Shown: positions 1 through 64,000 of the stretch, piece after piece
Numbering within the stretch: position 1 is the stretch's first letter
Layout of the letters: every line of letters starts with the position of its first letter
Assembly (NCBI GenBank): GCA_036924085.1
Contig: JAVGWX010000004.1
Coordinates: forward strand, 80,430,941-80,494,940
Length of the DNA: 64,000 nucleotides
Origin: Ariolimax columbianus
Taxonomy: Eukaryota > Mollusca > Gastropoda > Stylommatophora > Arionidae
Direction: 5' to 3'
Position numbers and translations under genes: made by a program
The notes under the pieces: model-generated
What the model was told of the DNA's origin: nothing
The model's database searches: none
The model's input: the letters and a program-made list of their open reading frames with translations, nothing else

Positions 1-475
1 CCAAGCCATTTGTCATTGGTTGTTTTAAGCCCCAAAGTGATAGAGGGGTTAAGAGTGTCTGACTAACATGTCTGGGGGTTAGGCTCATGTTGTTCTGAGA
101 CTTACTCCAGTCTACTCAGTTGTAAATGGGTACCTGACTTGCAGCTAGAGAAGGCAATGCAGTGACGAAGGAAATTAGTCAACTCAGGTCCCCTAATCCA
201 AGATTACATATAATGAAACCCATAACAGTGTGCCCCCTGATAGTAGCATCTTCTATGGCAGAGACTCCTAGACTGGAGTTTATGAAGAGTCAATAGGGGG
301 ACAGTGAATATAATATTGATTTCAAAAATAGGCTTCCATGAGTAGATTTTAAATTGAACTTCTAGTGGATTTTGAGAGTTGGCTTCAGAGGGTCATCTGT
401 TATTAATGTCAGGGATCATCTATCATTGATTTCAGGGGATCCATATATCACTGTCTTCATAGGGCCATTCATCAT
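1..475. other. intronic or 3' flanking sequence, no gene seen
   Basis: No coding signal. The stretch around 115-200 (ttgtaaatgggtacctg) resembles the body of the SINE at 5829-6107 and the fragment at 62390, so a decayed SINE piece is likely. From about 360 the sequence grades into degenerate versions of the 47-bp satellite. Confidence 0.4.
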
Positions 476-808
476 TGACTTCAAATGGCCATCTATTACC
501 ACAACTTAGAGCAATCTATCACTGACTTCATATGACCATCTATTACCATAACTTAGGGTAATCTATCACTGACTTTATATGACCATCTATTACTACAACT
601 TAGGGCAATCTATCACTGACTTTATATGGCCATCTATTACAACATAGGGAAATCTATCACTGATTTTATATGGCCATCTATTACCACAAATTAGAGCAAT
701 CTATCACTGACTTTATATGACCATCTATTACTACAACTTAGGGCAATCTATCACTGACTTTATATGACCATCTATTACCACAACTTAGGGAAATCTATCA
801 CTGACTTT
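476..808. repeat. 47-bp satellite, left part
   Basis: Units of about 47 bp built on catctattaccacaactt and gggaaatctatcactgac. Units vary at a few positions (cttaggg/cataggg, ggcc/gacc). The array is cut at 809-815 by a long retrotransposon and resumes at 5666. Confidence 0.95.
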
Positions 809-815
809 ATATGGC

Positions 816-1215
816 TACGGAAAACCAGCTCAAATCGAGAGGAGCCGCAGACACTTTGGTTCACGTACCAGGCTGATAAGCCAAGGGCGCGAGGCTACCA
901 TGTGGGGGATTACGGCCGAACCCTTGAAAGCCGCAATCCCGCCCAAAATCTCAGCACCACTGCAATGGGAGGCTCCTACATGCTCGGGACCTGGGGCTTG
1001 CGCCCCAGCCCTATCAGGTAGTGCCACAGTAAGAGGTCCTTGCCGCCCGCAAATCAAAGCGGGCGGAAAACTGCTTGATACTCACCCTATACGGCGATGG
1101 GGTGCGAAAAACACCAACCAAAGACTTAGAACCTGGTCGGGGTGTCGAAAACAGTAGAGCAGCCACCACACTGTGAACTGTCAAGACTCAAACCACTGAC
1201 CATGAGAGTTGTCCG
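816..1215 (+). rRNA. 28S rRNA 3'-end sequence captured as retrotransposon leader
   Basis: Not a functional rRNA. From about 834 (cgagaggagccgcag) through ggctgataagcc, gcgaggctacca, ggggattac, caatcccgccc, tcggggtgtcg and cagtagagcagcc to about 1215 the order follows the last part of 28S, including the terminal-region landmarks. It is diverged by substitutions throughout. A matching leader lies at 50985-51425, and both carry ggccgaac where I remember gactgaac in typical 28S. Confidence 0.88.
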
Positions 1216-1730
1216 CACACCAGGCGATCAACATCTCTGTGACATTACCAGGCTTGTCCTCTGGCTAAATGCACTCCGGTTACGATATCTACCTCTGTAC
1301 GCTATCAGCCATAACTATCATGCTGGACGCAGAAGAGATGCAGACCAGCGGACATTGCACACCTGCCCCACTGTGTCAACACCCCAGGTGGCGGGGAATG
1401 CTAGGCGTACCATCCCTGCATAGAAGCCAAGAAAATAAAGGGAAAAAGAGATACCCCACTCACATGCAAATGCTACGTTTCTGGCAGGACGTGACGATCC
1501 TGGGATACAGACACACTGGACTGCCTCTCTTCCGGGTAAACCAGTCCATCTCATATATCACATACCATCATTGCACCCTATAGACACGAGTAGTGAAGAC
1601 TCGATAGTCTGGAAAGACAACTTCCATAGGAGAGAAAACTCTGATCGTAAACAACTGCTGCCTTGCAGATAGGCTGGGGACAGCCAAAGGCTAAGGAGGG
1701 CATCCCTACAGAAACGCCTGTTGAAATCGG

Positions 1731-4700
1731 ATGCACGGGGCCGCAAGCCTAACAAAACAGTGCAACGTAAATCACAGTATGATGGCAGCACAACCTATTC
1801 GAAAAACGTATGGCGCTCATCCTGAGGAGACCCGCCAGGCAGCGATAGCGCCGGGCCTCACGCCTCGAAGGGGCCCACCCTTGACTACTGGTGGTCACCC
1901 ACCCATGTGTCGTGGAGTCAAGGCACATGGCTATGGGGTAACGTCTATTGGCCAAAACTTCAAGACCCTCAGAATACTACAGTGGAATGCGGAGGGAGTC
2001 ATTAACAAAAAACTTTCCCTAACACACCACCTGCATGAAGGTAAGATTGACGTGGCATGTATCCAGGAAACGCACCTCAACAATAACCATAAATTCTCAA
2101 TCAGAGGATACCAGACCTTCCGTCTAGATAGAGAAGGTCACAAAGGAGGGGTCCTGATACTGACCAGAAACAGCATACCGAGTAGCGCGGTACCTGTCAA
2201 TCACACCGGACAAGCAGAAATTGTAGGAGTTGACATAATGGCTCTAGAGACGAAACTCCGCATTTTCAATCTGTACGGACCACCAAACAGAGACCTATCG
2301 CTCTCGAGTATGGAGGTCAGAGACTCCAACTGCATAGTAGTTGGAGATTTCAACAGCCACTCGGAGAGATGGGGATACTCTGACACAGACAGTAGAGGTG
2401 ACGAAGTGGAAGATTGGGAGATAGATGCAAATCTCTCCCTAATCAATAGGCCGGAGGATAGCCCTAGCTTCTATTCAAGAACATGGCATACCACCTCGAC
2501 TCCAGATTTGGCCTTCTCCACACAGGACATACACTATAAAATAGACCGCCAGGTGCTAAACCAACTGGCAGGTAGCGACCACAGGCCGATCAGGCTAACC
2601 ATTGACATGGAAGTAGGCCCACAGGAAACAAAACCGCTCCCACGTTGGAATTACAAACGAGCCGACTGGGACAGATTTGCAATCCTGACAGATGGGCTGT
2701 GTGAAACCATCAACACACGAAACACCAAAATGAAGCCCATGGTAGAGAGCCTAAGCAAGGCAATAATGCAAGCCGCCACTGAAACCATCCCAAGAGGAGC
2801 TAGGAAAAACTATAAGCCCTACTGGAATGATGAGTTACAGAAAGTGGAAGATGCAGTAACTAATGCGAGGAACATGGCAGAACGAGAAAAATCCGTGGAG
2901 GCAAACATCGCCCTCAAAGCCGCCGCGGCGAAGTACAAACACACTCTCAAGCAAACAGCAAGAGAAAGTTGGAAAAATAAAACGGAAAGTTTAAACCTGG
3001 ACAAAGAAGGGAACAAGCTATGGAAGCTAGTCAGAGCCATGAACGACGAAACCCCGTCAAATAAACAAATTACTATCAAGCAAGGCGAGAACTTGATCAC
3101 AGGTAAGAAAGCCGCAAACGCCTTTGTCGATCACTATGCCAGAGCAAACCACATCGAGGTCCCTGCAGATAAGCATACAGACATTAGCGAAGAGCTAAAG
3201 GGGCACGAAAACATAAATACGGCTCCTGAAGAGCACATGATGGCCAAACTAACAATGCGCGAAATGGAAGAGGCTATGAGAACACTAAAGAGAAGGAAAT
3301 CTCCCGGAAAAGACGGGATAACAAACGAAATGCTGATGGGGCTGGGCCAAACAGCGAAGGAAAAACTACTATCAGCCCTGAACCAAAGCTGGAAAAGGGG
3401 TATTGTACCCCAGGCATGGAAAGATGCAATACTGGTACCAGTACCAAAAACAGGAAAGGACAAAACAGATCCGAATGGATACAGGCCCATAAGCCTACTG
3501 AGCTGTGTCGGCAAGCTGATGGAACGGATGATAAACACCAGACTGATGTGGCATCTGGAAGAAAAACGAATACTAATTCCACAGCAAGCCGGCTTTAGAC
3601 AGCACAGATCCACTGAGGACCAGGTCATCCTCATAGCCCAGGAGATAGAAGATGCCTACCAGGCACAGAAACACACAGTAGCTGTTTGGGTGGATCTGGA
3701 AAAGGCATTTGACAAAGTCTGGAAGGATGGACTTAGAGTCAAGCTAAGAAGAAGTGATGTTTGTGGGAAGATGTACAAGTGGATCAACCACTACCTCAAA
3801 CAAAGAACGGCCAGAGTCCAAGTACAAGGGCAGATGAGCAAAAAGGTGACACTCGAGCAGGGAGTACCCCAAGGGGGAGTACTGTCACCCACACTCTTCC
3901 TGGTATATATAAACGATATTACAGAGAATATACCAAGAAGAGTCCATAGCTCAATGTTTGCAGACGATCTGGCTATGTGGACCTCTGAAAAGAATCTCAC
4001 CATAGCAAGAAATCGGATGCAAACGGCCCTAACATCGCTGGAAGAGTGGGCGAACTCATGGCTGGTCAAAATAAACGAGGAGAAAACCACATGCACAATA
4101 TTCTCGCTCTCATTAAAACCCCAAAGTACCAAATTAAGCCTAAATGGCAAAATCCTGCAGCCAAACGACAACCCAACCTATCTGGGAGTCACATTTGATC
4201 GGCGCATGACATGGAAAAGTCAGATTGAGAGAAACCGAATGAAAGCCAGAGAAAGAATGGCGATCATGAGGAAACTTGCTGGCACAAGCTGGGGAGCAGA
4301 CGAAGGCATACTAAAGAAACTGTACACTGGAAGAGTGAGACCAGTTCTCGAGTATGGCATCGCGGCATGGACAACAGCAGCGAAGGCGAACTTCGATAAA
4401 GTTAACAAACTTCAAAACCAAGCTATGAGAATCATAACTGGTGGAATGAAGTCAACGCCAATTGTAGAACTTGAAAAGATTACAAAACTGCAATCCATGA
4501 CCGACAGAAGAGACTGCAGAGCCCAGCTGCAGTCAGAGAAACTCCGAAGACTGACGGACCATCCAATGTACCAGAGGCTAAACAATTTGGGAACTGGGAA
4601 ACTAAAGCGGAGAAACTTTGCAGAAATAGCCAAAGCAAAGATGCACGAAGATCCCATAAACGCACTAACAACACCAAAACCCATCACTACTGTACGAAAA

Positions 4701-5627
4701 CCTACTTGGAGGCAGGATATATTTCCAGAGGTGGTAGAAAATATACCAGGTATTGCAAACAAAAACTGCCAGACCGAAAAAGAAAGGAGAGACACTACCT
4801 TAAGCTTCATAACGAAAAGCTACCCAAGCATGGACTGGACCCATGCATACACCGACGGTTCTGTAACAAACACTACACAGAACGGAGGGGCAGGAGCATT
4901 CCTGAACCTACCAAATGGCAGAAAAATAACACTGTCATTCGCTACTGGTAAGTACACGAGCAATTTCAGAGCAGAGGCAGAGGCACTGAGGGCGGCAGTG
5001 GAAGAAATGGTAACACACAGTGAAAATGAGAGCCATATAGTCCTGCTGACAGATGCTCTCGAAGTAGTCACAGCGCTAAAAAGCCAGAAAAACACTGAGC
5101 TTAATGACTTAAGAGCAGCACTCTGCAAACTGTGCCAACAGTCCGCACCAAAAAGGGTAGTGGTACAGTGGGTTCCGTCACACTGCAACATCCAAGGCAA
5201 CGAGGAGGCAGACAGACTGGCAAAAGAAGGTGCAAGGCTACCACAAATAGATACCAGTATGACGTACGAAGAGTCAAAACGGCTTATCAAAGCCAGGTAC
5301 ATGTCCAAATGGGAAACCGAACATACTGGTTACACCAAAAACGATGCCTATTACCAGTTGAACCGAAGAGAGCAGGTCGTTGTCTTCAGACTTCGCACTG
5401 GCCACAACAGACTGAGGTACCACCTCTTCAACAAATTGAAGATAGGGTGTACCGACGAATGCCCGTGCGGTACTGGTAAAATGACCACTGAACATCTGCT
5501 GCAGAACTGCCCGACATACGAGGATCAGAGAGAGCAGATGTGGCCATTGCCAGTGGAACTGCAAGACAAGCTCTATGGTAGTGGCGAGAGTCTCAGGATG
5601 ACCGCCGCTTTTTTTTCGAGAAAATAA
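1731..5627 (+). CDS. retrotransposon A polyprotein: endonuclease, RT, RNase H
   Basis: 1298 codons from the first ATG. Leader homology with the element at 50731 runs to about 1770, so translation more likely starts at the paired ATGs 1779/1782 (A at -3, G at +4 for the second). Residues about 80-290 form an APE-type endonuclease (QWNAEG, CIQETHL, GDFNSHSERWGY, SDHRPI). Residues about 520-860 are the RT (SPGKDGI, GFRQHRSTEDQ, VDLEKAFDKVW, QGVPQGGVLSP, FADD at 743-746). Residues about 1035-1175 are RNase H type I (YTDGS with Asp 1042, FRAEAEAL, LLTDAL, HCNIQGNEEADRLA). A C-C-H-C knuckle follows (CPCGTG...EHLLQNC, from 1244). All catalytic positions look present. It would nick DNA and copy its own mRNA by target-primed reverse transcription. 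Confidence 0.95.
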   Translation: MHGAASLTKQCNVNHSMMAAQPIRKTYGAHPEETRQAAIAPGLTPRRGPPLTTGGHPPMCRGVKAHGYGVTSIGQNFKTLRILQWNAEGVINKKLSLTHHLHEGKIDVACIQETHLNNNHKFSIRGYQTFRLDREGHKGGVLILTRNSIPSSAVPVNHTGQAEIVGVDIMALETKLRIFNLYGPPNRDLSLSSMEVRDSNCIVVGDFNSHSERWGYSDTDSRGDEVEDWEIDANLSLINRPEDSPSFYSRTWHTTSTPDLAFSTQDIHYKIDRQVLNQLAGSDHRPIRLTIDMEVGPQETKPLPRWNYKRADWDRFAILTDGLCETINTRNTKMKPMVESLSKAIMQAATETIPRGARKNYKPYWNDELQKVEDAVTNARNMAEREKSVEANIALKAAAAKYKHTLKQTARESWKNKTESLNLDKEGNKLWKLVRAMNDETPSNKQITIKQGENLITGKKAANAFVDHYARANHIEVPADKHTDISEELKGHENINTAPEEHMMAKLTMREMEEAMRTLKRRKSPGKDGITNEMLMGLGQTAKEKLLSALNQSWKRGIVPQAWKDAILVPVPKTGKDKTDPNGYRPISLLSCVGKLMERMINTRLMWHLEEKRILIPQQAGFRQHRSTEDQVILIAQEIEDAYQAQKHTVAVWVDLEKAFDKVWKDGLRVKLRRSDVCGKMYKWINHYLKQRTARVQVQGQMSKKVTLEQGVPQGGVLSPTLFLVYINDITENIPRRVHSSMFADDLAMWTSEKNLTIARNRMQTALTSLEEWANSWLVKINEEKTTCTIFSLSLKPQSTKLSLNGKILQPNDNPTYLGVTFDRRMTWKSQIERNRMKARERMAIMRKLAGTSWGADEGILKKLYTGRVRPVLEYGIAAWTTAAKANFDKVNKLQNQAMRIITGGMKSTPIVELEKITKLQSMTDRRDCRAQLQSEKLRRLTDHPMYQRLNNLGTGKLKRRNFAEIAKAKMHEDPINALTTPKPITTVRKPTWRQDIFPEVVENIPGIANKNCQTEKERRDTTLSFITKSYPSMDWTHAYTDGSVTNTTQNGGAGAFLNLPNGRKITLSFATGKYTSNFRAEAEALRAAVEEMVTHSENESHIVLLTDALEVVTALKSQKNTELNDLRAALCKLCQQSAPKRVVVQWVPSHCNIQGNEEADRLAKEGARLPQIDTSMTYEESKRLIKARYMSKWETEHTGYTKNDAYYQLNRREQVVVFRLRTGHNRLRYHLFNKLKIGCTDECPCGTGKMTTEHLLQNCPTYEDQREQMWPLPVELQDKLYGSGESLRMTAAFFSRK

Positions 5628-5665
5628 TGGTTACTGTCTGACTGTGTACGCAGAAGAAGAAGAAG

Positions 5666-6810
5666 ATATGGCCATCTATTACCACAACTTAGGGAAATCT
5701 ATCACTGACTTTATATGGCCATCTATTACCACAACTTAGGGAAATCTATCACTGACTTTATATGACCATCTATTACTACAACTTAGGGAAATCTATCACT
5801 GCCTTATATATGACCATCTATTACTACAGTGGAGCCGCGTATCGCAGTGGTTAGCGCGCTTACTTCGCATCTGAGTGGTCCTTGGTTCATTCCCCAGTTG
5901 AGGTGGTAATGTTTTTTTCAGACCGCAATGGCTCCCAGGTCGACCCAGCCTTAAATGGGTACCGGTTCAGTCCGGGAAGTAAAAGCGGCGAGGGAGAGGA
6001 GATGGCTACCGCCCTCAAATAGCTGAGCCTTTGAAATGTGAAATCGCTAACACCTCACACCCCTACGCCAGTAATGCTATGGGATACTTTACTTTACTTT
6101 ACTTTTACTATTACTACAACTTAGAGCAATCTATCACTGACTTTATATGACCATCTATTACCACAACATAGGGAAATCTATCACTGACTTTATATGGCCA
6201 TCTATTACCACAACAAAGGTAAATCTATCACTGACTTTATATGGCCATCTATTACCACAACATAGGGAAATCTATCACTGACTTTATATGGCCATCTATT
6301 ACCACAACTTAGGGAAATCTATCACTGACTTTATATGGCCATCTATTACCACAACTTAGGGAAATCTATCACTGACTTTATATGACCATCTATTACTACA
6401 ACTTAGTGCAATCTATCACTGACTTTATATGACCATCTATTACTACAACTTAGGGCAATCTATCACTGACTTTATATGGCCATCTATTACCACAACATAG
6501 GGAAATCTATCACTGACTTTATATGGCCATCTATTACCACAACTTAGGGAAATCTATCACTGACTTTATATGACTATCTATTACCACAACATAGGGAAAT
6601 CTATCACTGACTTTATATGGCCATCTATTACTACATAGGGAAATCTATCACTGACTTTATATGGCCATCTATTACCACAACTTAGGGAAATCTATCACTG
6701 ACTTTATATGGCCATCTATTACCACAACTTAGGGTAATCTATCACTGACTTTATATGGCCATCTATTACCACAACTTAGGGAAATCTATCACTGACTTAC
6801 AGGGCCATCT
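5666..6810. repeat. 47-bp satellite, right part
   Basis: Continuation of the left array, same 47-bp unit, interrupted once by a SINE (5829-6107). Units right of 6120 are more uniform than those left of 808. The array fades at about 6800, roughly 120 bp from the MADD donor at 6930. A C homopolymer of about 18 lies at 6891-6908. Confidence 0.95.
5829..6107 (+). mobile_element. tRNA-derived SINE with CTTTA tail
   Basis: A 279-bp insertion in the satellite flanked by the perfect 11-bp repeat ctattactaca (5818-5828, 6108-6118). The A-box-like tcgcagtggttagcg and B-box-like ggttcattccc lie in tRNA-like spacing near the 5' end. The body contains aaatgggtacc and the tail is repeated ctttactttactttac. 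A second, older copy is at 22225-22490. Confidence 0.9.
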
Positions 6811-6930
6811 CTCCCTCACTTTAGAGGGTACACAACCTGGTTGGAAACAAACATTTTGGGCCTACCTTTTGCTCAAATTTGTATTGTGACCCCCCCCCCC
6901 CCCCCCCCAAGAGATTCTCCCACTACCTAC

Positions 6931-7119
6931 CTCCGGGGTGAGGCGTCCATCACTTCTGCTGGTCAGGTCCCTGGCCCAGTAATGGGTGTGGGCAATCTCT
7001 AGCACCATATAAGCAGAAGCCATGTCACCCATGCCATGGTTGGTGATGGTATGGCAGAGTCCCCGAATTATGGCTTTGACCAATGACAGCATACCTTTTA
7101 GGACAGGCTTGCTCACACA
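6931..7119 (-). CDS. MADD: MADD exon, helical block after ENQQ
   Basis: 63 codons, phase 0 to 0, acceptor ctttaaag, donor gtaggt. It encodes [18 protein letters not shown], then [20 protein letters not shown], matching the MADD segment GxGxMASxxxLLEIAxTHYY. It is the last exon found. Past the donor come a run of C (6891-6908) and the 47-bp satellite. Confidence 0.95.
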
Positions 7120-7299
7120 CTTTAAAGAAGAAAAAAAATAAATAGTGCAAAATGTAATCAATGCTGTTTACGAGCTATTTTGGTTCTATATCAGCTTCCT
7201 TAGAATGTCTCGGTATATCTATTTTAATATTCATATTAATTGATGTTTTGTGTGCCACTAAACCCTACCATCTTAGTTCTTAGTTGATTTGTACTTCTA

Positions 7300-7600
7300 C
7301 AGGGGCAGATGCCGCTGTGAAGGTCCCAGCTCTAGTATGCGCTGGATGTAGACGGGAGAAGGGTTTCCTGCTTAGTGGGCTTGACTCGAGTAGCTTAATA
7401 CTCCGCTACGTTCAGACAAGCGCTTACGGAGCGTGGTTAACCGATGTGTGAGTCCATCTTTATAGACTCAAACACTAGAGCAAAGTAGACCAGCAGCCTG
7501 GTAGGCGCCATCTATGCTGCTCTAAATAAACAACCTGATCATGGCCAGTGATATGCCATGTCCCACAGTTAGTTGCCTCTTTCGACATGCTCTCTGTGAG
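7300..7600 (-). repeat. fragment of tRNA-headed SINE with CR1-like tail
   Basis: The part at about 7435-7560 (ggttaaccgatgtgtgagtcc, agtagaccagcagcc, caccatctat-like and gctgctct) matches the middle of the SINE at 47453-47725 in the same orientation. The flanking parts are unassigned. It lies in the intron between the last two MADD exons. Confidence 0.55.
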
Positions 7601-7954
7601 GCAGTGGTGCTATTTATGTCCTTGTCATACACAAAGACCCCGGCAGACCAATCGGGCAGTGGTCCTACCATACCGGACTGAAAACAGTTAATGACATTTA
7701 ATACTTCAAAACAATTAACACTTCATGGTATATATAATTTAATTATGTGTCTTAATTTTAACTCTATTTGCTTAATATAAATATATTTTATTTTAAAAAA
7801 AACTATTTGACATACAGAGTTGCGACACTTACTGTGAACTAACTGTAAGACAGAACTTTTTTCAAAATCGGCCAGACTGTAAAGAGTCAAGATTTCAGGC
7901 CAATAAGCACTGAGATTTAGTTTGAATGAAATTCGTAGTTTCACATATCGGAGT

Positions 7955-8112
7955 CAGGTAGGAAAGACTTGATAGTCTAGCAAGACAACTTTCCAAAGAG
8001 AGACACCTCCGCCACTAAACAGCTGCTGTTGTGCAGGAAGAATGGGGAGAGCCAAAGGAAAGAGGTGCCGCCCCAAGAAAGTACATGCTTAAGATGGATG
8101 CACCACACAGCA
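7955..8112 (+). mobile_element. fragment related to leader of elements A and B
   Basis: Follows 1590-1745 and 51805-51960: agacttgatagtctagcaag, agacaact, aacagctgctg, cagg..aatggggagagccaaagg and gatgcaccacac. It is diverged, lacks the GAA tail and lacks the rRNA part. It could be an old copy of the non-autonomous element or of the unique leader alone. Confidence 0.6.
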
Positions 8113-8139
8113 CAACGCAATTTGCCACATGCTGTTGTG

Positions 8140-8470
8140 AATGCCCACAATGAGTAAGTTTACTCTTTTGTGCGTCCTGAAAAATACATTTAGTGGCGAG
8201 TTGCAGTAACTTTACTCACATCCCAAGCGTGCTGATGGAGGTGGACCAGGGTTCTACAGGCAGTTGTGCTTTGCTTGGCTTCATCTGCGTGTCACTGCTA
8301 CTGGGATTGTGTCAATCCCCCACCTTATTAGCCAGACTGCTAAAAAGAACAGTCCGTTTCAAAGGAGAACTATGTGGAAGTTGATGCAGGGGTCTTGGCC
8401 AGTACATTTTGCCTGACCCTGACTGACATGTCTCATCAGTATGTTGTGCTTGACCAGACGTAAGTCTTCC
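8140..8470 (+). repeat. interspersed repeat family P
   Basis: Shares gaatgcccacaatgagta, cacatcccaagcg, ggcagttgtgctttgcttgg and cctgaccctgactgacatg with copies at 42575-42900, 52620-52850, 35960-36185 (reverse), 40375-40660 (reverse) and 60645-61000 (reverse). About 330 bp, no ORF. It is a non-autonomous element of unknown class. Confidence 0.8.
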
Positions 8471-8750
8471 TCCCCCAACTCACCCCATAAAGACAGGACA
8501 TATAAATGATTTTGTTTGAGCCATTAATCTTCATTTCAGTCACCCCTTTTCTACACCTGGTGGCGTAGAGGTACCTTTGCATGTACTTACAATCGAGTGT
8601 GCAGACAATAAGTTGATTGGCCTGATGTGTCTTTGCATGATGTTGGCCTAATGTGTCTTTGCATGATGGAGGGGCATTGATATAGTGGACGTCCAATATT
8701 AAATGAGGAAATAGATGAACATTTAGCAACATGTTCTAATGAGTACTCAC

Positions 8751-8937
8751 AACATCCTCAATGTGAGCAGCATCTTCTGAGACTTTCTTGTCCATGTTGC
8801 AGTTGAGCCTACTAACCACAAAGTTGCGGTAGTTCTCATCCTCCATTAGCTTGTTGAACCTGGCGACCCTCATCCAGCTCAGACCTCTCCCATCAAGGAC
8901 ACTGTTTATGATCTCCTTCAGATACTGTTGGTTTTCA
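8751..8937 (-). CDS. MADD: MADD exon, ENQQ block
   Basis: 187 nt, acceptor gtttcttcag, donor gtgagt. It encodes ENQQYLKEIINSVLDGRG, then KLMEDENYRNFVVSRLN, and ends AAHIEDV. This matches the conserved MADD region downstream of the linker. The frame is closed on both sides just outside the splice sites. Confidence 0.96.
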
Positions 8938-9159
8938 CTGAAGAAACAAAATATATACTTACTAATTAAGTCGTTTCTCTACTACCATGGTGTGTAGAGT
9001 CTTCTGTCTTACTAACTTGGTCGCTCCTTTTCTACCATTGGGTATAGAGGCTTTTAATTTACTTAGTTTCTCCTCTTCACACTGGTTTTTGCTATTGAAA
9101 CGGATGAATTGAAAACTAAGCCACTTTCTCTCGTCTTGAAAACAACAAGATGGCTAGAT

Positions 9160-9470
9160 TGACTTTAAACAATTTTTAAAACATTTTGTCTCCATTTCAC
9201 GGGGTTTCAAAGGTTATTCCATTATTGATTGTGATGAAGTTGAGTTTGCTAAATACATTTTTTCTGAGGTAGGTCTGTTTAGTTTGTTTATGTAGATATT
9301 ATAAATACATTTGTAGCAGAAACTAACAGATATGCCGATGTGGTCATGAACACTTTCAATACTTTGAGGTCATTTCATCGATTTACAAGACAAATGGTGT
9401 AACCAAAAATGGGTAAGTCTTTTTTTGTGATGTAATAAAAAATGTGAAAACTAAAAGGTTAAAGAGAGAG
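9160..9470 (+). repeat. interspersed repeat family Q
   Basis: Shares ttattccattattga, tctgtttagtttgtttatgtaga and acagatatgcc with 13620-14000 and 61740-62160. AT-rich, no intact ORF. It may be a decayed DNA transposon, but no terminal repeats are clear. It ends just left of the 45-bp array. Confidence 0.65.
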
Positions 9471-9499
9471 GTCTGCCAATATTAAGACCTATTGACTAT

Positions 9500-10330
9500 G
9501 GTTGAAGTACGCAATTTTACATGGTATGGGAATGTATGAAGATTGTCTGGGTTGACCAATTTTACATGGTATGGGAATGTATCAAGATTGTCTGAGTTGA
9601 CCAATTTTACATAGTATGGGAATGTATGAAGATTGTCTGGGTTGACCAATTTTACATGGTATGGGAATGTATTAAGATTGTCACGGTTGACCAATTTTAC
9701 ATGGTATGGGAATGTATCAAGATTGTCTGGGTTGACCAATTTGACATGGTATGGGAATGTATGAAGATTGTCTGGGTTGACCAATTTTACATGGTATGGC
9801 AATGTATCAAGATTGTCTGGGTTGACCAATTTTACATGGTATGGGAATGTATCAAGATTGTCTGAGTTGACCAATTTTACATGGTATGGGAATGTATCAA
9901 GATTGTCTGGGTTGACCAATTTTACATGGTATGGGAATGTATCAAGATTGTCTGAGTTTACCAATTTTACATAGTATGGGAATGTATGAAGATTGTCTGG
10001 GTTGACCAATTTTACATGGTATGGGAATGTATGAAGATTGTCTGGGTTGACCAATTTTACATGGTATGGGAATGTATGAAGATTGTCTGGGTTGACCAAT
10101 TTTACATGGTATGGGAATGTATTAAGATTGTCACGGTTGACCAATTTTACATGGTATGGGAATGTATGAAGATTGTCTGGGTTGACCAATTTTACATGGT
10201 ATGGGAATGTATGAAGATTGTCTGGGTTGACCAATTTGACATGGTATGGGAATGTTTGAAGATTTTCTGGGTTGACCAATTTTACATGGTATGGGAATGT
10301 ATAAAGATTTTCTGGGTTGACCAATTTTAC
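9500..10330. repeat. 45-bp minisatellite, about 18 units
   Basis: Unit of 45 bp with atgggaatgtatgaagattg and gttgaccaattttacatggt. Variants swap tctgggttga, tctgagttga and tcacggttga in patches, suggesting block duplications. Because 45 is divisible by three, open frames run through it on both strands; these are artefacts of the period. Confidence 0.97.
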
Positions 10331-11169
10331 CAAAGCAAAACTGGTAGAGAGAGAAAATTATCACAGTACTTCTTCTTTGTTATCTTCAGTTCAAGGTCCT
10401 GGTTTCTCTTACAAAGGACACTGTTGTTTGTAAGGGTGTTTTATCTTCATGTAGCTTTTGTCTCAAATCTGTCTCACGTGGCCATTATTGTTCCTTCTTT
10501 TCCTGCGTGAGCATGCACATGGACACATGTCATCTGTCCCAATCCTCATTTTGTTGTAAAGATGACTCTTGAGTCTGTTATGCCCAGTTCTCAGTCTGAA
10601 GATGATAACTTGCTATTCTTTAGTTAAGTTAAAGTAGCTGCGTTCTTTTCGGAAGTCAGGGTGTTAAGAGTACGTTCAATAATGGTTTTTCAATGGCAAA
10701 CTTTTATGACTTTGAAGTTAATCATTGTACTTTCAAATTTATTGTCATCGTCATTTTCTTAAATTAGCATTGAATTAAATTAAGAATAACATGTGAATTC
10801 ACTTTACTATTTTTTTGGTTTCATTGCAGTTAAATGAAAAACTAAAAAATGGGTGTACAGTTAAAAATGAAATAGTTGTGTTAGGAAGTAGTCTTTCTTC
10901 TTTACTCTTATCCTGTTGTGCCTCTCAGGATCAGGCTATGAAGAGATCTCTTGAACGAGCCCAACTGTGTGCCTCATGCACAGTGGCATTCACTGCCTCA
11001 GATATTTCCACAAGCCACCTTTTCCATGGTCTACCTTTGGCCTTGAATCCATTATGTCTATTTAATACTGCTTGTTGTTGTTATTGGGGGGGGGGGGGGG
11101 GGGGGGGTGTGTGCTGTGTGGTGGTAGTCTTGTTACGTGACCAAACCATTTTAGTTGCTGGTCTTTTGA
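10331..11169. other. intronic, no gene seen
   Basis: AT-rich sequence without coding signal. The only structure is a G homopolymer of about 22 at 11086-11107 followed by GT-rich sequence. Confidence 0.5.
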
Positions 11170-11640
11170 TGTAGTCTAATATTGATGTTGTTCCCACTAG
11201 TCTCCTGATGTCCTCGTATCTGGCCATGTCTCTCCTTGTTACACCCAATATTTTTCACAGGCATTTCATTTCTGCTGTTACGATTTGTTGTTTTTCATTT
11301 GATGTTGGTGTCCACTTTTGACATTGGTAATCATGTTGTATAAAGTTCTTTTGATAGTAATTGTCACGTTCTTGCAATTAATTATTGGAGTTAATTGTCC
11401 AATGATCTGATTTGCCTTATTGCATCTTTGTTGGATTTTCGCTGTAATTCTTCGGTCTGCTGCTAATATGCTCCCTAAGTATGTGAAATCTTTCACCTGT
11501 TTGATTTGCTACTTTTTAAGGAAGATCTCAATGTCTCCGACTATTCATACGTTGATGTTCATGATGTATTCTTTACATGTTCTATTTAATTTATTAATAT
11601 GTTCTAGCAATTGTATTTCTGAAGTTGCTATGACTGCTTG
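11170..11640 (-). pseudogene. RTE-like retrotransposon fragment
   Basis: On the minus strand it reads KDFTYLGSILAADRRITAKI, then a helical stretch ending in TLYNM, the segment after the RT active site where RTE-like elements carry a YLGS motif. Frames are broken in several places. Upstream minus-strand sequence (about 11500-11640) continues the similarity weakly. Confidence 0.7.
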
Positions 11641-11774
11641 ATCGCCAGCAAAAAGAAGTTACAGTGTGATTAAGAAATTACTTTACATTTAAAAAAGGAA
11701 GTGTACTTGACTTTTAGGTATTACTTAATACATTATTTAAGATGACTTATGCCCAGAGTTAGATCGGTCCTGTC

Positions 11775-11859
11775 GGATGCACTGAGCCACAGGCTTAACA
11801 AAATAAAACAGTGCAACGTAAATATCGCTGTAAACAGCGTACGACGAAGAAGAAGAAGA
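11775..11859 (+). mobile_element. 5'-truncated copy of non-autonomous element B
   Basis: Matches the last 85 bp of the element at 50731-52033: cggatgcactgagccacagg, cttaacaaaata, acagtgcaacgta, tcgctgtaaacagcgtacg, then GAA repeats. It joins the core to the tail as B does, without the long ORF, so B is a multicopy family. Confidence 0.8.
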
Positions 11860-12000
11860 TTGGTCCTGACTCTACCATCTGACATTTGATGGTCTACCTT
11901 GCTATAATTTACACTTCCAGGAGGTCACACCTCACCACAACGTCTAACGACACAAATGAACTGAAGATAGAGAGAAGCAACATAGAAGAAAGCATCTGAC

Positions 12001-12112
12001 CTGTTTGAATTTGACTTAGACTCCATTGGTCCTGTTCTTTGATGCTCCTTCTGTTTCCTATTTGTTGAATGTTTCACCAGAGCCGACTTCTCAACAAGGG
12101 CTTTACGATTAC
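12001..12112 (-). CDS. MADD: MADD exon before the ENQQ block
   Basis: 112 nt, acceptor tgttacag, donor gtcaga. It encodes NRKALVEKSALVKHST and ends SKSNSN, then Ser across the junction. The motif GNRKALVxxxxxVKHS is shared with vertebrate MADD, so the exon is well supported despite its size. Confidence 0.9.
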
Positions 12113-12204
12113 CTGTAACATATAGATGATCATGCAATGATATCATTCTATTGTCTCTTCATATATCAAGACATTGAATTACTGAATATGGGGTCAAAAA
12201 TACA

Positions 12205-12498
12205 GCAGAGAATGAGCTGACAGGAGCCAGCACATCATAGCTGGCTAATTGCATCATGGTCAGCGAATCATAGCTGACCACAACCCTATTCCACCTTCAA
12301 GTGGTGGCCCTGGAAACAGACTGCACTCATGCAGCCTGGCTGAGAGAGTAGAGATCAAAGAGGAAAGGCGAACAAAGTCCCGAAACATTCCATGCTAAAG
12401 CCGGATGGGTCGGACGGAAAGGTGTAGATATCGCAGCCTCCCTGTAAACAATGACACAACTTCACATCCTTTTCAGGGTGAGCACTAAAGAAGAAGAA
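12205..12498 (+). mobile_element. non-autonomous retroelement family S, copy
   Basis: About 290 bp. Shared landmarks are catagctggc, tggtcagcgaatcatagc, agaccctattccacctt-like, caagtggtggccc and gtcggacggaaagg, with a GAAGAAGAA tail. Related copies: 41000-41275, 46060-46435, 25305-25660 (reverse), 24689-24860 (reverse, short) and 39150-39262 (short). It has the same type of tail as element A. Confidence 0.8.
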
Positions 12499-12765
12499 TG
12501 ACTCACATACTAACACGATAAAGCCCTGTTATATCTTTATTGCCAAGACTCCCAATTCTTACTTTGGAAGGTACAGAAGGGCTGACTAAGGCATGAGTGG
12601 ATGGACTCGCACATCAGTTAACCACCCTGCACAAGCGTTTGTCCCAACGCAGCAGAGTATTAAGGTGCTCGAGCCTAGACCCGTTAAGCAGGAAACCCTT
12701 TTCCCGGCTACAGCCAGCTCACTCCAGAGCTGGGACCTGCACAGGGGCATCTGCATCATTAGACT

Positions 12766-13058
12766 ATAACAAGTTTTTTTAAATACAGCCACCCACAATA
12801 ACAAGAGGGCATAGCTACAAGCTGACTAAAGAGAGCTCCAGATTAGATATTAGGAAATATTGTTTTAGTCAGAGAGTGGTTTCTGCTTGGAATGCTTTGC
12901 CAGGGGAGGTAGTGGAGGCAGGGACAGTTAATGCATTTAAGAATAAACTGGATGCGCATAGCTTTTAGAGCAAGGTGATGTAAATGTAACTGGTTGTATA
13001 CAGACTCTGCAGGGTCTTCTAAACCAGTATAAAGACGTTAAGTTAAGTTAAGTTAAGT
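12766..13058 (+). pseudogene. 3' end of a CR1-like LINE
   Basis: Encodes the C-terminal RT extension TRGHSYKLTKESSRLDIRK, FSQRVVSAWNALPGEVVEAG and NAFKNKLDAHSF then a stop. Next comes a short 3' UTR (actggttgtatacagactct) and GTTAA repeats. It is 5'-truncated. The same end occurs at 31035-32290 (reverse), 38930-39285 and 45440-45850. Confidence 0.88.
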
Positions 13059-13143
13059 ACAGGTCAACTAAGAACTAAGACCAATACATTGTCAAAAAGC
13101 AACCAAACAAGGGTTCCAAAAATAATGTTGACTGGATACATAC

Positions 13144-13212
13144 CTAAAGGGCTGAAAGGCTTGGATGGGCTCATCTTAGACTGAGGGGATCCAGCTTGGG
13201 ATTTATTGCTTC
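13144..13212 (-). CDS. MADD: MADD small linker exon
   Basis: 69 nt, phase 1 in and 1 out, acceptor ttgacag, donor gtatgt. It encodes SNKSQAGSPQSKMSPSKPF and ends SPLG. It is short and Ser/Pro-rich, so the call depends on phase and splice sites. It lies just right of a CR1-like 3' end (12766-13058). Confidence 0.75.
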
Positions 13213-13619
13213 CTGTCAAATTATAAAAAAATTGCAAAATTTACAACACCAGTCTATCAGACATTGTTCTTTTCTCTACTTTTGGCGTCATGTGCAGAAT
13301 AGGAGGAGGTTGCTTTAGCTGAGAGGTATGGCGCTCAACTCTCAAGAAATAAACGAATAAAAGGGACAAATGGTGGCGTTTCGAATCCCGCAAGTATTAA
13401 CCTTTACCGCACGTGAGTCGCTACAAGGCAGCGGACACGGAGAAAATCGCTGAGCACAAGTCGCCCGTATTCAACTTAATAGCCACGGCCATTCTAATAA
13501 AATTTTAAAACGTACGGCTATGTATAAATAGTCTGAACAATAGTGCTCTTTAAATTGCAGAGTTCTGACTTCCGTAATGTACGGTTAGATACCAGTAATG
13601 GCGATATTAAAATTAGATT

Positions 13620-14000
13620 CGGGCATTTGGAAATGATTTCTCTCGAATTTCAAGATTGACCCATTGTTGAGAATGGGGGAGTCAATTTTCTGCAACAGAT
13701 TTTTCTAAGATAGATCTGTTTAGATTGTTTATGTCGATACAATAATTACGTTTATAGCTGAACACTGGGACAGATACGGCCATTACGGTAAACATTGGCA
13801 ATCCGTTGTCAATGGTTTTTTTTCAACCAAGGGACTTCATTCTTTTCTCACAAACAAACCATATCCATATACTGTCAAAATAAAAAGATTACAGTCTCTC
13901 AAAGTCTGCAAGTCACTACAACCATTGATATTCTGGGAAATAATGCAGCTGCAGGAGAAATTGGGTCAATTTTGTATTTGGAGTGGTAAAGGTTAAGCAA
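13620..14000 (+). repeat. interspersed repeat family Q
   Basis: Second copy of the family seen at 9160: agatctgtttagattgtttatg, ttatagctgaacactggg and gcagctgcaggagaaattg (compare 62105). No intact ORF. The sequence between the MADD exon (13212) and here holds nothing else I recognise. Confidence 0.65.
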
Positions 14001-14984
14001 CCCCTGGTCTCACAGGAGGAGGAATCTGCATCTAGTCCTATTGGAGACAGGTGATAAACTAAGAGGCCCCATTGTACACAACGTGTACATAAGAGGAAGA
14101 TTGGTGGTTAAAAATTCTAAAGGTAACTAAATTTCTACCAAATTGTGGTCAAATGGATGTGGCACCTGGCCCCTATATCATACAAAGACACAACAGGTAA
14201 ATCCTCTGTCAACTCGATTGCAGGTTTAACAACAAAAACAAAATAAATAAATAAAATAAAATAACACAACGAATTACTACATCCCCAAGAGTAGAGGAGG
14301 AGAGACTAAATGGAAGTAATATATAATGTTGTATATGTACAATCCTGTATAAAATAATAATACAAATAAAAATAATATATCATCTTCTCGTTCAATACGG
14401 TTTTTTTTATTATGTCTACACATAAAGTCCAGTTCTCTGAATATAGATTGCTGTAGTGGTGATTTCTTGAAGGTTTCCAAACAGCTTTGTGTGGAGATTC
14501 ATCTCTGTGGGCCAGTGCTCTGTACTCAATTGACTAAACATATAACAGTCTTGCAGGATATGTTTGGCTGTCTGCACTGCTTTCCTTCAAATACACATGG
14601 GTGATGGAGCGAATTTCAGCCTGTGTAAGTCGCTATTCAATCTGTTATGTCCCGTTCTCATTCAGAACAGGATCACATGCAGTGATCGAGGCAGTGATAG
14701 TTGTCTCTCGTTTGGTCTACTTTCCTTATGGCTTGGATAAGTGTATTTTTTTCTTGAAAGGTCATTATTTGATAATGATGCATAAGTCTGAGTCTAAATT
14801 TATGTAGAATATTTGTATGTCGAGGTCTATCTGTGTCAGTATTTACTTACAAACAAGGATAAATCAGTAAGTAAGTCACAAACTGATATATGATAGCTAA
14901 AAAATGTATTTGGCAGTTTCATAAGGTGTCATAAAGTGGCAGCAACCGCCAGCTTTGTGATTACTGCAGGTAGCAGATGCTAGG
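14001..14984. other. intronic, no gene seen
   Basis: AT-rich sequence with an A/T-rich run near 14230-14410 and no coding signal or array. The part around 14500-14760 (ggatatgtttggctgtctgc) looks like diverged retroelement sequence, but I cannot place it. Confidence 0.4.
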
Positions 14985-15310
14985 TGCTCCATGTACATGC
15001 GCAGCTCAGACACAAAATGGCGACCATGCTGACAGAGTACAATCAAAGAACAGATTGCTGTTGTGCGTTTTTTTAATGGGGCAAAAAGACTTTCTGCAAG
15101 GGATATTCATAAAGAAGTGCTTCCTGTTTATGGTGAGAAGTGTTTGTTGCATAAAGCAATGTATAACTGGGTCGATTAACTTTCTCAAGGGCATACAAAA
15201 TTGCTGATAAAGTCCGACCTGGTCGACCTGTTCAAATTGAGACATACAACTCGATTAACTCAGAAGAATTTTAACCAACTAGCGTGGTATCTTCTTGAGC
15301 ATCCACCTTA
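14985..15310 (+). pseudogene. mariner-like transposase remnant
   Basis: With small gaps it reads SKEQIAVVRFF, GAKRLSARDIHKEVLPVYGE, KCLLHKAMYNWVD, then after a deletion LTQKNFNQLAWYLLEHPPYSP. The pattern (IH..V..VYGE, LEHPPYSP) is typical of mariner transposases. Stops and a large internal deletion make it non-functional. It runs directly into the 26-bp array. A related piece is at 52850-53100. Confidence 0.8.
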
Positions 15311-18300
15311 CAGCCCCACTTGAGCATCCACTTTACAGCCCCACTTGAGCATCCACTTTACAGCCCCACTTGAGCATCCACCTTACAGCCACCACTTGAG
15401 CATCACCTTACAGCCCCACTTGAGCATCTACTCTACAGCCACCACTTGAGCATCCACTCTACAGCCACCACTTGAGCATCCACCTTACAGCCACCACTTG
15501 AGCATTCACTCTACAGCCACCACTTGAGCATCCACTCTACAGCCACCACTTGAGCATCCACTCTACAGCCACCACTTGAGCATCCACCTTACAGCCACCA
15601 CTTGAGCATCCACTCTACAGCCCCCACTTGAGCATCTACTCTACAGCCACCACTTGAGCATCCATTCTACAGCCACCACTTGAGCATCCACTCTACAGCC
15701 ACCACTTGAGCATCCACTCTACAGCCACCACTTGAGCATCCACTCTACAGCCACCACTTGAGCATCCACTCTACAGCCACCACTTGAGCATCCACTCTAC
15801 AGCCACCACTTGAGCATCCACTCTAGCCCCACTTGAGCATCCACTCTACAGCCACCACTTGAGCATCCACTCTAGCCCCACTTGAGCATCCACTCTAGCC
15901 CCACTTGAGCATCCACTCTACAGCCACCACTTGAGCATCACCTTACAGCCCCACTTGAGCATCCACTCTACAGCCACCACTTGAGCATCCACTCTACAGC
16001 CACCACTTGAGCATCCACTCTACAGCCACTACTTGAGTATCACCTTACAGCCCCACTTGAGCATTCACTCTACAGCCACCACTTGAGCATCCACTCTACA
16101 GCCACCACTTGAGCATCACCTTACAGCCCCACTTGAGCATCCACTCTACAGCCACAACTTGAGCATCCACTCTACAGCCACCACTTGAGCATCCACTCTA
16201 CAGCCACCACTTGAGCATCCACTCTACAGCCACAACTTGAGCATTCACTCTACAGCCACCACTTGAGCATCCACTCTACAGCCACCACTTGAGCATCCAC
16301 TCTACAGCCACCACTTGAGCATCCACTCTACAGCCACCACTTGAGCATCCACTCTACAGCCACCACTTGAGCATCCACTCTAGCCCCACTTGAGCATCCA
16401 CTCTACAGCCACCACTTGAGTATCACCTTACAGCCCCACTTGAGCATTCACTCTACAGCCACCACTTGAGCATCCACTCTACAGCCACCACTTGAGCATC
16501 ACCTTACAGCCCCACTTGAGCATCCACTCTACAGCCACCACTTGAGCATCCACTCTACAGCCACAATTGAGCATCCACTCTACAGCCACAACCTGAGCAT
16601 CCACTCTACAGCCACCACTTGAGCATCCACTCTACAGCCACCACTTGAGCATCACCTTACAGCCCCAATTGAGCATCCACTCTACAGCCACCACTTGAGC
16701 ATCCACTCTACAGCCACCACTTGAGCATTCACTCTACAGCCACAACTTGAGCATCCACTCTACAGCCACCACTTGAGAATCCCCTCTACAGCCACCACTT
16801 GAGCATCCACTCTACAGCCACCACTTGAGCATTCACTCTACAGCCACCACTTGAGCATCCACCACTTGAGCATCCACTCTACAGCCCCACTTGAGCATCC
16901 ACTCTACAGCCACCACTTGAGCATCCACTCTACAGCCACCACTTGAGCATTCACTCTACAGCCACAACTTGAGCATCCACTCTACAGCCACCACTTGAGC
17001 ATCCACTCTACAGCCACCACTTGAGCATCCACTCTACAGCCACCACTTGAGCATCCACTCTACAGCCACCATTTGAGCATCCACTCTACAGCCACCACTT
17101 GAGCATTCACTCTACAGCCACCACTTGAGCATCCACTCTACAGCCACCACTTGAGCATCCACTCTACAGACACCACTTGAGCATCACCTTACAGCCCCAC
17201 TTGAGCATCCACTCTACAGCCACCACTTGAGCATCCACTCTACAGCCACAATTGAGCATCCACTCTACAGCCACAACTTGAGCATTCACTCTACAGCCAC
17301 CACTTGAGCATCCACTCTACAGCCACCACTTGAGCATCCACTCTACAGCCACCACTTGAGCATCACCTTACAGCCCCAATTGAGCATCCACTCTACAGCC
17401 ACCACTTGAGCATCCACTCTACAGCCACCACCTGAGCATTCACTCTACAGCCACAACTTGAGCATCCACTCTACAGCCACCACTCCCACTCTACAGCCAC
17501 CACTTGAGCATCCACTCTACAGCCACAACTTGAGCATTCACTCTACAGCCACCACTTGAGCATCCACCACTTGAGCATCCATTCTACAGCCCCCCTTGAG
17601 CATCCACTCTACAGCCACCACTTGAGCATCCACTCTACAGCCACCACTTGAGCATTCACTCTACAGCCACAACTTGAGCATCCACTCTACAGCCACCACT
17701 TGAGCATCCACTCTACAGCCACCACTTGAGCATCCACTCTACAGCCACCACTTGAGCATCCACTCTACAGCCACCACTTGAGCATCCACTCTACAGCCAC
17801 CACTTGAGCATTCACTCTACAGCCACCACTTGAGCATCCACTCTACAGCCACCACTTGAGCATTCACTCTACAGCCACCACTTGAGCATCCACTCTACAG
17901 CCACCACTTGAGCATCCACTCTACAGCTCCCACTTGAGCATCCACTCTACAGCCACCACTTGAGCATCCACTCTACAGCCACAACTTGAGCATCCACTCT
18001 ACAGCCCCACTTGAGCATTCACTCTACAGCCACCACTTGAGCATCCACTCTACAGCCACCACTTGAGCATCACCTTACAGCCCCACTTGAGCATCCACTC
18101 TACAGCCACCACTTGAGCATCCACTCTACAGCCACCACTTGAGCATCCACTCTACAGCCACAACTTGAGCATTCACTCTACAGCCACCACTTGAGCATCC
18201 ACTCTACAGCCACCACTTGAGCATCCACTCTACAGCTCCCACTTGAGCATCCACTCTACAGCCACCACTTGAGCATCCACTCTACAGCCACCACTTGAGC

Positions 18301-18840
18301 ATCCACTCTACAGCCACCACTTGAGCATCCACTCTACAGCCCCACTTGAGCATCCACTCTACAGCCACCACTTGAGCATCCACTCTACAGCCACCACTTG
18401 AGCATTCACTCTACAGCCACCACTTGAGCATCCACTCTACAGCCACCACTTGAGCATCCACTCTACAGCCACCACTTGAGCATCCACTCTACAGCCACCA
18501 CTTGAGCATTCACTCTACAGCCACCACTTGAGCATCCACTCTACAGCCATCACTTGAGCATTCACTCTACAGCCACCACTTGAGCATCCACTCTACAGCC
18601 ACCACTTGAGCATTCACTCTACAGCCACCACTTGAGCATCCACTCTACAGCCACCACTTGAGCATCCACTCTACAGCCACCACTTGAGCATTCACTCTAC
18701 AGCCACCACTTGAGCATCCACCACTTGAGCATCCACTCTACAGCCATCACTTGAGCATTCACTCTACAGCCACCACTTGAGCATTCACTCTACAGCCACT
18801 ACTTGAGCATTCACTCTACAGCCACCACTTGAGCATGTAT
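15290..18840. repeat. 26-bp minisatellite, about 135 units
   Basis: Unit of 26 bp, cttgagcatccactctacag plus ccacca, with 23-25 bp variants (ccttacagcccca, tctagcccca) and occasional insertions (cttgagcatccaccacttg). The leftmost units match the adjoining mariner remnant best. Variant types recur in blocks, pointing to repeated segmental duplication. It is the largest array in the window and lies in a MADD intron. Confidence 0.97.
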
Positions 18841-18844
18841 CTTA

Positions 18845-19720
18845 CAGACCCAAATTAGTCCCAGTCATTAGCCATGCAACTGGGACACCTTTGGTATCCT
18901 TATTGATGTCAGACGCCTCAATCACCTTCGATTTGCCGATAACATAGTTCTCATCACAGAGCCAGCAGTAGAAGTCAACCAAATGATGCAGCTACACGAT
19001 GGAGAGGGCAAGAAAGTGGGTCTTGAAATGAATGTCTCGAAAACCAAAGTGTTGCAAAATTGCTTCGTCACTTGTGATCCAGTCTTCCTTGGCGAGGTAC
19101 GATTAGAGGATGTCAATGAGTACATTTATCTTGGACGTCTTCTGAATATGAAGAATAACCTGAAACCTGAACTGATAAGATGTCGCCACATGGTTTGGGT
19201 AGTCTTCTTGTCTATTAACATGGTCCTGGATGGTTGTCATGACCAAGATCTTCAAGCCTCCTTCTTCAATTCCACTGAAGAAATTGAGAGTGACAGAGGC
19301 CTCTCTTGGTGGTTGCTTGGTCGGAATCACTCTCCGGAAACAACGCACACAAGGTCTCCACAATTCTGATATAAGACAATTGTCCCTGGTGAAGGATGAG
19401 GTAGCATACAAAGCAAAACATAGATGGGCAGGTCACATGTTGTGAAGAAACGATCGTCGATGGAGCACAGCGACAGCAGTCTGGTACCCCCGAGCTAAGA
19501 AGAGACTGAGGTAAGAAGAGACCGCAGGGAAGACCTCCAATCTGTTGGTCAGACTCCCTTGCTGTATGCTGCAACGTCCAAGATGCCTCTAGAGGAGCAC
19601 TTGCCATGTACTGGACTTCCGTGGTCCAAGACAGGGTCCGCTGAAGACGAAGTTGGGACCTGCAGCTACGCTGAGGAATGGATCATCAAGATCAAGATCT
19701 AATCTGGACACAATCTAAAG
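18845..19720 (+). pseudogene. RTE-like retrotransposon fragment
   Basis: Reads LNHLRFADNIVLITEP (RT active site FADN), then MNVSKTKVLQN, then VNEYIYLGRLL, and further right KHRWAGHML followed by a broken RRWSTATAVWYPR-like segment. The order is that of RT plus C-terminal part in RTE-like elements. Frameshifts and stops are present. Its left edge abuts the 26-bp array. Confidence 0.82.
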
Positions 19721-19969
19721 GCCTTGGGGGTGGGACACGGAAAAACAGGGAGTTTGACCCAGACAGACATGGAAAGTCTGACACAAACATTGGTCTAACA
19801 CACTCTTCGCGGCCCTCATCCCAAGGCAGCGGTGTGCTCGTCTTCACCTGAGGAGTCTGTAGAGATTTCAGTTGACAAGCTACGCATTAACACAGGCTCA
19901 GCAGCTGGACATGGTAGCGGTCGATCGACACAACGGGCCTTCGATGCCTACACAAACATTATTTTTTTA

Positions 19970-20175
19970 TTACTTACATTTATCTGCATTAAACTCCATT
20001 TGCCAGCTCTCAGACCATTCCCAAATGTTATCTAAATCCAACCTAAACATATCAACTTTTGCTTTAGATGAGACACTTCTGCATAGTTTTGTGTCATCTA
20101 CGAATTTTGCAATCACGGATCCGATATCATTGTCCAAATCGTTTATAAATATCAAGAACAAAATTGGGTCAAATA
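19970..20175 (-). pseudogene. CR1-like reverse transcriptase fragment
   Basis: On the minus strand it reads DPILFLIFINDLDNDI, then FVDDTKLCRSV, then WSESWQMEFNADKCK: the RT active-site region with FVDD. It is truncated at both ends. It begins about 25 bp after the MADD donor at 20199 and is open in the same frame as that exon. Confidence 0.85.
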
Positions 20176-20199
20176 TGAATGGAAAATATTGATACCAAC

Positions 20200-20308
20200 C
20201 AAAGAGTTCTGAAACTGTGGTAGTAGCATTATGAGCCATGTCTGCAAGCTCACCACTAATTGTGTAGATTGTAGATGCTATAGGAGATTTCTCACTGTCT
20301 GAACCATC
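20200..20308 (-). CDS. MADD: MADD linker exon
   Basis: 36 codons plus one base, acceptor aatctccag, donor gttggt. It encodes DGSDSEKSPIASTIYTIS and ends TTTVSELFG. Phase fits both neighbours. The SDSxxxSxxST pattern resembles the region before the conserved ENQQ block in vertebrate MADD. The frame stays open past the donor into a reverse transcriptase fragment about 25 bp away. Confidence 0.72.
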
Positions 20309-20859
20309 CTGGAGATTGCAAGGTAAAAGATCATGTTAATTTTGTGTGCTTATGTATTAAATATTACGAATATCATGTCAAGATCTCATCAGGAGTGTTA
20401 ATGTACGCATTACTGCCCGACAGTCTTTCGAACTTTAAATTGTTAAATCACGAAAGCTCTGCTGGTACAACCATGTGATACATTCTCATGGTTTGTTCAA
20501 TGTGATACTCCAAGGCGCAATTCCTGACAAGAGAACGAGAGTAGCCCTAAGATGTGATGGACAGATGTAAGTGGAAGGGTAAGACATTAATTGAAACCGC
20601 AGCGCACACAATGGATTCAGTACGATGGCAACGGACAATTCATAATGTACCAAGGTGTGATGTTCCTACGACCACCTAGGTTATGGTGTGAAAAACCTAG
20701 ATTATGGAGCAGACAAGATGAGATATGTATTAAAGGCCTGCAGGTTTATCACCTTCATTATTAACCTGTCACTTCAGATGGCGGAGTATAGGTATAACAC
20801 TATATGTTTTTTACATTTACCAGTTTTTAGAGAAGAATGAATTCATTAATTTGCCGTGT

Positions 20860-21460
20860 GCATTGAATCGAATTGAGTTTTGAGTACCTCAGCTCAATTA
20901 TAAGCAACAATGGAGATTGCCTGAAGAAAGTCAGACAGAGAATGGCTATGGCAATGCAGAGGTTGAATAGAATGAGAACTTTTGGCAGAACTCTAATAAA
21001 ATGACGAACATAAAAATTCTGTGAACTTGCATCTTCACAGTACATTCGGTTGTGAAATGAGACCACCACACAAACACTTATGAAAAGGATTGAATCTTTT
21101 GAACTAAAATGCTAAAGGAAGGTGCTAAAAATACCATGGATAGCGAAAAGGAAAAATGCAGATATCCTAAAAACAACTGGATATAGAAAAAATTGGTTAG
21201 TAAATAATATCTGGTCCAGAAAGCTAAAATATTTTGGCCACATAAATGTCATAATGGCCTAGACAGAACTATACTGAAGGGTATGGTGCCTGGAAAACGG
21301 TGGCAGAGGCAGAATGAGTAGAAGATGGGCACAAGACATCACGGAGGTCCTGAAGATGACAGCGACAGAAATGGAAGTTCTGGCCAGATATTGAAAGTCT
21401 TACAGATCGGCTGGAATTAGAGAGACACTCTGCAAAGGACATGCTACATGATGATGATTG
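20860..21460 (+). pseudogene. RTE-like retrotransposon fragment
   Basis: Reads FEYLSSIISNNGDCLKKVR, then AMQRLNRMRTFGR, then KLKYFGHI and RMSRRWAQDITEVL in shifting frames. This is the C-terminal half of an RTE-like polyprotein. It ends near atgatgatg-like sequence, as such elements often do. Confidence 0.75.
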
Positions 21461-21795
21461 AATAAAAATGATTTTTACATGGTGAGGTTGCTAGTCCCAT
21501 GCAACTTCACTAGTCACCTGTCACGACATGCTCTGAAAAAAAACAGTGGCCCTGTAATTCATAATGTGGAATTCGTTCAGGCGCAGAAGTGAGTCTGTTG
21601 AGCGATGACCAGCCTTGCGAGTGGATGTTGTCAATGTTCATCATTGATTTGCCAGCCTTAAACAGACCAAGTAGAGAAACCTTAGACAAGACAGCCTGGC
21701 ATCATCGACCTCCGCGAATAAGAGCTTCTTGATATAGAAACACACACAGTGTCTAGTGTGCCAGACATCTACACATGTAATGCAGTCTCGCTCAC

Positions 21796-22085
21796 TTGCG
21801 ACAAGTTCCCAGACACTTGTTGGGCAACATGGCTTGCGACAAGTTCCCAGACACTTGTTGGGCAACATGGCTTGCGACAAGTTCCCAGACACTTGTTGGG
21901 CAACATGGCTTGCGACAAGTCCCAGACACTTGTTGGGCAACATGGCTTGCGACAAGTCCCAGACACTTGTTGGGCAACATGGCTTGCGACAAGTCCCAGA
22001 CACTTGTTGGGCAACATGGCTTGCGACAAGTTCCCAGACACTTGTTGGGCAACATGGCTTGCGACAAGTCCCAGACACACTGCTG
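21796..22085. repeat. 36-38 bp minisatellite, about 8 units
   Basis: Unit ttgcgacaag, (tt)cccagacactt, gttgggcaacatggc. Lengths alternate between 36 and 38 bp by presence of tt, so all frames shift between units. The several open frames across it on both strands are by-products of the repeat. Confidence 0.96.
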
Positions 22086-22224
22086 CTAAAGATAGGGATT
22101 GCCTTCTCAAACACCAGAAAGGCACAAAATGATTTTTTTAGAGAAGTGCATAAATGACAAATAAGTAGGGATCAGAGCACAAAATTCCGGCAATTAACAC
22201 ATGATATCACACATTACAATCACT

Positions 22225-22490
22225 TGAAAACCAGTGGTTAGTGCGCTGGCTTCCCAGTCTAGTGACTGGGGTTTGATCCCCAGTTAGTGCGAGATTTTTT
22301 TCAAATCCAAAATGGCTCCCGGAAACAATCCTGCCTACTAAATTTGGTACCAGAATAATCTGGGAAAGTAAAGACGGCAGTTGTGATGTCGACCACATCA
22401 CCCCTAGTGTGTCATTATCACAACAAATATGGGTCTAACACCATATTTCTCATATCTCATTTTGCGGATAAATGGTAGCTTTACTTTACA
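22225..22490 (+). mobile_element. older copy of the CTTTA-tailed SINE
   Basis: Same order as 5829-6107: ccagtggttagtgcgctggc (A box), ggtttgatcccca (B box), aatggctccc, gggaaagtaaagacggc, atgggtctaac, tail ctttactttac. It is diverged by many substitutions. Confidence 0.82.
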
Positions 22491-23139
22491 ACACACCCTA
22501 TAGTGACAGCTAAGTACACACCCATACAAAATCAAAGATCACCATCTCTTTATTTGCCAGGTTTCAAAGATGTTAAGAATATGCTTCTTCCCCCAAGGTT
22601 AGATAAATGAAACTAAACAACATCTAACAAACAGATACAATTACATGGCTTTGGGATGTGGGTGCTGCAGTACCCCATACACAGTGAATCATCAGTTAGG
22701 ATACCAGTCCCACTGTCCACAGCAAGGGTCTTCAACCTTTTTATCTCCATTTACCTTTTTCACCATGTCAGAATGTCATTCCTTCTTCTCCAAGATTGTT
22801 TGACTCAAAATGTGCACTTCAATAATATGTATTTAAAACTGACAATCTTACATTTTTTTTAAATATTAGTATATATGTTAGTTAGTTTTCTTTCCACTTG
22901 TGACGTTGAGCATTGTGGAGAGCATAAGTCGTCTGTCCTGCGCAAAGTTCGCTGCGTCAGTCAATGTGAGAATCTGTAGCTGCACAATCACTCTAATGTC
23001 ATCTATCAACCTGCCTCCACCTGTATATACATTTTCTTGGATTATTTTATAGTGTTTTATAAATTTAACAGAAATATAAAATGTTGATGTATTTTAAAAC
23101 TTGAATGAATGTAGTTTCTTTTAAATATTCATTACTAAT

Positions 23140-23290
23140 TACTTAACATATTCTGTGAACTTGCATCTTTACGGTGGCAATGTACATATGTGAAATGTGG
23201 ACCACTACACAAACACTTAAGAAAATGATTGAATATTTTGATTTAAAATTGTACAGAAGGGTGCTCAAGAACAGTGGCTCTATTCTTTCC
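23140..23290 (+). pseudogene. small RTE-like fragment
   Basis: The string tctgtgaacttgcatctt and the following cactacacaaacacttaaga match 21020-21085 in the RTE-like fragment at 20860. It is too short for more. Confidence 0.55.
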
Positions 23291-23389
23291 TCTACTGTGA
23301 AGAACCTCAAAATCCAGCAAGGAACCTCGAGATCCAGTAAGAAAAACCTTAGGATCACATAAACTTTGGCATCTAATTATAAACCTCGA

Positions 23390-23880
23390 GATCGAGTAAA
23401 AAGACTTGGAATCCAGTGAGCCTCCGCATCCAGTGAGGAACCTCAGATCCAGTGAGGAACCTCAGGTCCAGTGAGGACCCTCAGATCCAGTAAGGAATCT
23501 CAGATCCAGTGAGGAACCTCGGGATCCAGTGAGGATCATCAGATCCAGTGAGGAACCTCAGGAGCTAGTGAGAAACCTCAGATCCAGTGAGGAACCTCAA
23601 GATTCAGTGAGGAACCTCAGATCCAGTAAGGAACCTCAGGATCCAGTAAAGAACATCAAAATCCAGAGGAACCTCGAGATCCAGTGAGGAACCTGGATCA
23701 GAGGAACCCCAGATCCAGTGAGGAACCTCAGTATCTAGTGAGGAACCTCAGGATCCAATAAGGCCTCAAGATCCAGTGAGGAACCTCAGGATCCAATAAG
23801 GAATCTCGGAATCCAGTGAGAAACCTTGAGATCAGAGAGGAACCTCAGGATAAAGTGAGGAACCTCAGGATCCACAGGGA
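23390..23880. repeat. degenerate 20-bp minisatellite
   Basis: Repeats of gatccagtgaggaacctcag with many small indels and substitutions, about 24 units. It begins about 70 bp beyond the MADD donor at 23953. The degeneracy suggests an old array. Confidence 0.93.
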
Positions 23881-23953
23881 GACTTAGATACAAAGATAAT
23901 GCAGAATAAATATACTTCCTAGCCCGCAACAGCTAAAAACAAATATAACAAAC

Positions 23954-24185
23954 CTTGCCGAGCTTTCTGGGCGACATGCCAGAGTCACTAGAGAGCCTCC
24001 CACTTTGTGGAATCACCACAGGACTTAGGGGCAGGGATTTTCTGACAGCTGGCGGTGTCATGTGGGCTGAAGGGGAACCTGGATGCGTTTTCGGGGACTG
24101 AGTGGGTGTACATTTAATATGTGGACTGCAGGGCAAATGAGTGTTATGTGACGGGGAAGAAGATTGTAAGTGGTCTGTCGTGGCA
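23954..24185 (-). CDS. MADD: MADD exon, Pro/Ser-rich linker
   Basis: 232 nt, phase 2 in and 0 out, acceptor actttcag, donor gtttgt. It encodes a Ser/Pro/Thr-rich segment with HTHLPCSPHIKCTPTQSPK-like composition and ends SGRLSSDSGMSPRKLGK. Many SP and TP pairs suggest a phosphorylated, disordered linker (inference). A degenerate minisatellite starts about 70 bp past the donor. Confidence 0.82.
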
Positions 24186-24264
24186 CTGAAAGTGAAAAAA
24201 ATAGTATGTCATTGAAGAGAAAGTGTTAAAACTACATTGTACTCATTCATTCATTATCATTTAT

Positions 24265-24312
24265 CCATATATATATATATATATACCCATATATGTATAT
24301 ATATATATATAT
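24265..24312. repeat. TA microsatellite
   Basis: Two blocks of alternating TA separated by cccatatatg, directly before a SINE. Confidence 0.95.
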
Positions 24313-24317
24313 GTAAA

Positions 24318-24540
24318 AGGGGACGTGTGGGCTAGTGGTTAAGTGACACTGCTCACAATCCGAAGGTGCTAGGTTCGCTCCCCAATCACAGCACCGGCCT
24401 TTACCCCACAGAATCAAACCCTTAGAAAATGCAGGAGGAAGCAGACCCTTACATAAAATGCGTGCCAAAATCAGACGCACTGGACCGACTTGCGCAAAAT
24501 AAAAACAGAGTGCAACGTACACAACCTTGAAAAATAGAGA
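24318..24540 (+). mobile_element. tRNA-derived SINE family T, copy
   Basis: tRNA-like head with gtgggctagtggttaagtg (A box) and aggttcgctcccca (B box), then gcaccggcc, accc, cttagaaaatgcaggaggaa, gcagaccctta and a core cagacgcactggaccga..aataaaaacagagtgcaacgt. Other copies: 42068-42305 (-), 42903-43166 (+), 44830-45062 (-), 55045-55165 (- partial) and 63200-63447 (-). Confidence 0.9.
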
Positions 24541-24688
24541 AATGAGTAAATGCAAATGGAAAAAAATAAAAAAGAACCAAAAACATAAAATGTATTCATA
24601 TGGTTCTCCTTGGAATACAAGGTCACAACATATGCTGTCCTGCTGTTCCTATTGTGAATCATTGTCTTGAGATTTTCCAAAATGGCTT

Positions 24689-24860
24689 CTTCTTCTTCTG
24701 CGTTCGTTCTCAATCTCCTGCTACCAAGCCGTAAACAGGGCTTTGCAAGTAGCAGAATGTAGTCTGGAAAATGGAATGCATTGTGTCCCTAGACTGTGCT
24801 TTTTGCACCTTTTCGGTCCAACACATCCGTCTTCTGCAACAATGATACTCCAACAGCCCT
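24689..24860 (-). mobile_element. 5'-truncated copy of family S
   Basis: Reverse strand. It starts with TTC repeats (the GAA tail) then gcgttcgttctcaatctcctg, accaagcc, gggctttgcaagtagcag and tcggtccaacacatccg, matching the 3' part of the copies at 46060 and 25305. Confidence 0.75.
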
Positions 24861-25304
24861 TGGCTGTTGCATTAAAAATCTCTTTTATCCGAGGCGGAGT
24901 AACTAATCTCCTACCTTGCCACCTTCCTTTCCCTAACTGTAAGTTACACATAAATTTACAGTTGAGTCAATCAATCAATCAATCAAAACCCTGTCCAACG
25001 TCAGTCATGATTATCTAATAGTTTTCACAAGCAATCTTCGCCAAGTACATCTTGGCCAGCCTCTATGTCTCTTGTTTTTCGGTTTCCAGAAGAGTGACTG
25101 TCTCGTGATGTCATTATCCTGATTTAGTAAAGTATGTCCTATCTATCGCCAAAGTCTTCTGTTTATCTCCCAATCTACCATCAGCTGCCCAATTCTAAGC
25201 CACGGGTCCATGTTAGCAACAATACTTTACAATTTCAACATCAATATTATGTGTAGGTATCTATTTATGAATGTCTGTGTTAAAGTGTCTTTGTTGACCA
25301 CTAC

Positions 25305-25660
25305 GCCTCTTCTTCGTCTTTGTTCATTCTCAATCTCCTACTACCAAGCCCTTAAAGGGCTTTGCAAATAGCAGGATGTGGTCTCATGGTTTACAGCTTG
25401 ACTGCAATATTTTCACCGTTCGGTCCGATACATCCGACTTCAGCAGGAATTTTTTAGTACCGTGTTGCCTTTCATCTTTATTCCCTTCTACTAAAGCCAG
25501 TCTGCTCTATTGCAGCCTGTTGTCCAGGATCACCACTTGGAGGTGTAGAAGGGTCTTGGCAGCTTTGGTTCACTGGCCGTGACACTAGCACTTGGCTATG
25601 GGTCGCTGGCCACTACAGCTCATGAGCTGCTCAGCATCTTGATCCCACCACCCCTCTGAT
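25305..25660 (-). mobile_element. copy of family S
   Basis: Nearly full-length on the reverse strand. Reading leftwards it has ggatcaagatgctgagcag, ctcatgagctgtagtgg, gaccc..ttctacacctcc, aagtggtgatcctgg, gtatcggaccgaa-like core and a GAA-type tail at 25308. It is close to the 46060 copy in the 5' half. Confidence 0.8.
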
Positions 25661-26063
25661 TCATACAGCAGTGTTGAAAATCCTTATCTTTGTGATGGAT
25701 TTGATTTCTCTGAAAGTCCATAAATTCGTCAATGCAATTAATACTATTCTCGCCTTCTATTCTTTAATATAGTTTGATAATATGTCCCAATAAAAGATTG
25801 AAATAAGTCTCTTAGTCTGGACCCTCTCCAAGGACCAGTCCGACTTCGGCGACCCTGACAGGAGTAATACTCTCCTGCCAGTATGGCTGCTGAGATCATT
25901 GGGGCGCACAAGCTCTTCAACCTCGACAATGTATGCTCACATATGCTGAGGCCTGGACAAGTAACAGTGTAACGATTTTTTGCTCCCTTTTCAGACAACT
26001 GACCTCAACTTTCATTATCTACTCGCACATATAAAGCTTATAACAACCACCATCAACTTTTAC

Positions 26064-26122
26064 CTTGTATTTGACCTGGTCAGGTCTATGACATTTCCCG
26101 AATCATAACGAAACACAGTCTC
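26064..26122 (-). CDS. MADD: MADD small linker exon
   Basis: 59 nt, phase 0 in and 2 out, acceptor ccacacag, donor gtaaaa. It encodes ETVFRYDSGNVIDLTRSNT; the last AG pairs with the T that opens the next exon to give Ser. It was too short to show as a long open frame. It was found because phase demanded an exon here, and it supplies exactly the phase needed. Confidence 0.72.
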
Positions 26123-26399
26123 CTGTGTGGAAACAACAGAAATATTCATTTACACATCAATATTTGAGAACTTTATTCCAACATAACCAAAGCTAACAAT
26201 CAAAATTGCATCACCTGGAACGCCACACCTTTGAAATTTCACTTAAAATTGAATTATATATCAACATTCAAATACTCTGCATTACCCGGATGGTGTGCAA
26301 AGGTTGGAAGGCAGTATTTAAATCAGGTCTCGCTATATAACAAGATTTCGTTGCTTTGCAACAAAATCTAAAATGGGGATCATGGGCAACTTCCTATGG

Positions 26400-26660
26400 A
26401 GCACAGGTCTTCAACAAATACACACCAAGCCCTCCTCTATTCTAGCTACGTCCAAATACACACCAAGTCCTCCTCTATTCCATCTACATCCAAATATACA
26501 CCAAGCCCGCCTCTATTCCAGCTACATCCAAATAGACACCACATCCTCTATTCCAGCTGCGCCCAAATACACACAAAGCCCTCCTATACCGAGCCATTCA
26601 TTCTAGCTACGCTCAAATATACACAAAGCCTCCTATCCCAAGCCATCCATTCCAGCTATT
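26400..26660. repeat. imperfect 37-40 bp repeat
   Basis: About six imperfect units of ccaaatacacaccaag, tcctcctctattcc and agctac. It lies between two MADD exons. Open frames across it are low-complexity and not convincing. Confidence 0.85.
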
Positions 26661-26962
26661 TCCAAATTGTCCTTTCATGTTCCCTTAATGTTTGTCTCAC
26701 ACTTCCCCCTTCAAGTGTTTTAGTTTTCTCTAACTCTCTTACCCTGGGGATTCCAGAACAGAAAATGTCTTTTAATGCATAAATCAAGTTATTTCCTTAA
26801 TATGTGTGCTATCAAACACTTGCATTTTCTCCTCATTTCATGTTCCAGCATTTCTGTCAGGTTCTGCATTAATATTTCAACTCTTCTATTTGCACAAGCA
26901 CCATTTTATGAAAGTCTGTTTTGTTTTAAAAGGTCATTATATGTATCAAGATATGCACTAAC

Positions 26963-27150
26963 CTGTCTGTCACTTCCATCGTAGCCACAGGAGAGGCTTG
27001 AAGAAGCAGAGGAGCTCATACTGCTGTCCTCCTGTAAGGAGAGAGCTGAGTCGCTGTTGGTGATCTGTGCCTCTGGGAGGAGCAATTTACTGGGAGGAGA
27101 ATAAACCTGGGCTTCATCCACTGCTAGTATCTGCATCTCAGGTGCAAACA
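26963..27150 (-). CDS. MADD: MADD exon, serine-rich linker
   Basis: 188 nt, entering in phase 1 and leaving in phase 0, acceptor catcaaacag, donor gttagt. It encodes FAPEMQILAVDEAQVY and a serine-rich run ending GYDGSDRQ. No clear counterpart in vertebrate MADD came to mind. The call rests on position, clean splice sites and phase. The segment is low in conserved residues, so a lineage-specific linker is likely. Confidence 0.8.
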
Positions 27151-27339
27151 CTGTTTGATGTAGAAAGCAGGGACTAATGCTAGCAATGATAAATGTCTAA
27201 TGTAGTAAGCAGAGACTTATGTTAGCAATGATAAATGTTTGATGTAGTAAGCAGTTGTATATCCATGGATGCTATTAACTTAAAATTGTATCCATGGATA
27301 CTATTAACTTTGAATTGCCCTCGCAGATATAAAACTTAC

Positions 27340-27667
27340 TTGGAGTATCGCCACAGATGTCACTATTGAAGAGATCCGACACAAAGTCGCTGAGAGATGA
27401 GTACGAAGAACTGTTACTTTCTGCTCCATCGCTGTCGCTGCCACTTTCGTCAGTTGGGTTGCCGTCGCTGTGCTCATCAGACACTGAATTAATGGCAGCC
27501 CCAAGAGATGAACTGTTGTCGTAGACATGGAAGTCAAGTGGTTGTAGTTGTTGGGCGTACCATTTAGGCTTGTCTCCGATCAGGCCGGGGTCATAGATCC
27601 CTGTCTGCACACGTTGGTAAACAAGGTTGGTTGGGCACAGAGACCACTCAGACAAATATTCCACAGC
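27340..27667 (-). CDS. MADD: MADD exon, dDENN end and acidic linker
   Basis: 109 codons plus one base, acceptor tattcaag, donor gtaagt. It begins AVEYLSEWSLCPTNLVYQR, continues with IGDKPKWYAQQLQP, then changes to an acidic serine-rich stretch (DESGSDSDGAES) and ends DFVSDLFNSDICGDTP. Vertebrate MADD shows the same order. The last base pairs with TG of the next exon to give Met. Confidence 0.97.
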
Positions 27668-27734
27668 CTTGAATAGAAAGAGTAATCAAGGTCAGATAAT
27701 ACATACTGATCAAGACCCCCCCCATCCCCCCCCC

Positions 27735-28160
27735 ATGTCCTCCGTGATCCTGGAAACAGGCTGTGTCACAGCAGTCCCACAAACAGAGGTGGGGATCATT
27801 CCTGTAATCCCCATAGTGGTGAGCTTACTGAGGAGTCTCACATTGCACTTCAGCCTGAAGGACCCTGGTCCATCTTCTCAAGTAGACATCAGGATGCAAG
27901 AAGAGCCATTGAAAGATGGGCAGACAAAGATCTTCAGACTCAGAACGGGACATTGCAGACTCAAGGCCCACTTCCACAGAATGGGTCTCAGAGACACTGC
28001 CACGTGTGATTGTGGAGCACCCAAGCAAACATTAGAACATATCCTGCAGGACTGCCCTACTTATACAGACCAAATAGAGGCAGTCTGGCTCAAGGAAGCG
28101 ACCATGCTCGACCACTCCGCCACTGCCAGTCCCAAGCTCAAATGAGGAAGGGGCCAGCTA
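27735..28160 (+). pseudogene. I-group-like element end (zinc knuckle) with adjoining repeat
   Basis: 27735-27900 resembles family P (ggaaacaggctgtgtcacag, also at 40500). 27900-28145 reads TKIFRLRTGHCRLKAHFHRM, TCDCGAPKQTLEHILQDCPTY, the same C-terminal knuckle architecture as element A (C-C-H-C) but clearly another family. It is 5'-truncated and ends with an A-rich tail near 28190. Confidence 0.75.
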
Positions 28161-28219
28161 CCCCATCCAATTAAAACTTCTTGCTACAAAAAAAAATTAA
28201 CTTATTTATCTAACGGATC

Positions 28220-28560
28220 GACCTTGAAGGAGAAAGGCCCTTCAACAGGGTCTATAATGTGGACCAATCAGAGTCGTAAAAAAAACTCATTTGCCGACCT
28301 CCTTTCTATCAACAAGGAAGACCTCCAGGTTCAGCACCTGAAATGTGAGAACCATGTGGGAGATGGGGATAACAGCTCAATTTGCAATGGAGAGGGAAAA
28401 TATAATATTAACATCCTTGGCCTCGACGAATAAGATGAGGGACAAGCAGATTATACACAGCAAACATCGGGTGAAGCAATTATACATTCAGGTCACATAG
28501 AGAGACGTACATGCTGTCACAAAAAAAGCAGGGAGATGCTGGAAATAACTGGAGAAAATA
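28220..28560 (+). pseudogene. LINE endonuclease fragment
   Basis: Reads GKYNINILGLDE, then TSGEAIIHSGHIERR in broken frames, resembling the start of RTE-like endonucleases (INILGLSE, YSGH). Short, with stops. Confidence 0.55.
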
Positions 28561-28568
28561 GCACAGGA

Positions 28569-28745
28569 CAGGTTGGTTGATGGTCTATACATCCCAAGGT
28601 GATAAGGGTGAAGAAGACAGGCCTGTTTGGAGAGGGTTGGTTGATGGTCTATACATCCCAAGGTGATAAGGGTGAAGAAGACAGGCCTGCTTGGAGAGGG
28701 TTGGTTGATGGTCTTTACATCCCAAGGTGATAAGGGTGAAGAAAA
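28569..28745. repeat. 64-bp unit in three copies
   Basis: ggttggttgatggtctatac, atcccaaggtgataagggtg, aagaagacaggcctg, tttggagag, at 28569, 28633 and 28697. The third is incomplete and nearly identical to the others. Confidence 0.95.
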
Positions 28746-28799
28746 TACACAAGGTCACAACTACAGTTGGCCCCTTTACAGGAAGCCTGTATCTTAGCA

Positions 28800-30380
28800 T
28801 TTTCATTTGCAGTTTCAATAGCACTGGTTTTACATGATGAGGTTGCTTGTACCATGCAAACCCTTGTTAGTCACCTTTTATGACATGCTTAGAAGGTTAC
28901 AGTTATCCTATTCTTTCTATGTCAAGCAGAAGTCTAGGATAGACAGAGACAGATAGGCTGTGTAAATTGGAAGTTATCATAATCCTTTCTAATTTTCATT
29001 CCAATACTTACTCTCCGTGTCCTGGACACCACGTTAGACATCGTGTTTGCAATGCTTGGCCACATGGATTGCCATGTTGTTTCCTTTCAACATGTGATTC
29101 ATATTGCATGTTTCCAGTTTCCAGAAGGTAGTCTGGTTTGTGTTGTTCATGTCACATTATCTCTGTATCTGGGGGATAGTGAGGTCTGGGCTTGACATCC
29201 CGCTTGTTGAAGGAAAGTAAAGCGTCTATTATAGCCTCTCCTTTCCAGGTGTAGAGATTGCCGCTGGATTCACTGTTCAGCTTGCCGGGAAGGAGTTTCC
29301 ATGCCAATGGTCTCTCCTACATTATTGTGTCCCCAGCAGCACAAATATGAGGGGCCCCCTGTTTCTTATAGGGCCTGCTGTGCGACGTGACCGAGTACCC
29401 GACGGTATAACTGGGCGGGCAGATTAGGCTCATTACCCTTGGTTGGCAGCCAATCTATGAGAAGGTAAACTTTGACTCTAAACCCAAGTAGACAAAGCTC
29501 GTAATCTGTTCAGGCCGTTCGCCTAGGAGATAAGGAACTCTGATTTTAAACCCACAAGTGCCAGGAAGTGCTGGCTAGTCCTGGGATGATGAGAGTATCA
29601 TCAGATGCCTCGAGTAACTAGCATCAGTGGGCAACGACTCCAGTGCCTTGTGGAAATCTTGGGAGAGGGTAGGGCTACGGTAGTAAACACAGAAAGAAAA
29701 TCTGGATTGGTAGCACCTAAGGCGGATGGTGTCAAAATTGCGAACTCATTCCGGCAGCTACTGCAGCTGAGCTGTTGCCATATTGTCATGCTTTGCATTC
29801 CTTTGGATTACACCAGTGAGGCCGAGAGGGGGATCCTGCAGTTTGGGCAGCCCAGGGTCTCCATATTCAGCGCCCAGGCTTAATTACGTCCTCACAGGGC
29901 GCCATGCGCATGGTCTACAGAGACAGTGAGATGCCGATGATCTCTGTATCTTGATCTCTATTTCTTCCTGCATTGTGACACACCATTTCAAAGTCTATTT
30001 AGTGACATCCGTGTTGCGTAAAGCAAGTCCAGACTCAGGTTCATTCCGCAATTCGATCCAGGGAACCTGAGTCAGTTCATTCAATTTTTCAATGCAGCGT
30101 TTTCTGGGACTAGTCTGTATAGACTGTGTTGACTAAGAAATTTCAACTAGATTTAAGTCTTGTGCTTTGCACTTGGTGTACAAACATAGGGTGTCTTGGG
30201 TCATTCAATTGTTACTCTCTTTCGATTTCTGATGCGACACTTCTCTGTGTCTCAAGTGGTGTTACGTCAATTATGGGGTATATTTTTAAGCTGGAGTAGG
30301 TTTTAGACACACTTTCATTCACTGCTGTGTCAATAACTTTGACATGTGCAGAGTATTTCCAATCTGGCATGGTGTTCAAT
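28800..30380. other. intronic, unclassified
   Basis: No gene recognised. 29290-29900 is more GC-rich than its flanks and contains tgggatgatgagagtatcatc and ggtagggctacggtagtaaac. An open frame at 29605-29883 has no recognisable domain. It may be the 5' part of an unknown retroelement. Confidence 0.4.
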
Positions 30381-30384
30381 CAGC

Positions 30385-31010
30385 TTGACCTTTGTAACTA
30401 CCACTGACAATCCCCTTGACCTTTATAGCTGCTTCTGACAATCACCTTGGCCTTTATAGCTGCCACTTACAACCACCTTCACCTTTTTAACTGCCAATGA
30501 CAATTACCTTGGCTTTTATAACTGCCACTGACAACCACCTTGACCTTTGTAACTACTACTGGCAATCACCTTGGCCTTTATAGCTGCCACTGACAACCAC
30601 CTTCACCTTTTTAACTGCCAATGACAATCACTGTGGCCTTTGTAACTGCCACTGACAATCACCTTGACCTTTGTAACTGCCACTGACAGTCATCTTGACC
30701 TTTGTAACTGCCACTGACAATCACCTTGGCTTTTATAACTGCCCCTGACAATTACCTTGGCTTTTATAACTGCCACCGACAATCACCTTGGCTTTTATAA
30801 CTGCCACTGACAATCACCTCAGCCTTTGTAACTGCCACTGACAATCACCTTGGCTTTTATAACTGTCACTTACAATCACCTTCACTTTTTTAACTGCCAC
30901 TGACAACCACCTTGACCTTTGTAACTGCCACTGACAATCACCTTCACTTTTTTAACTGCCACTGACAACAATCTTGACCTTTGTAACAGGCACCAATAAT
31001 CACCTTGGCC
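30385..31010. repeat. 30-31 bp minisatellite, about 20 units
   Basis: Units of caccttgacctttgtaactg and ccactgacaat, with a second type ggcttttataactgcc interspersed. Moderately diverged. Confidence 0.95.
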
Positions 31011-31034
31011 ATCAACAAATAACTTGAATTAACG

Positions 31035-32290
31035 TTCTTATACTGGTTTAAAAGACTCTGCAGAGTCTGTAAACAACCAATTTCTTTTACATTTCCTTTC
31101 TCTAAAAGCTATGTGCACCCAATCTATTTTTAAATGCATTAATTGTCCCTGATCAGGCACTACTTCCCGTGGCAATGCATTGCAAGCATTCTTCTTCTTC
31201 TTCTTCGTACGCAGTCAGACAGTAACCATTAGGTTTTCTAAAAAAGCGGCGGTCATCCTGAGGCTGTCGCCACTGCCATAGAGCTTGTCTTGCAGTTCCA
31301 CTGGTGATGGCCACATCTGCTCTCTCTGATCCTCGTATGTCGGGCAGTTCTGCAGCAGATGTTCAGCGGTCATTTTACCAGTACCGCACGGGCATTCGTC
31401 GGTACCACCTATCTTCAATTTGTTGAATAGGTGGTACCTCAGTCTATTGTGGCCAGTGTGAAGTCTGAAGACAACGACCTGCTCTCTTCGGTTCAACTGG
31501 TAATAGGCATCGTTTTTGGTGTAACCAGTATGTTCGGTTTCCCATTTGGTCATGTATCTGGCTTTGATAAGCCGTTTTGACTCTTCGTACGTCATACTAG
31601 TATCTGTTTGTGGTAGTCTTGCACCTTCTTTTGCCAGTCTGTCTGCCTCCTCGTTGCCTTGGATGTTGCAGTGTGATGGGACCCACTGTACCACTACCCT
31701 TTTTGGTGCGGACTGCTGGCACAGTTTGCAGAGTGCTGCTCTTAAGTCATTAAGCTCAGTGTTTTTCTGGCTTTTTAGCGCTGTGACTACGGCGAGAGCA
31801 TCTGTAAGCAGGACTATATGGCTTTCATTTTCATTGTGTGTCACCATTTCTTCCACTGCCGCCCTCAGTGCCTCTGCCTCCGCTCTGAAATTGCTTGTGT
31901 ACTTACCAGTAGCGAATGACAGTGTTATTTTTCTGCCATTTGGTAGGTTCAGGAATGCTCCTGCCCCTTCGTTCTGTGTAGTGTTTGTTACAGAACCGTC
32001 GGTGTATGCATGGGTCCAGTCCATGCTTAGGTAGCTTTTCGATATGAAGCTTCATTGCAAGCATTCACCACTCTGACTAAAAAAATTGTTTCCAAATATC
32101 TAATTTGGACCTTTCTTTAGTTAATTTGTATCCATGCCCTCTTGTTCTTGTAGGTGGTTGGATTTTGAAAAACCTGTTATAGTCTAATTGATCTTTTTCT
32201 TTGATTATCTTATAAACCTGTATTGTCACTTCAAATTCTTCTCTTTTCTAGACACTGTAGACTGGTAACTTTTCTCATAACTATTGTAAC
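31035..32290 (-). pseudogene. CR1-like LINE 3' end, split by an insertion
   Basis: Reverse strand. It starts with actggtttaaaagactctgc (3' UTR), then the DAHSF-type C-terminus at about 31110, interrupted at 31192 and resuming at 32053 with the SQRV/DIRK region and further upstream RT extension to about 32290. The host sequence cattgcaagcattc is duplicated on both sides of the insertion. Confidence 0.85.
31192..32052 (-). mobile_element. 5'-truncated copy of element A family
   Basis: 861 bp corresponding to about 4801-5665 of element A. Flanked by a perfect 14-bp duplication cattgcaagcattc (31178-31191, 32053-32066). The frame 31215-32024 (269 codons) is open through RNase H (YTDGS, TDALAVVTALK, EEADRLAKEGA) and the knuckle CPCGTG...LLQNC. 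It ends in TTC repeats on the plus strand (GAA tail). A young, clean example of target-primed insertion. Confidence 0.93.
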
Positions 32291-33700
32291 AGAGTTAAAG
32301 GGGTACAACAAGCCAAAGCCAGGGAAGCCCTGAATATACCGTTCGTGGTACCCAAACATAACTTGAGAACCCGGCCCGAGAGTTTCAGTTCATTGAACGA
32401 GGCATGGTCCTCAACTCTCAAACAATGCAAGTTGTGGCTGGCCGACCAAAATAGGTCGCGTTCTCACTGTTTGAACTGGGAATCCACGACAACAAGCGGT
32501 CAGTCAGTAGTTTGGAAAATAAGGCAGCCTTTCTTTGGAACACGCGATCTCAAATAAAGTTTGTGGGAAATGAACTGAAGAAAGTAGAAGTCATGGACTA
32601 AAGCGGGGGAAGAATAGAGGACAGATCAGGGTGTCCTACCGGGCAGTATAGTGAGTAGCACGTTAGTCAAGAACAAGTAGCTAGATTAAAGGCTACAGAA
32701 ATTAGCCAGTGAGTGACAATGGTAGAGTCATACAGTTAGAAGCCACCAAAGCAGACCAACACGGAAAGGCAACGAGAGACCACACACATGTAAGAATCTG
32801 TCTGTGTGTGATGTTCTGTTCAATTCGTCGTCGCTAATATCCTGATCGAGTGACCTGACTTTATTCTCGTCAGCCGGAGACGTGTTGCTGAAATACGAAG
32901 CTGTTGTCCTAGACAACCGTTGTGATTTGTGGGTTTTTCTCGTCCTGACAACCACAGTAACACAACCACTGTCGTCTGTCATAGACACGAGCACAGCCGC
33001 AGACAAAGCACAGATGCAGTCACCGACTGCCTGATGTAGAGACGAGGCAAGAGGTCCAGTAGACATTCGCCTTACGAGAGATGAAACAAGAGGTCCAGTA
33101 GACAGCTGCCTTACGAGAAACAAGGCAAGAGGTCCAGCAGACATCCATTTTTGGGTAAGCTGAGAGGACAGATAGATGAGGACTGAGAAATTGTAGATAG
33201 ACATCCTTTATATCAACGCACAGAGATAGACAGTGAATAGAACAATTGCTAGATTCTGACCACGTGATGAGAACCCTGGGTAAAGTTTAGTACTAGAGTA
33301 AGACCTGTGCTACTTGCACGAACCTTTAGTAGTAATCATAGCTAGATAGAGAAGTGATGATAACCAACCTTTTGAGAGACATCAGAAATCATTTATAACT
33401 GATGCACAATATGATATGATCAGCGAGCCTAGTGATTTGATTTGATGTGCACATTGTTTTACTTGTGTGAAAAATACATGCTTTGTTTTACTTGTGTTAA
33501 AAGAATTGTTAGTAGTTAAATTTAGAGTATGTTAAGGAGTGATAGTGGTAATGAAGATATAATAGAGAATTGGTTAACCCTGATACACATTATATTAACT
33601 GATAAGGAAGATAGGATATAAAATAACGTTAGAACTGCTGCACTGTAATTCTGGAATCCCACTATCATACCTGTAAAGACTAATACTTTATACAGTTTGA
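32290..33700. other. intronic, unclassified
   Basis: Frames at 32345-32557 (+) and 32728-33204 (-) are open but match nothing I know. The minus frame holds a degenerate internal repeat (STGPLASSL type, about 33040-33140) that comes from a short DNA repeat. I do not call a gene. Confidence 0.35.
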
Positions 33701-33717
33701 CTATCACAAGTATGTAC

Positions 33718-33876
33718 CTGAGTTCTTGCAAGTTTAGCTGTGAATAAAGTCTTCTCCGGCCGTGACTTCAGGAAGCTATAAAGCTGGAATGCAACCACAG
33801 GACGGGGATACAAACGGAGAGTCCTCGTATGCTCTGCAAAGTTTCCAAGGATGTTTGGAGAATTGAAAAACCGGAC
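33718..33876 (-). CDS. MADD: MADD exon, dDENN
   Basis: 53 codons, phase 0 to 0, acceptor cattgaacag, donor gtacat. It encodes VRFFNSPNILGNFAEHT, then RTLRLYPRPVVAFQ, then AKLARTQ, typical of MADD dDENN. The open frame continues upstream to about 33950, but only the acceptor at 33877 restores phase with the preceding exon and the family alignment, so I start here. Confidence 0.96.
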
Positions 33877-34019
33877 CTGTTCAATGAGGGAAATACCAAA
33901 ATTATAAAACATCTCACAGTAGACTTGTGGGTTGAATGAATGTAAACAGACTATGTACATTTTTTTTAAACTACTAGGGAGCTTCAAATTAAAACCTTAA
34001 AAGTGGGATAGAAATGAGA

Positions 34020-34250
34020 AAAACCCTGCCTTTAGATTGTAATTTGTTAATATGTTTGCTAAGGATGTCAAGAGTGCCCCTGCACATGCCATCACAGTGC
34101 AGACGAACAACATGATGTCATAATTGCAATTAAAACATGGCCGCCCCACTATTGACATGCACCACAGAGGAGCAGCGCTCTGTTGTCAGTTTTTTTAGCA
34201 GCATTGGGGTGACACCTATATAAATTCATCGTCAAATGAAAGTCAAGTGA
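34020..34250 (+). pseudogene. mariner-like transposase N-terminal remnant
   Basis: Reads MAAPLLTCTTEEQRSVVSFF, then IGVTPI, stop, IHRQMK. The EEQR...RFF...GV...IHR pattern is the mariner N-terminus. It is cut at about 34250 by an element A family copy. Confidence 0.7.
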
Positions 34251-35165
34251 AACAAGAACAGCCAGACTGAAAAAGAAAGAAGAGATACAACCCTGAGGTA
34301 CATAACGAAAAACTACCCAAGCATGGACTGGACCCATGCATACACCGACGGCTCTGTAACAAACAAAACACAGAACGGAGGGGCAGGGGTATTCCTGAGC
34401 CTACCAAATGGCAGAAAAACAACACTATCAGTGGCAACTGGAAAATACTAAAGCAATTTCAGAGCGGAGGCAGAGGCACTGAGGGCTGCAGTAGAAGAAA
34501 TGGTGACATGCAAAAGAAATTAAAGCCATATAGTCCTGTTTACAGATGCCCTGGCCGTAGTCACAGCACTAAAATGCCAGAAAAATACTGAACTTAATGA
34601 TTTAAGAGCAGTACTCTGTCAACTATGCCAGCAGTCCGTACCAAAAAGAGTAGTGGTACAGTGGGTTCCATCCCATTGTAACATCCAAGGCAACGAGGAG
34701 GCAGACAAACTGGCAAAAGAAGGTGCAAGACTACCACAACCAGACCCTAGTGTGACCTACGAAGAGTCAAAAAGGCTTATTAGAGCTAGATACATGACCA
34801 AATGGGAAACAGAACATACTGGCTACACAAAAAACGATGCCTATTACCAGTTGAACAGAAGAGAGCAGGTCGTGGTCTTCAGACTTCGCACTGGCCACAA
34901 TAGACTGAGGTACCACCTATTCAATAAATTGAAGATAGGTGGCACTGACGAATGCACATGCGGTACTGGGAAAATGACCGCTGAACATCTGCTGCAAAAC
35001 TGCCCGACATACGAGGATCAGAGAAAGCAGATGTGGTCATCACCAGTGGCAACACTAGACAAGCTCTATGGAAGTGTCGACAGCCTCAGGATGACCGCTG
35101 CTTTTTTAAAAAAAATACAGGTTGACGTCTGACAGCCTACGAAGAAGAAGAAGAAGAAGAAGAAA
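34250..35165 (+). mobile_element. 5'-truncated copy of element A family, with stops
   Basis: Corresponds to about 4766-5665 of element A. Contains at least two early stops (near 34448 and 34520), then an open stretch 34653-35132 with HCNIQGNEEADKLAKEG and CTCGTGKMTAEHLLQNC. Long GAA tail at 35140-35165. It is older than the 31192 copy judging by substitutions and stops. Confidence 0.92.
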
Positions 35166-35179
35166 GCCCAGTGCAGTGA

Positions 35180-35460
35180 TGGATACCTTTCACTCCAGCA
35201 TGTGTCATTCACAGTCAATCGCCGATTTTCCTTTACAAGACGGTTAGCGACATTGATAGACTCTGGGATCACTACTCTGTGGCTTGACCGAATCGTGAAC
35301 AGTCACAGAACTCATGCTGTTTTGCAACTTCCTACTCCCCTCATACACTTGCTGGAGACATGCATCACCGTACTGGATCTTCATTTGCTGATGGATTGGT
35401 TTGGGGTGGTCATGTTGTCATTCCACTACTCTTATGGAGCCATCTTGTGATGGACTTTCG
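35180..35460 (-). pseudogene. mariner-like remnant, opposite strand
   Basis: Minus strand reads QQMKIQYGDACLQQVYEG, SVTVHDSV, then in another frame VIPESINVANRLVKENRRLT, as in mariner transposases (QYGD, LVKENRRLT). It is inverted relative to the piece at 34020, so the two are either separate insertions or a rearranged one. Confidence 0.65.
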
Positions 35461-35959
35461 TTATGAATTCCATCGAATCCCCAATGCAATAAAAGCTTTT
35501 GTATTCTTATTTTGATATCCTAATCTGTACTTCCATGAGGGTTACCTGTTTACAGGAAAGGTCTCTGGAGTAAACACTCTGTAAACAATGAGGAAATATC
35601 TGCATCCCGTTCTACTTCCAGTCATCTTGACAACGTTTTTCCTCAGGTAGAGAAAAGGAATCTTTTTCCTCTTGTGGAACTGAGACGCTAGCCTTGTCAA
35701 GCACAACATACTGACCATGACTTTGCTAGAAATATCTGTATCCCGTCCTACCCCCTGTCATTTTTACTACATCTTTCCTCAGGTAGAGAAAAAGCATCTT
35801 TTTCCTCTTGCGGAACTTAAGACGCAGTCTTGTCAGGCACAACAAACTGACCAGGACTTTGCATCAGGGTCAGGCACAACATACTAACCAGAACTTTGCA
35901 TCAGGGTCAGGCACAACATACTGACCAAGTCCACAATCTTTCTTCATGTAGCGTTCCTT

Positions 35960-36185
35960 GGAAACCAGCTGTTTTCAAGGCAGCCTGGCTGATGAGATGT
36001 GGATCAATGTGATCCCCATAGTAGTGAGTGTCACGCAGATGAAGCCAAGCATAGCACTACCACTTGGTGGGCCGTGGTCCACCTTCATCCGCATGCTTGG
36101 GATGTAAGGAAAGCTACTACAACCCGCCACTTAATGCCCTTTTCAGGCACACAAAAGAGTAAACTTACTCATTGTAGGCATACAA
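35960..36185 (-). repeat. interspersed repeat family P, reverse
   Basis: Reverse of 8140-8470: cagatgaagccaagcatagc, tccaccttcatccgc, tactacaacccgccacttaa, aaacttactcattgtagg. The flanks 35480-35960 hold two diverged copies of ttttcctcaggtagagaaa but no gene. Confidence 0.75.
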
Positions 36186-37139
36186 TGACGACAACCACAG
36201 AATTAAGGTAGCAAGGGATGAGAGAGGGGTTGATGCGGTGCAAATCTTTCCCATTTTAATATATTCAAGTGCAAGTAACAGCAATAGATGAACTACCCCC
36301 ACACAAAATTGCAAGAAAATGAAGTCTTTTATCACCTCACAGCAAATGTCTTCACTTGCGATGGGGAACTAGTATATTGCTGCTGGCATACGTGAATGAT
36401 TCCAGTGTGTTTCTTAACGATCTCTGATTGTGTTGTTAGTTGCATTTATAGTGATACTGGTCTCTTGAACAAACAAACGGGTTCAAAAGCCCGGTAAGGT
36501 CTAGATTTTTGTCTACTAGGGAAAAATAAAAACCTATTCTGCATACTGTGTGGTGATTGCACAAGTAAGCAGCATTTATTTTTTAGCATTACAAATCCTA
36601 CCTCATCAAACACTATCAATGAGAATAAATGATCCAATGATCAGAGAATTTGTGCTTATTGTCGCTACTATATTGAACGCTATAGTCCTTAAACTATGGA
36701 GGTTCAGAGACCCCCTCAGTAGAATGTGCGTGTATTCTTTCATACATGGCAACAGCTGCTATCGCCCTATTTTTAGATCCACTGTGCTTGACGATTCACA
36801 CAATAAATCTGCCATCTGCTGCCAAATTGGTGTTTATAATAAAGCCAAAATAATATTTACATAATCTTTTTTTTAAATGTCGCAGGTGGTATGATCAGTG
36901 GTTTCAAACTCACCAGCTCTAAGATTAGAATGAAGGGGAAGAATAATGGCATATTTAGTATTTCCACTGATAAATATTTCTCTAAATATACTTCAGGGGT
37001 TGAAGTGATTGGGCAAGCTGTGAATATAACAAAAATTGTGAATGCCACCAGGTAAGCATCTTTATAGATCAGGACAGAGCACAACAAACTGAATAACACA
37101 TGTACATGTTTCAACTATCTGCTTCTTCATTGTGTACAT
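36186..37139. other. intronic, no gene seen
   Basis: No exon or element recognised. An open minus frame at 36857-37114 has a possible acceptor but no family match. Part of it (36888-36930) recurs at 38574-38620, so it is repeat-derived. Confidence 0.45.
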
Positions 37140-38540
37140 TGTAAATGAGTGGAGCATGATTAGGTGTTATGGTCAGTGGTTTGTTGAGGTAACCTGGAGA
37201 ATGTTTAGGTGTTATGGTCAGTGGTTTGTTGAGGTAAACTGGAGGATGTTTAGGTGTTATGGTCAGTGGTTTGTTGAGGTAACCTGGAGGATGTTTAGGT
37301 GTTATGGTCAGTGGTTTGTTGAGGTAAACTGGAGGATGTTTAGGTGTTATGGTCAGTGATTTGTTGAGGTAACCTGGAGGATGTTTAGGTGTTATGGTCA
37401 GTGGTTTGTTGTAGCCGCCCCTAGAGGATGTTTAGGTGTTATGATCAGTGGTTTATTGAGGTAACCTGGAGGATGTTTAGGTGTTATGGTCAGTGGTTTG
37501 TTGAGGTAACCTGGAGGATGTTTAGGTGTTATGGTCAGTGGTTTGTTGAGGTAACCTGGAGAATGTTTAGGTGTTATGGTCAGTGGTTTGTTGAGGTAAC
37601 CTGGAGGATGTTTAGGTGTTATGGTCAGTGGTTTGTTGAGGTAACCTGGAGGATGTTTAGGTGTTATGGTCAGTGGTTTGTTGAGGTAACCTGGAGGATG
37701 TTTAGGTGTTATGGTCAGTGGTTTGTTGAGGTAACCTGGAGGATGTTTAGGTGTTATAGTCAGTTGTTTGTTGTAGCCACCCCTAGAGGATGTTTAGGTG
37801 TTATGGTCAGTGGTTTGTTGAGGTAACCTGGAGGATGTTTAGGTGTTATGGTCAGTGGTTCGTTGAGGTAACCTGGAGGATGTTTAGGTGTTATGGTCAG
37901 TGGTTTGTTGAGGTAACCTGGAGGATGTTTAGGTGTTATGGTCAGTGGTTTGTTGTAGCCCCCCCTAGAGGATGTTTAGGTGTTATGGTCAGTGGTTTGT
38001 TGAGGTAACCTGGAGGATGTTTAGGTGTTATGGTCAGTGGTTTGTTGAGGTAACCTGGAGGATGTTTAGGTGTTATGGTCAGTGGTTTGTTGAGGTAACC
38101 TGGAGGATGTTTAGGTGTTATGGTCAGTGGTTTGTTGAGGTAACCTGGAGGATGTTTAGGTGTTATGGTCAGTGGTTTGTTGAGGTAACCTGGAGGATGT
38201 TTAGGTGTTATGGTCAGTGGTTTGTTGTAGCCACCCCTAGAGGATGTTTAGGTGTTATGGTCAGTGGTTTGTTGAGGTAACCTGGAGGATGTTTAGGTGT
38301 TATGGTCAGTGGTTTGTTGAGGTAACCTGGAGGATGTTTAGGTGTTATGATCAGTGGTTTGTTGAGGTAACCTGGAGGATGTTTAGGTGTTATGATCAGT
38401 GGTTTCATGAGGTCCTCCTAGAGGATGTTTAGGTGTTATGATCAGTAGTTTGGTGAGGTCGTCCTAGAGGATGTTTAGGTGTTGATAAGTTGTCTACTGA
38501 GGTTACCCTGAAGGATGCGTAGGTGTTGATAAGTGGTTTG
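37140..38540. repeat. 45-bp minisatellite, about 30 units
   Basis: Unit ggtgttatggtcagtggttt, gttgaggtaacctggaggat, gttta. A variant ending gttgtagccacccctagagg appears four times (near 37408, 37771, 37953, 38226), a rough higher-order pattern. Units right of 38400 drift to a form related to the array at 41550-41995. Confidence 0.97.
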
Positions 38541-38929
38541 CCAAGACCAATAATGGAGGATTTTTAGGTGTTATGATCAGTGGTTTCAAAATCACAAACT
38601 CTGAGATTAGGACAAAGGCAAGGTTAATTACATCTAATGGGATGTATTACTGTAATTTTGATGACCTGAGGAGTGAATAGCCATTGCTAGCTTTGAAAGT
38701 CTTCGTAGTACAGCACAAACATCAAACTAAGAGCATACAAGAGCTGCATACTTTCTGTCCTTCTACATGGTACGGAGTGTTAGAGAGTCACAGAAAAAGA
38801 GACATAAAAATTGTCAACTTTCCACAACAACATGTCTAAGAAAGATTCATTTAATCTTCTGGCCGAACACCATCACAAACCGAGAGCTGCTTGACTGAAG
38901 TAATCAAGAAGATGTTCGCAGCATCACAA

Positions 38930-39285
38930 CTGAAATTAGGTCCAGATAAGATATTCGGAAATATTTTTAATCAGTGTCCTGAATGCTTGGAGTGCATTGC
39001 CACAGGAAGTAGTGGAGGCACGGACAATTAATCCCTTTAAGAATAGATTGGATGCGCATAGCTTTTAGAGCAAGGAAATGTAAATGAAACTGGTTGTATG
39101 CAGACGCTGCAGAGTCTTCTAATCCAGTATAAAGATGTTAAGTAAGCTGTAAACTAGCGACACAACGCATTCCGTTCTCTGGACTACATTCTGCTGCTTG
39201 CAAAGTCCTGCTAGGGGCTTGGTATCGGGAGATTGAGAACGAATGCAGAAGATGAAGAAGAAGACGTTAAGTTAAGTTAAGGATC
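38930..39285 (+). pseudogene. CR1-like LINE 3' end with a family S fragment inside its tail
   Basis: Ends in the C-terminal coding part (GCATAGCTTTTAG stop) and the UTR actggttgtatgcagacgc. Its GTTAA tail is interrupted at about 39145-39262 by a family S fragment (gacacaacgcattccgttctc...gaacgaatgcagaag) with a GAAGAAGAAG tail, after which gttaagttaagg resumes. Confidence 0.82.
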
Positions 39286-39723
39286 AGCGGTGTCCTAAGA
39301 AGTACCATGGTTTGGACGGCGGAATGAAGGTGAAGTAGAGGCTTATCTAAGACAATGTGGCAAAGAACTGCAGAAGCCAAAATGAAAATCATGTGCAGAG
39401 CTGGGGTACTGTACAAAGGATGGCTGTGGACTGCGTGAAGTCGAGAGAGTTTGTTGCTGCCCTTAAAGACACCATCTTGCGTGATGGTCTCTGACCGCCT
39501 TGCCAAGGATCTAAGTTGAAGAAGGGCTGCGCCAGAATTGGATCGGTCATGTCCTAAGTAGATAGCCTTCCACCATCACAAGAACCGCCCTGGTATGGAC
39601 CCATATGGGAAAACAAGAGAGAGCAAGACCCCTAAGACCCCAAAGCAGGACTGTAAGATGCAAATGGACAAAATTTGGCTAGACTGTAAGAGATTAACAT
39701 TAGCATGCCTAAACTTTGCTTAC

Positions 39724-39894
39724 CATAGCCACACGAGTAGCAACATCCACAGAATCAACATCATTGCCATAGATCAGTGGATTGAAGCCAGTTCCTGATG
39801 AGAAACTGTCTTTCCGCTGCCAAAACTCTGCGTTGGGTGGTACAGTATCAAGGTTCCTGATTGGCTGCGGAGTCATGCTCATGCTAGCTAGTGC
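39724..39894 (-). CDS. MADD: MADD exon, cDENN-dDENN linker
   Basis: 57 codons, phase 0 to 0, acceptor ccctag, donor gtaagc. It begins [17 protein letters not shown] and ends [22 protein letters not shown] in two adjoining blocks, the latter close to vertebrate MADD. A 26-bp minisatellite begins roughly 40 bp upstream of the acceptor (39930-40160). Confidence 0.96.
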
Positions 39895-39924
39895 CTAGGG
39901 TTGTGTGTACAGAAATGAAGCAAG

Positions 39925-40160
39925 TGCAAAAACATGAGGTATACTAAACACTCAAAAATATGAGGTATACTAAACACTCAAAAACATGAGATATACTAAA
40001 CACACAAAAACATGAGGTATACTAAACACTCAAAAATATGAGGTATACTAAACACTCAAAAACATGAGATATACTAAACACACAAAAACATGAGGTATAC
40101 TAAACACATAAAAACATGAGGTTTACTAAACACTCAAAAACATTAGGTATACTAAACACA
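39925..40160. repeat. 26-bp minisatellite, about 9 units
   Basis: Unit aaaaacatgaggtatactaa, acactc, with few substitutions. It starts about 35 bp from the MADD acceptor at 39895. Confidence 0.96.
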
Positions 40161-40374
40161 ATCATATAAGTTCTTAGCAGAAGAAATAGTGGAAGCTGTA
40201 CAAATGAGCCGAACAGATAGTATTCAGCTAATGAAAGGGATCAACCTTGTCAGATAGAGAAACAGGCTTATGGTAAAGGTAATCGGCACGGCTGTCAGAG
40301 ACTTCATAAGGACTCAGATTTTTTAGGTTGGTAGCTCATTTTCCTTCATTGCTGCTGCGTCTCTCATAAAAGTA

Positions 40375-40660
40375 AACCATGTAGTAATTTTCAGGTGGGG
40401 AGTGAAGATTAATATCAGGGTCAGGTGAAACATATTGATCAAGACCCTGCCTCACATCAGAGTCAAATGAAACATGCAGAATGTCCTCGTCAGCTTCCCT
40501 GTAAACAGGCTGTGTCACAGGATTTTGGCCAACGAGGTGGGGGATTTACACTGTAATCCCCACAGAAGTGAGCTTACTGAGGAGCCTCAAGCTGCACTAC
40601 AGCCAGAAGAACCACCATCTGAAGTATACCACAGGATGTAAGAAGAGCTCCTGTAACCCA
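40375..40660 (-). repeat. repeat related to family P
   Basis: Shares ccctgtaaacaggctgtgtc, aatccccacagaagtgagc and ttactgaggagcctcaa with 27735-27850, and the opening tcagggtcaggtgaaacat with family P copies. Diverged. Confidence 0.6.
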
Positions 40661-40999
40661 CTACCCCAGAAACGTCATTAACAGCTGAATTAACGCAATA
40701 CGAGTGGCTTCCACAACGACAACCCATTTACAGTTGGTTCACTGTAGTGTGGAGATAACGGAGATCAAACCCTGCACCTTTGCCATGAGAAGCACGGTTG
40801 CTACCACCCTGTCACTCAGCAACAGGCATATAAACAAATAAATAATACTGTGAGATATGATGTCCCTACAACCTCCTAAGTTACTGGGCAGATGAAGACA
40901 TACAGTTGTGGTAACTATCAATGTGTTTTTGTGGCACATGATGTTAGTATATTAATATGGTGTTGATGATGCAATGAAAATGAGGACTGAATTCAGTGA

Positions 41000-41275
41000 C
41001 TCATAGCTGGCAATTCACATCAGGGTCAGCGAACCGGAGCTGCCCAAGACCCTATTCCGCTACCAAGTGGTGGCCCAGGAAACAGGCTGCATCCATGCAG
41101 CCTGACTGAGAGGACAAGAATTGAATAGGAAAGGAAAACCTGGATCTAAAAATATGCTGTGCTGAAATCGCATGCTTTGGCCTGAAAGTCACAGGCATCC
41201 CAGCCTCGCTGTAAACTACAACACAACAAAGCAAAACATCCTTTTCAGAACAAACCCCGAAAAAGAAATATATAA
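41000..41275 (+). mobile_element. copy of family S
   Basis: tcatagctggcaattcacatc, gggtcagcgaacc, ccaagtggtggccc, gaaacaggctgcat, ggcctgaaag and gctgtaaactacaacacaac, ending ccttttcag and an A-rich tail about 20 bp before the MADD donor at 41295. Confidence 0.78.
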
Positions 41276-41295
41276 AATCTTTCAATGATTCTCAC

Positions 41296-41376
41296 CTGCT
41301 TCAGGTGCGTCTTAAGAACAGTTCCTTCAGGCTCTGGTAGTGGTGGTAGTGGCTCGGCGGATGATGGCGCCAGGAT
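41296..41376 (-). CDS. MADD: MADD exon, end of cDENN
   Basis: 27 codons, phase 0 to 0, acceptor attcacag, donor gtgaga. It encodes ILAPSSAEPLPPLPEPEG then TVLKTHLKQ, the proline-rich stretch after the cDENN core. It sits between two retroelement copies (41000-41275 and 41418-41545). The intron upstream of it is about 11 kb and holds most of the rRNA-headed elements. Confidence 0.94.
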
Positions 41377-41417
41377 CTGTGAATAACATTACATTATCAA
41401 TAAAGTTACTGTATTTT

Positions 41418-41545
41418 CAGGGGGACTCAGTGGTCTTGAGATTAGGTGTCCGTCTTGGGTGCGAAGATCATGTTTTCGAATCATGGTGGAGACCAGGATT
41501 TTTTCCAATGGATCGTCTTACGAAAATTCCCTTGATCCCTGGGTA
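41418..41545 (+). mobile_element. tRNA-like head of SINE family U, truncated
   Basis: gggggactcagtggtcttgag (A-box region) and ttttcgaatcatggtgg (B-box-like) followed by gaccaggatttttt and ccttgatccctgggtagtg, as in 54160-54250 and 44165-44265 on the other strand. It ends where the 46-bp array begins. Confidence 0.7.
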
Positions 41546-41549
41546 GTGA

Positions 41550-41995
41550 TCATTTTATGATCAGTGGTTTGATGAGGTCATCTTGGAGGATGTTTAGGTT
41601 TCATGATCAGTGGTTTGATGAGGTCATCTTGGAGGATGTTTAGGTTTTATGATCAGTGGTTTGATGAGGTCATCTTGGAGGATGTTTAGGTTTTATGATC
41701 AGTGGTTTGATGAGGTCATCTTGGAGGATGTTTAGGTTTTATGATCAGTGGTTTGATGAGGTCATCTTGGAGGATGTTTAGGTTTTATGATCAGTGGTTT
41801 GATGAGGTCATCTTGGAGGATGTTTAGGTTTTATGATCAGTGGTTTGATGAGGTCATCTTGGAGGATGTTTAGGTTTTATGATCAGTGGTTTGATGAGGT
41901 CATCTTGGAGGATGTTTAGGTTTCATGATCAGTGGTTTGATGAGGTCATCTTGGAGGATGTTTAGGTTTTATGATCAGTGGTTTGATGGGGTCTC
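41550..41995. repeat. 46-bp minisatellite, about 10 units
   Basis: Unit tgatcagtggtttgatgagg, tcatcttggaggatgtttag, gtttta. Nearly identical units. Clearly related to the 45-bp array at 37140-38540 (shared gtcagtggttt..gagg.....ggaggatgtttaggt) although two MADD exons lie between them. Confidence 0.96.
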
Positions 41996-42067
41996 CCTAG
42001 AGTTCCCAGTAGAAAATCGTTGGCGGGAAATGAGCACTTTTTTATTTATTTTTTTTTTTTTTTTGAG

Positions 42068-42305
42068 TTCGTCTTATTTCTCTATAATTCTACAAGGTGG
42101 TGTGCGTTGCACTGCGGCTTTTATTTTGCGCATGTTGGCCAAGTGCATCCGAATTCAGCCTGCATTTTATGTAAGGGTCTGCTTCCTCCTGCATTTTCTA
42201 AAGGTCTGCTTCCCTAAGGTAACGGTCGGTGCTGTGATGGGGATCGAACCCAACACCTTAGGGTAGTGAGCCGTGTCACTTAACCACTAGCCCACGTCAT
42301 TCCCT
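42068..42305 (-). mobile_element. SINE family T
   Basis: Reverse strand. A-box end cgtgggctagtggttaagtg at 42275-42296, B box gggttcgatcccca, and A-rich 3' end next to a T run (42044-42064 on plus). Slightly shortened in the middle compared with 24318. Confidence 0.88.
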
Positions 42306-42574
42306 CAATAAGCACATTGGACCCAACCGTGGTTCTGGTGCCTTGAAGCATTGCTAATACACCCTCTCAATTACTTAATGTCAGGAAAGTACATATCTGG
42401 CTTCTGTCTGGGGTGGAAAGAAAATCCACAGACTCACCAGCCCAACATTGCCAAAATTATGGGAAGTACTCAATTTTTATTGAGTGATTTGATCTTAGAC
42501 TCAGAGGACTTATACTTTTTTTATCAGGACACTGTAACACTTAGTGTACATGACAAGGTTACCAGTCCCATAAG

Positions 42575-42900
42575 GTTGTTGTTGTTTCGAATGCCCACAT
42601 TGAGTAGGTTTACTCTTTTGTGTGCCCTGAAAAGGACGTTAAGAGGTGGGTTGCAGTAGCTTTCCTCACATCCCAATCGTTCTGATGAAGGTGGACCACG
42701 GTCCTCCAGGCAGTTGTGCTATGCTTGGCTTCAACTGGGTGTTACTCACTGCTACAGGAACTACATCGATCTCTCACCTTGTTAGCAAGGCTGCCATGAA
42801 AATAGCCCATTTCCAGAGAAGACTGCGGGGAAGTCAAGATGAGGGTCTTGGCCAGTATATTTTGCCTGACCCTGACTAACATGTCTGATCAGTATATTTT
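42575..42900 (+). repeat. interspersed repeat family P
   Basis: gaatgcccacattgagtagg, aggtgggttgcagtagct, cacatcccaatcg, gtcctccaggcagttgtgc, cctgaccctgactaacatg. Close to 52620-52850. It ends where a family T SINE begins (42903). Confidence 0.82.
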
Positions 42901-42902
42901 AC

Positions 42903-43166
42903 AGTGCTCGGTGTGGGATAGTGGTTAAGTGACACTGCTCGCAAGCTAAAGGTGCTGGGTTCGATCTCCATCACAGCACCGGCCATTACCCCGGGGAAGC
43001 AAACCCTTAGAAAATGCAGGAGGAAGCAGACTCTTACATAAAAGGCATGTCGAAGTCGAATGCACTGGGCCAACAGGCGCAAAATAAAAACCGTAGTGCA
43101 ATGCACACCACCTAGGGCTAGGGGAAATAAGGCAAACACTAAAAATTTTTTTTTTTTTTTTTTTTA
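42903..43166 (+). mobile_element. SINE family T
   Basis: ggtgtgggatagtggttaag (A box), tgggttcgatctcca (B box), agaaaatgcaggaggaagc, core gaatgcactgggccaacagg, gtgcaatgcacaccacc, then an A/T-rich end with a T run at 43146-43165. Confidence 0.9.
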
Positions 43167-43845
43167 AATATTTTACCTCACCAGACGATAGTCTTCTTCT
43201 CCGTCCCATAAGGTAATGCTGTAATATTTACATCCACAGCTTGTAGTCCCCATAATAATGTGATCATATTATCATACGAAATAGATTTTTGTAAACAGAT
43301 GTGAGGGAATGATAAAACCACATTAGCCTCGTACTGCATGTTTGAGTATGTTTGAGTCAATCATTCTAGCCAGTATTATCAAAATGTCCAATTAGGTCAA
43401 ATGTGCCTGTGTGTACTTATGAGTATTTTAATAAATGATTATTAACAAGTCATTTAAGACGATTAACTTAAGAAATGTGTATATGTGTTTTAAAAATTAC
43501 TAATCATTCATTGCCTTGTCCAAAGCGCTGGTTAAAATGCAGCATGTTAACAAATTCAGTGGCAACATGTGTTGTGTTGTTGAGGTTGTACTGTGTGTTA
43601 TGACTCGTGGTTTGGTGTTGCATATGAGTAATGATTACTAATCACAGCTTGAATGCCGCAGTCCCTTATTGGGGGGAAACTGACTGAGTGATTCCTAGGT
43701 TCTCCTATCTTGGAAATATAATAATGGAAAATGGGAGATGTGAAATGGAAATCAGGAAGAGAATATGGATAGCCAAATTTGTTTTCATTAATGTGAGTTA
43801 AATATTGACATCCAAGAAAGTCACTCAAAAATTAAAAATGGGAGT

Positions 43846-44265
43846 GATTAACTTAACTCAACTTAACATCATTATACTGGTTTAGCAGACTCTACAGAGT
43901 CTGTATACAACCAGTTTCTTGGAGGGTGGTTTAACCGTTGTGCAAATCCATCTTAACAGACTCAAATACTAGAGCTAAGTAGACCTGCAGCCAGTTAGGC
44001 ACCATCTATAGCTGCTCTTCACAAAACCACCTGGAGATAGATACAAATAACTTGGGTAGATTTTTAACTTGAATTTTGTCCGGGCAGCGACCTCTAAGTC
44101 TACTCTTTTTTATTTCCAGCTGGCAAGGAATTTTCAACGTGCTCAACACTGATCATGGGAGTCTGATTTCACTACCCAGAGATCAGGGTAATTTTTACCA
44201 GAAGATCCACTAGAAAAAAAAAATCATGGTCCCCATCGTGATTCGGACCTCAGTTGTTGTTCATT
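43846..44265 (-). mobile_element. SINE family U with CR1-like tail, long copy
   Basis: Reverse strand. The left end is the 3' tail (cttaactcaacttaac, tactggtttagcagactc, gtctgtatacaacc). Then come ggtttaaccgttgtgc, agtagacctgcagcc, gtagatttttaacttgaatt and a head-side region atcagggtaatttttacc. The tRNA-like head itself is damaged (atcgtgattcggacctcag). Confidence 0.78.
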
Positions 44266-44289
44266 AGCTACTTCTGCTGAACTTTTAAT

Positions 44290-45205
44290 GTATCTATTTT
44301 CTTTGAATGCCTAACGCTGAAGCAGGCAGCCAAAACCCTCAGAAACTGTGAGGAACAGGTAGAACAAGTGGTTGTTTTCACAGATGCCCTTTCAGCGCTA
44401 AGAGCCCTCAAGAACCAGCACAAAAACTCACTGGAATGCTTGCCCCAGTGATACGAAACAAGTGAAACCCAGTAGATGCCAGCTCACTGAAATATCTCAG
44501 ACAATGAAAAAGCAGACGGTCTTGCCAAAGAGAGAGAAATATTGCAACAAAGCAGCCTAGTAACAACATATGACAAGACAAAAGCAATTATCAAGGGTAC
44601 GTTCAAATCAAAATGGAAAAGAGGCCACCCTGGCCATATAGAAAATGACGCCTACCATCAACTCTTCAGATGAGATTAGGTGATCATATTCCGGCTGCGC
44701 ACAGTACACAACAAATTGAGATATAATCTTTATAATAAATTTAAGATTAGCACTACGAACCTTTGCACATCTGACACAGCGCACATGGCTGCGAAACACA
44801 TGTTGCAGTCCTGCCTACCATAAACTAGTTTTTTTGTGTGGGTGTTTTCGCCTTATTTCTCTATTCCCCAAGGCAGTGTGCGTTGAACTATGTTTTTATT
44901 TTGCACCTATTGACCCAATGCATCCAACTTCGGCTTTAATTTTATGTATGGGTCTGCTTCCTCCTGCATTTTCTAAGGGTTTGCTTCCCTGGGGTAACGG
45001 CCGATGCTGTGATGGGGTTGTGAGTTGTGTTACTAAACCTCTAGCCCATGCTGTCCCCTCATTCACTAGTGAAAGGAGTAGCACATGGCAACAACCAATG
45101 CCCTTCTATGACAAACTCTATGGAAGCGTACAGAGCCTCAAGTTGACTGCTGCTTTTGTTAGAGCTATTGAAGTCTGAAGACGAATGAAGAAGAAGAATA
45201 CCAAA
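44290..45205 (+). pseudogene. diverged I-group RNase H end, split by a SINE
   Basis: Reads VVVFTDALSALRALKNQ, then DNEKADGLAKEREI, then FKSKWKRGHPGHIENDAYHQL and YNLYNKFKIS in broken frames, and after the SINE at 44830-45062 continues FYDKLYGSVQSLKLTAAF and a stop, then a GAAGAAGAA tail. It is the same architecture as element A but clearly more diverged, an older relative. Confidence 0.85.
44830..45062 (-). mobile_element. SINE family T, inserted in an I-group relic
   Basis: Reverse strand copy (ccttatttctctattcccca, gtgtgcgttgaac, ctcctgcattttctaagggt, gatgggg, ctagcccatgctgtcccc). It splits the knuckle from the last part of the RNase H element end, so it is younger than that relic. Confidence 0.87.
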
Positions 45206-45439
45206 TACAGCACATATGGCAGAATCAAGCGCAGATTAGTGCAAATAAAACAATGAGAACAAATAACAAGCAAAGAGACCTAATAAAGATTAATGGTCAG
45301 ATAATTGAAGATGTGCCAAATTGTACCTATCTAAGAAGTAATATCAATTAATACAGAGGAGTAAACCAAGATATTAACACCATAATTTGCTTTCAACTAT
45401 CTGCGCTCAAGATGGAAAGCGACAGCATTCTCCATAAAG

Positions 45440-45850
45440 AATAAACTTAAGCACAGTTATGAGGAAAGACAGAAAAACCAGCTTACAGTGTCAAGAATTG
45501 AGAAGAATTCGAGATGACTTAATACAGGTTTATAAGATGATCAGAAGAATGGATAAATTAGACTATAACGAGTTTTCCAAAATACAGCTACCCACAGGAA
45601 CAAGAGGGCATAGCTACAAATTATCTAAAGAGAGGTCCAGATTAGATATTAGGAAATATTTTTTTAGTCAGAGAGTGGTGAATGCTTGGAATGCATTGCC
45701 ACAGGAAGTAGTGGAGGCACGGACAATTAATGCATTTAAGATTAGATTGGATGCGCATAGCTTTTAGAGCAAGTAAATGATAATGAAATTGGTTGTATAA
45801 AGACTGCTGAGTCTTCTAAGCCAGTATAGACGTTACGTTTAGTTAAGTTA
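45440..45850 (+). pseudogene. CR1-like LINE 3' end, nested
   Basis: Open frame 45459-45767 encodes LRRIRDDLIQVYKMIRRM, then TRGHSYKLSKERSRLDIRK, FSQRVVNAWNALPQEVVEA and NAFKIRLDAHSF, stop. UTR and GTTAA tail follow (45780-45850). It is the longest copy of this end in the window and has no stop within the fragment. Confidence 0.9.
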
Positions 45851-46059
45851 AGGCTGCTTAACACAAATGTAAAGTCGGTTCTGCTATATGGCTTGTAGAC
45901 ATGGCACGTGAATAGGAGTACCACATCCAAGCTACAGACCTTCATCAACCTGTCTTCAATGCATATTTCAAGTTAGATGGCCAGAGGTTTGGCAAGGACA
46001 TATATGTGAGAAAGACCACTGCAACAAATGAAGAGGAGGAGATTGGGGGGGAAGAAAGT

Positions 46060-46435
46060 GAGGATTGATTAGGATCCAGATGCTGAGCATCGCATGAGCT
46101 GCAGTGGTCAGCGACTCATAGCTAACTGCTAGCGTCAGGGCCAGCGAACTAAGACTGAAAAGACCCTTCTACACCTTCACGTGGTGATCCTGGGTAACAG
46201 ACTACACCAGAGCAGACTGGCTAAGGAGAAGGAATCGAAGAGGGATGGATAACCTGGTACTCACAAATGGCTGCTGAAGTCGGATGTGTCGGGCCGAAAG
46301 GTGCAAATATCGCAGTCAAGCTGTAAACTACGAGACAGCGCATTCCGTTCTCTGGACAACATCCTGTTACTTGCAAAGTGATTTTCAAGGCTTGGTAGCA
46401 GAAGATTGAGAACGAACGACAAAGAAGAAGCAGAA
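46060..46435 (+). mobile_element. copy of family S, nested
   Basis: ggatccagatgctgagcatc, gtggtcagcgactcatagc, ttctacaccttcacgtggtg, gtcggatgtgtcgggccgaa, agctgtaaactacgagacag, then gattgagaacgaacgac and a GAAGAAG tail. Best full-length example of the family. Confidence 0.85.
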
Positions 46436-46664
46436 AGAAGACAGACAGAATAACCAGACATGCGCTGAATTGGAACCCACAGAGAAAGAAACAAGTGGAA
46501 AGACTGTGAAACACCTGTTGATGAACAGTCAAGGAAGTCAGGGTCTCATGGGTGGAACTCAAGAAGGCAACACAAAATAGGAACAGATGAAGAGCATCTG
46601 TTGCAGCCTTATTTTCAAGTGGAACCAGACAGATAAATGATGATGATGATGATGATGATGACAT

Positions 46665-47452
46665 AGGTTACAAGTCCTAAAAAGGCAGGTGAAGTTTTGT
46701 TCATATTACCTGTTGTAGAAGAATAACAAGAAAATATTAAAAAACTATGTTTTTCAGTACGAGCTTTAATTTTACCAAGACATGTTTTTTTCTGTGGCTT
46801 TTCTTTGTTGCCAGCGCTTAGACAATCGTCCCTCATCTTGCAAGTTAGTTTCCAGTCTGCTCATTGATAAAGTGACAAACCATTAACCCTTTGAGCCCTG
46901 GCCAGCCGGTAGGTAAAATTCCATGATGCTATGCTCCTGAGAAAATACGTACAAGGCAGACATCTGAGGAAAGCTATTTACTATGACAAAACTCTGTGTT
47001 CTAATTTCCCTTTTCTATCTCAAATTGAATAACCTGAGCATCTCCAATTTTCTCTTGTTATGCCAGTAAATTGTGGAATATATTTATTGAAGACCATCCT
47101 GTATCAAATTTACTTGATAAATTATGTCGGAGACACCACGGACCGGATTGTAGTCTGATTCTCCGAAGGACAGGAAAGGCTTTTATTAGCTTCATCACAC
47201 GCGTAGTTCAAATAATCACTTGTCCTTTTCAGAATAAACACCATCCAAATACAATTTATCGGCCTCCAAAGCCTTTCTAATGCTTTCAATGGATTGTTCT
47301 GTAGTTAGCCATGTTGAACGGCCATTTTCAAAATTTTCAAAACTATATTCCATTACAAAAATTACAAATTCATAGACATCATTTCCTATTTCATAAATGC
47401 TGCCGTATTTGTTATCACCAGAAATGTGTGTATTGTGTAGACGTCACAATAT
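46665..47452. other. intronic, no gene seen
   Basis: AT-rich. No exon, array or element recognised. Confidence 0.5.
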
Positions 47453-47725
47453 TATACTTAACTTAATGTCTTTATACTGGTTTAGAAGACTCTACAGAGT
47501 CTGTATAAACCCAGTTTCTTGGAAGGTGGTTTAACCGATGTGCGAGTCTATCTTAATAGACTCAAACAATATAGCTAAGTAGACCCACAACCAGTTAGGC
47601 CTCATCTATAGCTGCTCTTAATAAACCATCTGGGGAAAAGTACAAATAACTTGGGTAGATAACTTAGATATCGAACCTCCGGCGCCCGAAACGGACACCT
47701 TACCTCGAGACCACCGAGTCCCCCC
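47453..47725 (-). mobile_element. SINE family U: tRNA-like head, CR1-like tail
   Basis: Reverse strand. Head gggggactcggtggtctcgag and ggaggttcgatatc (A and B boxes in tRNA spacing). Body ctaccc..agttatttg, gctgctct-type and gactcgcacatcggtt. 3' end gaaactgggtttatacagac, tctaaaccagtataaaga, cattaagttaagt. The last about 70 bp match the 3' UTR of the CR1-like copies at 12766 and 45440. Confidence 0.88.
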
Positions 47726-48379
47726 AAAATCTAAGCAGTACAGCCTGAAATATGCCTTAGAATAATGGTCTATCCATCATACTGATTCATGGGTGTCTCT
47801 GGGAATGGGGTATTTACACACACACAGACACACACATACTGATGCATCGGTTCAAAGGTTAACAAATTCACATAATGTGACTTATTTTATTTACTTGCTC
47901 AATTCAATCTAGAATTGTTTGTGATTTTGATGTTTTTGTCTACAGTGATGATAGATAAGAGAATCTGGTTATTTGACAATTCAATGAATTACTAATTTCC
48001 ACTTTTACTTTTTCCCAAATTAAACTTTAACAATTTTAAGAATTTCACTGAAGATGAGTTCCGTCTGCCACGAATTGAATTGATCGACTGATTTTTATTT
48101 CATCAACAAAGCATATTTCTAAATGACACATTTCTTGCTCTTTACTAGCACAACATTGTTGCTGGTTCTTTTACATCCATCTCTCACGCTGCGTGGAAGA
48201 CTACTGTGGCAAGTAGCCAGGCATTCGCTAGAGAATCAATTGAAACATGGTCACGTTGTCAAAGACAATATAAAGAAACTATGTTTTTCAGTAAAAACTT
48301 TTGAATAACCTGCAGATGAGGATCTAGCCAGGATACAAAAGACAAAAGTGACCTTGACCTTGTTGAAAACTACAAGAAA
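47726..48379. other. intronic, no gene seen
   Basis: Contains a CA-rich stretch (47815-47840) and no coding signal or recognised element. Confidence 0.45.
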
Positions 48380-48610
48380 CTCTAAAATGAACAAAATGGA
48401 TACCAGGCCAATGATTTTGAACTCCTATGTGAAGTCTGTCCTTCTTTATGAAGTGGAAACATGACAAATGATCAAACTCAATATTAAAAGATTACAGGGC
48501 TGTACCAACAAAAACATTAGAAATATTTTGGGCCTGCAGAACAAGACAAGACAAATATATATGGAATATGAAATCTTAGGAGGAAGGTGGCATGGAATAG
48601 CCCACACACT
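48380..48610 (+). pseudogene. RTE-like fragment
   Basis: Reads LNSYVKSVLLYEVETW, then MIKLNIKRLQGCTNKNIRNI and LGLQNKTRQI, the segment also present at 45855 and 54900 (minus). Short, no clean ends. Confidence 0.65.
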
Positions 48611-48689
48611 GTGAAAGCCCAAGCCAATGTCACTGGGCAATCTTTGCCATGTAGCTCCCAGAGAATAAGAGCATAAGGAAGCCCAAAGA

Positions 48690-48746
48690 TCCCGTGGATC
48701 TTCTGATAAAAATTCCCCTGATCTCTGGGTAGTGGCATTGGACTCC
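48690..48746 (+). repeat. SINE family U head-side fragment
   Basis: gtggatcttctgataaaaat and ccctgatctctgggtagtgg match 44165-44215 (complement). It stops exactly where 18S sequence starts (48747), marking the 5' junction of the chimeric insertion. Confidence 0.6.
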
Positions 48747-49463
48747 CAGGCGCGCAACTTACCCACTCCCGGCACGGAGGGGTAGTGACGAAAAATAACA
48801 AAACGGGACTTTTTCGAGGCCCCGTAATTGGAATGAGTACACTTTAAACCCTTTAACGAGGATCTATTGGAGGGCAAGTCTGGTGCCAGCAGCCGCGGTA
48901 ATTCCAGCTCCAATAGCGTATATTAAAGTTGTTGCAGTTAAAAAGCTCGTAGTTGGATCTCAGGCGCAGGCGGGCAGTCCGGCTCACGCCGGTTCACTGC
49001 CCGTTGTCTCCTGCCCTACCGTCTGCCGGCTCTCTCCCGCGGGTGCTCTTCGCTGAGTGTCCTGAGTGGCCAGCGCGTTTACTTTGAAAAAATTTGAGTG
49101 TTCAAAGCAAGCCTCGGCTGCCTGAATAATGGTGCATGGAATAATGGAATAGGACCTCAGTTCTATTTTGTTGGTTTTTGGAACTGGAGGTAATGAATAA
49201 CAGGGACAAACGGGGGCATTCGTATTGCGGCATTAGAGGTGAAATTCTTGGATCGCCGCAAGACGAGCTACTGCGAAAGCATTTGTCAAGAATGTTTTCA
49301 TTAATCAAGAACGAAAGTCAGAGGCGATAGGACGATCAGATACCGTCGTAGTTCTGACCATAAACGATGCCGACTAGCAATCCGCAGGAGTTGCTTCGAT
49401 GACTCTGCGGGCAGCTTCCGGGAAACCAAAGTGTTTGGGTTCCAGGGGAAGTATGGTTGCAAA

Positions 49464-49503
<40 letters not shown>

Positions 49504-49568
49504 ATGGAGCCTGCGGCTTAATTTGACACGCCAACACTGAAATGATTGACAGGTCGAGAGCACTTTCG
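48747..49568 (+). rRNA. partial 18S rRNA, retrotransposed, joined to 28S
   Basis: Not a working gene. It runs from caggcgcgcaacttacccac through cgaggccccgtaattgg, gtgccagcagccgcggtaa, attccagctccaatagcg, the V4 region, gaggtgaaattcttggatcg, cttaaaggaattgacgg and gcctgcggcttaatttgac to attgacaggtcgagagcac. Roughly the middle half of 18S. Well conserved up to about 49525, after which about 25 nt around the caacacgggaaac region are missing or scrambled. It ends inside the helix after attgacag, where 28S begins. Confidence 0.96.
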
Positions 49569-49572
49569 TTGG

Positions 49573-49695
49573 GTCTAATAGGGAACGTGTGCTGGAATTA
49601 TACCCTCGGAAGATATGTCAGTTTTACCCTACTAATGACAGGGCGTTGCTACGGTAGTCCTGCTAAATCCGAAAGGAATCGCAGGTTTCAGACAC
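49573..49695 (+). rRNA. 28S rRNA segment fused to 18S
   Basis: tctaatagggaacgtgtgct, cggaagatatgtcagtttta, ccctactaatgacag, gttgctacggtagtcctgct, aggaatcgcaggtttcagac: a late 28S segment. The 18S side ends and the 28S side begins within cgttgggtctaatagg, the same junction as in the monomers at 50741 and 50905. Confidence 0.94.
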
Positions 49696-50730
49696 AAAGC
49701 AAAGATGCACGAAGATCCCAAACAACTAACAACACCAAAACCCATCACTACTGTACGAAAACCTACCTGGAGGCAGGAAATATTTCCAGAGGTGGTAGAA
49801 AATATACCAGGTATTGGAAACAAAAACTGCCAGACTGAAAAAGAAACGAGAGATACTACCCTAAGCTTTATATCGAAAAACTACCCAAGCATGGACTGGA
49901 CCCATGCATACACCGACGGCTCTGTAACAAACACTACACAGAATGGAGGGGCAGGAGCATTCCTGAACCTACCAAATGGCAGAAAAATAACACTGTCATT
50001 CGCTACTGGTAAGTACACAAGCAATTTCAGAGCGGAGGCAGAGGCACTGAGGGCGGCAGTGGAAGAAATGGTGACACATAAAGAAAATGAAAGCCATACA
50101 GTCCTGCTTACAGATGCTCTGGCCGTAGTCACAGCGCTAAAAAGCCAGAAAAACACTGAGCTTAATGACTTAAGAGCACTACTCTGTCAACTATGCCAGC
50201 AGTCCGCACCAAAAAGGGTAGTGGTACAGTGGGTCCCATCACACTGCAACATCCAAGGCAACGAGGAGGCAGACAGACTGGCAAAAAAAAAAAGGTGCAA
50301 GACTACCACAAACAGATACTAGTATGACGTACGAAGAGTCAAAACGGCTTATCAAAGCCAGATACATGACCAAATGGGAAACCGAACATACTGGTTACAC
50401 CAAAAACAATGCCTATTACCAGTTGAACAGAAGAGAGCAGGTCGTTGTCTTCAGACTTCGCACTGGCCACAATAGACTCAGGTACCACCTATTCAACAAA
50501 TTGAAGATAGGTGGAACCGACGAATGCCCGTGTGGTACCGGGAAAATGACCGCTGAACATCTGCTGCAGAACTGCCCGACATACGAGGATCAGAGAGAGC
50601 AGATGTGGCCATCACCAGTGGAACCACATGACAAGCTCTATGGCAGTGTCGACAGCCTCAGGATGACCGCTGCTTTTTTCGAAAAAATAATGGTTACTGT
50701 CTGACTGCGTACGAAGAAGAAGAAGAAGAA
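49696..50730 (+). mobile_element. element A family 3' part, joined to rRNA
   Basis: Corresponds to about 4632-5665 of element A. The junction with 28S falls at caaagcaaag, where cagacac meets the element. Open to 50322 through RNase H (YTDGS, FRAEAEAL, LLTDALAVV, NEEADRLAK), then a frameshift in an A run (50284-50293), then open 50324-50704 with CPCGTGKMTAEHLLQNC. GAA tail 50712-50730. Probably one chimeric insertion together with 48747-49695. Confidence 0.9.
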
Positions 50731-50740
50731 GACACTTGGT

Positions 50741-51068
50741 CATTGACTGACTATTAGCTCTCTCTGGATTTGTTGGGTCTAATAGGTAACGGGTGCTGGT
50801 ATTAGACCCACGGAAGACAGGTCAGTTTTACCCTCTTAATGACAGAGCGTTGCTACGGTAATCCTGCTCAACCCTAGAGGAATCGCAGGTTTCAGACACT
50901 TGGTCATTGACTGATTAAAAAGCTCTCTCTTGATTCGTTGAATCTAATAGGGAACGGGTGCTGGTATTAGACCCTCGGAAGACAGGTCAGTTCACACTAC
51001 TAATGACAGAGCGTTGCTATGGTAATCCTGCTCATTTCGAGAGGAATCGCAGGTCTCAGACATTTGGT
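50741..51068 (+). rRNA. two 164-bp tandem 18S-28S fusion monomers
   Basis: Each has an 18S piece (cattgactga...agctctctct...gattcgttg, compare attgacagattga..agctctttctcgattc in 18S) followed by a 28S piece (tctaatagggaacgg... gctacggtaatcctgctca ...cgcaggt.tcagaca). Monomer starts are at 50741 and 50905. The second passes without a break into downstream 28S (tttggtccacgtgcttggct). Confidence 0.9.
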
Positions 51069-51425
51069 CCACGTGCTTGGCTGATAAGCCAATGGTGCGA
51101 GGCTACCATCTGAGGGATTATGGCCGAACGCCTCTAAGCTGGAATCCCGCCCTGAATCTCAGCATCACTGCAATGGGAGGCTACGATATGGTTGGGACCT
51201 GGGGCTCGCGTCTCAGCCCGACCCGGTCGAGCCGCAGAAAAAGGTCTCTGCCGTCCCGCCGATCAAAGCGGGCGGGAAGCTGCTCGATATTCACCCCATA
51301 CGGCGTTGAGGTGTGAAACAACTAGTAGAAGACTTAGTTCTCGGTCGGGGTGTCGTAAGCAGTAGAGCAGCCACCTCACTGCGAACTGTTGAGACTCAGC
51401 CCTTGATCATGAGTTATGTCCGCAC
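51069..51425 (+). rRNA. 28S rRNA 3'-end sequence in element B leader
   Basis: cttggctgataagccaatgg, gcgaggctaccatctgaggg, attatgg, gaacgcctctaagctgg, aatcccgccc, then the last variable region (atcaaagcgggcgggaagct), tcggggtgtcgtaagcagta, gagcagccacctcactgcga and gttgagactcagccc. Closer to normal 28S than the leader at 816. Confidence 0.93.
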
Positions 51426-52089
51426 ACCAGGCGAACAACATCTCCGTGCCGTGACCAGGCTTGTCCCCTGGTTAAATGCACTCCTGCCTCGCTCTTTACC
51501 TCTGTCTGCTACCAGTCATCCCAATGGACGTGGAAGAGATGCAGGCCAGCGGACATTGCACCTCTGCCCTATTGTGACAACCTCCCAGGTGGCGGGGAAT
51601 GCTAGGCGTACCATCACTGCAGATGAGCCGAGAAAATAAAAGGTGCAAGGAGATACCTCACTCATATGCTACGTTTCTGGCAGGACGTGACGATCCTGAG
51701 ACACATTTTTTTAGACACACTGGACTGCATCTCTTCCGAGATACTTGAAAAACTAGTACATACAGTCCATTATATCATATCATATCATTGCCACACCCTA
51801 TAGACACGAGTGGGGAAGACTCGATAGTCCTATAAGACAACTTCCCTAAGAGAGACAACTCTGACCAAAACAACTGCTGCCTTGCAGATAGGCTGGGGAC
51901 AGCCAAAGGCTAAGGAGGGCATCCCTATAAGAAACGCCTGTTGAAATCAGATGCACTGGGCCACAGGCTTAACAAAGTAACACAGTGCAACGTATGTCGC
52001 TGTAACCAGTGTACGAAGAAGAAGAAGAAGAAGGACTTTCATATTCAGTGTCAAGCACGTTAAGAATTCCTTTGCAGTTGGAAATCGGA

Positions 52090-52340
52090 GAGTATGCTTA
52101 ACTGCCGCTGCCCGGACAAAATTCAAGTTAAGAATCTACACAAGTTATTTGTACCTTTGCCCAGGTGGTTTGTTAAGAGCAGCTATGGATGGCGCTTAAC
52201 ATTGGCTGCGGGTCTACTTAGCTCTAGTGTGAGTCTATTAAGATGGACTTGCACATCGGTAAAAACCACCCTCCAAGAAACTGGTTGTATACAGACTCTG
52301 TAGAGTCTTCTAAACCAGTATAAATACGTTAAGTTAAATT
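52090..52340 (+). mobile_element. SINE family U, 3' part
   Basis: cccggacaaaattcaagtta, ttgtacctttgcccaggtgg, gcgggtctacttagctctag, gacttgcacatcggt, then the CR1-like end aaactggttgtatacagact, ctaaaccagtataaatacg, ttaagttaaattaag. The tRNA-like head is absent. Confidence 0.82.
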
Positions 52341-52424
52341 AAGTTATGAGGGCGAGGATGAATAAAAGAGGGCGAGGATGAATAAAAAGTAATGCCCACA
52401 GATAAATTATGATCTGTCGCATAC

Positions 52425-52538
52425 CTTGTTGCCGTCTAAATCAATAAGCCAAATATCATCGGGTAGAGGGAAGTCCTTTTTGTAGCCAAAGAAGCTTGCT
52501 GGGACTCCTATGAGGTATGGAGTTGGCGCCAAGAGCAG
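52425..52538 (-). CDS. MADD: MADD exon, cDENN
   Basis: 38 codons, phase 0 to 0, acceptor ttccacag, donor gtatgc. It starts [17 protein letters not shown] and ends WLIDLDGNK, matching the cDENN segment that follows the CMASAEQ motif of the previous exon. The nearest repeats are the SINE at 52090-52340 and an interspersed repeat from 52620. Confidence 0.97.
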
Positions 52539-52619
52539 CTGTGGAAGGAACAGCGGTGTGGTGTGCATATAAATTTTTAAAAATACATCATGTTACGGTC
52601 AAGGGTAAGTCAGTATGTA

Positions 52620-53100
52620 AGTTGTTGTTTGCGAATGCCCACAATGAGTAGGTTACTCTTTTGTGCGCCCTGAAAAGGACGTTAAGTGGCGGGTTGCAGT
52701 AGCTTTCCTCACATCCCAAGCGCTGATGAAGGTCGACAGGGATCCTCCAGGCAGTTGTGCTATGCTTGGCCCCCCATCTGTGTGTCACTCACTGCTACAG
52801 GGATCATGTTGACCCTTCACCTCGTTAGCCAGGCTACCATAAAAACAGCCCAAAAGAACTTTCTGCAAAGGATATTCATTAAGAAATGCTTCTTACAAAG
52901 TTCTGTTTACGTTTCAGGATTTAATTCACAGAAAACGTGTAGGCCTGATGACTTGACGACTGCTGCCCCATCTTGACAATGCCAGATGACATATGGCTCG
53001 ATTAACCCAGGAGAAAATTGACTAACCAGGGTGGCGATGTCTTGAACATGCACCTTAAGCCCCAACTGATTTCCATCCACCTGTTTGGTGCACTAAAAAC
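52620..53100 (+). pseudogene. family P repeat followed by mariner-like remnant
   Basis: 52620-52850 is family P (gaatgcccacaatgagtagg, cacatcccaagcg). 52855-53100 resembles 15085-15310: aagaactttctgcaaaggat, attcattaagaaatgcttc, gctcgattaacccaggag, gcgatgtcttgaacatgcac (the LEHPPYSP region, degraded). A larger part of the middle is deleted. Confidence 0.65.
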
Positions 53101-53137
53101 CATATATTTCACATATGACAACAAGGTTGAACATGTG

Positions 53138-53540
53138 ACGCAAATATGGCTGAGACAGCAGACCAAAGACTTCTATGCTGCAGGTTTTGGTGGCTGAGAC
53201 AGCAGACCAAAGACTTCTATGCTACAGGTTTTGGTGGCTGAGACAGCAGACCAAAGACTTCTATGCTACAGGTTTTGGTGGCTGAGACAGCAGACCAAAG
53301 ACTTCTATGCTACAGGTTTTGGTGGCTGAGACAGCAGACCAAAGACTTCTATGCTACAGGTTTTGGTGGCTGAGACAGCAGACCAAAGACTTCTATGCTA
53401 CAGGTTTTGGTGGCTGAGACAGCAGACCAAAGACTTCTATGCTACAGGTTTTGGTGGCTGAGACAGCAGACCAAAGACTTCTATGCTACAGGTTTTGGTG
53501 GCTGAGACAGCAGACCAAAGACTTCTATGCTACAGGTTTT
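53138..53540. repeat. 44-bp minisatellite, 9 near-identical units
   Basis: Unit ggtggctgagacagcagacc, aaagacttctatgctacagg, tttt. Only the first unit differs clearly (atatggctg, gctgcagg). The uniformity suggests very recent expansion or homogenisation. No spacers, so not a CRISPR-type array. Confidence 0.97.
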
Positions 53541-53629
53541 AATGTACCGATAAAGTGATGGGATAAGTGTATAAATGTTGGTGTAAATTATGTTGAGAAA
53601 TGAGGGACAACAGAGGTGTAATAATACTA

Positions 53630-53670
53630 GGGGCGCTTCGAAAGTAATGCCTCCTATTTTATTATGATGT
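53630..53670. mobile_element. mariner-type terminal repeat remnant
   Basis: ctaggggcgcttcgaaagta followed by atgcctcctattttatta resembles mariner ends of the type GGxxGTTCGAAAAGTAATGCC. The partner end was not found. Confidence 0.5.
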
Positions 53671-53869
53671 CCCACATCATCAGAAGTAAAGTCTGTATCT
53701 ATCTTTCTTCAGTCCACTTGTGTCGTTAGACATCTTGGGGAGGTGTGACCTCCTTTGCTGCATTTTTTTGGGAAAGAGAAAATCCGCTGGTGACTTGCAA
53801 GTTCAATCCCAGTATCTATTACCAACCGTTGGGTTGGTTGCCCCTGGAATATAGTATTGCCTTTTTGGG

Positions 53870-54250
53870 ACTAGTGGTGGTGGTAACATAAAATAGAGCA
53901 AGGTAGACTCTCAGCCTGTTACGCACCATCTATGTCAATCCATTAACTACGTAACCAAGACCTGATGTTATATCCACGCAGTCCTTTTTTTTGTGACATA
54001 TTCTCTGTGAGGTGAATCCTAGAATAATTTGAGTAGATTTTTAACTTGAATTTTGCCACAGCAGCAGTCGTTAAATCTACTCTTTTCAAACTGCCAAGGG
54101 ATTTTTAACGTGCGCTACTGTACACGGGTGTCCAATCTCATTACTCAGAGATAAAAAAAAATCTTTTGATCCACGTAAACAATTCCTGTCTCCACCGTGA
54201 TCTCCAGCACCCGAGGTGAACACCTTACTTCTAGACCACTGGGTTCCCCA
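53870..54250 (-). mobile_element. SINE family U, 5' and middle part
   Basis: Reverse strand. The head is ggggaacccagtggtctaga (54225-54247) with tgctggagatcacggtgg, then acaggaattgtttacgtgg, the T-rich middle gagtagatttttaacttgaa, and gtagactctcagcctgttac. The CR1-like tail is missing. Confidence 0.75.
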
Positions 54251-54584
54251 AGTTTAAACCTTCCCACCTAGATTTGTAAAATGATAATTCCATACAACAG
54301 GTGGCAGTGTAGGTCAGTCTGGCAAAATACCTAATGTTATGGAAGCGCGTTACAAACAGAGGTGTACTATTTAATTCCTCGATGCGGAAAAAGTTACACC
54401 AATTTATATTCATCAACGCTTGCTGAACGTTTACGGAGACCAAACAGTGGATGTTAGCACAGTGAGGTGGTGAGTTGTGCGTTTCAGCTGTGGCGAAAAA
54501 GACAAGCCACGTTCCAGATAGCCATGCACAGCTGTCACACCAAGCAATGAAGAATGTCTCGATCAGCTCATGTGCGTAAATAGG

Positions 54585-55037
54585 AGGATTCTCTTTCGTC
54601 TTCTTTCACCCAGGGGTGCATAGGCCATCAACCAACAATCACCAAGCAGCTATGTCCTGTGCAATCTTTTCCACTATCTTCCAGCTTTTTTCCTGTTTTC
54701 TTTACTTCCGCCTACAGATCTCGTCTCCATGTATTCCTTGGTCTGTCTCTCCTTCCCCGGGGGTTCAATGACAGGGATTGCCTGGTGATACTCACTGGCC
54801 TGGGGCTTTCTTAATGTATGACCTATCTCTGTCCCCTTTCTTCCTAAGATTTCCTGTTCCAATTTACCTTGTCCCGCTCTCTCCCAGTCTGTCGTTTGTA
54901 AATTTGTCAAACCATTTCATTCCAAGAATCTTTCTCAGGTACCTGTTGATAAAACCCTGCAGTCTCCTGTTATTGCCTTTGGTCATCTTCCAGGATTCCG
55001 CTCCATACAGCAGGACTGGCTTCACATTTCGAATTTA
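54585..55037 (-). pseudogene. RTE-like C-terminal fragment
   Basis: Minus strand reads KPVLLYG-AES-like start, LQGFINRYLRKILGMK, TNLQTTDWERAGQGKLEQEI, GHTLRKP, then PPGKERQTKEYMETR. These are the LLYGAESW, RWIGHTLRKP and GKRKRGRPRNTWRRD blocks of RTE-like polyproteins. It has frameshifts and is open only in pieces. Confidence 0.8.
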
Positions 55038-55044
55038 AAATCTG

Positions 55045-55165
55045 TATTTTTTGGTTGCGTTTGCCTTATTTCTCTATTTCCCAAGGCGGTGTGCGTTGCA
55101 CTGTAGTTTTTATTTTGCACCTGTCGGCCCAGTGCATATAACTTCAGCATGCATTTTGCCAAGTG
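55045..55165 (-). mobile_element. SINE family T, 5'-truncated
   Basis: Reverse strand 3' part only: ccttatttctctatttccca, aggcggtgtgcgttgcact, cggcccagtgcatataactt, cagcatgcatttt. It separates two RTE-like fragments. Confidence 0.75.
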
Positions 55166-55169
55166 AGAG

Positions 55170-56050
55170 GATTGTGCTGTCATTAGGTGTAACTTCCTGA
55201 GAGTATCAGAGATACCCTTGATCCACCAACGTCCAGGTCTGCACCTTGCTAGTGGACTGGAGACCTGCATATGATATGCTCTTGCTGCAGGCTGGTCATA
55301 ATACATTCTGATTAAATGACCAAACCATTTGATTCTTTATGCTTCAATGTAGTTACTAACTGAGTTTGTCTCCATTATCTGCCAAAGTGTGGTTTTGCGG
55401 ATTCGGTCATGAATCGTCTTTACGGCTGCACTTCTTACACAGTGCATCTCACAGCTCTGGATCTTACTCTTATGTGATTCTAGTAAAGACCAAGACTGAC
55501 ATTAGTAATACAATGTACAAATAAATAGTGCATTTATGAGCCCCCTCTTAGTTGAAAGAAGCACTCTAGTGTGTTTTAAAATCAGTGCAATTTGATAGTT
55601 GACACTATTCGCCTTCTGAATTCTATGTGCAATCTCTCTGTCCACTCTGTCGTCATTGATGAACATACTGCCTAGGTATTTGAACTCCCGTACTTGATTG
55701 ATATAAATGTCACTGATGTGGGAACTTCTCTGCACTTGTTCACGTGAAGTCAACTAGTCTCTGTCTTGCCTGTGTTGATCTTCATGTCATATTCGTTACA
55801 AGCCAAATGAAGAAAGTTCTGGTGGTGTTGTAGGTCTTCTCCATTTTGGTAAAAATAGACCTGATCATCAGCAAACAACAGTTCATTTAGGCACTGTTCA
55901 TGAGGGTTAGCCAACTGTGTAATTTATCCATATAAATTGTGAACAGAAGCAGAGAAAGAACACACCCCTGTCTCACACCACTCAGCACTGGAAACAAATT
56001 TGCCAGAGTTGGATCCATGCTATGCTAAATGGGGTCAAGAAGAAAGAAGA
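55170..56050 (-). pseudogene. RTE-like RT fragment
   Basis: Minus strand order: a degraded RT end with LLFADDQ-like residues (about 55870-55905), INTGKTE, then VREFKYLGSMFINDDRVD, REIAHRIQKANSVNYQIA, IQSCEMHCVRSAA, IKWFGHLIRMYYDQPAARAY. Several frames are used. It is a different subfamily from the one at 54585. Confidence 0.82.
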
Positions 56051-56339
56051 AGACATTATAAATGAAAAAAATCAGTGTTCGAGTCACGACACCTAATCTG
56101 GAATCAATCAATCAAACGTGTCATAAGTTAGTTGTTCGGTTGTAACATACACAAAATTTGGAGTATACATACGAGTCAAAAAATTCTTTATGTAGGTTAA
56201 GTTTGGCCCCTGGATTAATTGTTGGATAGGTTGGTTGTTTATTGATCCACCGGTCTATTGGCTACTACCCTTTGTCCCAATATCATATAGTGGTATCTGC
56301 AGGTGTTTGTAAGCTGTTGTTTAGTTCCGTATAAAGGGT

Positions 56340-56650
56340 TCTATTAGTCTGGTCTCAGAGGAAGAAGCTCTTTTCTAACACCTGCAAGCGCATGACATTC
56401 AAAAAGATGATGTTCAACAGTTTCATAGGAATGTGTGCACAGCCGGCACTCTGGAGTATGATCTGGTTGAATTCTGTTCAATTGACTGTTAAGTTCTATG
56501 TGTTGAGTGTGATGTCGGAAAATGGTGCTGTGGTCTCTCCTTTTTAGGAGGTTGATGTTGTCTGTGAAATTTGGAATGGTCATGTGTTTGCAGATTTCTC
56601 TCCCAGTATTTCCCATTGCCCATCTATTCAGCCAGGCCTCTTTGTTCACA
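56340..56650 (-). pseudogene. retroelement C-terminal knuckle fragment
   Basis: 101 codons on the minus strand: [60 protein letters not shown]. RNase H-distal region with a C-C-H-C knuckle as in I-group or Jockey-like elements, a family different from element A. It lies just past the MADD donor at 56749. Confidence 0.75.
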
Positions 56651-56749
56651 GTCTTCAGTAGTTGTTCGACTGTCTGTAGGGTTGTTGGTATGGATTGTTG
56701 GATTAATTGTTAGACCACTATGTTTTAAAACCATCAAAGGTTGTCTCAC

Positions 56750-56881
56750 CTGTTCAGCTGATGCCATGCAGGTAGGCAGCAGTGGAATGATAGGAAACAT
56801 GTATTCCAGTGGATAAAGCATAGAGACAAAGGCCATGATGGACATCGATAGGGCATTGTAATCTCTGGACTGTAGAATCAC
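56750..56881 (-). CDS. MADD: MADD exon, cDENN core
   Basis: 44 codons, phase 0 to 0, acceptor ttgccag, donor gtgaga. It encodes [14 protein letters not shown] then [21 protein letters not shown] in two adjoining blocks. This is the most strongly conserved part of the DENN exchange domain and is nearly identical to vertebrate MADD. A retroelement zinc-knuckle fragment on the same strand ends about 100 bp past the donor. Confidence 0.97.
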
Positions 56882-56889
56882 CTGGCAAA

Positions 56890-58420
56890 TACAAATAACA
56901 TTTTACAATTTGTATAAGAATAAATGAGATATATAATGGAATGGACAATGACGTAGCAAATATTCAGGTAATGACTTAAATATCAATCGATCAAAACTTT
57001 TCAGCCTTCTTTGAAAATGTCTTGAATAAATCATATTTTTGAATTTTTTTGTGACTTTAAAATTCTATAGGAAGATATAGCCAGCCCTCCTTAACTCATT
57101 CACTTCCAAATAGTTTTGACCTCTGGATGAAATTTATTTCTTATGTAAAACTCAAACACAGTATCACTTAGTTGTGAAAAATTTATCTTCAATAAAAGTT
57201 CCCTGAAATAGCCCATATTATATACCAAACTGTTCACAATTGCAGCCAGAATTCCAGAATTCAATGAAATACACATGTTTTATAAATGGAGGTAAACATT
57301 TGTGTATGAGGGATTATAGTTGCATAATCGTTTTTATTTTTTTTAAACTATGAAAACAATTGTTTCCCTCATCAATCCATTAATCAGCTCTTAACCAATA
57401 TACGAATAACGTAATGACTGTCTATTGACGGTAATGAACAAGGAAAGATGTTCTGAAAGTTTCTCCTAATTGGGTGCAGTTGTTTTCACAGTAATCATAT
57501 TTTACTGAAGGTACGTGAAGTTGAAAACATGCTCCAATCAACATCAGCATGAGTGTTTTTCTTTACGCATTGCGAGAAAGAATATTCCTGCTTTATTCAA
57601 TATATATGTTTACACATTTATTTTATACACACTAGATTTGGCTGTCCAGGATCTTGAACCTTTACTGACTTGGCAACTGTTACTACCATTGCTTGAGACA
57701 AAAGAGGGCACCGCCCCATCATCAGTAGATTGAGATTTAAATATCGTTATCAGAACGATCGATATCTTCATCATTACCGTTAGCAATAATATAATCTAAT
57801 CATTACCAAGCATGTACTGTAAAAACTCTATTTGGTCAGACTGAAGGGGCATGTGCTAGATTCAAGGCTACCCTCAGAAACAAAAAATGTGGTTTTTCAG
57901 TGAGATAATAAACATTTCTTTCAATGAAACACACACTAACTCTTCCGGAAATGAAAAGACAAAATCTGGACTTCCGCCAACAATCAAAATAATCATTTAA
58001 GAGAACTAGGAATGGGAAAATATGTCAGTTTGTGAACATAGTCGCAAAAGCCGATATATCAGCTCCTAGGTTTTCTATAAAATTCTGGAAGCCTATGTAT
58101 CAGCTTGTGGGAGTGAATGAGTTAAGTCCTCTCTTAGGACATGTTTGACAGGTTTACAATGTTACTATTCTTTGCTCCCCTTTCAGGACCTGGCAACATT
58201 CAGACAAATGACATACAACAAGGAAGAAAATCAATGAAACATCACTGCAAATGATAACAATTTGGAGACTTAAATAATTGTAATATCGTGGGAATTAAAA
58301 ATTATGCAAATATTGGAAAGAGATATTCACATCAGAAACAGAAGACAAGTTGTTTTCATATTGCTTGAGGATTTATGGAGTTCAAGAGCAATTACTTCTT
58401 GCAAAACATTGAAAATGTTC
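56890..58420. other. intronic, no gene seen
   Basis: AT-rich intron between two cDENN exons. No exon, array or recognised element. Confidence 0.5.
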
Positions 58421-58429
58421 AACTCCAAT

Positions 58430-58880
58430 ATCAGATCTGAATTATTAAATGGATAACTACAATATCAGATCTGGACTAATGTATGGCTAAAGTCTAATAT
58501 TTGATCTGCACTATTGTATGGCTAACTCCAATGTCAGATCTGCACTATTGTATAGCTAACTCTAATGTCAGATCTGCACTATTGTTTGGATAACTCCAAT
58601 ATCAGATTTGCACTATTGTATGGCTAACTCCATTGACAGATCTGCACTATTGTATGGCTAACTCTAATGTCAGATCTGCACTATTGTATGGCTACTCCAA
58701 TATCAGATTTGCACTATTGTTTGGCTAACTCCATTGACAGATCTGCACTATTGTATGGCTAACTCTAATGTCAGATCTGCACTATTGTATGGCTACTCCA
58801 ATATCAGATCAATACTATTGTATGGCTAACTCTTATGTCAGTCTGCACTATTTTTTGGATAACTCCAGTGTCAGATCTGT
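58430..58880. repeat. 34-36 bp minisatellite, about 13 units
   Basis: Unit tcagatctgcactattgtat, ggctaactccaatg. Moderately diverged. It ends about 40 bp from the donor of the MADD exon 58924-59082. Confidence 0.95.
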
Positions 58881-58923
58881 ACTACTGTACTATGACAAAG
58901 ACCTTCAACTCATAGACAATTAC

Positions 58924-59082
58924 CTTGTGTTCCAATATAATGGCAGTGAGAACTTTGAGGCAGGTTTCAGCGCCTAGCAGTTCCAGGGGCAGATGTAGGG
59001 GAAAATCAACCAGGCTGAATCGAGTGTTGTCAGGCAGGGCAAACAACAGAGGCTGCTGAAGTTCTCTAGGCAATATATGGAC
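58924..59082 (-). CDS. MADD: MADD exon, start of cDENN
   Basis: 53 codons, phase 0 to 0. The acceptor is ctctttag and the donor is gtaatt. It begins [10 protein letters not shown] and holds [16 protein letters not shown] and ends in LEHK, the segment just before the most conserved cDENN core in MADD. It is the most 5' exon found. Two unrelated minisatellites press against it, one ending about 40 bp beyond the donor and the other running into the acceptor region. Confidence 0.95.
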
Positions 59083-59087
59083 CTAAA

Positions 59088-59995
59088 GAGGAAATCAATA
59101 GTTCCCTGGTAACACATGGATGAGCTAGAAATCAATAGTTCCCTGGTAACACATGGATGAGCTATAAAACAATAGTTTTCTAGTAACACATGGGCTTAAG
59201 CTAGAAATCAATAGTTCCCTGGTAACACATAGAGAGCAAGAAATCAATAGTTCCTGGTAACACATGGGCATAAGCTAGAAATCAATAGTTCCCTGATAAC
59301 ACATAGGCATGAGTTAGAAATCAATAGTTCCCTGGTAACACATGTAGAGCTAGAAATCAATAGTTCCCTAGTAACACATAGGCTTGAGCTAGAAATCAAT
59401 AGTTCCCTGGTAACACATGGAGAGCTAGAAATCAATAGTTCCCTAGTAACACATAGGCTTGAGCTAGAAATCAATAGTTCCCTGGTAACACATGTAGAGC
59501 TAGAAATCAATAGTTCCCTAGTAACACATAGGCTTGAGCTAGAAATCAATAGTTCCCTGGTAACACATGTAGAGCTAGAAATCAATAGTTCCCTGGTAAT
59601 ATGTGGAGAGTGAGAAATCAATAGTTCCCTGGTAACACATGGAGAGTTAGAAATCAATAGTTCCCTGGTAACACATGGAGAGTTAGAAATCAATAGTTCC
59701 CTGGTAACACATGGAGAGCTAGAAATCAATAGTTCCCTAGTAACACATAGGCTTGAGCTAGAAATCAATAGTTCCCTGGTAACACATGGAGAGCTAGAAA
59801 TCAATAGTTCACTGGTAATATGTGGAGAGTGAGAAATCAATAGTTCCCTGGTAACACATGGAGAGTTAGAAATCAATAGTTCCCTGGTAACACATGGAGA
59901 GTTAGAAATCAATAGTTCCCTGGTAACACATAGAGAGTTAGAAATCAATAGTTCCCTGGTAACACATAGAGAGTTAGAAATCAATAGTTGCCTGG

Positions 59996-60034
<39 letters not shown>

Positions 60035-60150
60035 GCAAGAAATCAATAGTTGCCTGGCAATACATGGAGAGCAAGAAATCAATAGCTCCCTGGTTACACA
60101 TGAACTTAGTAAGAAATCAATAGTTGCCTGGTAATATATGTACTTGTGAA
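59088..60150. repeat. 36-bp minisatellite reaching a MADD acceptor
   Basis: Unit ctggtaacacatggagagct, agaaatcaatagttcc, about 28 units, with patches of variants (cataggcttgagctag, tgtggagagtgag). Some units near 60000 have gained TA repeats (59999-60030). On the minus strand each unit reads ...ctattgatttctag. The last one reads ctattgatttcctctttag, which is the MADD acceptor at 59083. Confidence 0.96.
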
Positions 60151-60329
60151 AGGAAACATGTGGATTAAGCCAAAGTGATGTGAAGATATAATTACAAATT
60201 CCAAGGTGATCCAATAGCTAAAGGCATATATGATTTAATTCTATATAAGAATGGTAGAACCAATGGACAGACAGTCTACTGGGCCTGCATTGTATAAAGT
60301 TATGACACACCCAAACAAAAATGACAACA

Positions 60330-60560
60330 TCGATAAACTGCAAAGCAAGGTCAGAGCGTAATCTTCCAACTTAGGACAGAACACATCAGAATTAACAAAT
60401 ACATAAACATGTTAGACTCTGCACTGAACTTAACAGTCGCAACTGGACCCAGCAATATGAGACAGTGCAACATGTGCTGCTCACTTGCCCAGCACTCGTC
60501 ATAGACAGAAAGGTTATTGCCTGGAACCCAATTAATCACTAATATGTTACACAGCTTCAC
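60330..60560 (+). pseudogene. I-group-like C-terminal fragment
   Basis: Reads GQSVIFQLRTEHIRINKYIN, then MRQCNMCCSLAQ in another frame. The FxLRTxHxRxN pattern parallels FRLRTGHNRLR of element A. Strongly decayed. Confidence 0.55.
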
Positions 60561-60644
60561 TCACCAGCTACAAAACACCTACAAGTTCTTCAACTTAGTA
60601 TCAACTGTGAAAGAGCGAACGGTAGACCTAGTAAATCATCAACA

Positions 60645-61000
60645 GGGGAGGAAGAATACTGTCCAGTCAGGCAAAACGTACTGATCAGACATGTTAGTCA
60701 AGGTCAAGCAAAATATACTGGCCAGGACCCCCATCTTGACTTCCCTGTAGTCCTCCCTGGAAACAGCTGTTATCATGGCAGTCTGGTTAACAAGGTGAGG
60801 GATCAATGTGACTGCTGTAGTAGTGAGTGACATGCAGATGAAGTCAAGCATAGCACAACAGCCTGGAGGACCCTGGTCCACCTTCATCAGCAAGGTTGGA
60901 AATGTGAGGAAAGCTACAACATCCCGCCACTAAACGTCCTTTTCAGGGTGCACAAAAAAAGTAATTCTACTCATTATAGGCATTCAACAACAACTATACA
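60645..61000 (-). repeat. interspersed repeat family P, reverse
   Basis: Reverse copy: gtcaggcaaaacgtactgat, ggaaacagctgttatcatgg, cagatgaagtcaagcatagc, ccaccttcatcagc, ctacaacatcccgccac, cattcaacaacaac. One of the fuller copies. Confidence 0.8.
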
Positions 61001-61308
61001 GTTCATTCAACTGAAAGCGGCACAGTTTATGTAATTAAAAAGACTTTAAAAGTTTGTATGTGATTGTCAGACCATGCAGAGCTTTTATTTAATGTAGAGT
61101 CCTTTCCTTTATGTTAATATTTACACCTTTAATAAATTCTTAAACTTACGGTTTTCTGAACGATTTTCTTACCTCGCCATCGCTGTCAAATCACGACTGA
61201 TAAAAATGTATGTTTCCCCGCGAAGGACAGATAGTCATCAGTTTATCGTGTTAAAATATCCAGGTTAATACTATAGAAATGACTGAACATACAGGTATTT
61301 CAATTTCT

Positions 61309-61655
61309 TCTTCTTCTTCTTCTTCGTACGCAGTCAGACAGTAACCATTATTTTCTTTTAAAAAGCAGCGGTCATCCTGAGGCTGTCGACACTGCCTTAG
61401 AGCTTGTCTAGTGTTGCCACTGGTGATGGCCACATCTGCTCTCTCTGATCCTCGTATGTCGGGCAGTTTTGCAGCAAATGCTCAGCGGTCATTTTCCCGG
61501 TACTACACGGGCATTCGTCGGTGCCACCTATCTTCAATTTGTTGAATAGGTGGTACCTCAGTCTATTGTGGCCAGTGCGAAGTCTGAAGACAACGACCTG
61601 CTCTCTTCTATTCAACTGGTAATAGACATCGTTTTTGGTGTAGCCAGTATGTTCA
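61309..61655 (-). mobile_element. 5'-truncated copy of element A family
   Basis: Starts with TTC repeats, then cgtacgcagtcagacagtaa. Encodes NRREQVVVFRLRTGHNRLR and CPCSTGKMTAEHLLQNC on the minus strand. Corresponds to about 5320-5665 of element A. The knuckle has CPCSTG for CPCGTG. Confidence 0.9.
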
Positions 61656-61739
61656 GTTTGTATTTGAATTTAAAATACTGAACATCTACCCGCTCAGGTT
61701 TCAACTGTGAATATGGCTTGTTGGATTATTAAAGTGAAT

Positions 61740-62160
61740 TTTGAAGCGATTTATTCTCTTTTCCACTCAAATTTAAAGATTGAAGATTATTCCATTATTG
61801 AGGGTGATGAAGTTTGGATGTTGCAACAAATTTTTTTTAGGATTACTTTGTTTATGTAGATACAATAAATATGTTTGTAATGTAAAATAACAAATATGCC
61901 ACTCTTGTGAAAATACACTTTCAGTGTTCTGTGGCTATTTCAAAAATGGACTGACCATAGGCTGAAAAAGGTGAGTCTAAATGTTTGTGCTGTTTTTCAA
62001 CCTTTTCGCCTTCATGTTTTTGTATACCAAAAATTTTTTGAAAGTCACAGGCTCTCAAAGTCAACAATCATAGTAAAATGTGACGTGCTGAAAAATAATC
62101 AAGCTGCAGAGGAAATTGCATCAATTTTTAATGTGGTGTGTTAAAGGTTGTTAAGTTTGA
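61740..62160 (+). repeat. interspersed repeat family Q
   Basis: ttattccattattgagggtg, tttgtttatgtagatacaat, aaatatgccactc, caagctgcagaggaaattgc. Longest of the three copies. No intact ORF. Confidence 0.65.
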
Positions 62161-63195
62161 AAGTGCTGAGAAATTACTAATTTTTTTACCAGGCCAGTGA
62201 TCATCACATCTGGGTTACACATGGATAATTAATATGCATCCAATTTAGACTGATTGGGACTAAGAGAATGAGAATGTGGTAATGGTATTAATTGGATAAT
62301 GCAAAAGTAACAAATACATGTGGTGAGTAAAAAGAATACAGATTGAGTGATATTTCCAACGTCACATTTATGACAATTTACATTCGAATATATGCTGACC
62401 CAGCTGTAAATGGGTACCTGGCTGACAGCTATGGAAAGAAAAAGGCAGCAAGGAAGGGAACTGGCTACCTCACCTCAGAAAGCTGTGGCTCAGTACAATG
62501 AAGGCTCTAAAACTTCACCTCTGATGGCATTGTCTGATATGTCACTATCTTTTATTAATTTTAATTTTGAATACTTCATGTCACAGATAATTTAACCATT
62601 TTCAGCTCCTAGGCGCCGAAAACCTAAAATTATCACCCACTATGGCGAAAACCAGCCTCTGAAACACGCATTTGTGTTTCATGATTTAGTTTGTGCATTT
62701 TCATGTTTTTTTGTATGGCTCTACATGATGGTAGCATATGTGCATATGCAAATGATATTTGACTGTAAGCATATTTCTGATAGGTAGATATTTACAAAAG
62801 TTACAATCTTTGAAAGTTGGATCAAATATTGGGAGGACATTTGGGCTTCAAGACCAGAGAAATGATTTATTTTATTATTAGTCCAATAATCATACATCGG
62901 GATTACACATGGATATTCACCAAACGTCCAATTCAGACTTTGACTGAGGCATATAATTGGAGTGGCATGAGTAAAATGAGTAAAGGAATTGACAGGTATA
63001 TCAGTGGTGAGCACCAAAATATTTTTTCTTTATCGTTAATGCCATTTAACGCTTCATTCTAATATATAATCTTTATTATGAATGCTTCATGCTACATATA
63101 GTTTAATTATGTGTCATACGATTTTTAGATCGTAATTTTAGCTCAGTTTGTTCAATATTAAAGAATATACAGTTCATGATTTTGTTGATTTTTTT
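62161..63195. other. intronic or upstream sequence, little recognised
   Basis: 62395-62510 resembles the body of the CTTTA-tailed SINE (agctgtaaatgggtacctgg). The rest is AT-rich, with two diverged copies of cacatctgggttacacatgg and acatcgggattacacatgga (62206, 62895) suggesting an old duplication. Confidence 0.4.
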
Positions 63196-63199
63196 TTTT

Positions 63200-63447
63200 T
63201 TTTTGCATTTGCATTTGCCTTATTTTATTTCCCAAGGTGGTATGCGTTGCACTGTGGTTTTTATTTTGCACCGGTCAGCCCAGTGCATCCGACTTCAGCA
63301 TGCATTTTATATAAGGGTCTGCTTCCTCCTACATTTTCTAAGGGTTTGCTTCCTCGGGGTAACGGCCGGTGCTGTGATGGGGATCGAACCCAGCACCTTC
63401 AGATTGTGAGCTGTGCCACTTCACCACTAGCCCACCCCATCCCCTTC
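63200..63447 (-). mobile_element. SINE family T
   Basis: Reverse strand full copy: A-box end gggtgggctagtggtgaagt, B box gggttcgatcccca, ctaggaagc-side tcctacattttctaagggtt, core tgcatccgacttcagcatgc, next to a T run at 63186-63202. Confidence 0.9.
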
Positions 63448-63469
63448 AGTTCATGATGATAATGACTGT

Positions 63470-63870
63470 GACTCGTAGGACCAATCCGAGCAGTGATGCA
63501 TCTTCCACTATTTGTGCAAAGAAATTCAGACCGTTTGCGGCATCGCATAGTGTGGCATGTCTTCTCAAAACGCTGAGTCCTAAGCCTATACACTATCAGT
63601 ATTTCCTTTGTCTGTATTCCATGCTTGATCCGTCCCCTCCATGTAAAAATGATCCATGGTGTCCTGTTCCCATATTCCAAATCGATGCCTGCATCATTCA
63701 TATCCCATCTGCATACATCCTTATACCGAAAAAGTGGACGGCCTCGAGGCCTTTTTCCTAACTGTAATTCCCCATAGAGAAGAATTTTTGGTATTCTGCA
63801 GTCATCCATCCTCCATGTGTGTCCCAGCCATCGGAGCCTTCGAAGACTACGCATAGAAACGATCATAATT
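63470..63870 (-). pseudogene. non-LTR retrotransposon C-terminal fragment
   Basis: Open minus frame with LRRLRWLGHTWRMDD, then RIPKILLYGELQLGKRPRG, RPLFRYKDVCRWDM, GIDLEYGN, and a terminal CRKRSEFLCTNSGR segment. This LRWxGHxxRMDDxRIPKxLLYGEL block is common at the end of some animal LINE polyproteins. No stop inside. It runs to the window's right edge region. Confidence 0.8.
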
Positions 63871-64000
63871 TGTTTGTTTTTTTGGCGTTGCTTTAAGAAG
63901 TATACATTTTATTAGATATTAATATAACTTATTGGCTAACGGAAATAAATAGCATAATTAGTATGGCCACTAAGACAAGACGAAATGCTGCGAAGAAAGG

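Follow-up and report, generated by a model that had tools for sequence, protein, structure and literature searches.

A dispersed LINE family of Ariolimax columbianus headed by pre-rRNA from the apparent rDNA transcription start

Why would a LINE that lies in satellite DNA begin with ribosomal RNA sequence? The question is raised by a 64,000-nt stretch of the Ariolimax columbianus genome (the window, by which we mean the whole stretch that was analysed), in which a sequence-only reading had noticed about 400 nt of 28S rRNA at the 5′ side of an element with an intact ORF. Using cmscan, we found that positions 818-1210 indeed match the 3′ end of 28S (Rfam LSU_rRNA_eukarya model, positions 3007-3399 of 3401, E 1.7e-10), with a score of 49.8 bits that is just below the gathering score of 50, the match being absent at the gathering threshold. 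A second match in the window lies at 51008-51417 (model positions 3005-3399, 144.3 bits), and a chance likeness is rejected. The ORF downstream displays Pfam endonuclease, reverse transcriptase, and RNase H domains (residues 83-284, 575-822, and 1039-1168, respectively), and the window element is a LINE of the I superfamily type with an apurinic endonuclease, whose family also shows target-site duplications (TSDs), 5′ truncation, and a fixed 3′ end. Among named proteins, those nearest to the ORF belong to two gastropods, Littorina saxatilis and Batillaria attramentaria; unnamed matches are closer (66-67%). Searches of NCBIfam and PDB sequences with the LINE protein returned generic relatives of its reverse transcriptase, endonuclease, and RNase H, nothing closer, and a search of viral contigs for relatives gave three pattern matches, none of which was confirmed. 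The features of the window are collected in Table 1.

Table 1. Coordinates of the LINE copy, its ORF-less sibling, and related fragments in the window
Feature	Position	Strand	Remark
Satellite, 47-bp unit, hosting the window copy	460-813		5′ side of the insertion
5′ target-site duplication atatggc	809-815	.	Within the 47-bp satellite; read from the sequence
Diverged 28S rRNA 3′ end, 5′ part of the truncated window copy	816-1210	+	cmscan LSU
Non-rRNA leader, ~515 nt, common to window element and ORF-less sibling	1211-1730	+	
Single ORF, 1298 aa: AP endonuclease, reverse transcriptase, RNase H	1731-5627	+	
Short 3′ UTR with (GAA)n end	5628-5665	+	Read from the sequence
3′ target-site duplication atatggc	5666-5672	.	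Read from the sequence
3′ fragment of the same LINE family	31190-32052	-	95.6%
3′ fragment of the same LINE family	34250-35157	+	86.7%
18S-derived head of the ORF-less sibling	48716-49560	+	cmscan SSU, 48716-49444, 497.8 bits
18S/28S chimeric module of the sibling	49561-49695	+	
LINE 3′ fragment nested in the sibling head	49696-50729	+	92.9% identity to 4631-5666
Tandem chimeric modules of the sibling, period 164	50730-51015	+	
28S 3′ end of the sibling, less diverged than that of the window element	51008-51417	+	cmscan
Leader and short 3′ tail of the sibling, without ORF	51418-52032	+	
3′ fragment of the same LINE family	61309-61659	-	89.2%

The element is inserted in a satellite, as had been supposed, with copies of atatggc on either side. 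The window is otherwise very rich in minisatellite arrays with units of ~26-52 bp, which occupy 460-813, 5666-6810, 9512-10330, 15294-18836, 30377-31007, 37150-38586, 41553-41993, 53147-53540, and 58421-60134. At 5829-6100, the satellite holds an insert that looks by eye like a tRNA-headed SINE (gtggttagcgcgc...ggttcattccc, tail tttactttacttt).

The second 28S match belongs to a sibling of the window element. Both 28S stretches end at the 28S 3′ end and then enter a common non-rRNA leader, with 79.5% identity between 814-1769 and 51016-51994, which agrees with the claim that the copy at ~50.7 kb bears the same 28S leader. The claim that position 50731 starts a second ORF-bearing element had to be abandoned: it is interior to an ORF-less copy that resumes there after a nested LINE 3′ fragment. 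This fragment is flanked by AGACAC (49690-49695 and 50730-50735), a duplication that we read from the sequence. Clear 18S likeness begins at ~48750 and the sibling ends near 52032. L069, a copy of the sibling type found elsewhere in the genome, lacks any open frame of 300 codons and does not match the LINE ORF. In its want of coding capacity, the sibling type agrees with an rRNA-headed SINE, whereas the window element with its 1298-aa ORF does not.

Is the rRNA an inherited part of the family or a one-off capture? A 34-mer spanning the 28S/leader junction has 1,919 exact occurrences in the genome, so that the junction is not private to one insertion and a one-off capture is rejected, in agreement with the view of the rRNA as inherited. 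A 38-mer at the leader/ORF start and a 35-mer from the middle of the leader occur 4,712 and 4,430 times, respectively. In the first 50 Mb of contig C1, the ORF-start 38-mer lies 509-517 nt past the junction in 40 of 41 junction copies, and the exact junction is present in 40 of 100 ORF-start copies. The 60 without it are probably explained by truncation and sequence drift, and some may reflect a second start internal to the leader. The expectation that copies of the ORF would carry 28S thus holds in the sense of about two thousand junctions at one place; the count on C1 (40/100) does not extend it to nearly all ORF-reaching copies.

To see how far the rRNA extends, we turned to longer copies. 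A search of the genome (2.29 Gb) with the 985-nt head gave 1,204 candidates; all 40 that were scored match over 970-985 of the 985 nt, and 30 were fetched (L001-L030), picked by likeness to the head, which makes this sample uninformative on the rarity of headless copies. One of them, L003, is the window copy itself. In the other 29, rRNA-like sequence extends upstream over lengths that range from ~20 nt (L005) up to all of the 1,500 nt that were read, many stopping at differing points, as expected from 5′ truncation. Position 816, which had been taken for the 5′ end of the element, is therefore a truncation point, immediately preceded by the TSD at 809-815. In the longest relatives, a head of ~3.4 kb precedes the ORF and consists, in order, of 635 nt of 5′ETS, 18S from nt 1 to ~1240, 18S/28S modules, the 28S 3′ end, and the 515-nt leader. 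The 18S starts at its first base (model position 1 is L035:1622) and is unbroken to ~nt 1240, while the diverged modules contain three to four fusions of an 18S piece with a 28S piece. The description of the leader as 28S was thus correct for the 28S end but not for the rRNA as a whole, since longer copies add 5′ETS and 18S. As for the ~515-nt leader proper, the rDNA spacer is one possible origin.

The 5′ end of the full head is uniform. Among eight upstream pieces, L031, L033, L035, and L037 share ATCTGGGGTAG as their 5′ end and L038 has it with one changed base. Of the remaining three, two (L034, L036) are truncated and one (L032) is inverted in its 5′ part. A second genome search with a spacer query yielded 1,792 candidates. 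We scored 40 and first fetched 10, all of them full-head loci that start exactly at ATCTGGGG. Nine have mutually unlike flanks; the exception is L059, identical with the L013/L035 copy, whose start is preceded by an 18S piece. The 15 loci with the common 5′ end (10 + 5) hence represent 14 distinct copies. These copies are not rDNA units themselves, since the 18S runs into the same modules in 20/20 full-head loci and into the ordinary 18S 3′ half in none. In the L013 copy, the extra 18S fragment (L035:685-986) ends in ctttaac at its join to ATCTGGGG; by eye, the same fragment and join recur, inverted, in the 3′ flank of L002 (L040), a possible further extension of the head.

Direct TSDs of 10-12 nt border both ATCTGGGG and (GAA)n in the full-length copies L001, L011, L016, and L065, which means that the whole unit was inserted at once. 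Among 20 copies in which TSDs were sought, they abut the 5′ end in six, namely L001, L011, L016, and the truncated L018, L020, and L021, which thereby resemble the window copy. In L005, some short repeats made of element sequence separate the TSD from the 5′ end, and in five others (L006, L010, L012, L014, L030) the repeats are longer or offset, some in tandem arrays. Within the stretch read, no TSD was found in the remaining eight (L002, L004, L007, L008, L009, L013, L015, L022), the search in L004, L007, L008, L009, and L015 having been made without a further upstream piece. The 3′ end is the same (GAA)n in 20/20 copies with a fetched 3′ flank. Flanks differ and insertions lie on many chromosomes, which is not the fixed rDNA target of R2-type elements.

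Where in rDNA does the head begin? A search with an 18S 3′ end motif found 30 exact places and led to small rDNA contigs. In the rDNA unit of contig C222, a 301-nt piece upstream of 18S reads ...gacccccggaatgtatatt|ATCTGGGGTAG, the bases around the start being ...gtatatt|ATCTGGGG. Downstream of the start, the element head equals this rDNA at 132/132 bases; this comparison with true rDNA covers 132 nt of spacer, and the 18S and 28S parts of the head were identified via Rfam models (the sole rRNA gene stretch fetched from an rDNA array reads N). Upstream of the start, the flanks of the 14 distinct copies agree with rDNA over just 0-2 nt, and BLAST of these copies against the 169 nt upstream of the rDNA start revealed no likeness, so the rDNA promoter is not carried. 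The 301-nt piece is matched at 100% in all 40 scored places out of 1,435 candidates, in arrays on C50 and C67 where matches are often 12.15-12.3 kb apart. The 5′ 31-mer of the head has 396 exact occurrences in the genome, and the 100 listed are all on C1-C5. It is preceded by the seven upstream rDNA bases in 110 occurrences, and by other bases in 286. The 100 of those 110 that were listed are all on small contigs (C50-C308, none on C1-C49), with a spacing of mostly ~12.2 kb. On C1 up to 111.6 Mb, the exact 28S/leader junction lies 2,492-2,933 nt past the TSS end in 12 of 14 copies, these being the ones among 24 listed TSS copies that are within range of listed junctions.

We are therefore highly confident that this LINE family has pre-rRNA as its head, from the rDNA start position onward. 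We infer that this position is the Pol I start site, because of where it lies, of the AT-rich bases just upstream, and of the uniform, RNA-like end. The arrays themselves show some irregularities. Units are ~12,150 nt in C67 and C190 against ~12,280 nt in C50, C86, C100, and C222, which suggests two rDNA array types or alleles. Spacing in C67 is irregular, with intervals of 17.0 and 29.1 kb that correspond to one or two 12.15-kb units plus ~4.8-4.9 kb, near the length of the window element (816-5665), and this excess could be due to insertions within rDNA. In the same array, one promoter is inverted, at 137033.

How, then, are these copies made? A full-length insertion, from 5′ETS through (GAA)n, is one unit between TSDs and is without the rDNA promoter. 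Since the checked copies elsewhere lack that promoter, their RNA would come from sources joined to rDNA, through Pol I, or else the head would be gained by switching of the reverse transcriptase. In the first scenario, source copies would be joined through 18S homology to rDNA units, and RNA polymerase I would start the RNA at the rDNA promoter, which would give it a fixed 5′ end. The linkage to rDNA would supply the promoter that is absent from insertions elsewhere, and would hold the 5′ part to the uniformity of rDNA as the remainder of the element diverged. By target-primed reverse transcription, the LINE protein would then insert copies of this pre-rRNA-LINE RNA at ordinary places in the genome, and the ORF-less sibling would use the same head and presumably the same enzyme. 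This scenario explains the fixed 18S-to-module run, the hundreds of starts at +1, and the uniform head in two lineages. That a dispersed, recently active LINE replicates mainly via a chimeric pre-rRNA started in this manner at the rDNA promoter has, in our judgment, an even chance of being right. A role of the rRNA in transcription, proposed from the letters, is plausible; the rDNA promoter itself is absent from the 14 distinct copies that were checked.

The comparison of two lineages bears on this directly. L066, a copy of the sibling type measuring 3.5 kb from start to tail, differs from L059 at 0/620 positions in the ETS and 1/1155 in 18S, and at 75/334 positions, plus seven gaps, in the modules. 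Because the spacer is identical and the 18S nearly so between lineages 22% apart in their modules, the 5′ part is, judging from these alignments, renewed from rDNA or pre-rRNA. Matches to the spacer query were ranked by likeness to one spacer, a bias toward identical spacers, which cannot by itself account for a spacer shared between lineages so diverged. In six autonomous copies, substitutions per kb are 9.2 in the spacer (plus 4.3 gaps), 0.9 in 18S, 5.1 in the modules, 2.7 in the 28S end, 1.0 in the leader, and 1.7 in the ORF part. The high variation of the spacer is as if it had been drawn from several rDNA variants, and both patterns of divergence are consistent with recombination with rDNA or with copying of pre-rRNA. 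Counting against sources transcribed by Pol I, no source copy within an rDNA unit was seen in the array sequence that was read, and the modules too vary more than the ORF (5.1 vs. 1.7 per kb).

The strongest competitor, which we consider quite possible though somewhat doubtful, is that the head is added during insertion. The element RNA could then come from any promoter, and the reverse transcriptase, once it had arrived at rRNA-like sequence or at its template's 5′ end, would switch to abundant pre-rRNA and read on to its natural 5′ end. Template switching onto pre-rRNA would give much the same ends, and direct signs of it are present in heads that contain internal transcribed spacers. A search for 5.8S gave 53,434 candidates, of which 40 were scored and 10 fetched, and 10/10 of these loci have surroundings that resemble the element: ITS1-5.8S-ITS2 is fused, at points that vary between loci, to modules, 28S end, leader, or ORF. 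Two of them, L071 and L078, continue to the ORF; L078 has a near 30-nt target duplication, while none was detected by eye in L071. In L076, ITS2 is joined to ATCTGGGG, the spacer start, as is the 18S piece in L013. The template-switch route explains both the ITS1-headed copies and the join of ITS2 to that start. L073 and L074 are near-identical copies within 99.3% identical stretches 86 kb apart (C4:128.06 and 128.15 Mb), each bordered by tandem repeats (shifts of 48 and 96 bp), as if a segment with an ITS1-headed element had been duplicated.

The 5′ ends of the ITS1 heads are also informative. We aligned 34 loci to a reference, L100, and could read the end in 21: seven fall within 3 nt (1455-1457, values that are one above the L100 coordinate), six within 9 nt (1501-1509), and eight elsewhere. 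Of the other 13, five aligned elsewhere, seven ran beyond the stretch read or were the reference itself, and one was unmatched; by eye, the ends of three of the five (L077, L079, and L096) coincide with those two ITS1 sites. A uniform simulation placed seven of 21 ends within 3 nt in 0/20,000 draws, for a sample that is not neutral because part of the loci was found with a query starting near the second site. Bunching this sharp needs fixed RNA ends, and the two sites look like products of ITS1 cleavage during rRNA processing, which would be their natural source. This resemblance to pre-rRNA cleavage sites speaks for switching. On the other side, the 18S-to-module run that is the same in 20/20 loci favours inheritance or a fixed source over fresh switches, hundreds of copies start at the TSS, and switching leaves unexplained how promoterless copies are transcribed. 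The rDNA-source route and template switching may also act together.

Two further explanations fare less well. An old head could have been captured once and simply inherited, with a Pol II promoter inside it that happens to start at ATCTGGGG. This would account for the uniform 5′ end and for one head common to autonomous and ORF-less copies, but simple inheritance does not yield both a 5′ end exactly on the rDNA start position and a spacer that is identical, with 18S nearly so, between lineages so far apart in their modules, and we hold it to be improbable. That the copies are artefacts of assembly, or a LINE with ordinary rRNA pseudogenes next to it, is scarcely credible: rRNA repeats are hard to assemble, yet direct TSDs surround whole units in four full-length copies, the (GAA)n end is the same in 20/20, and the same junctions recur at many loci, the 28S/leader junction in the exact copies counted above.

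Taken in full, the reading based on rDNA-joined sources holds that a genome-wide LINE took over the rDNA promoter. Its RNA would be a Pol I-made, perhaps nucleolar, partly processed pre-rRNA stemming from hybrid rDNA-unit sources, the head would be refreshed by recombination or homologous template switching, and intermediates cut in ITS1 would be mobilised too. For this whole chain, we would put the chances at slightly under one half.

Parts of this picture have counterparts. In SINE28, which is derived from 28S, and in other SINEs headed by small RNAs, an rRNA head is joined to a LINE tail. The ORF-less sibling is like SINE28 in this respect, in contrast to the window element, which is autonomous, and to the family head, which starts at the 5′ end of pre-rRNA. 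As an internally deleted LINE derivative, the sibling also resembles the SIDEs (short internally deleted elements), for which the opening of the abstract names no rRNA head (PMC6740152). R2 RNA is described as being made as part of the pre-rRNA transcript (PMC8789037, PMC3414825). The present family is likewise a LINE, and its 5′ end is at the rDNA start position; R2, however, inserts at a fixed 28S site, whereas here there are many chromosomal sites and 5′ETS, 18S, and 28S end are the element's own sequence. Pokey, a piggyBac DNA transposon of Daphnia, has rDNA spacer repeats (IGS and ITS2) in its 5′ noncoding region, and its IGS repeats are alike across lineages, which its authors explain by exchange with rDNA (PMC3849761). 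The rDNA-derived 5′ part that stays alike across diverged lineages is Pokey-like, but Pokey is a DNA transposon with IGS and ITS2 repeats, while here an EN-RT-RNase H ORF follows pre-rRNA from the transcription start. Human LINE-1/28S rRNA chimeras are reported at 18 loci, with 28S mostly in sense at the LINE 5′ end and a median of 269 nt (PMC13174262); those are single events, in contrast to a propagating family with a 3.4-kb head. In the text available of a survey of gastropod non-LTR elements, "rRNA" and "28S" occur once each, in a cited title (PMC11203168). No propagating LINE with a pre-rRNA head appears in the titles or abstract beginnings among the matches listed from the open-licence PMC literature.

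LINEs that insert away from promoters must bring one or find one. If true, the scenario favoured here would be another solution to this problem, in which an element rides on rDNA transcription while inserting elsewhere. Its copies would be genomic fossils of pre-rRNA 5′ ends, namely the start site and the two sites in ITS1, and contact between a LINE and pre-rRNA, perhaps along with rRNA processing sites, would become readable from sequence alone.
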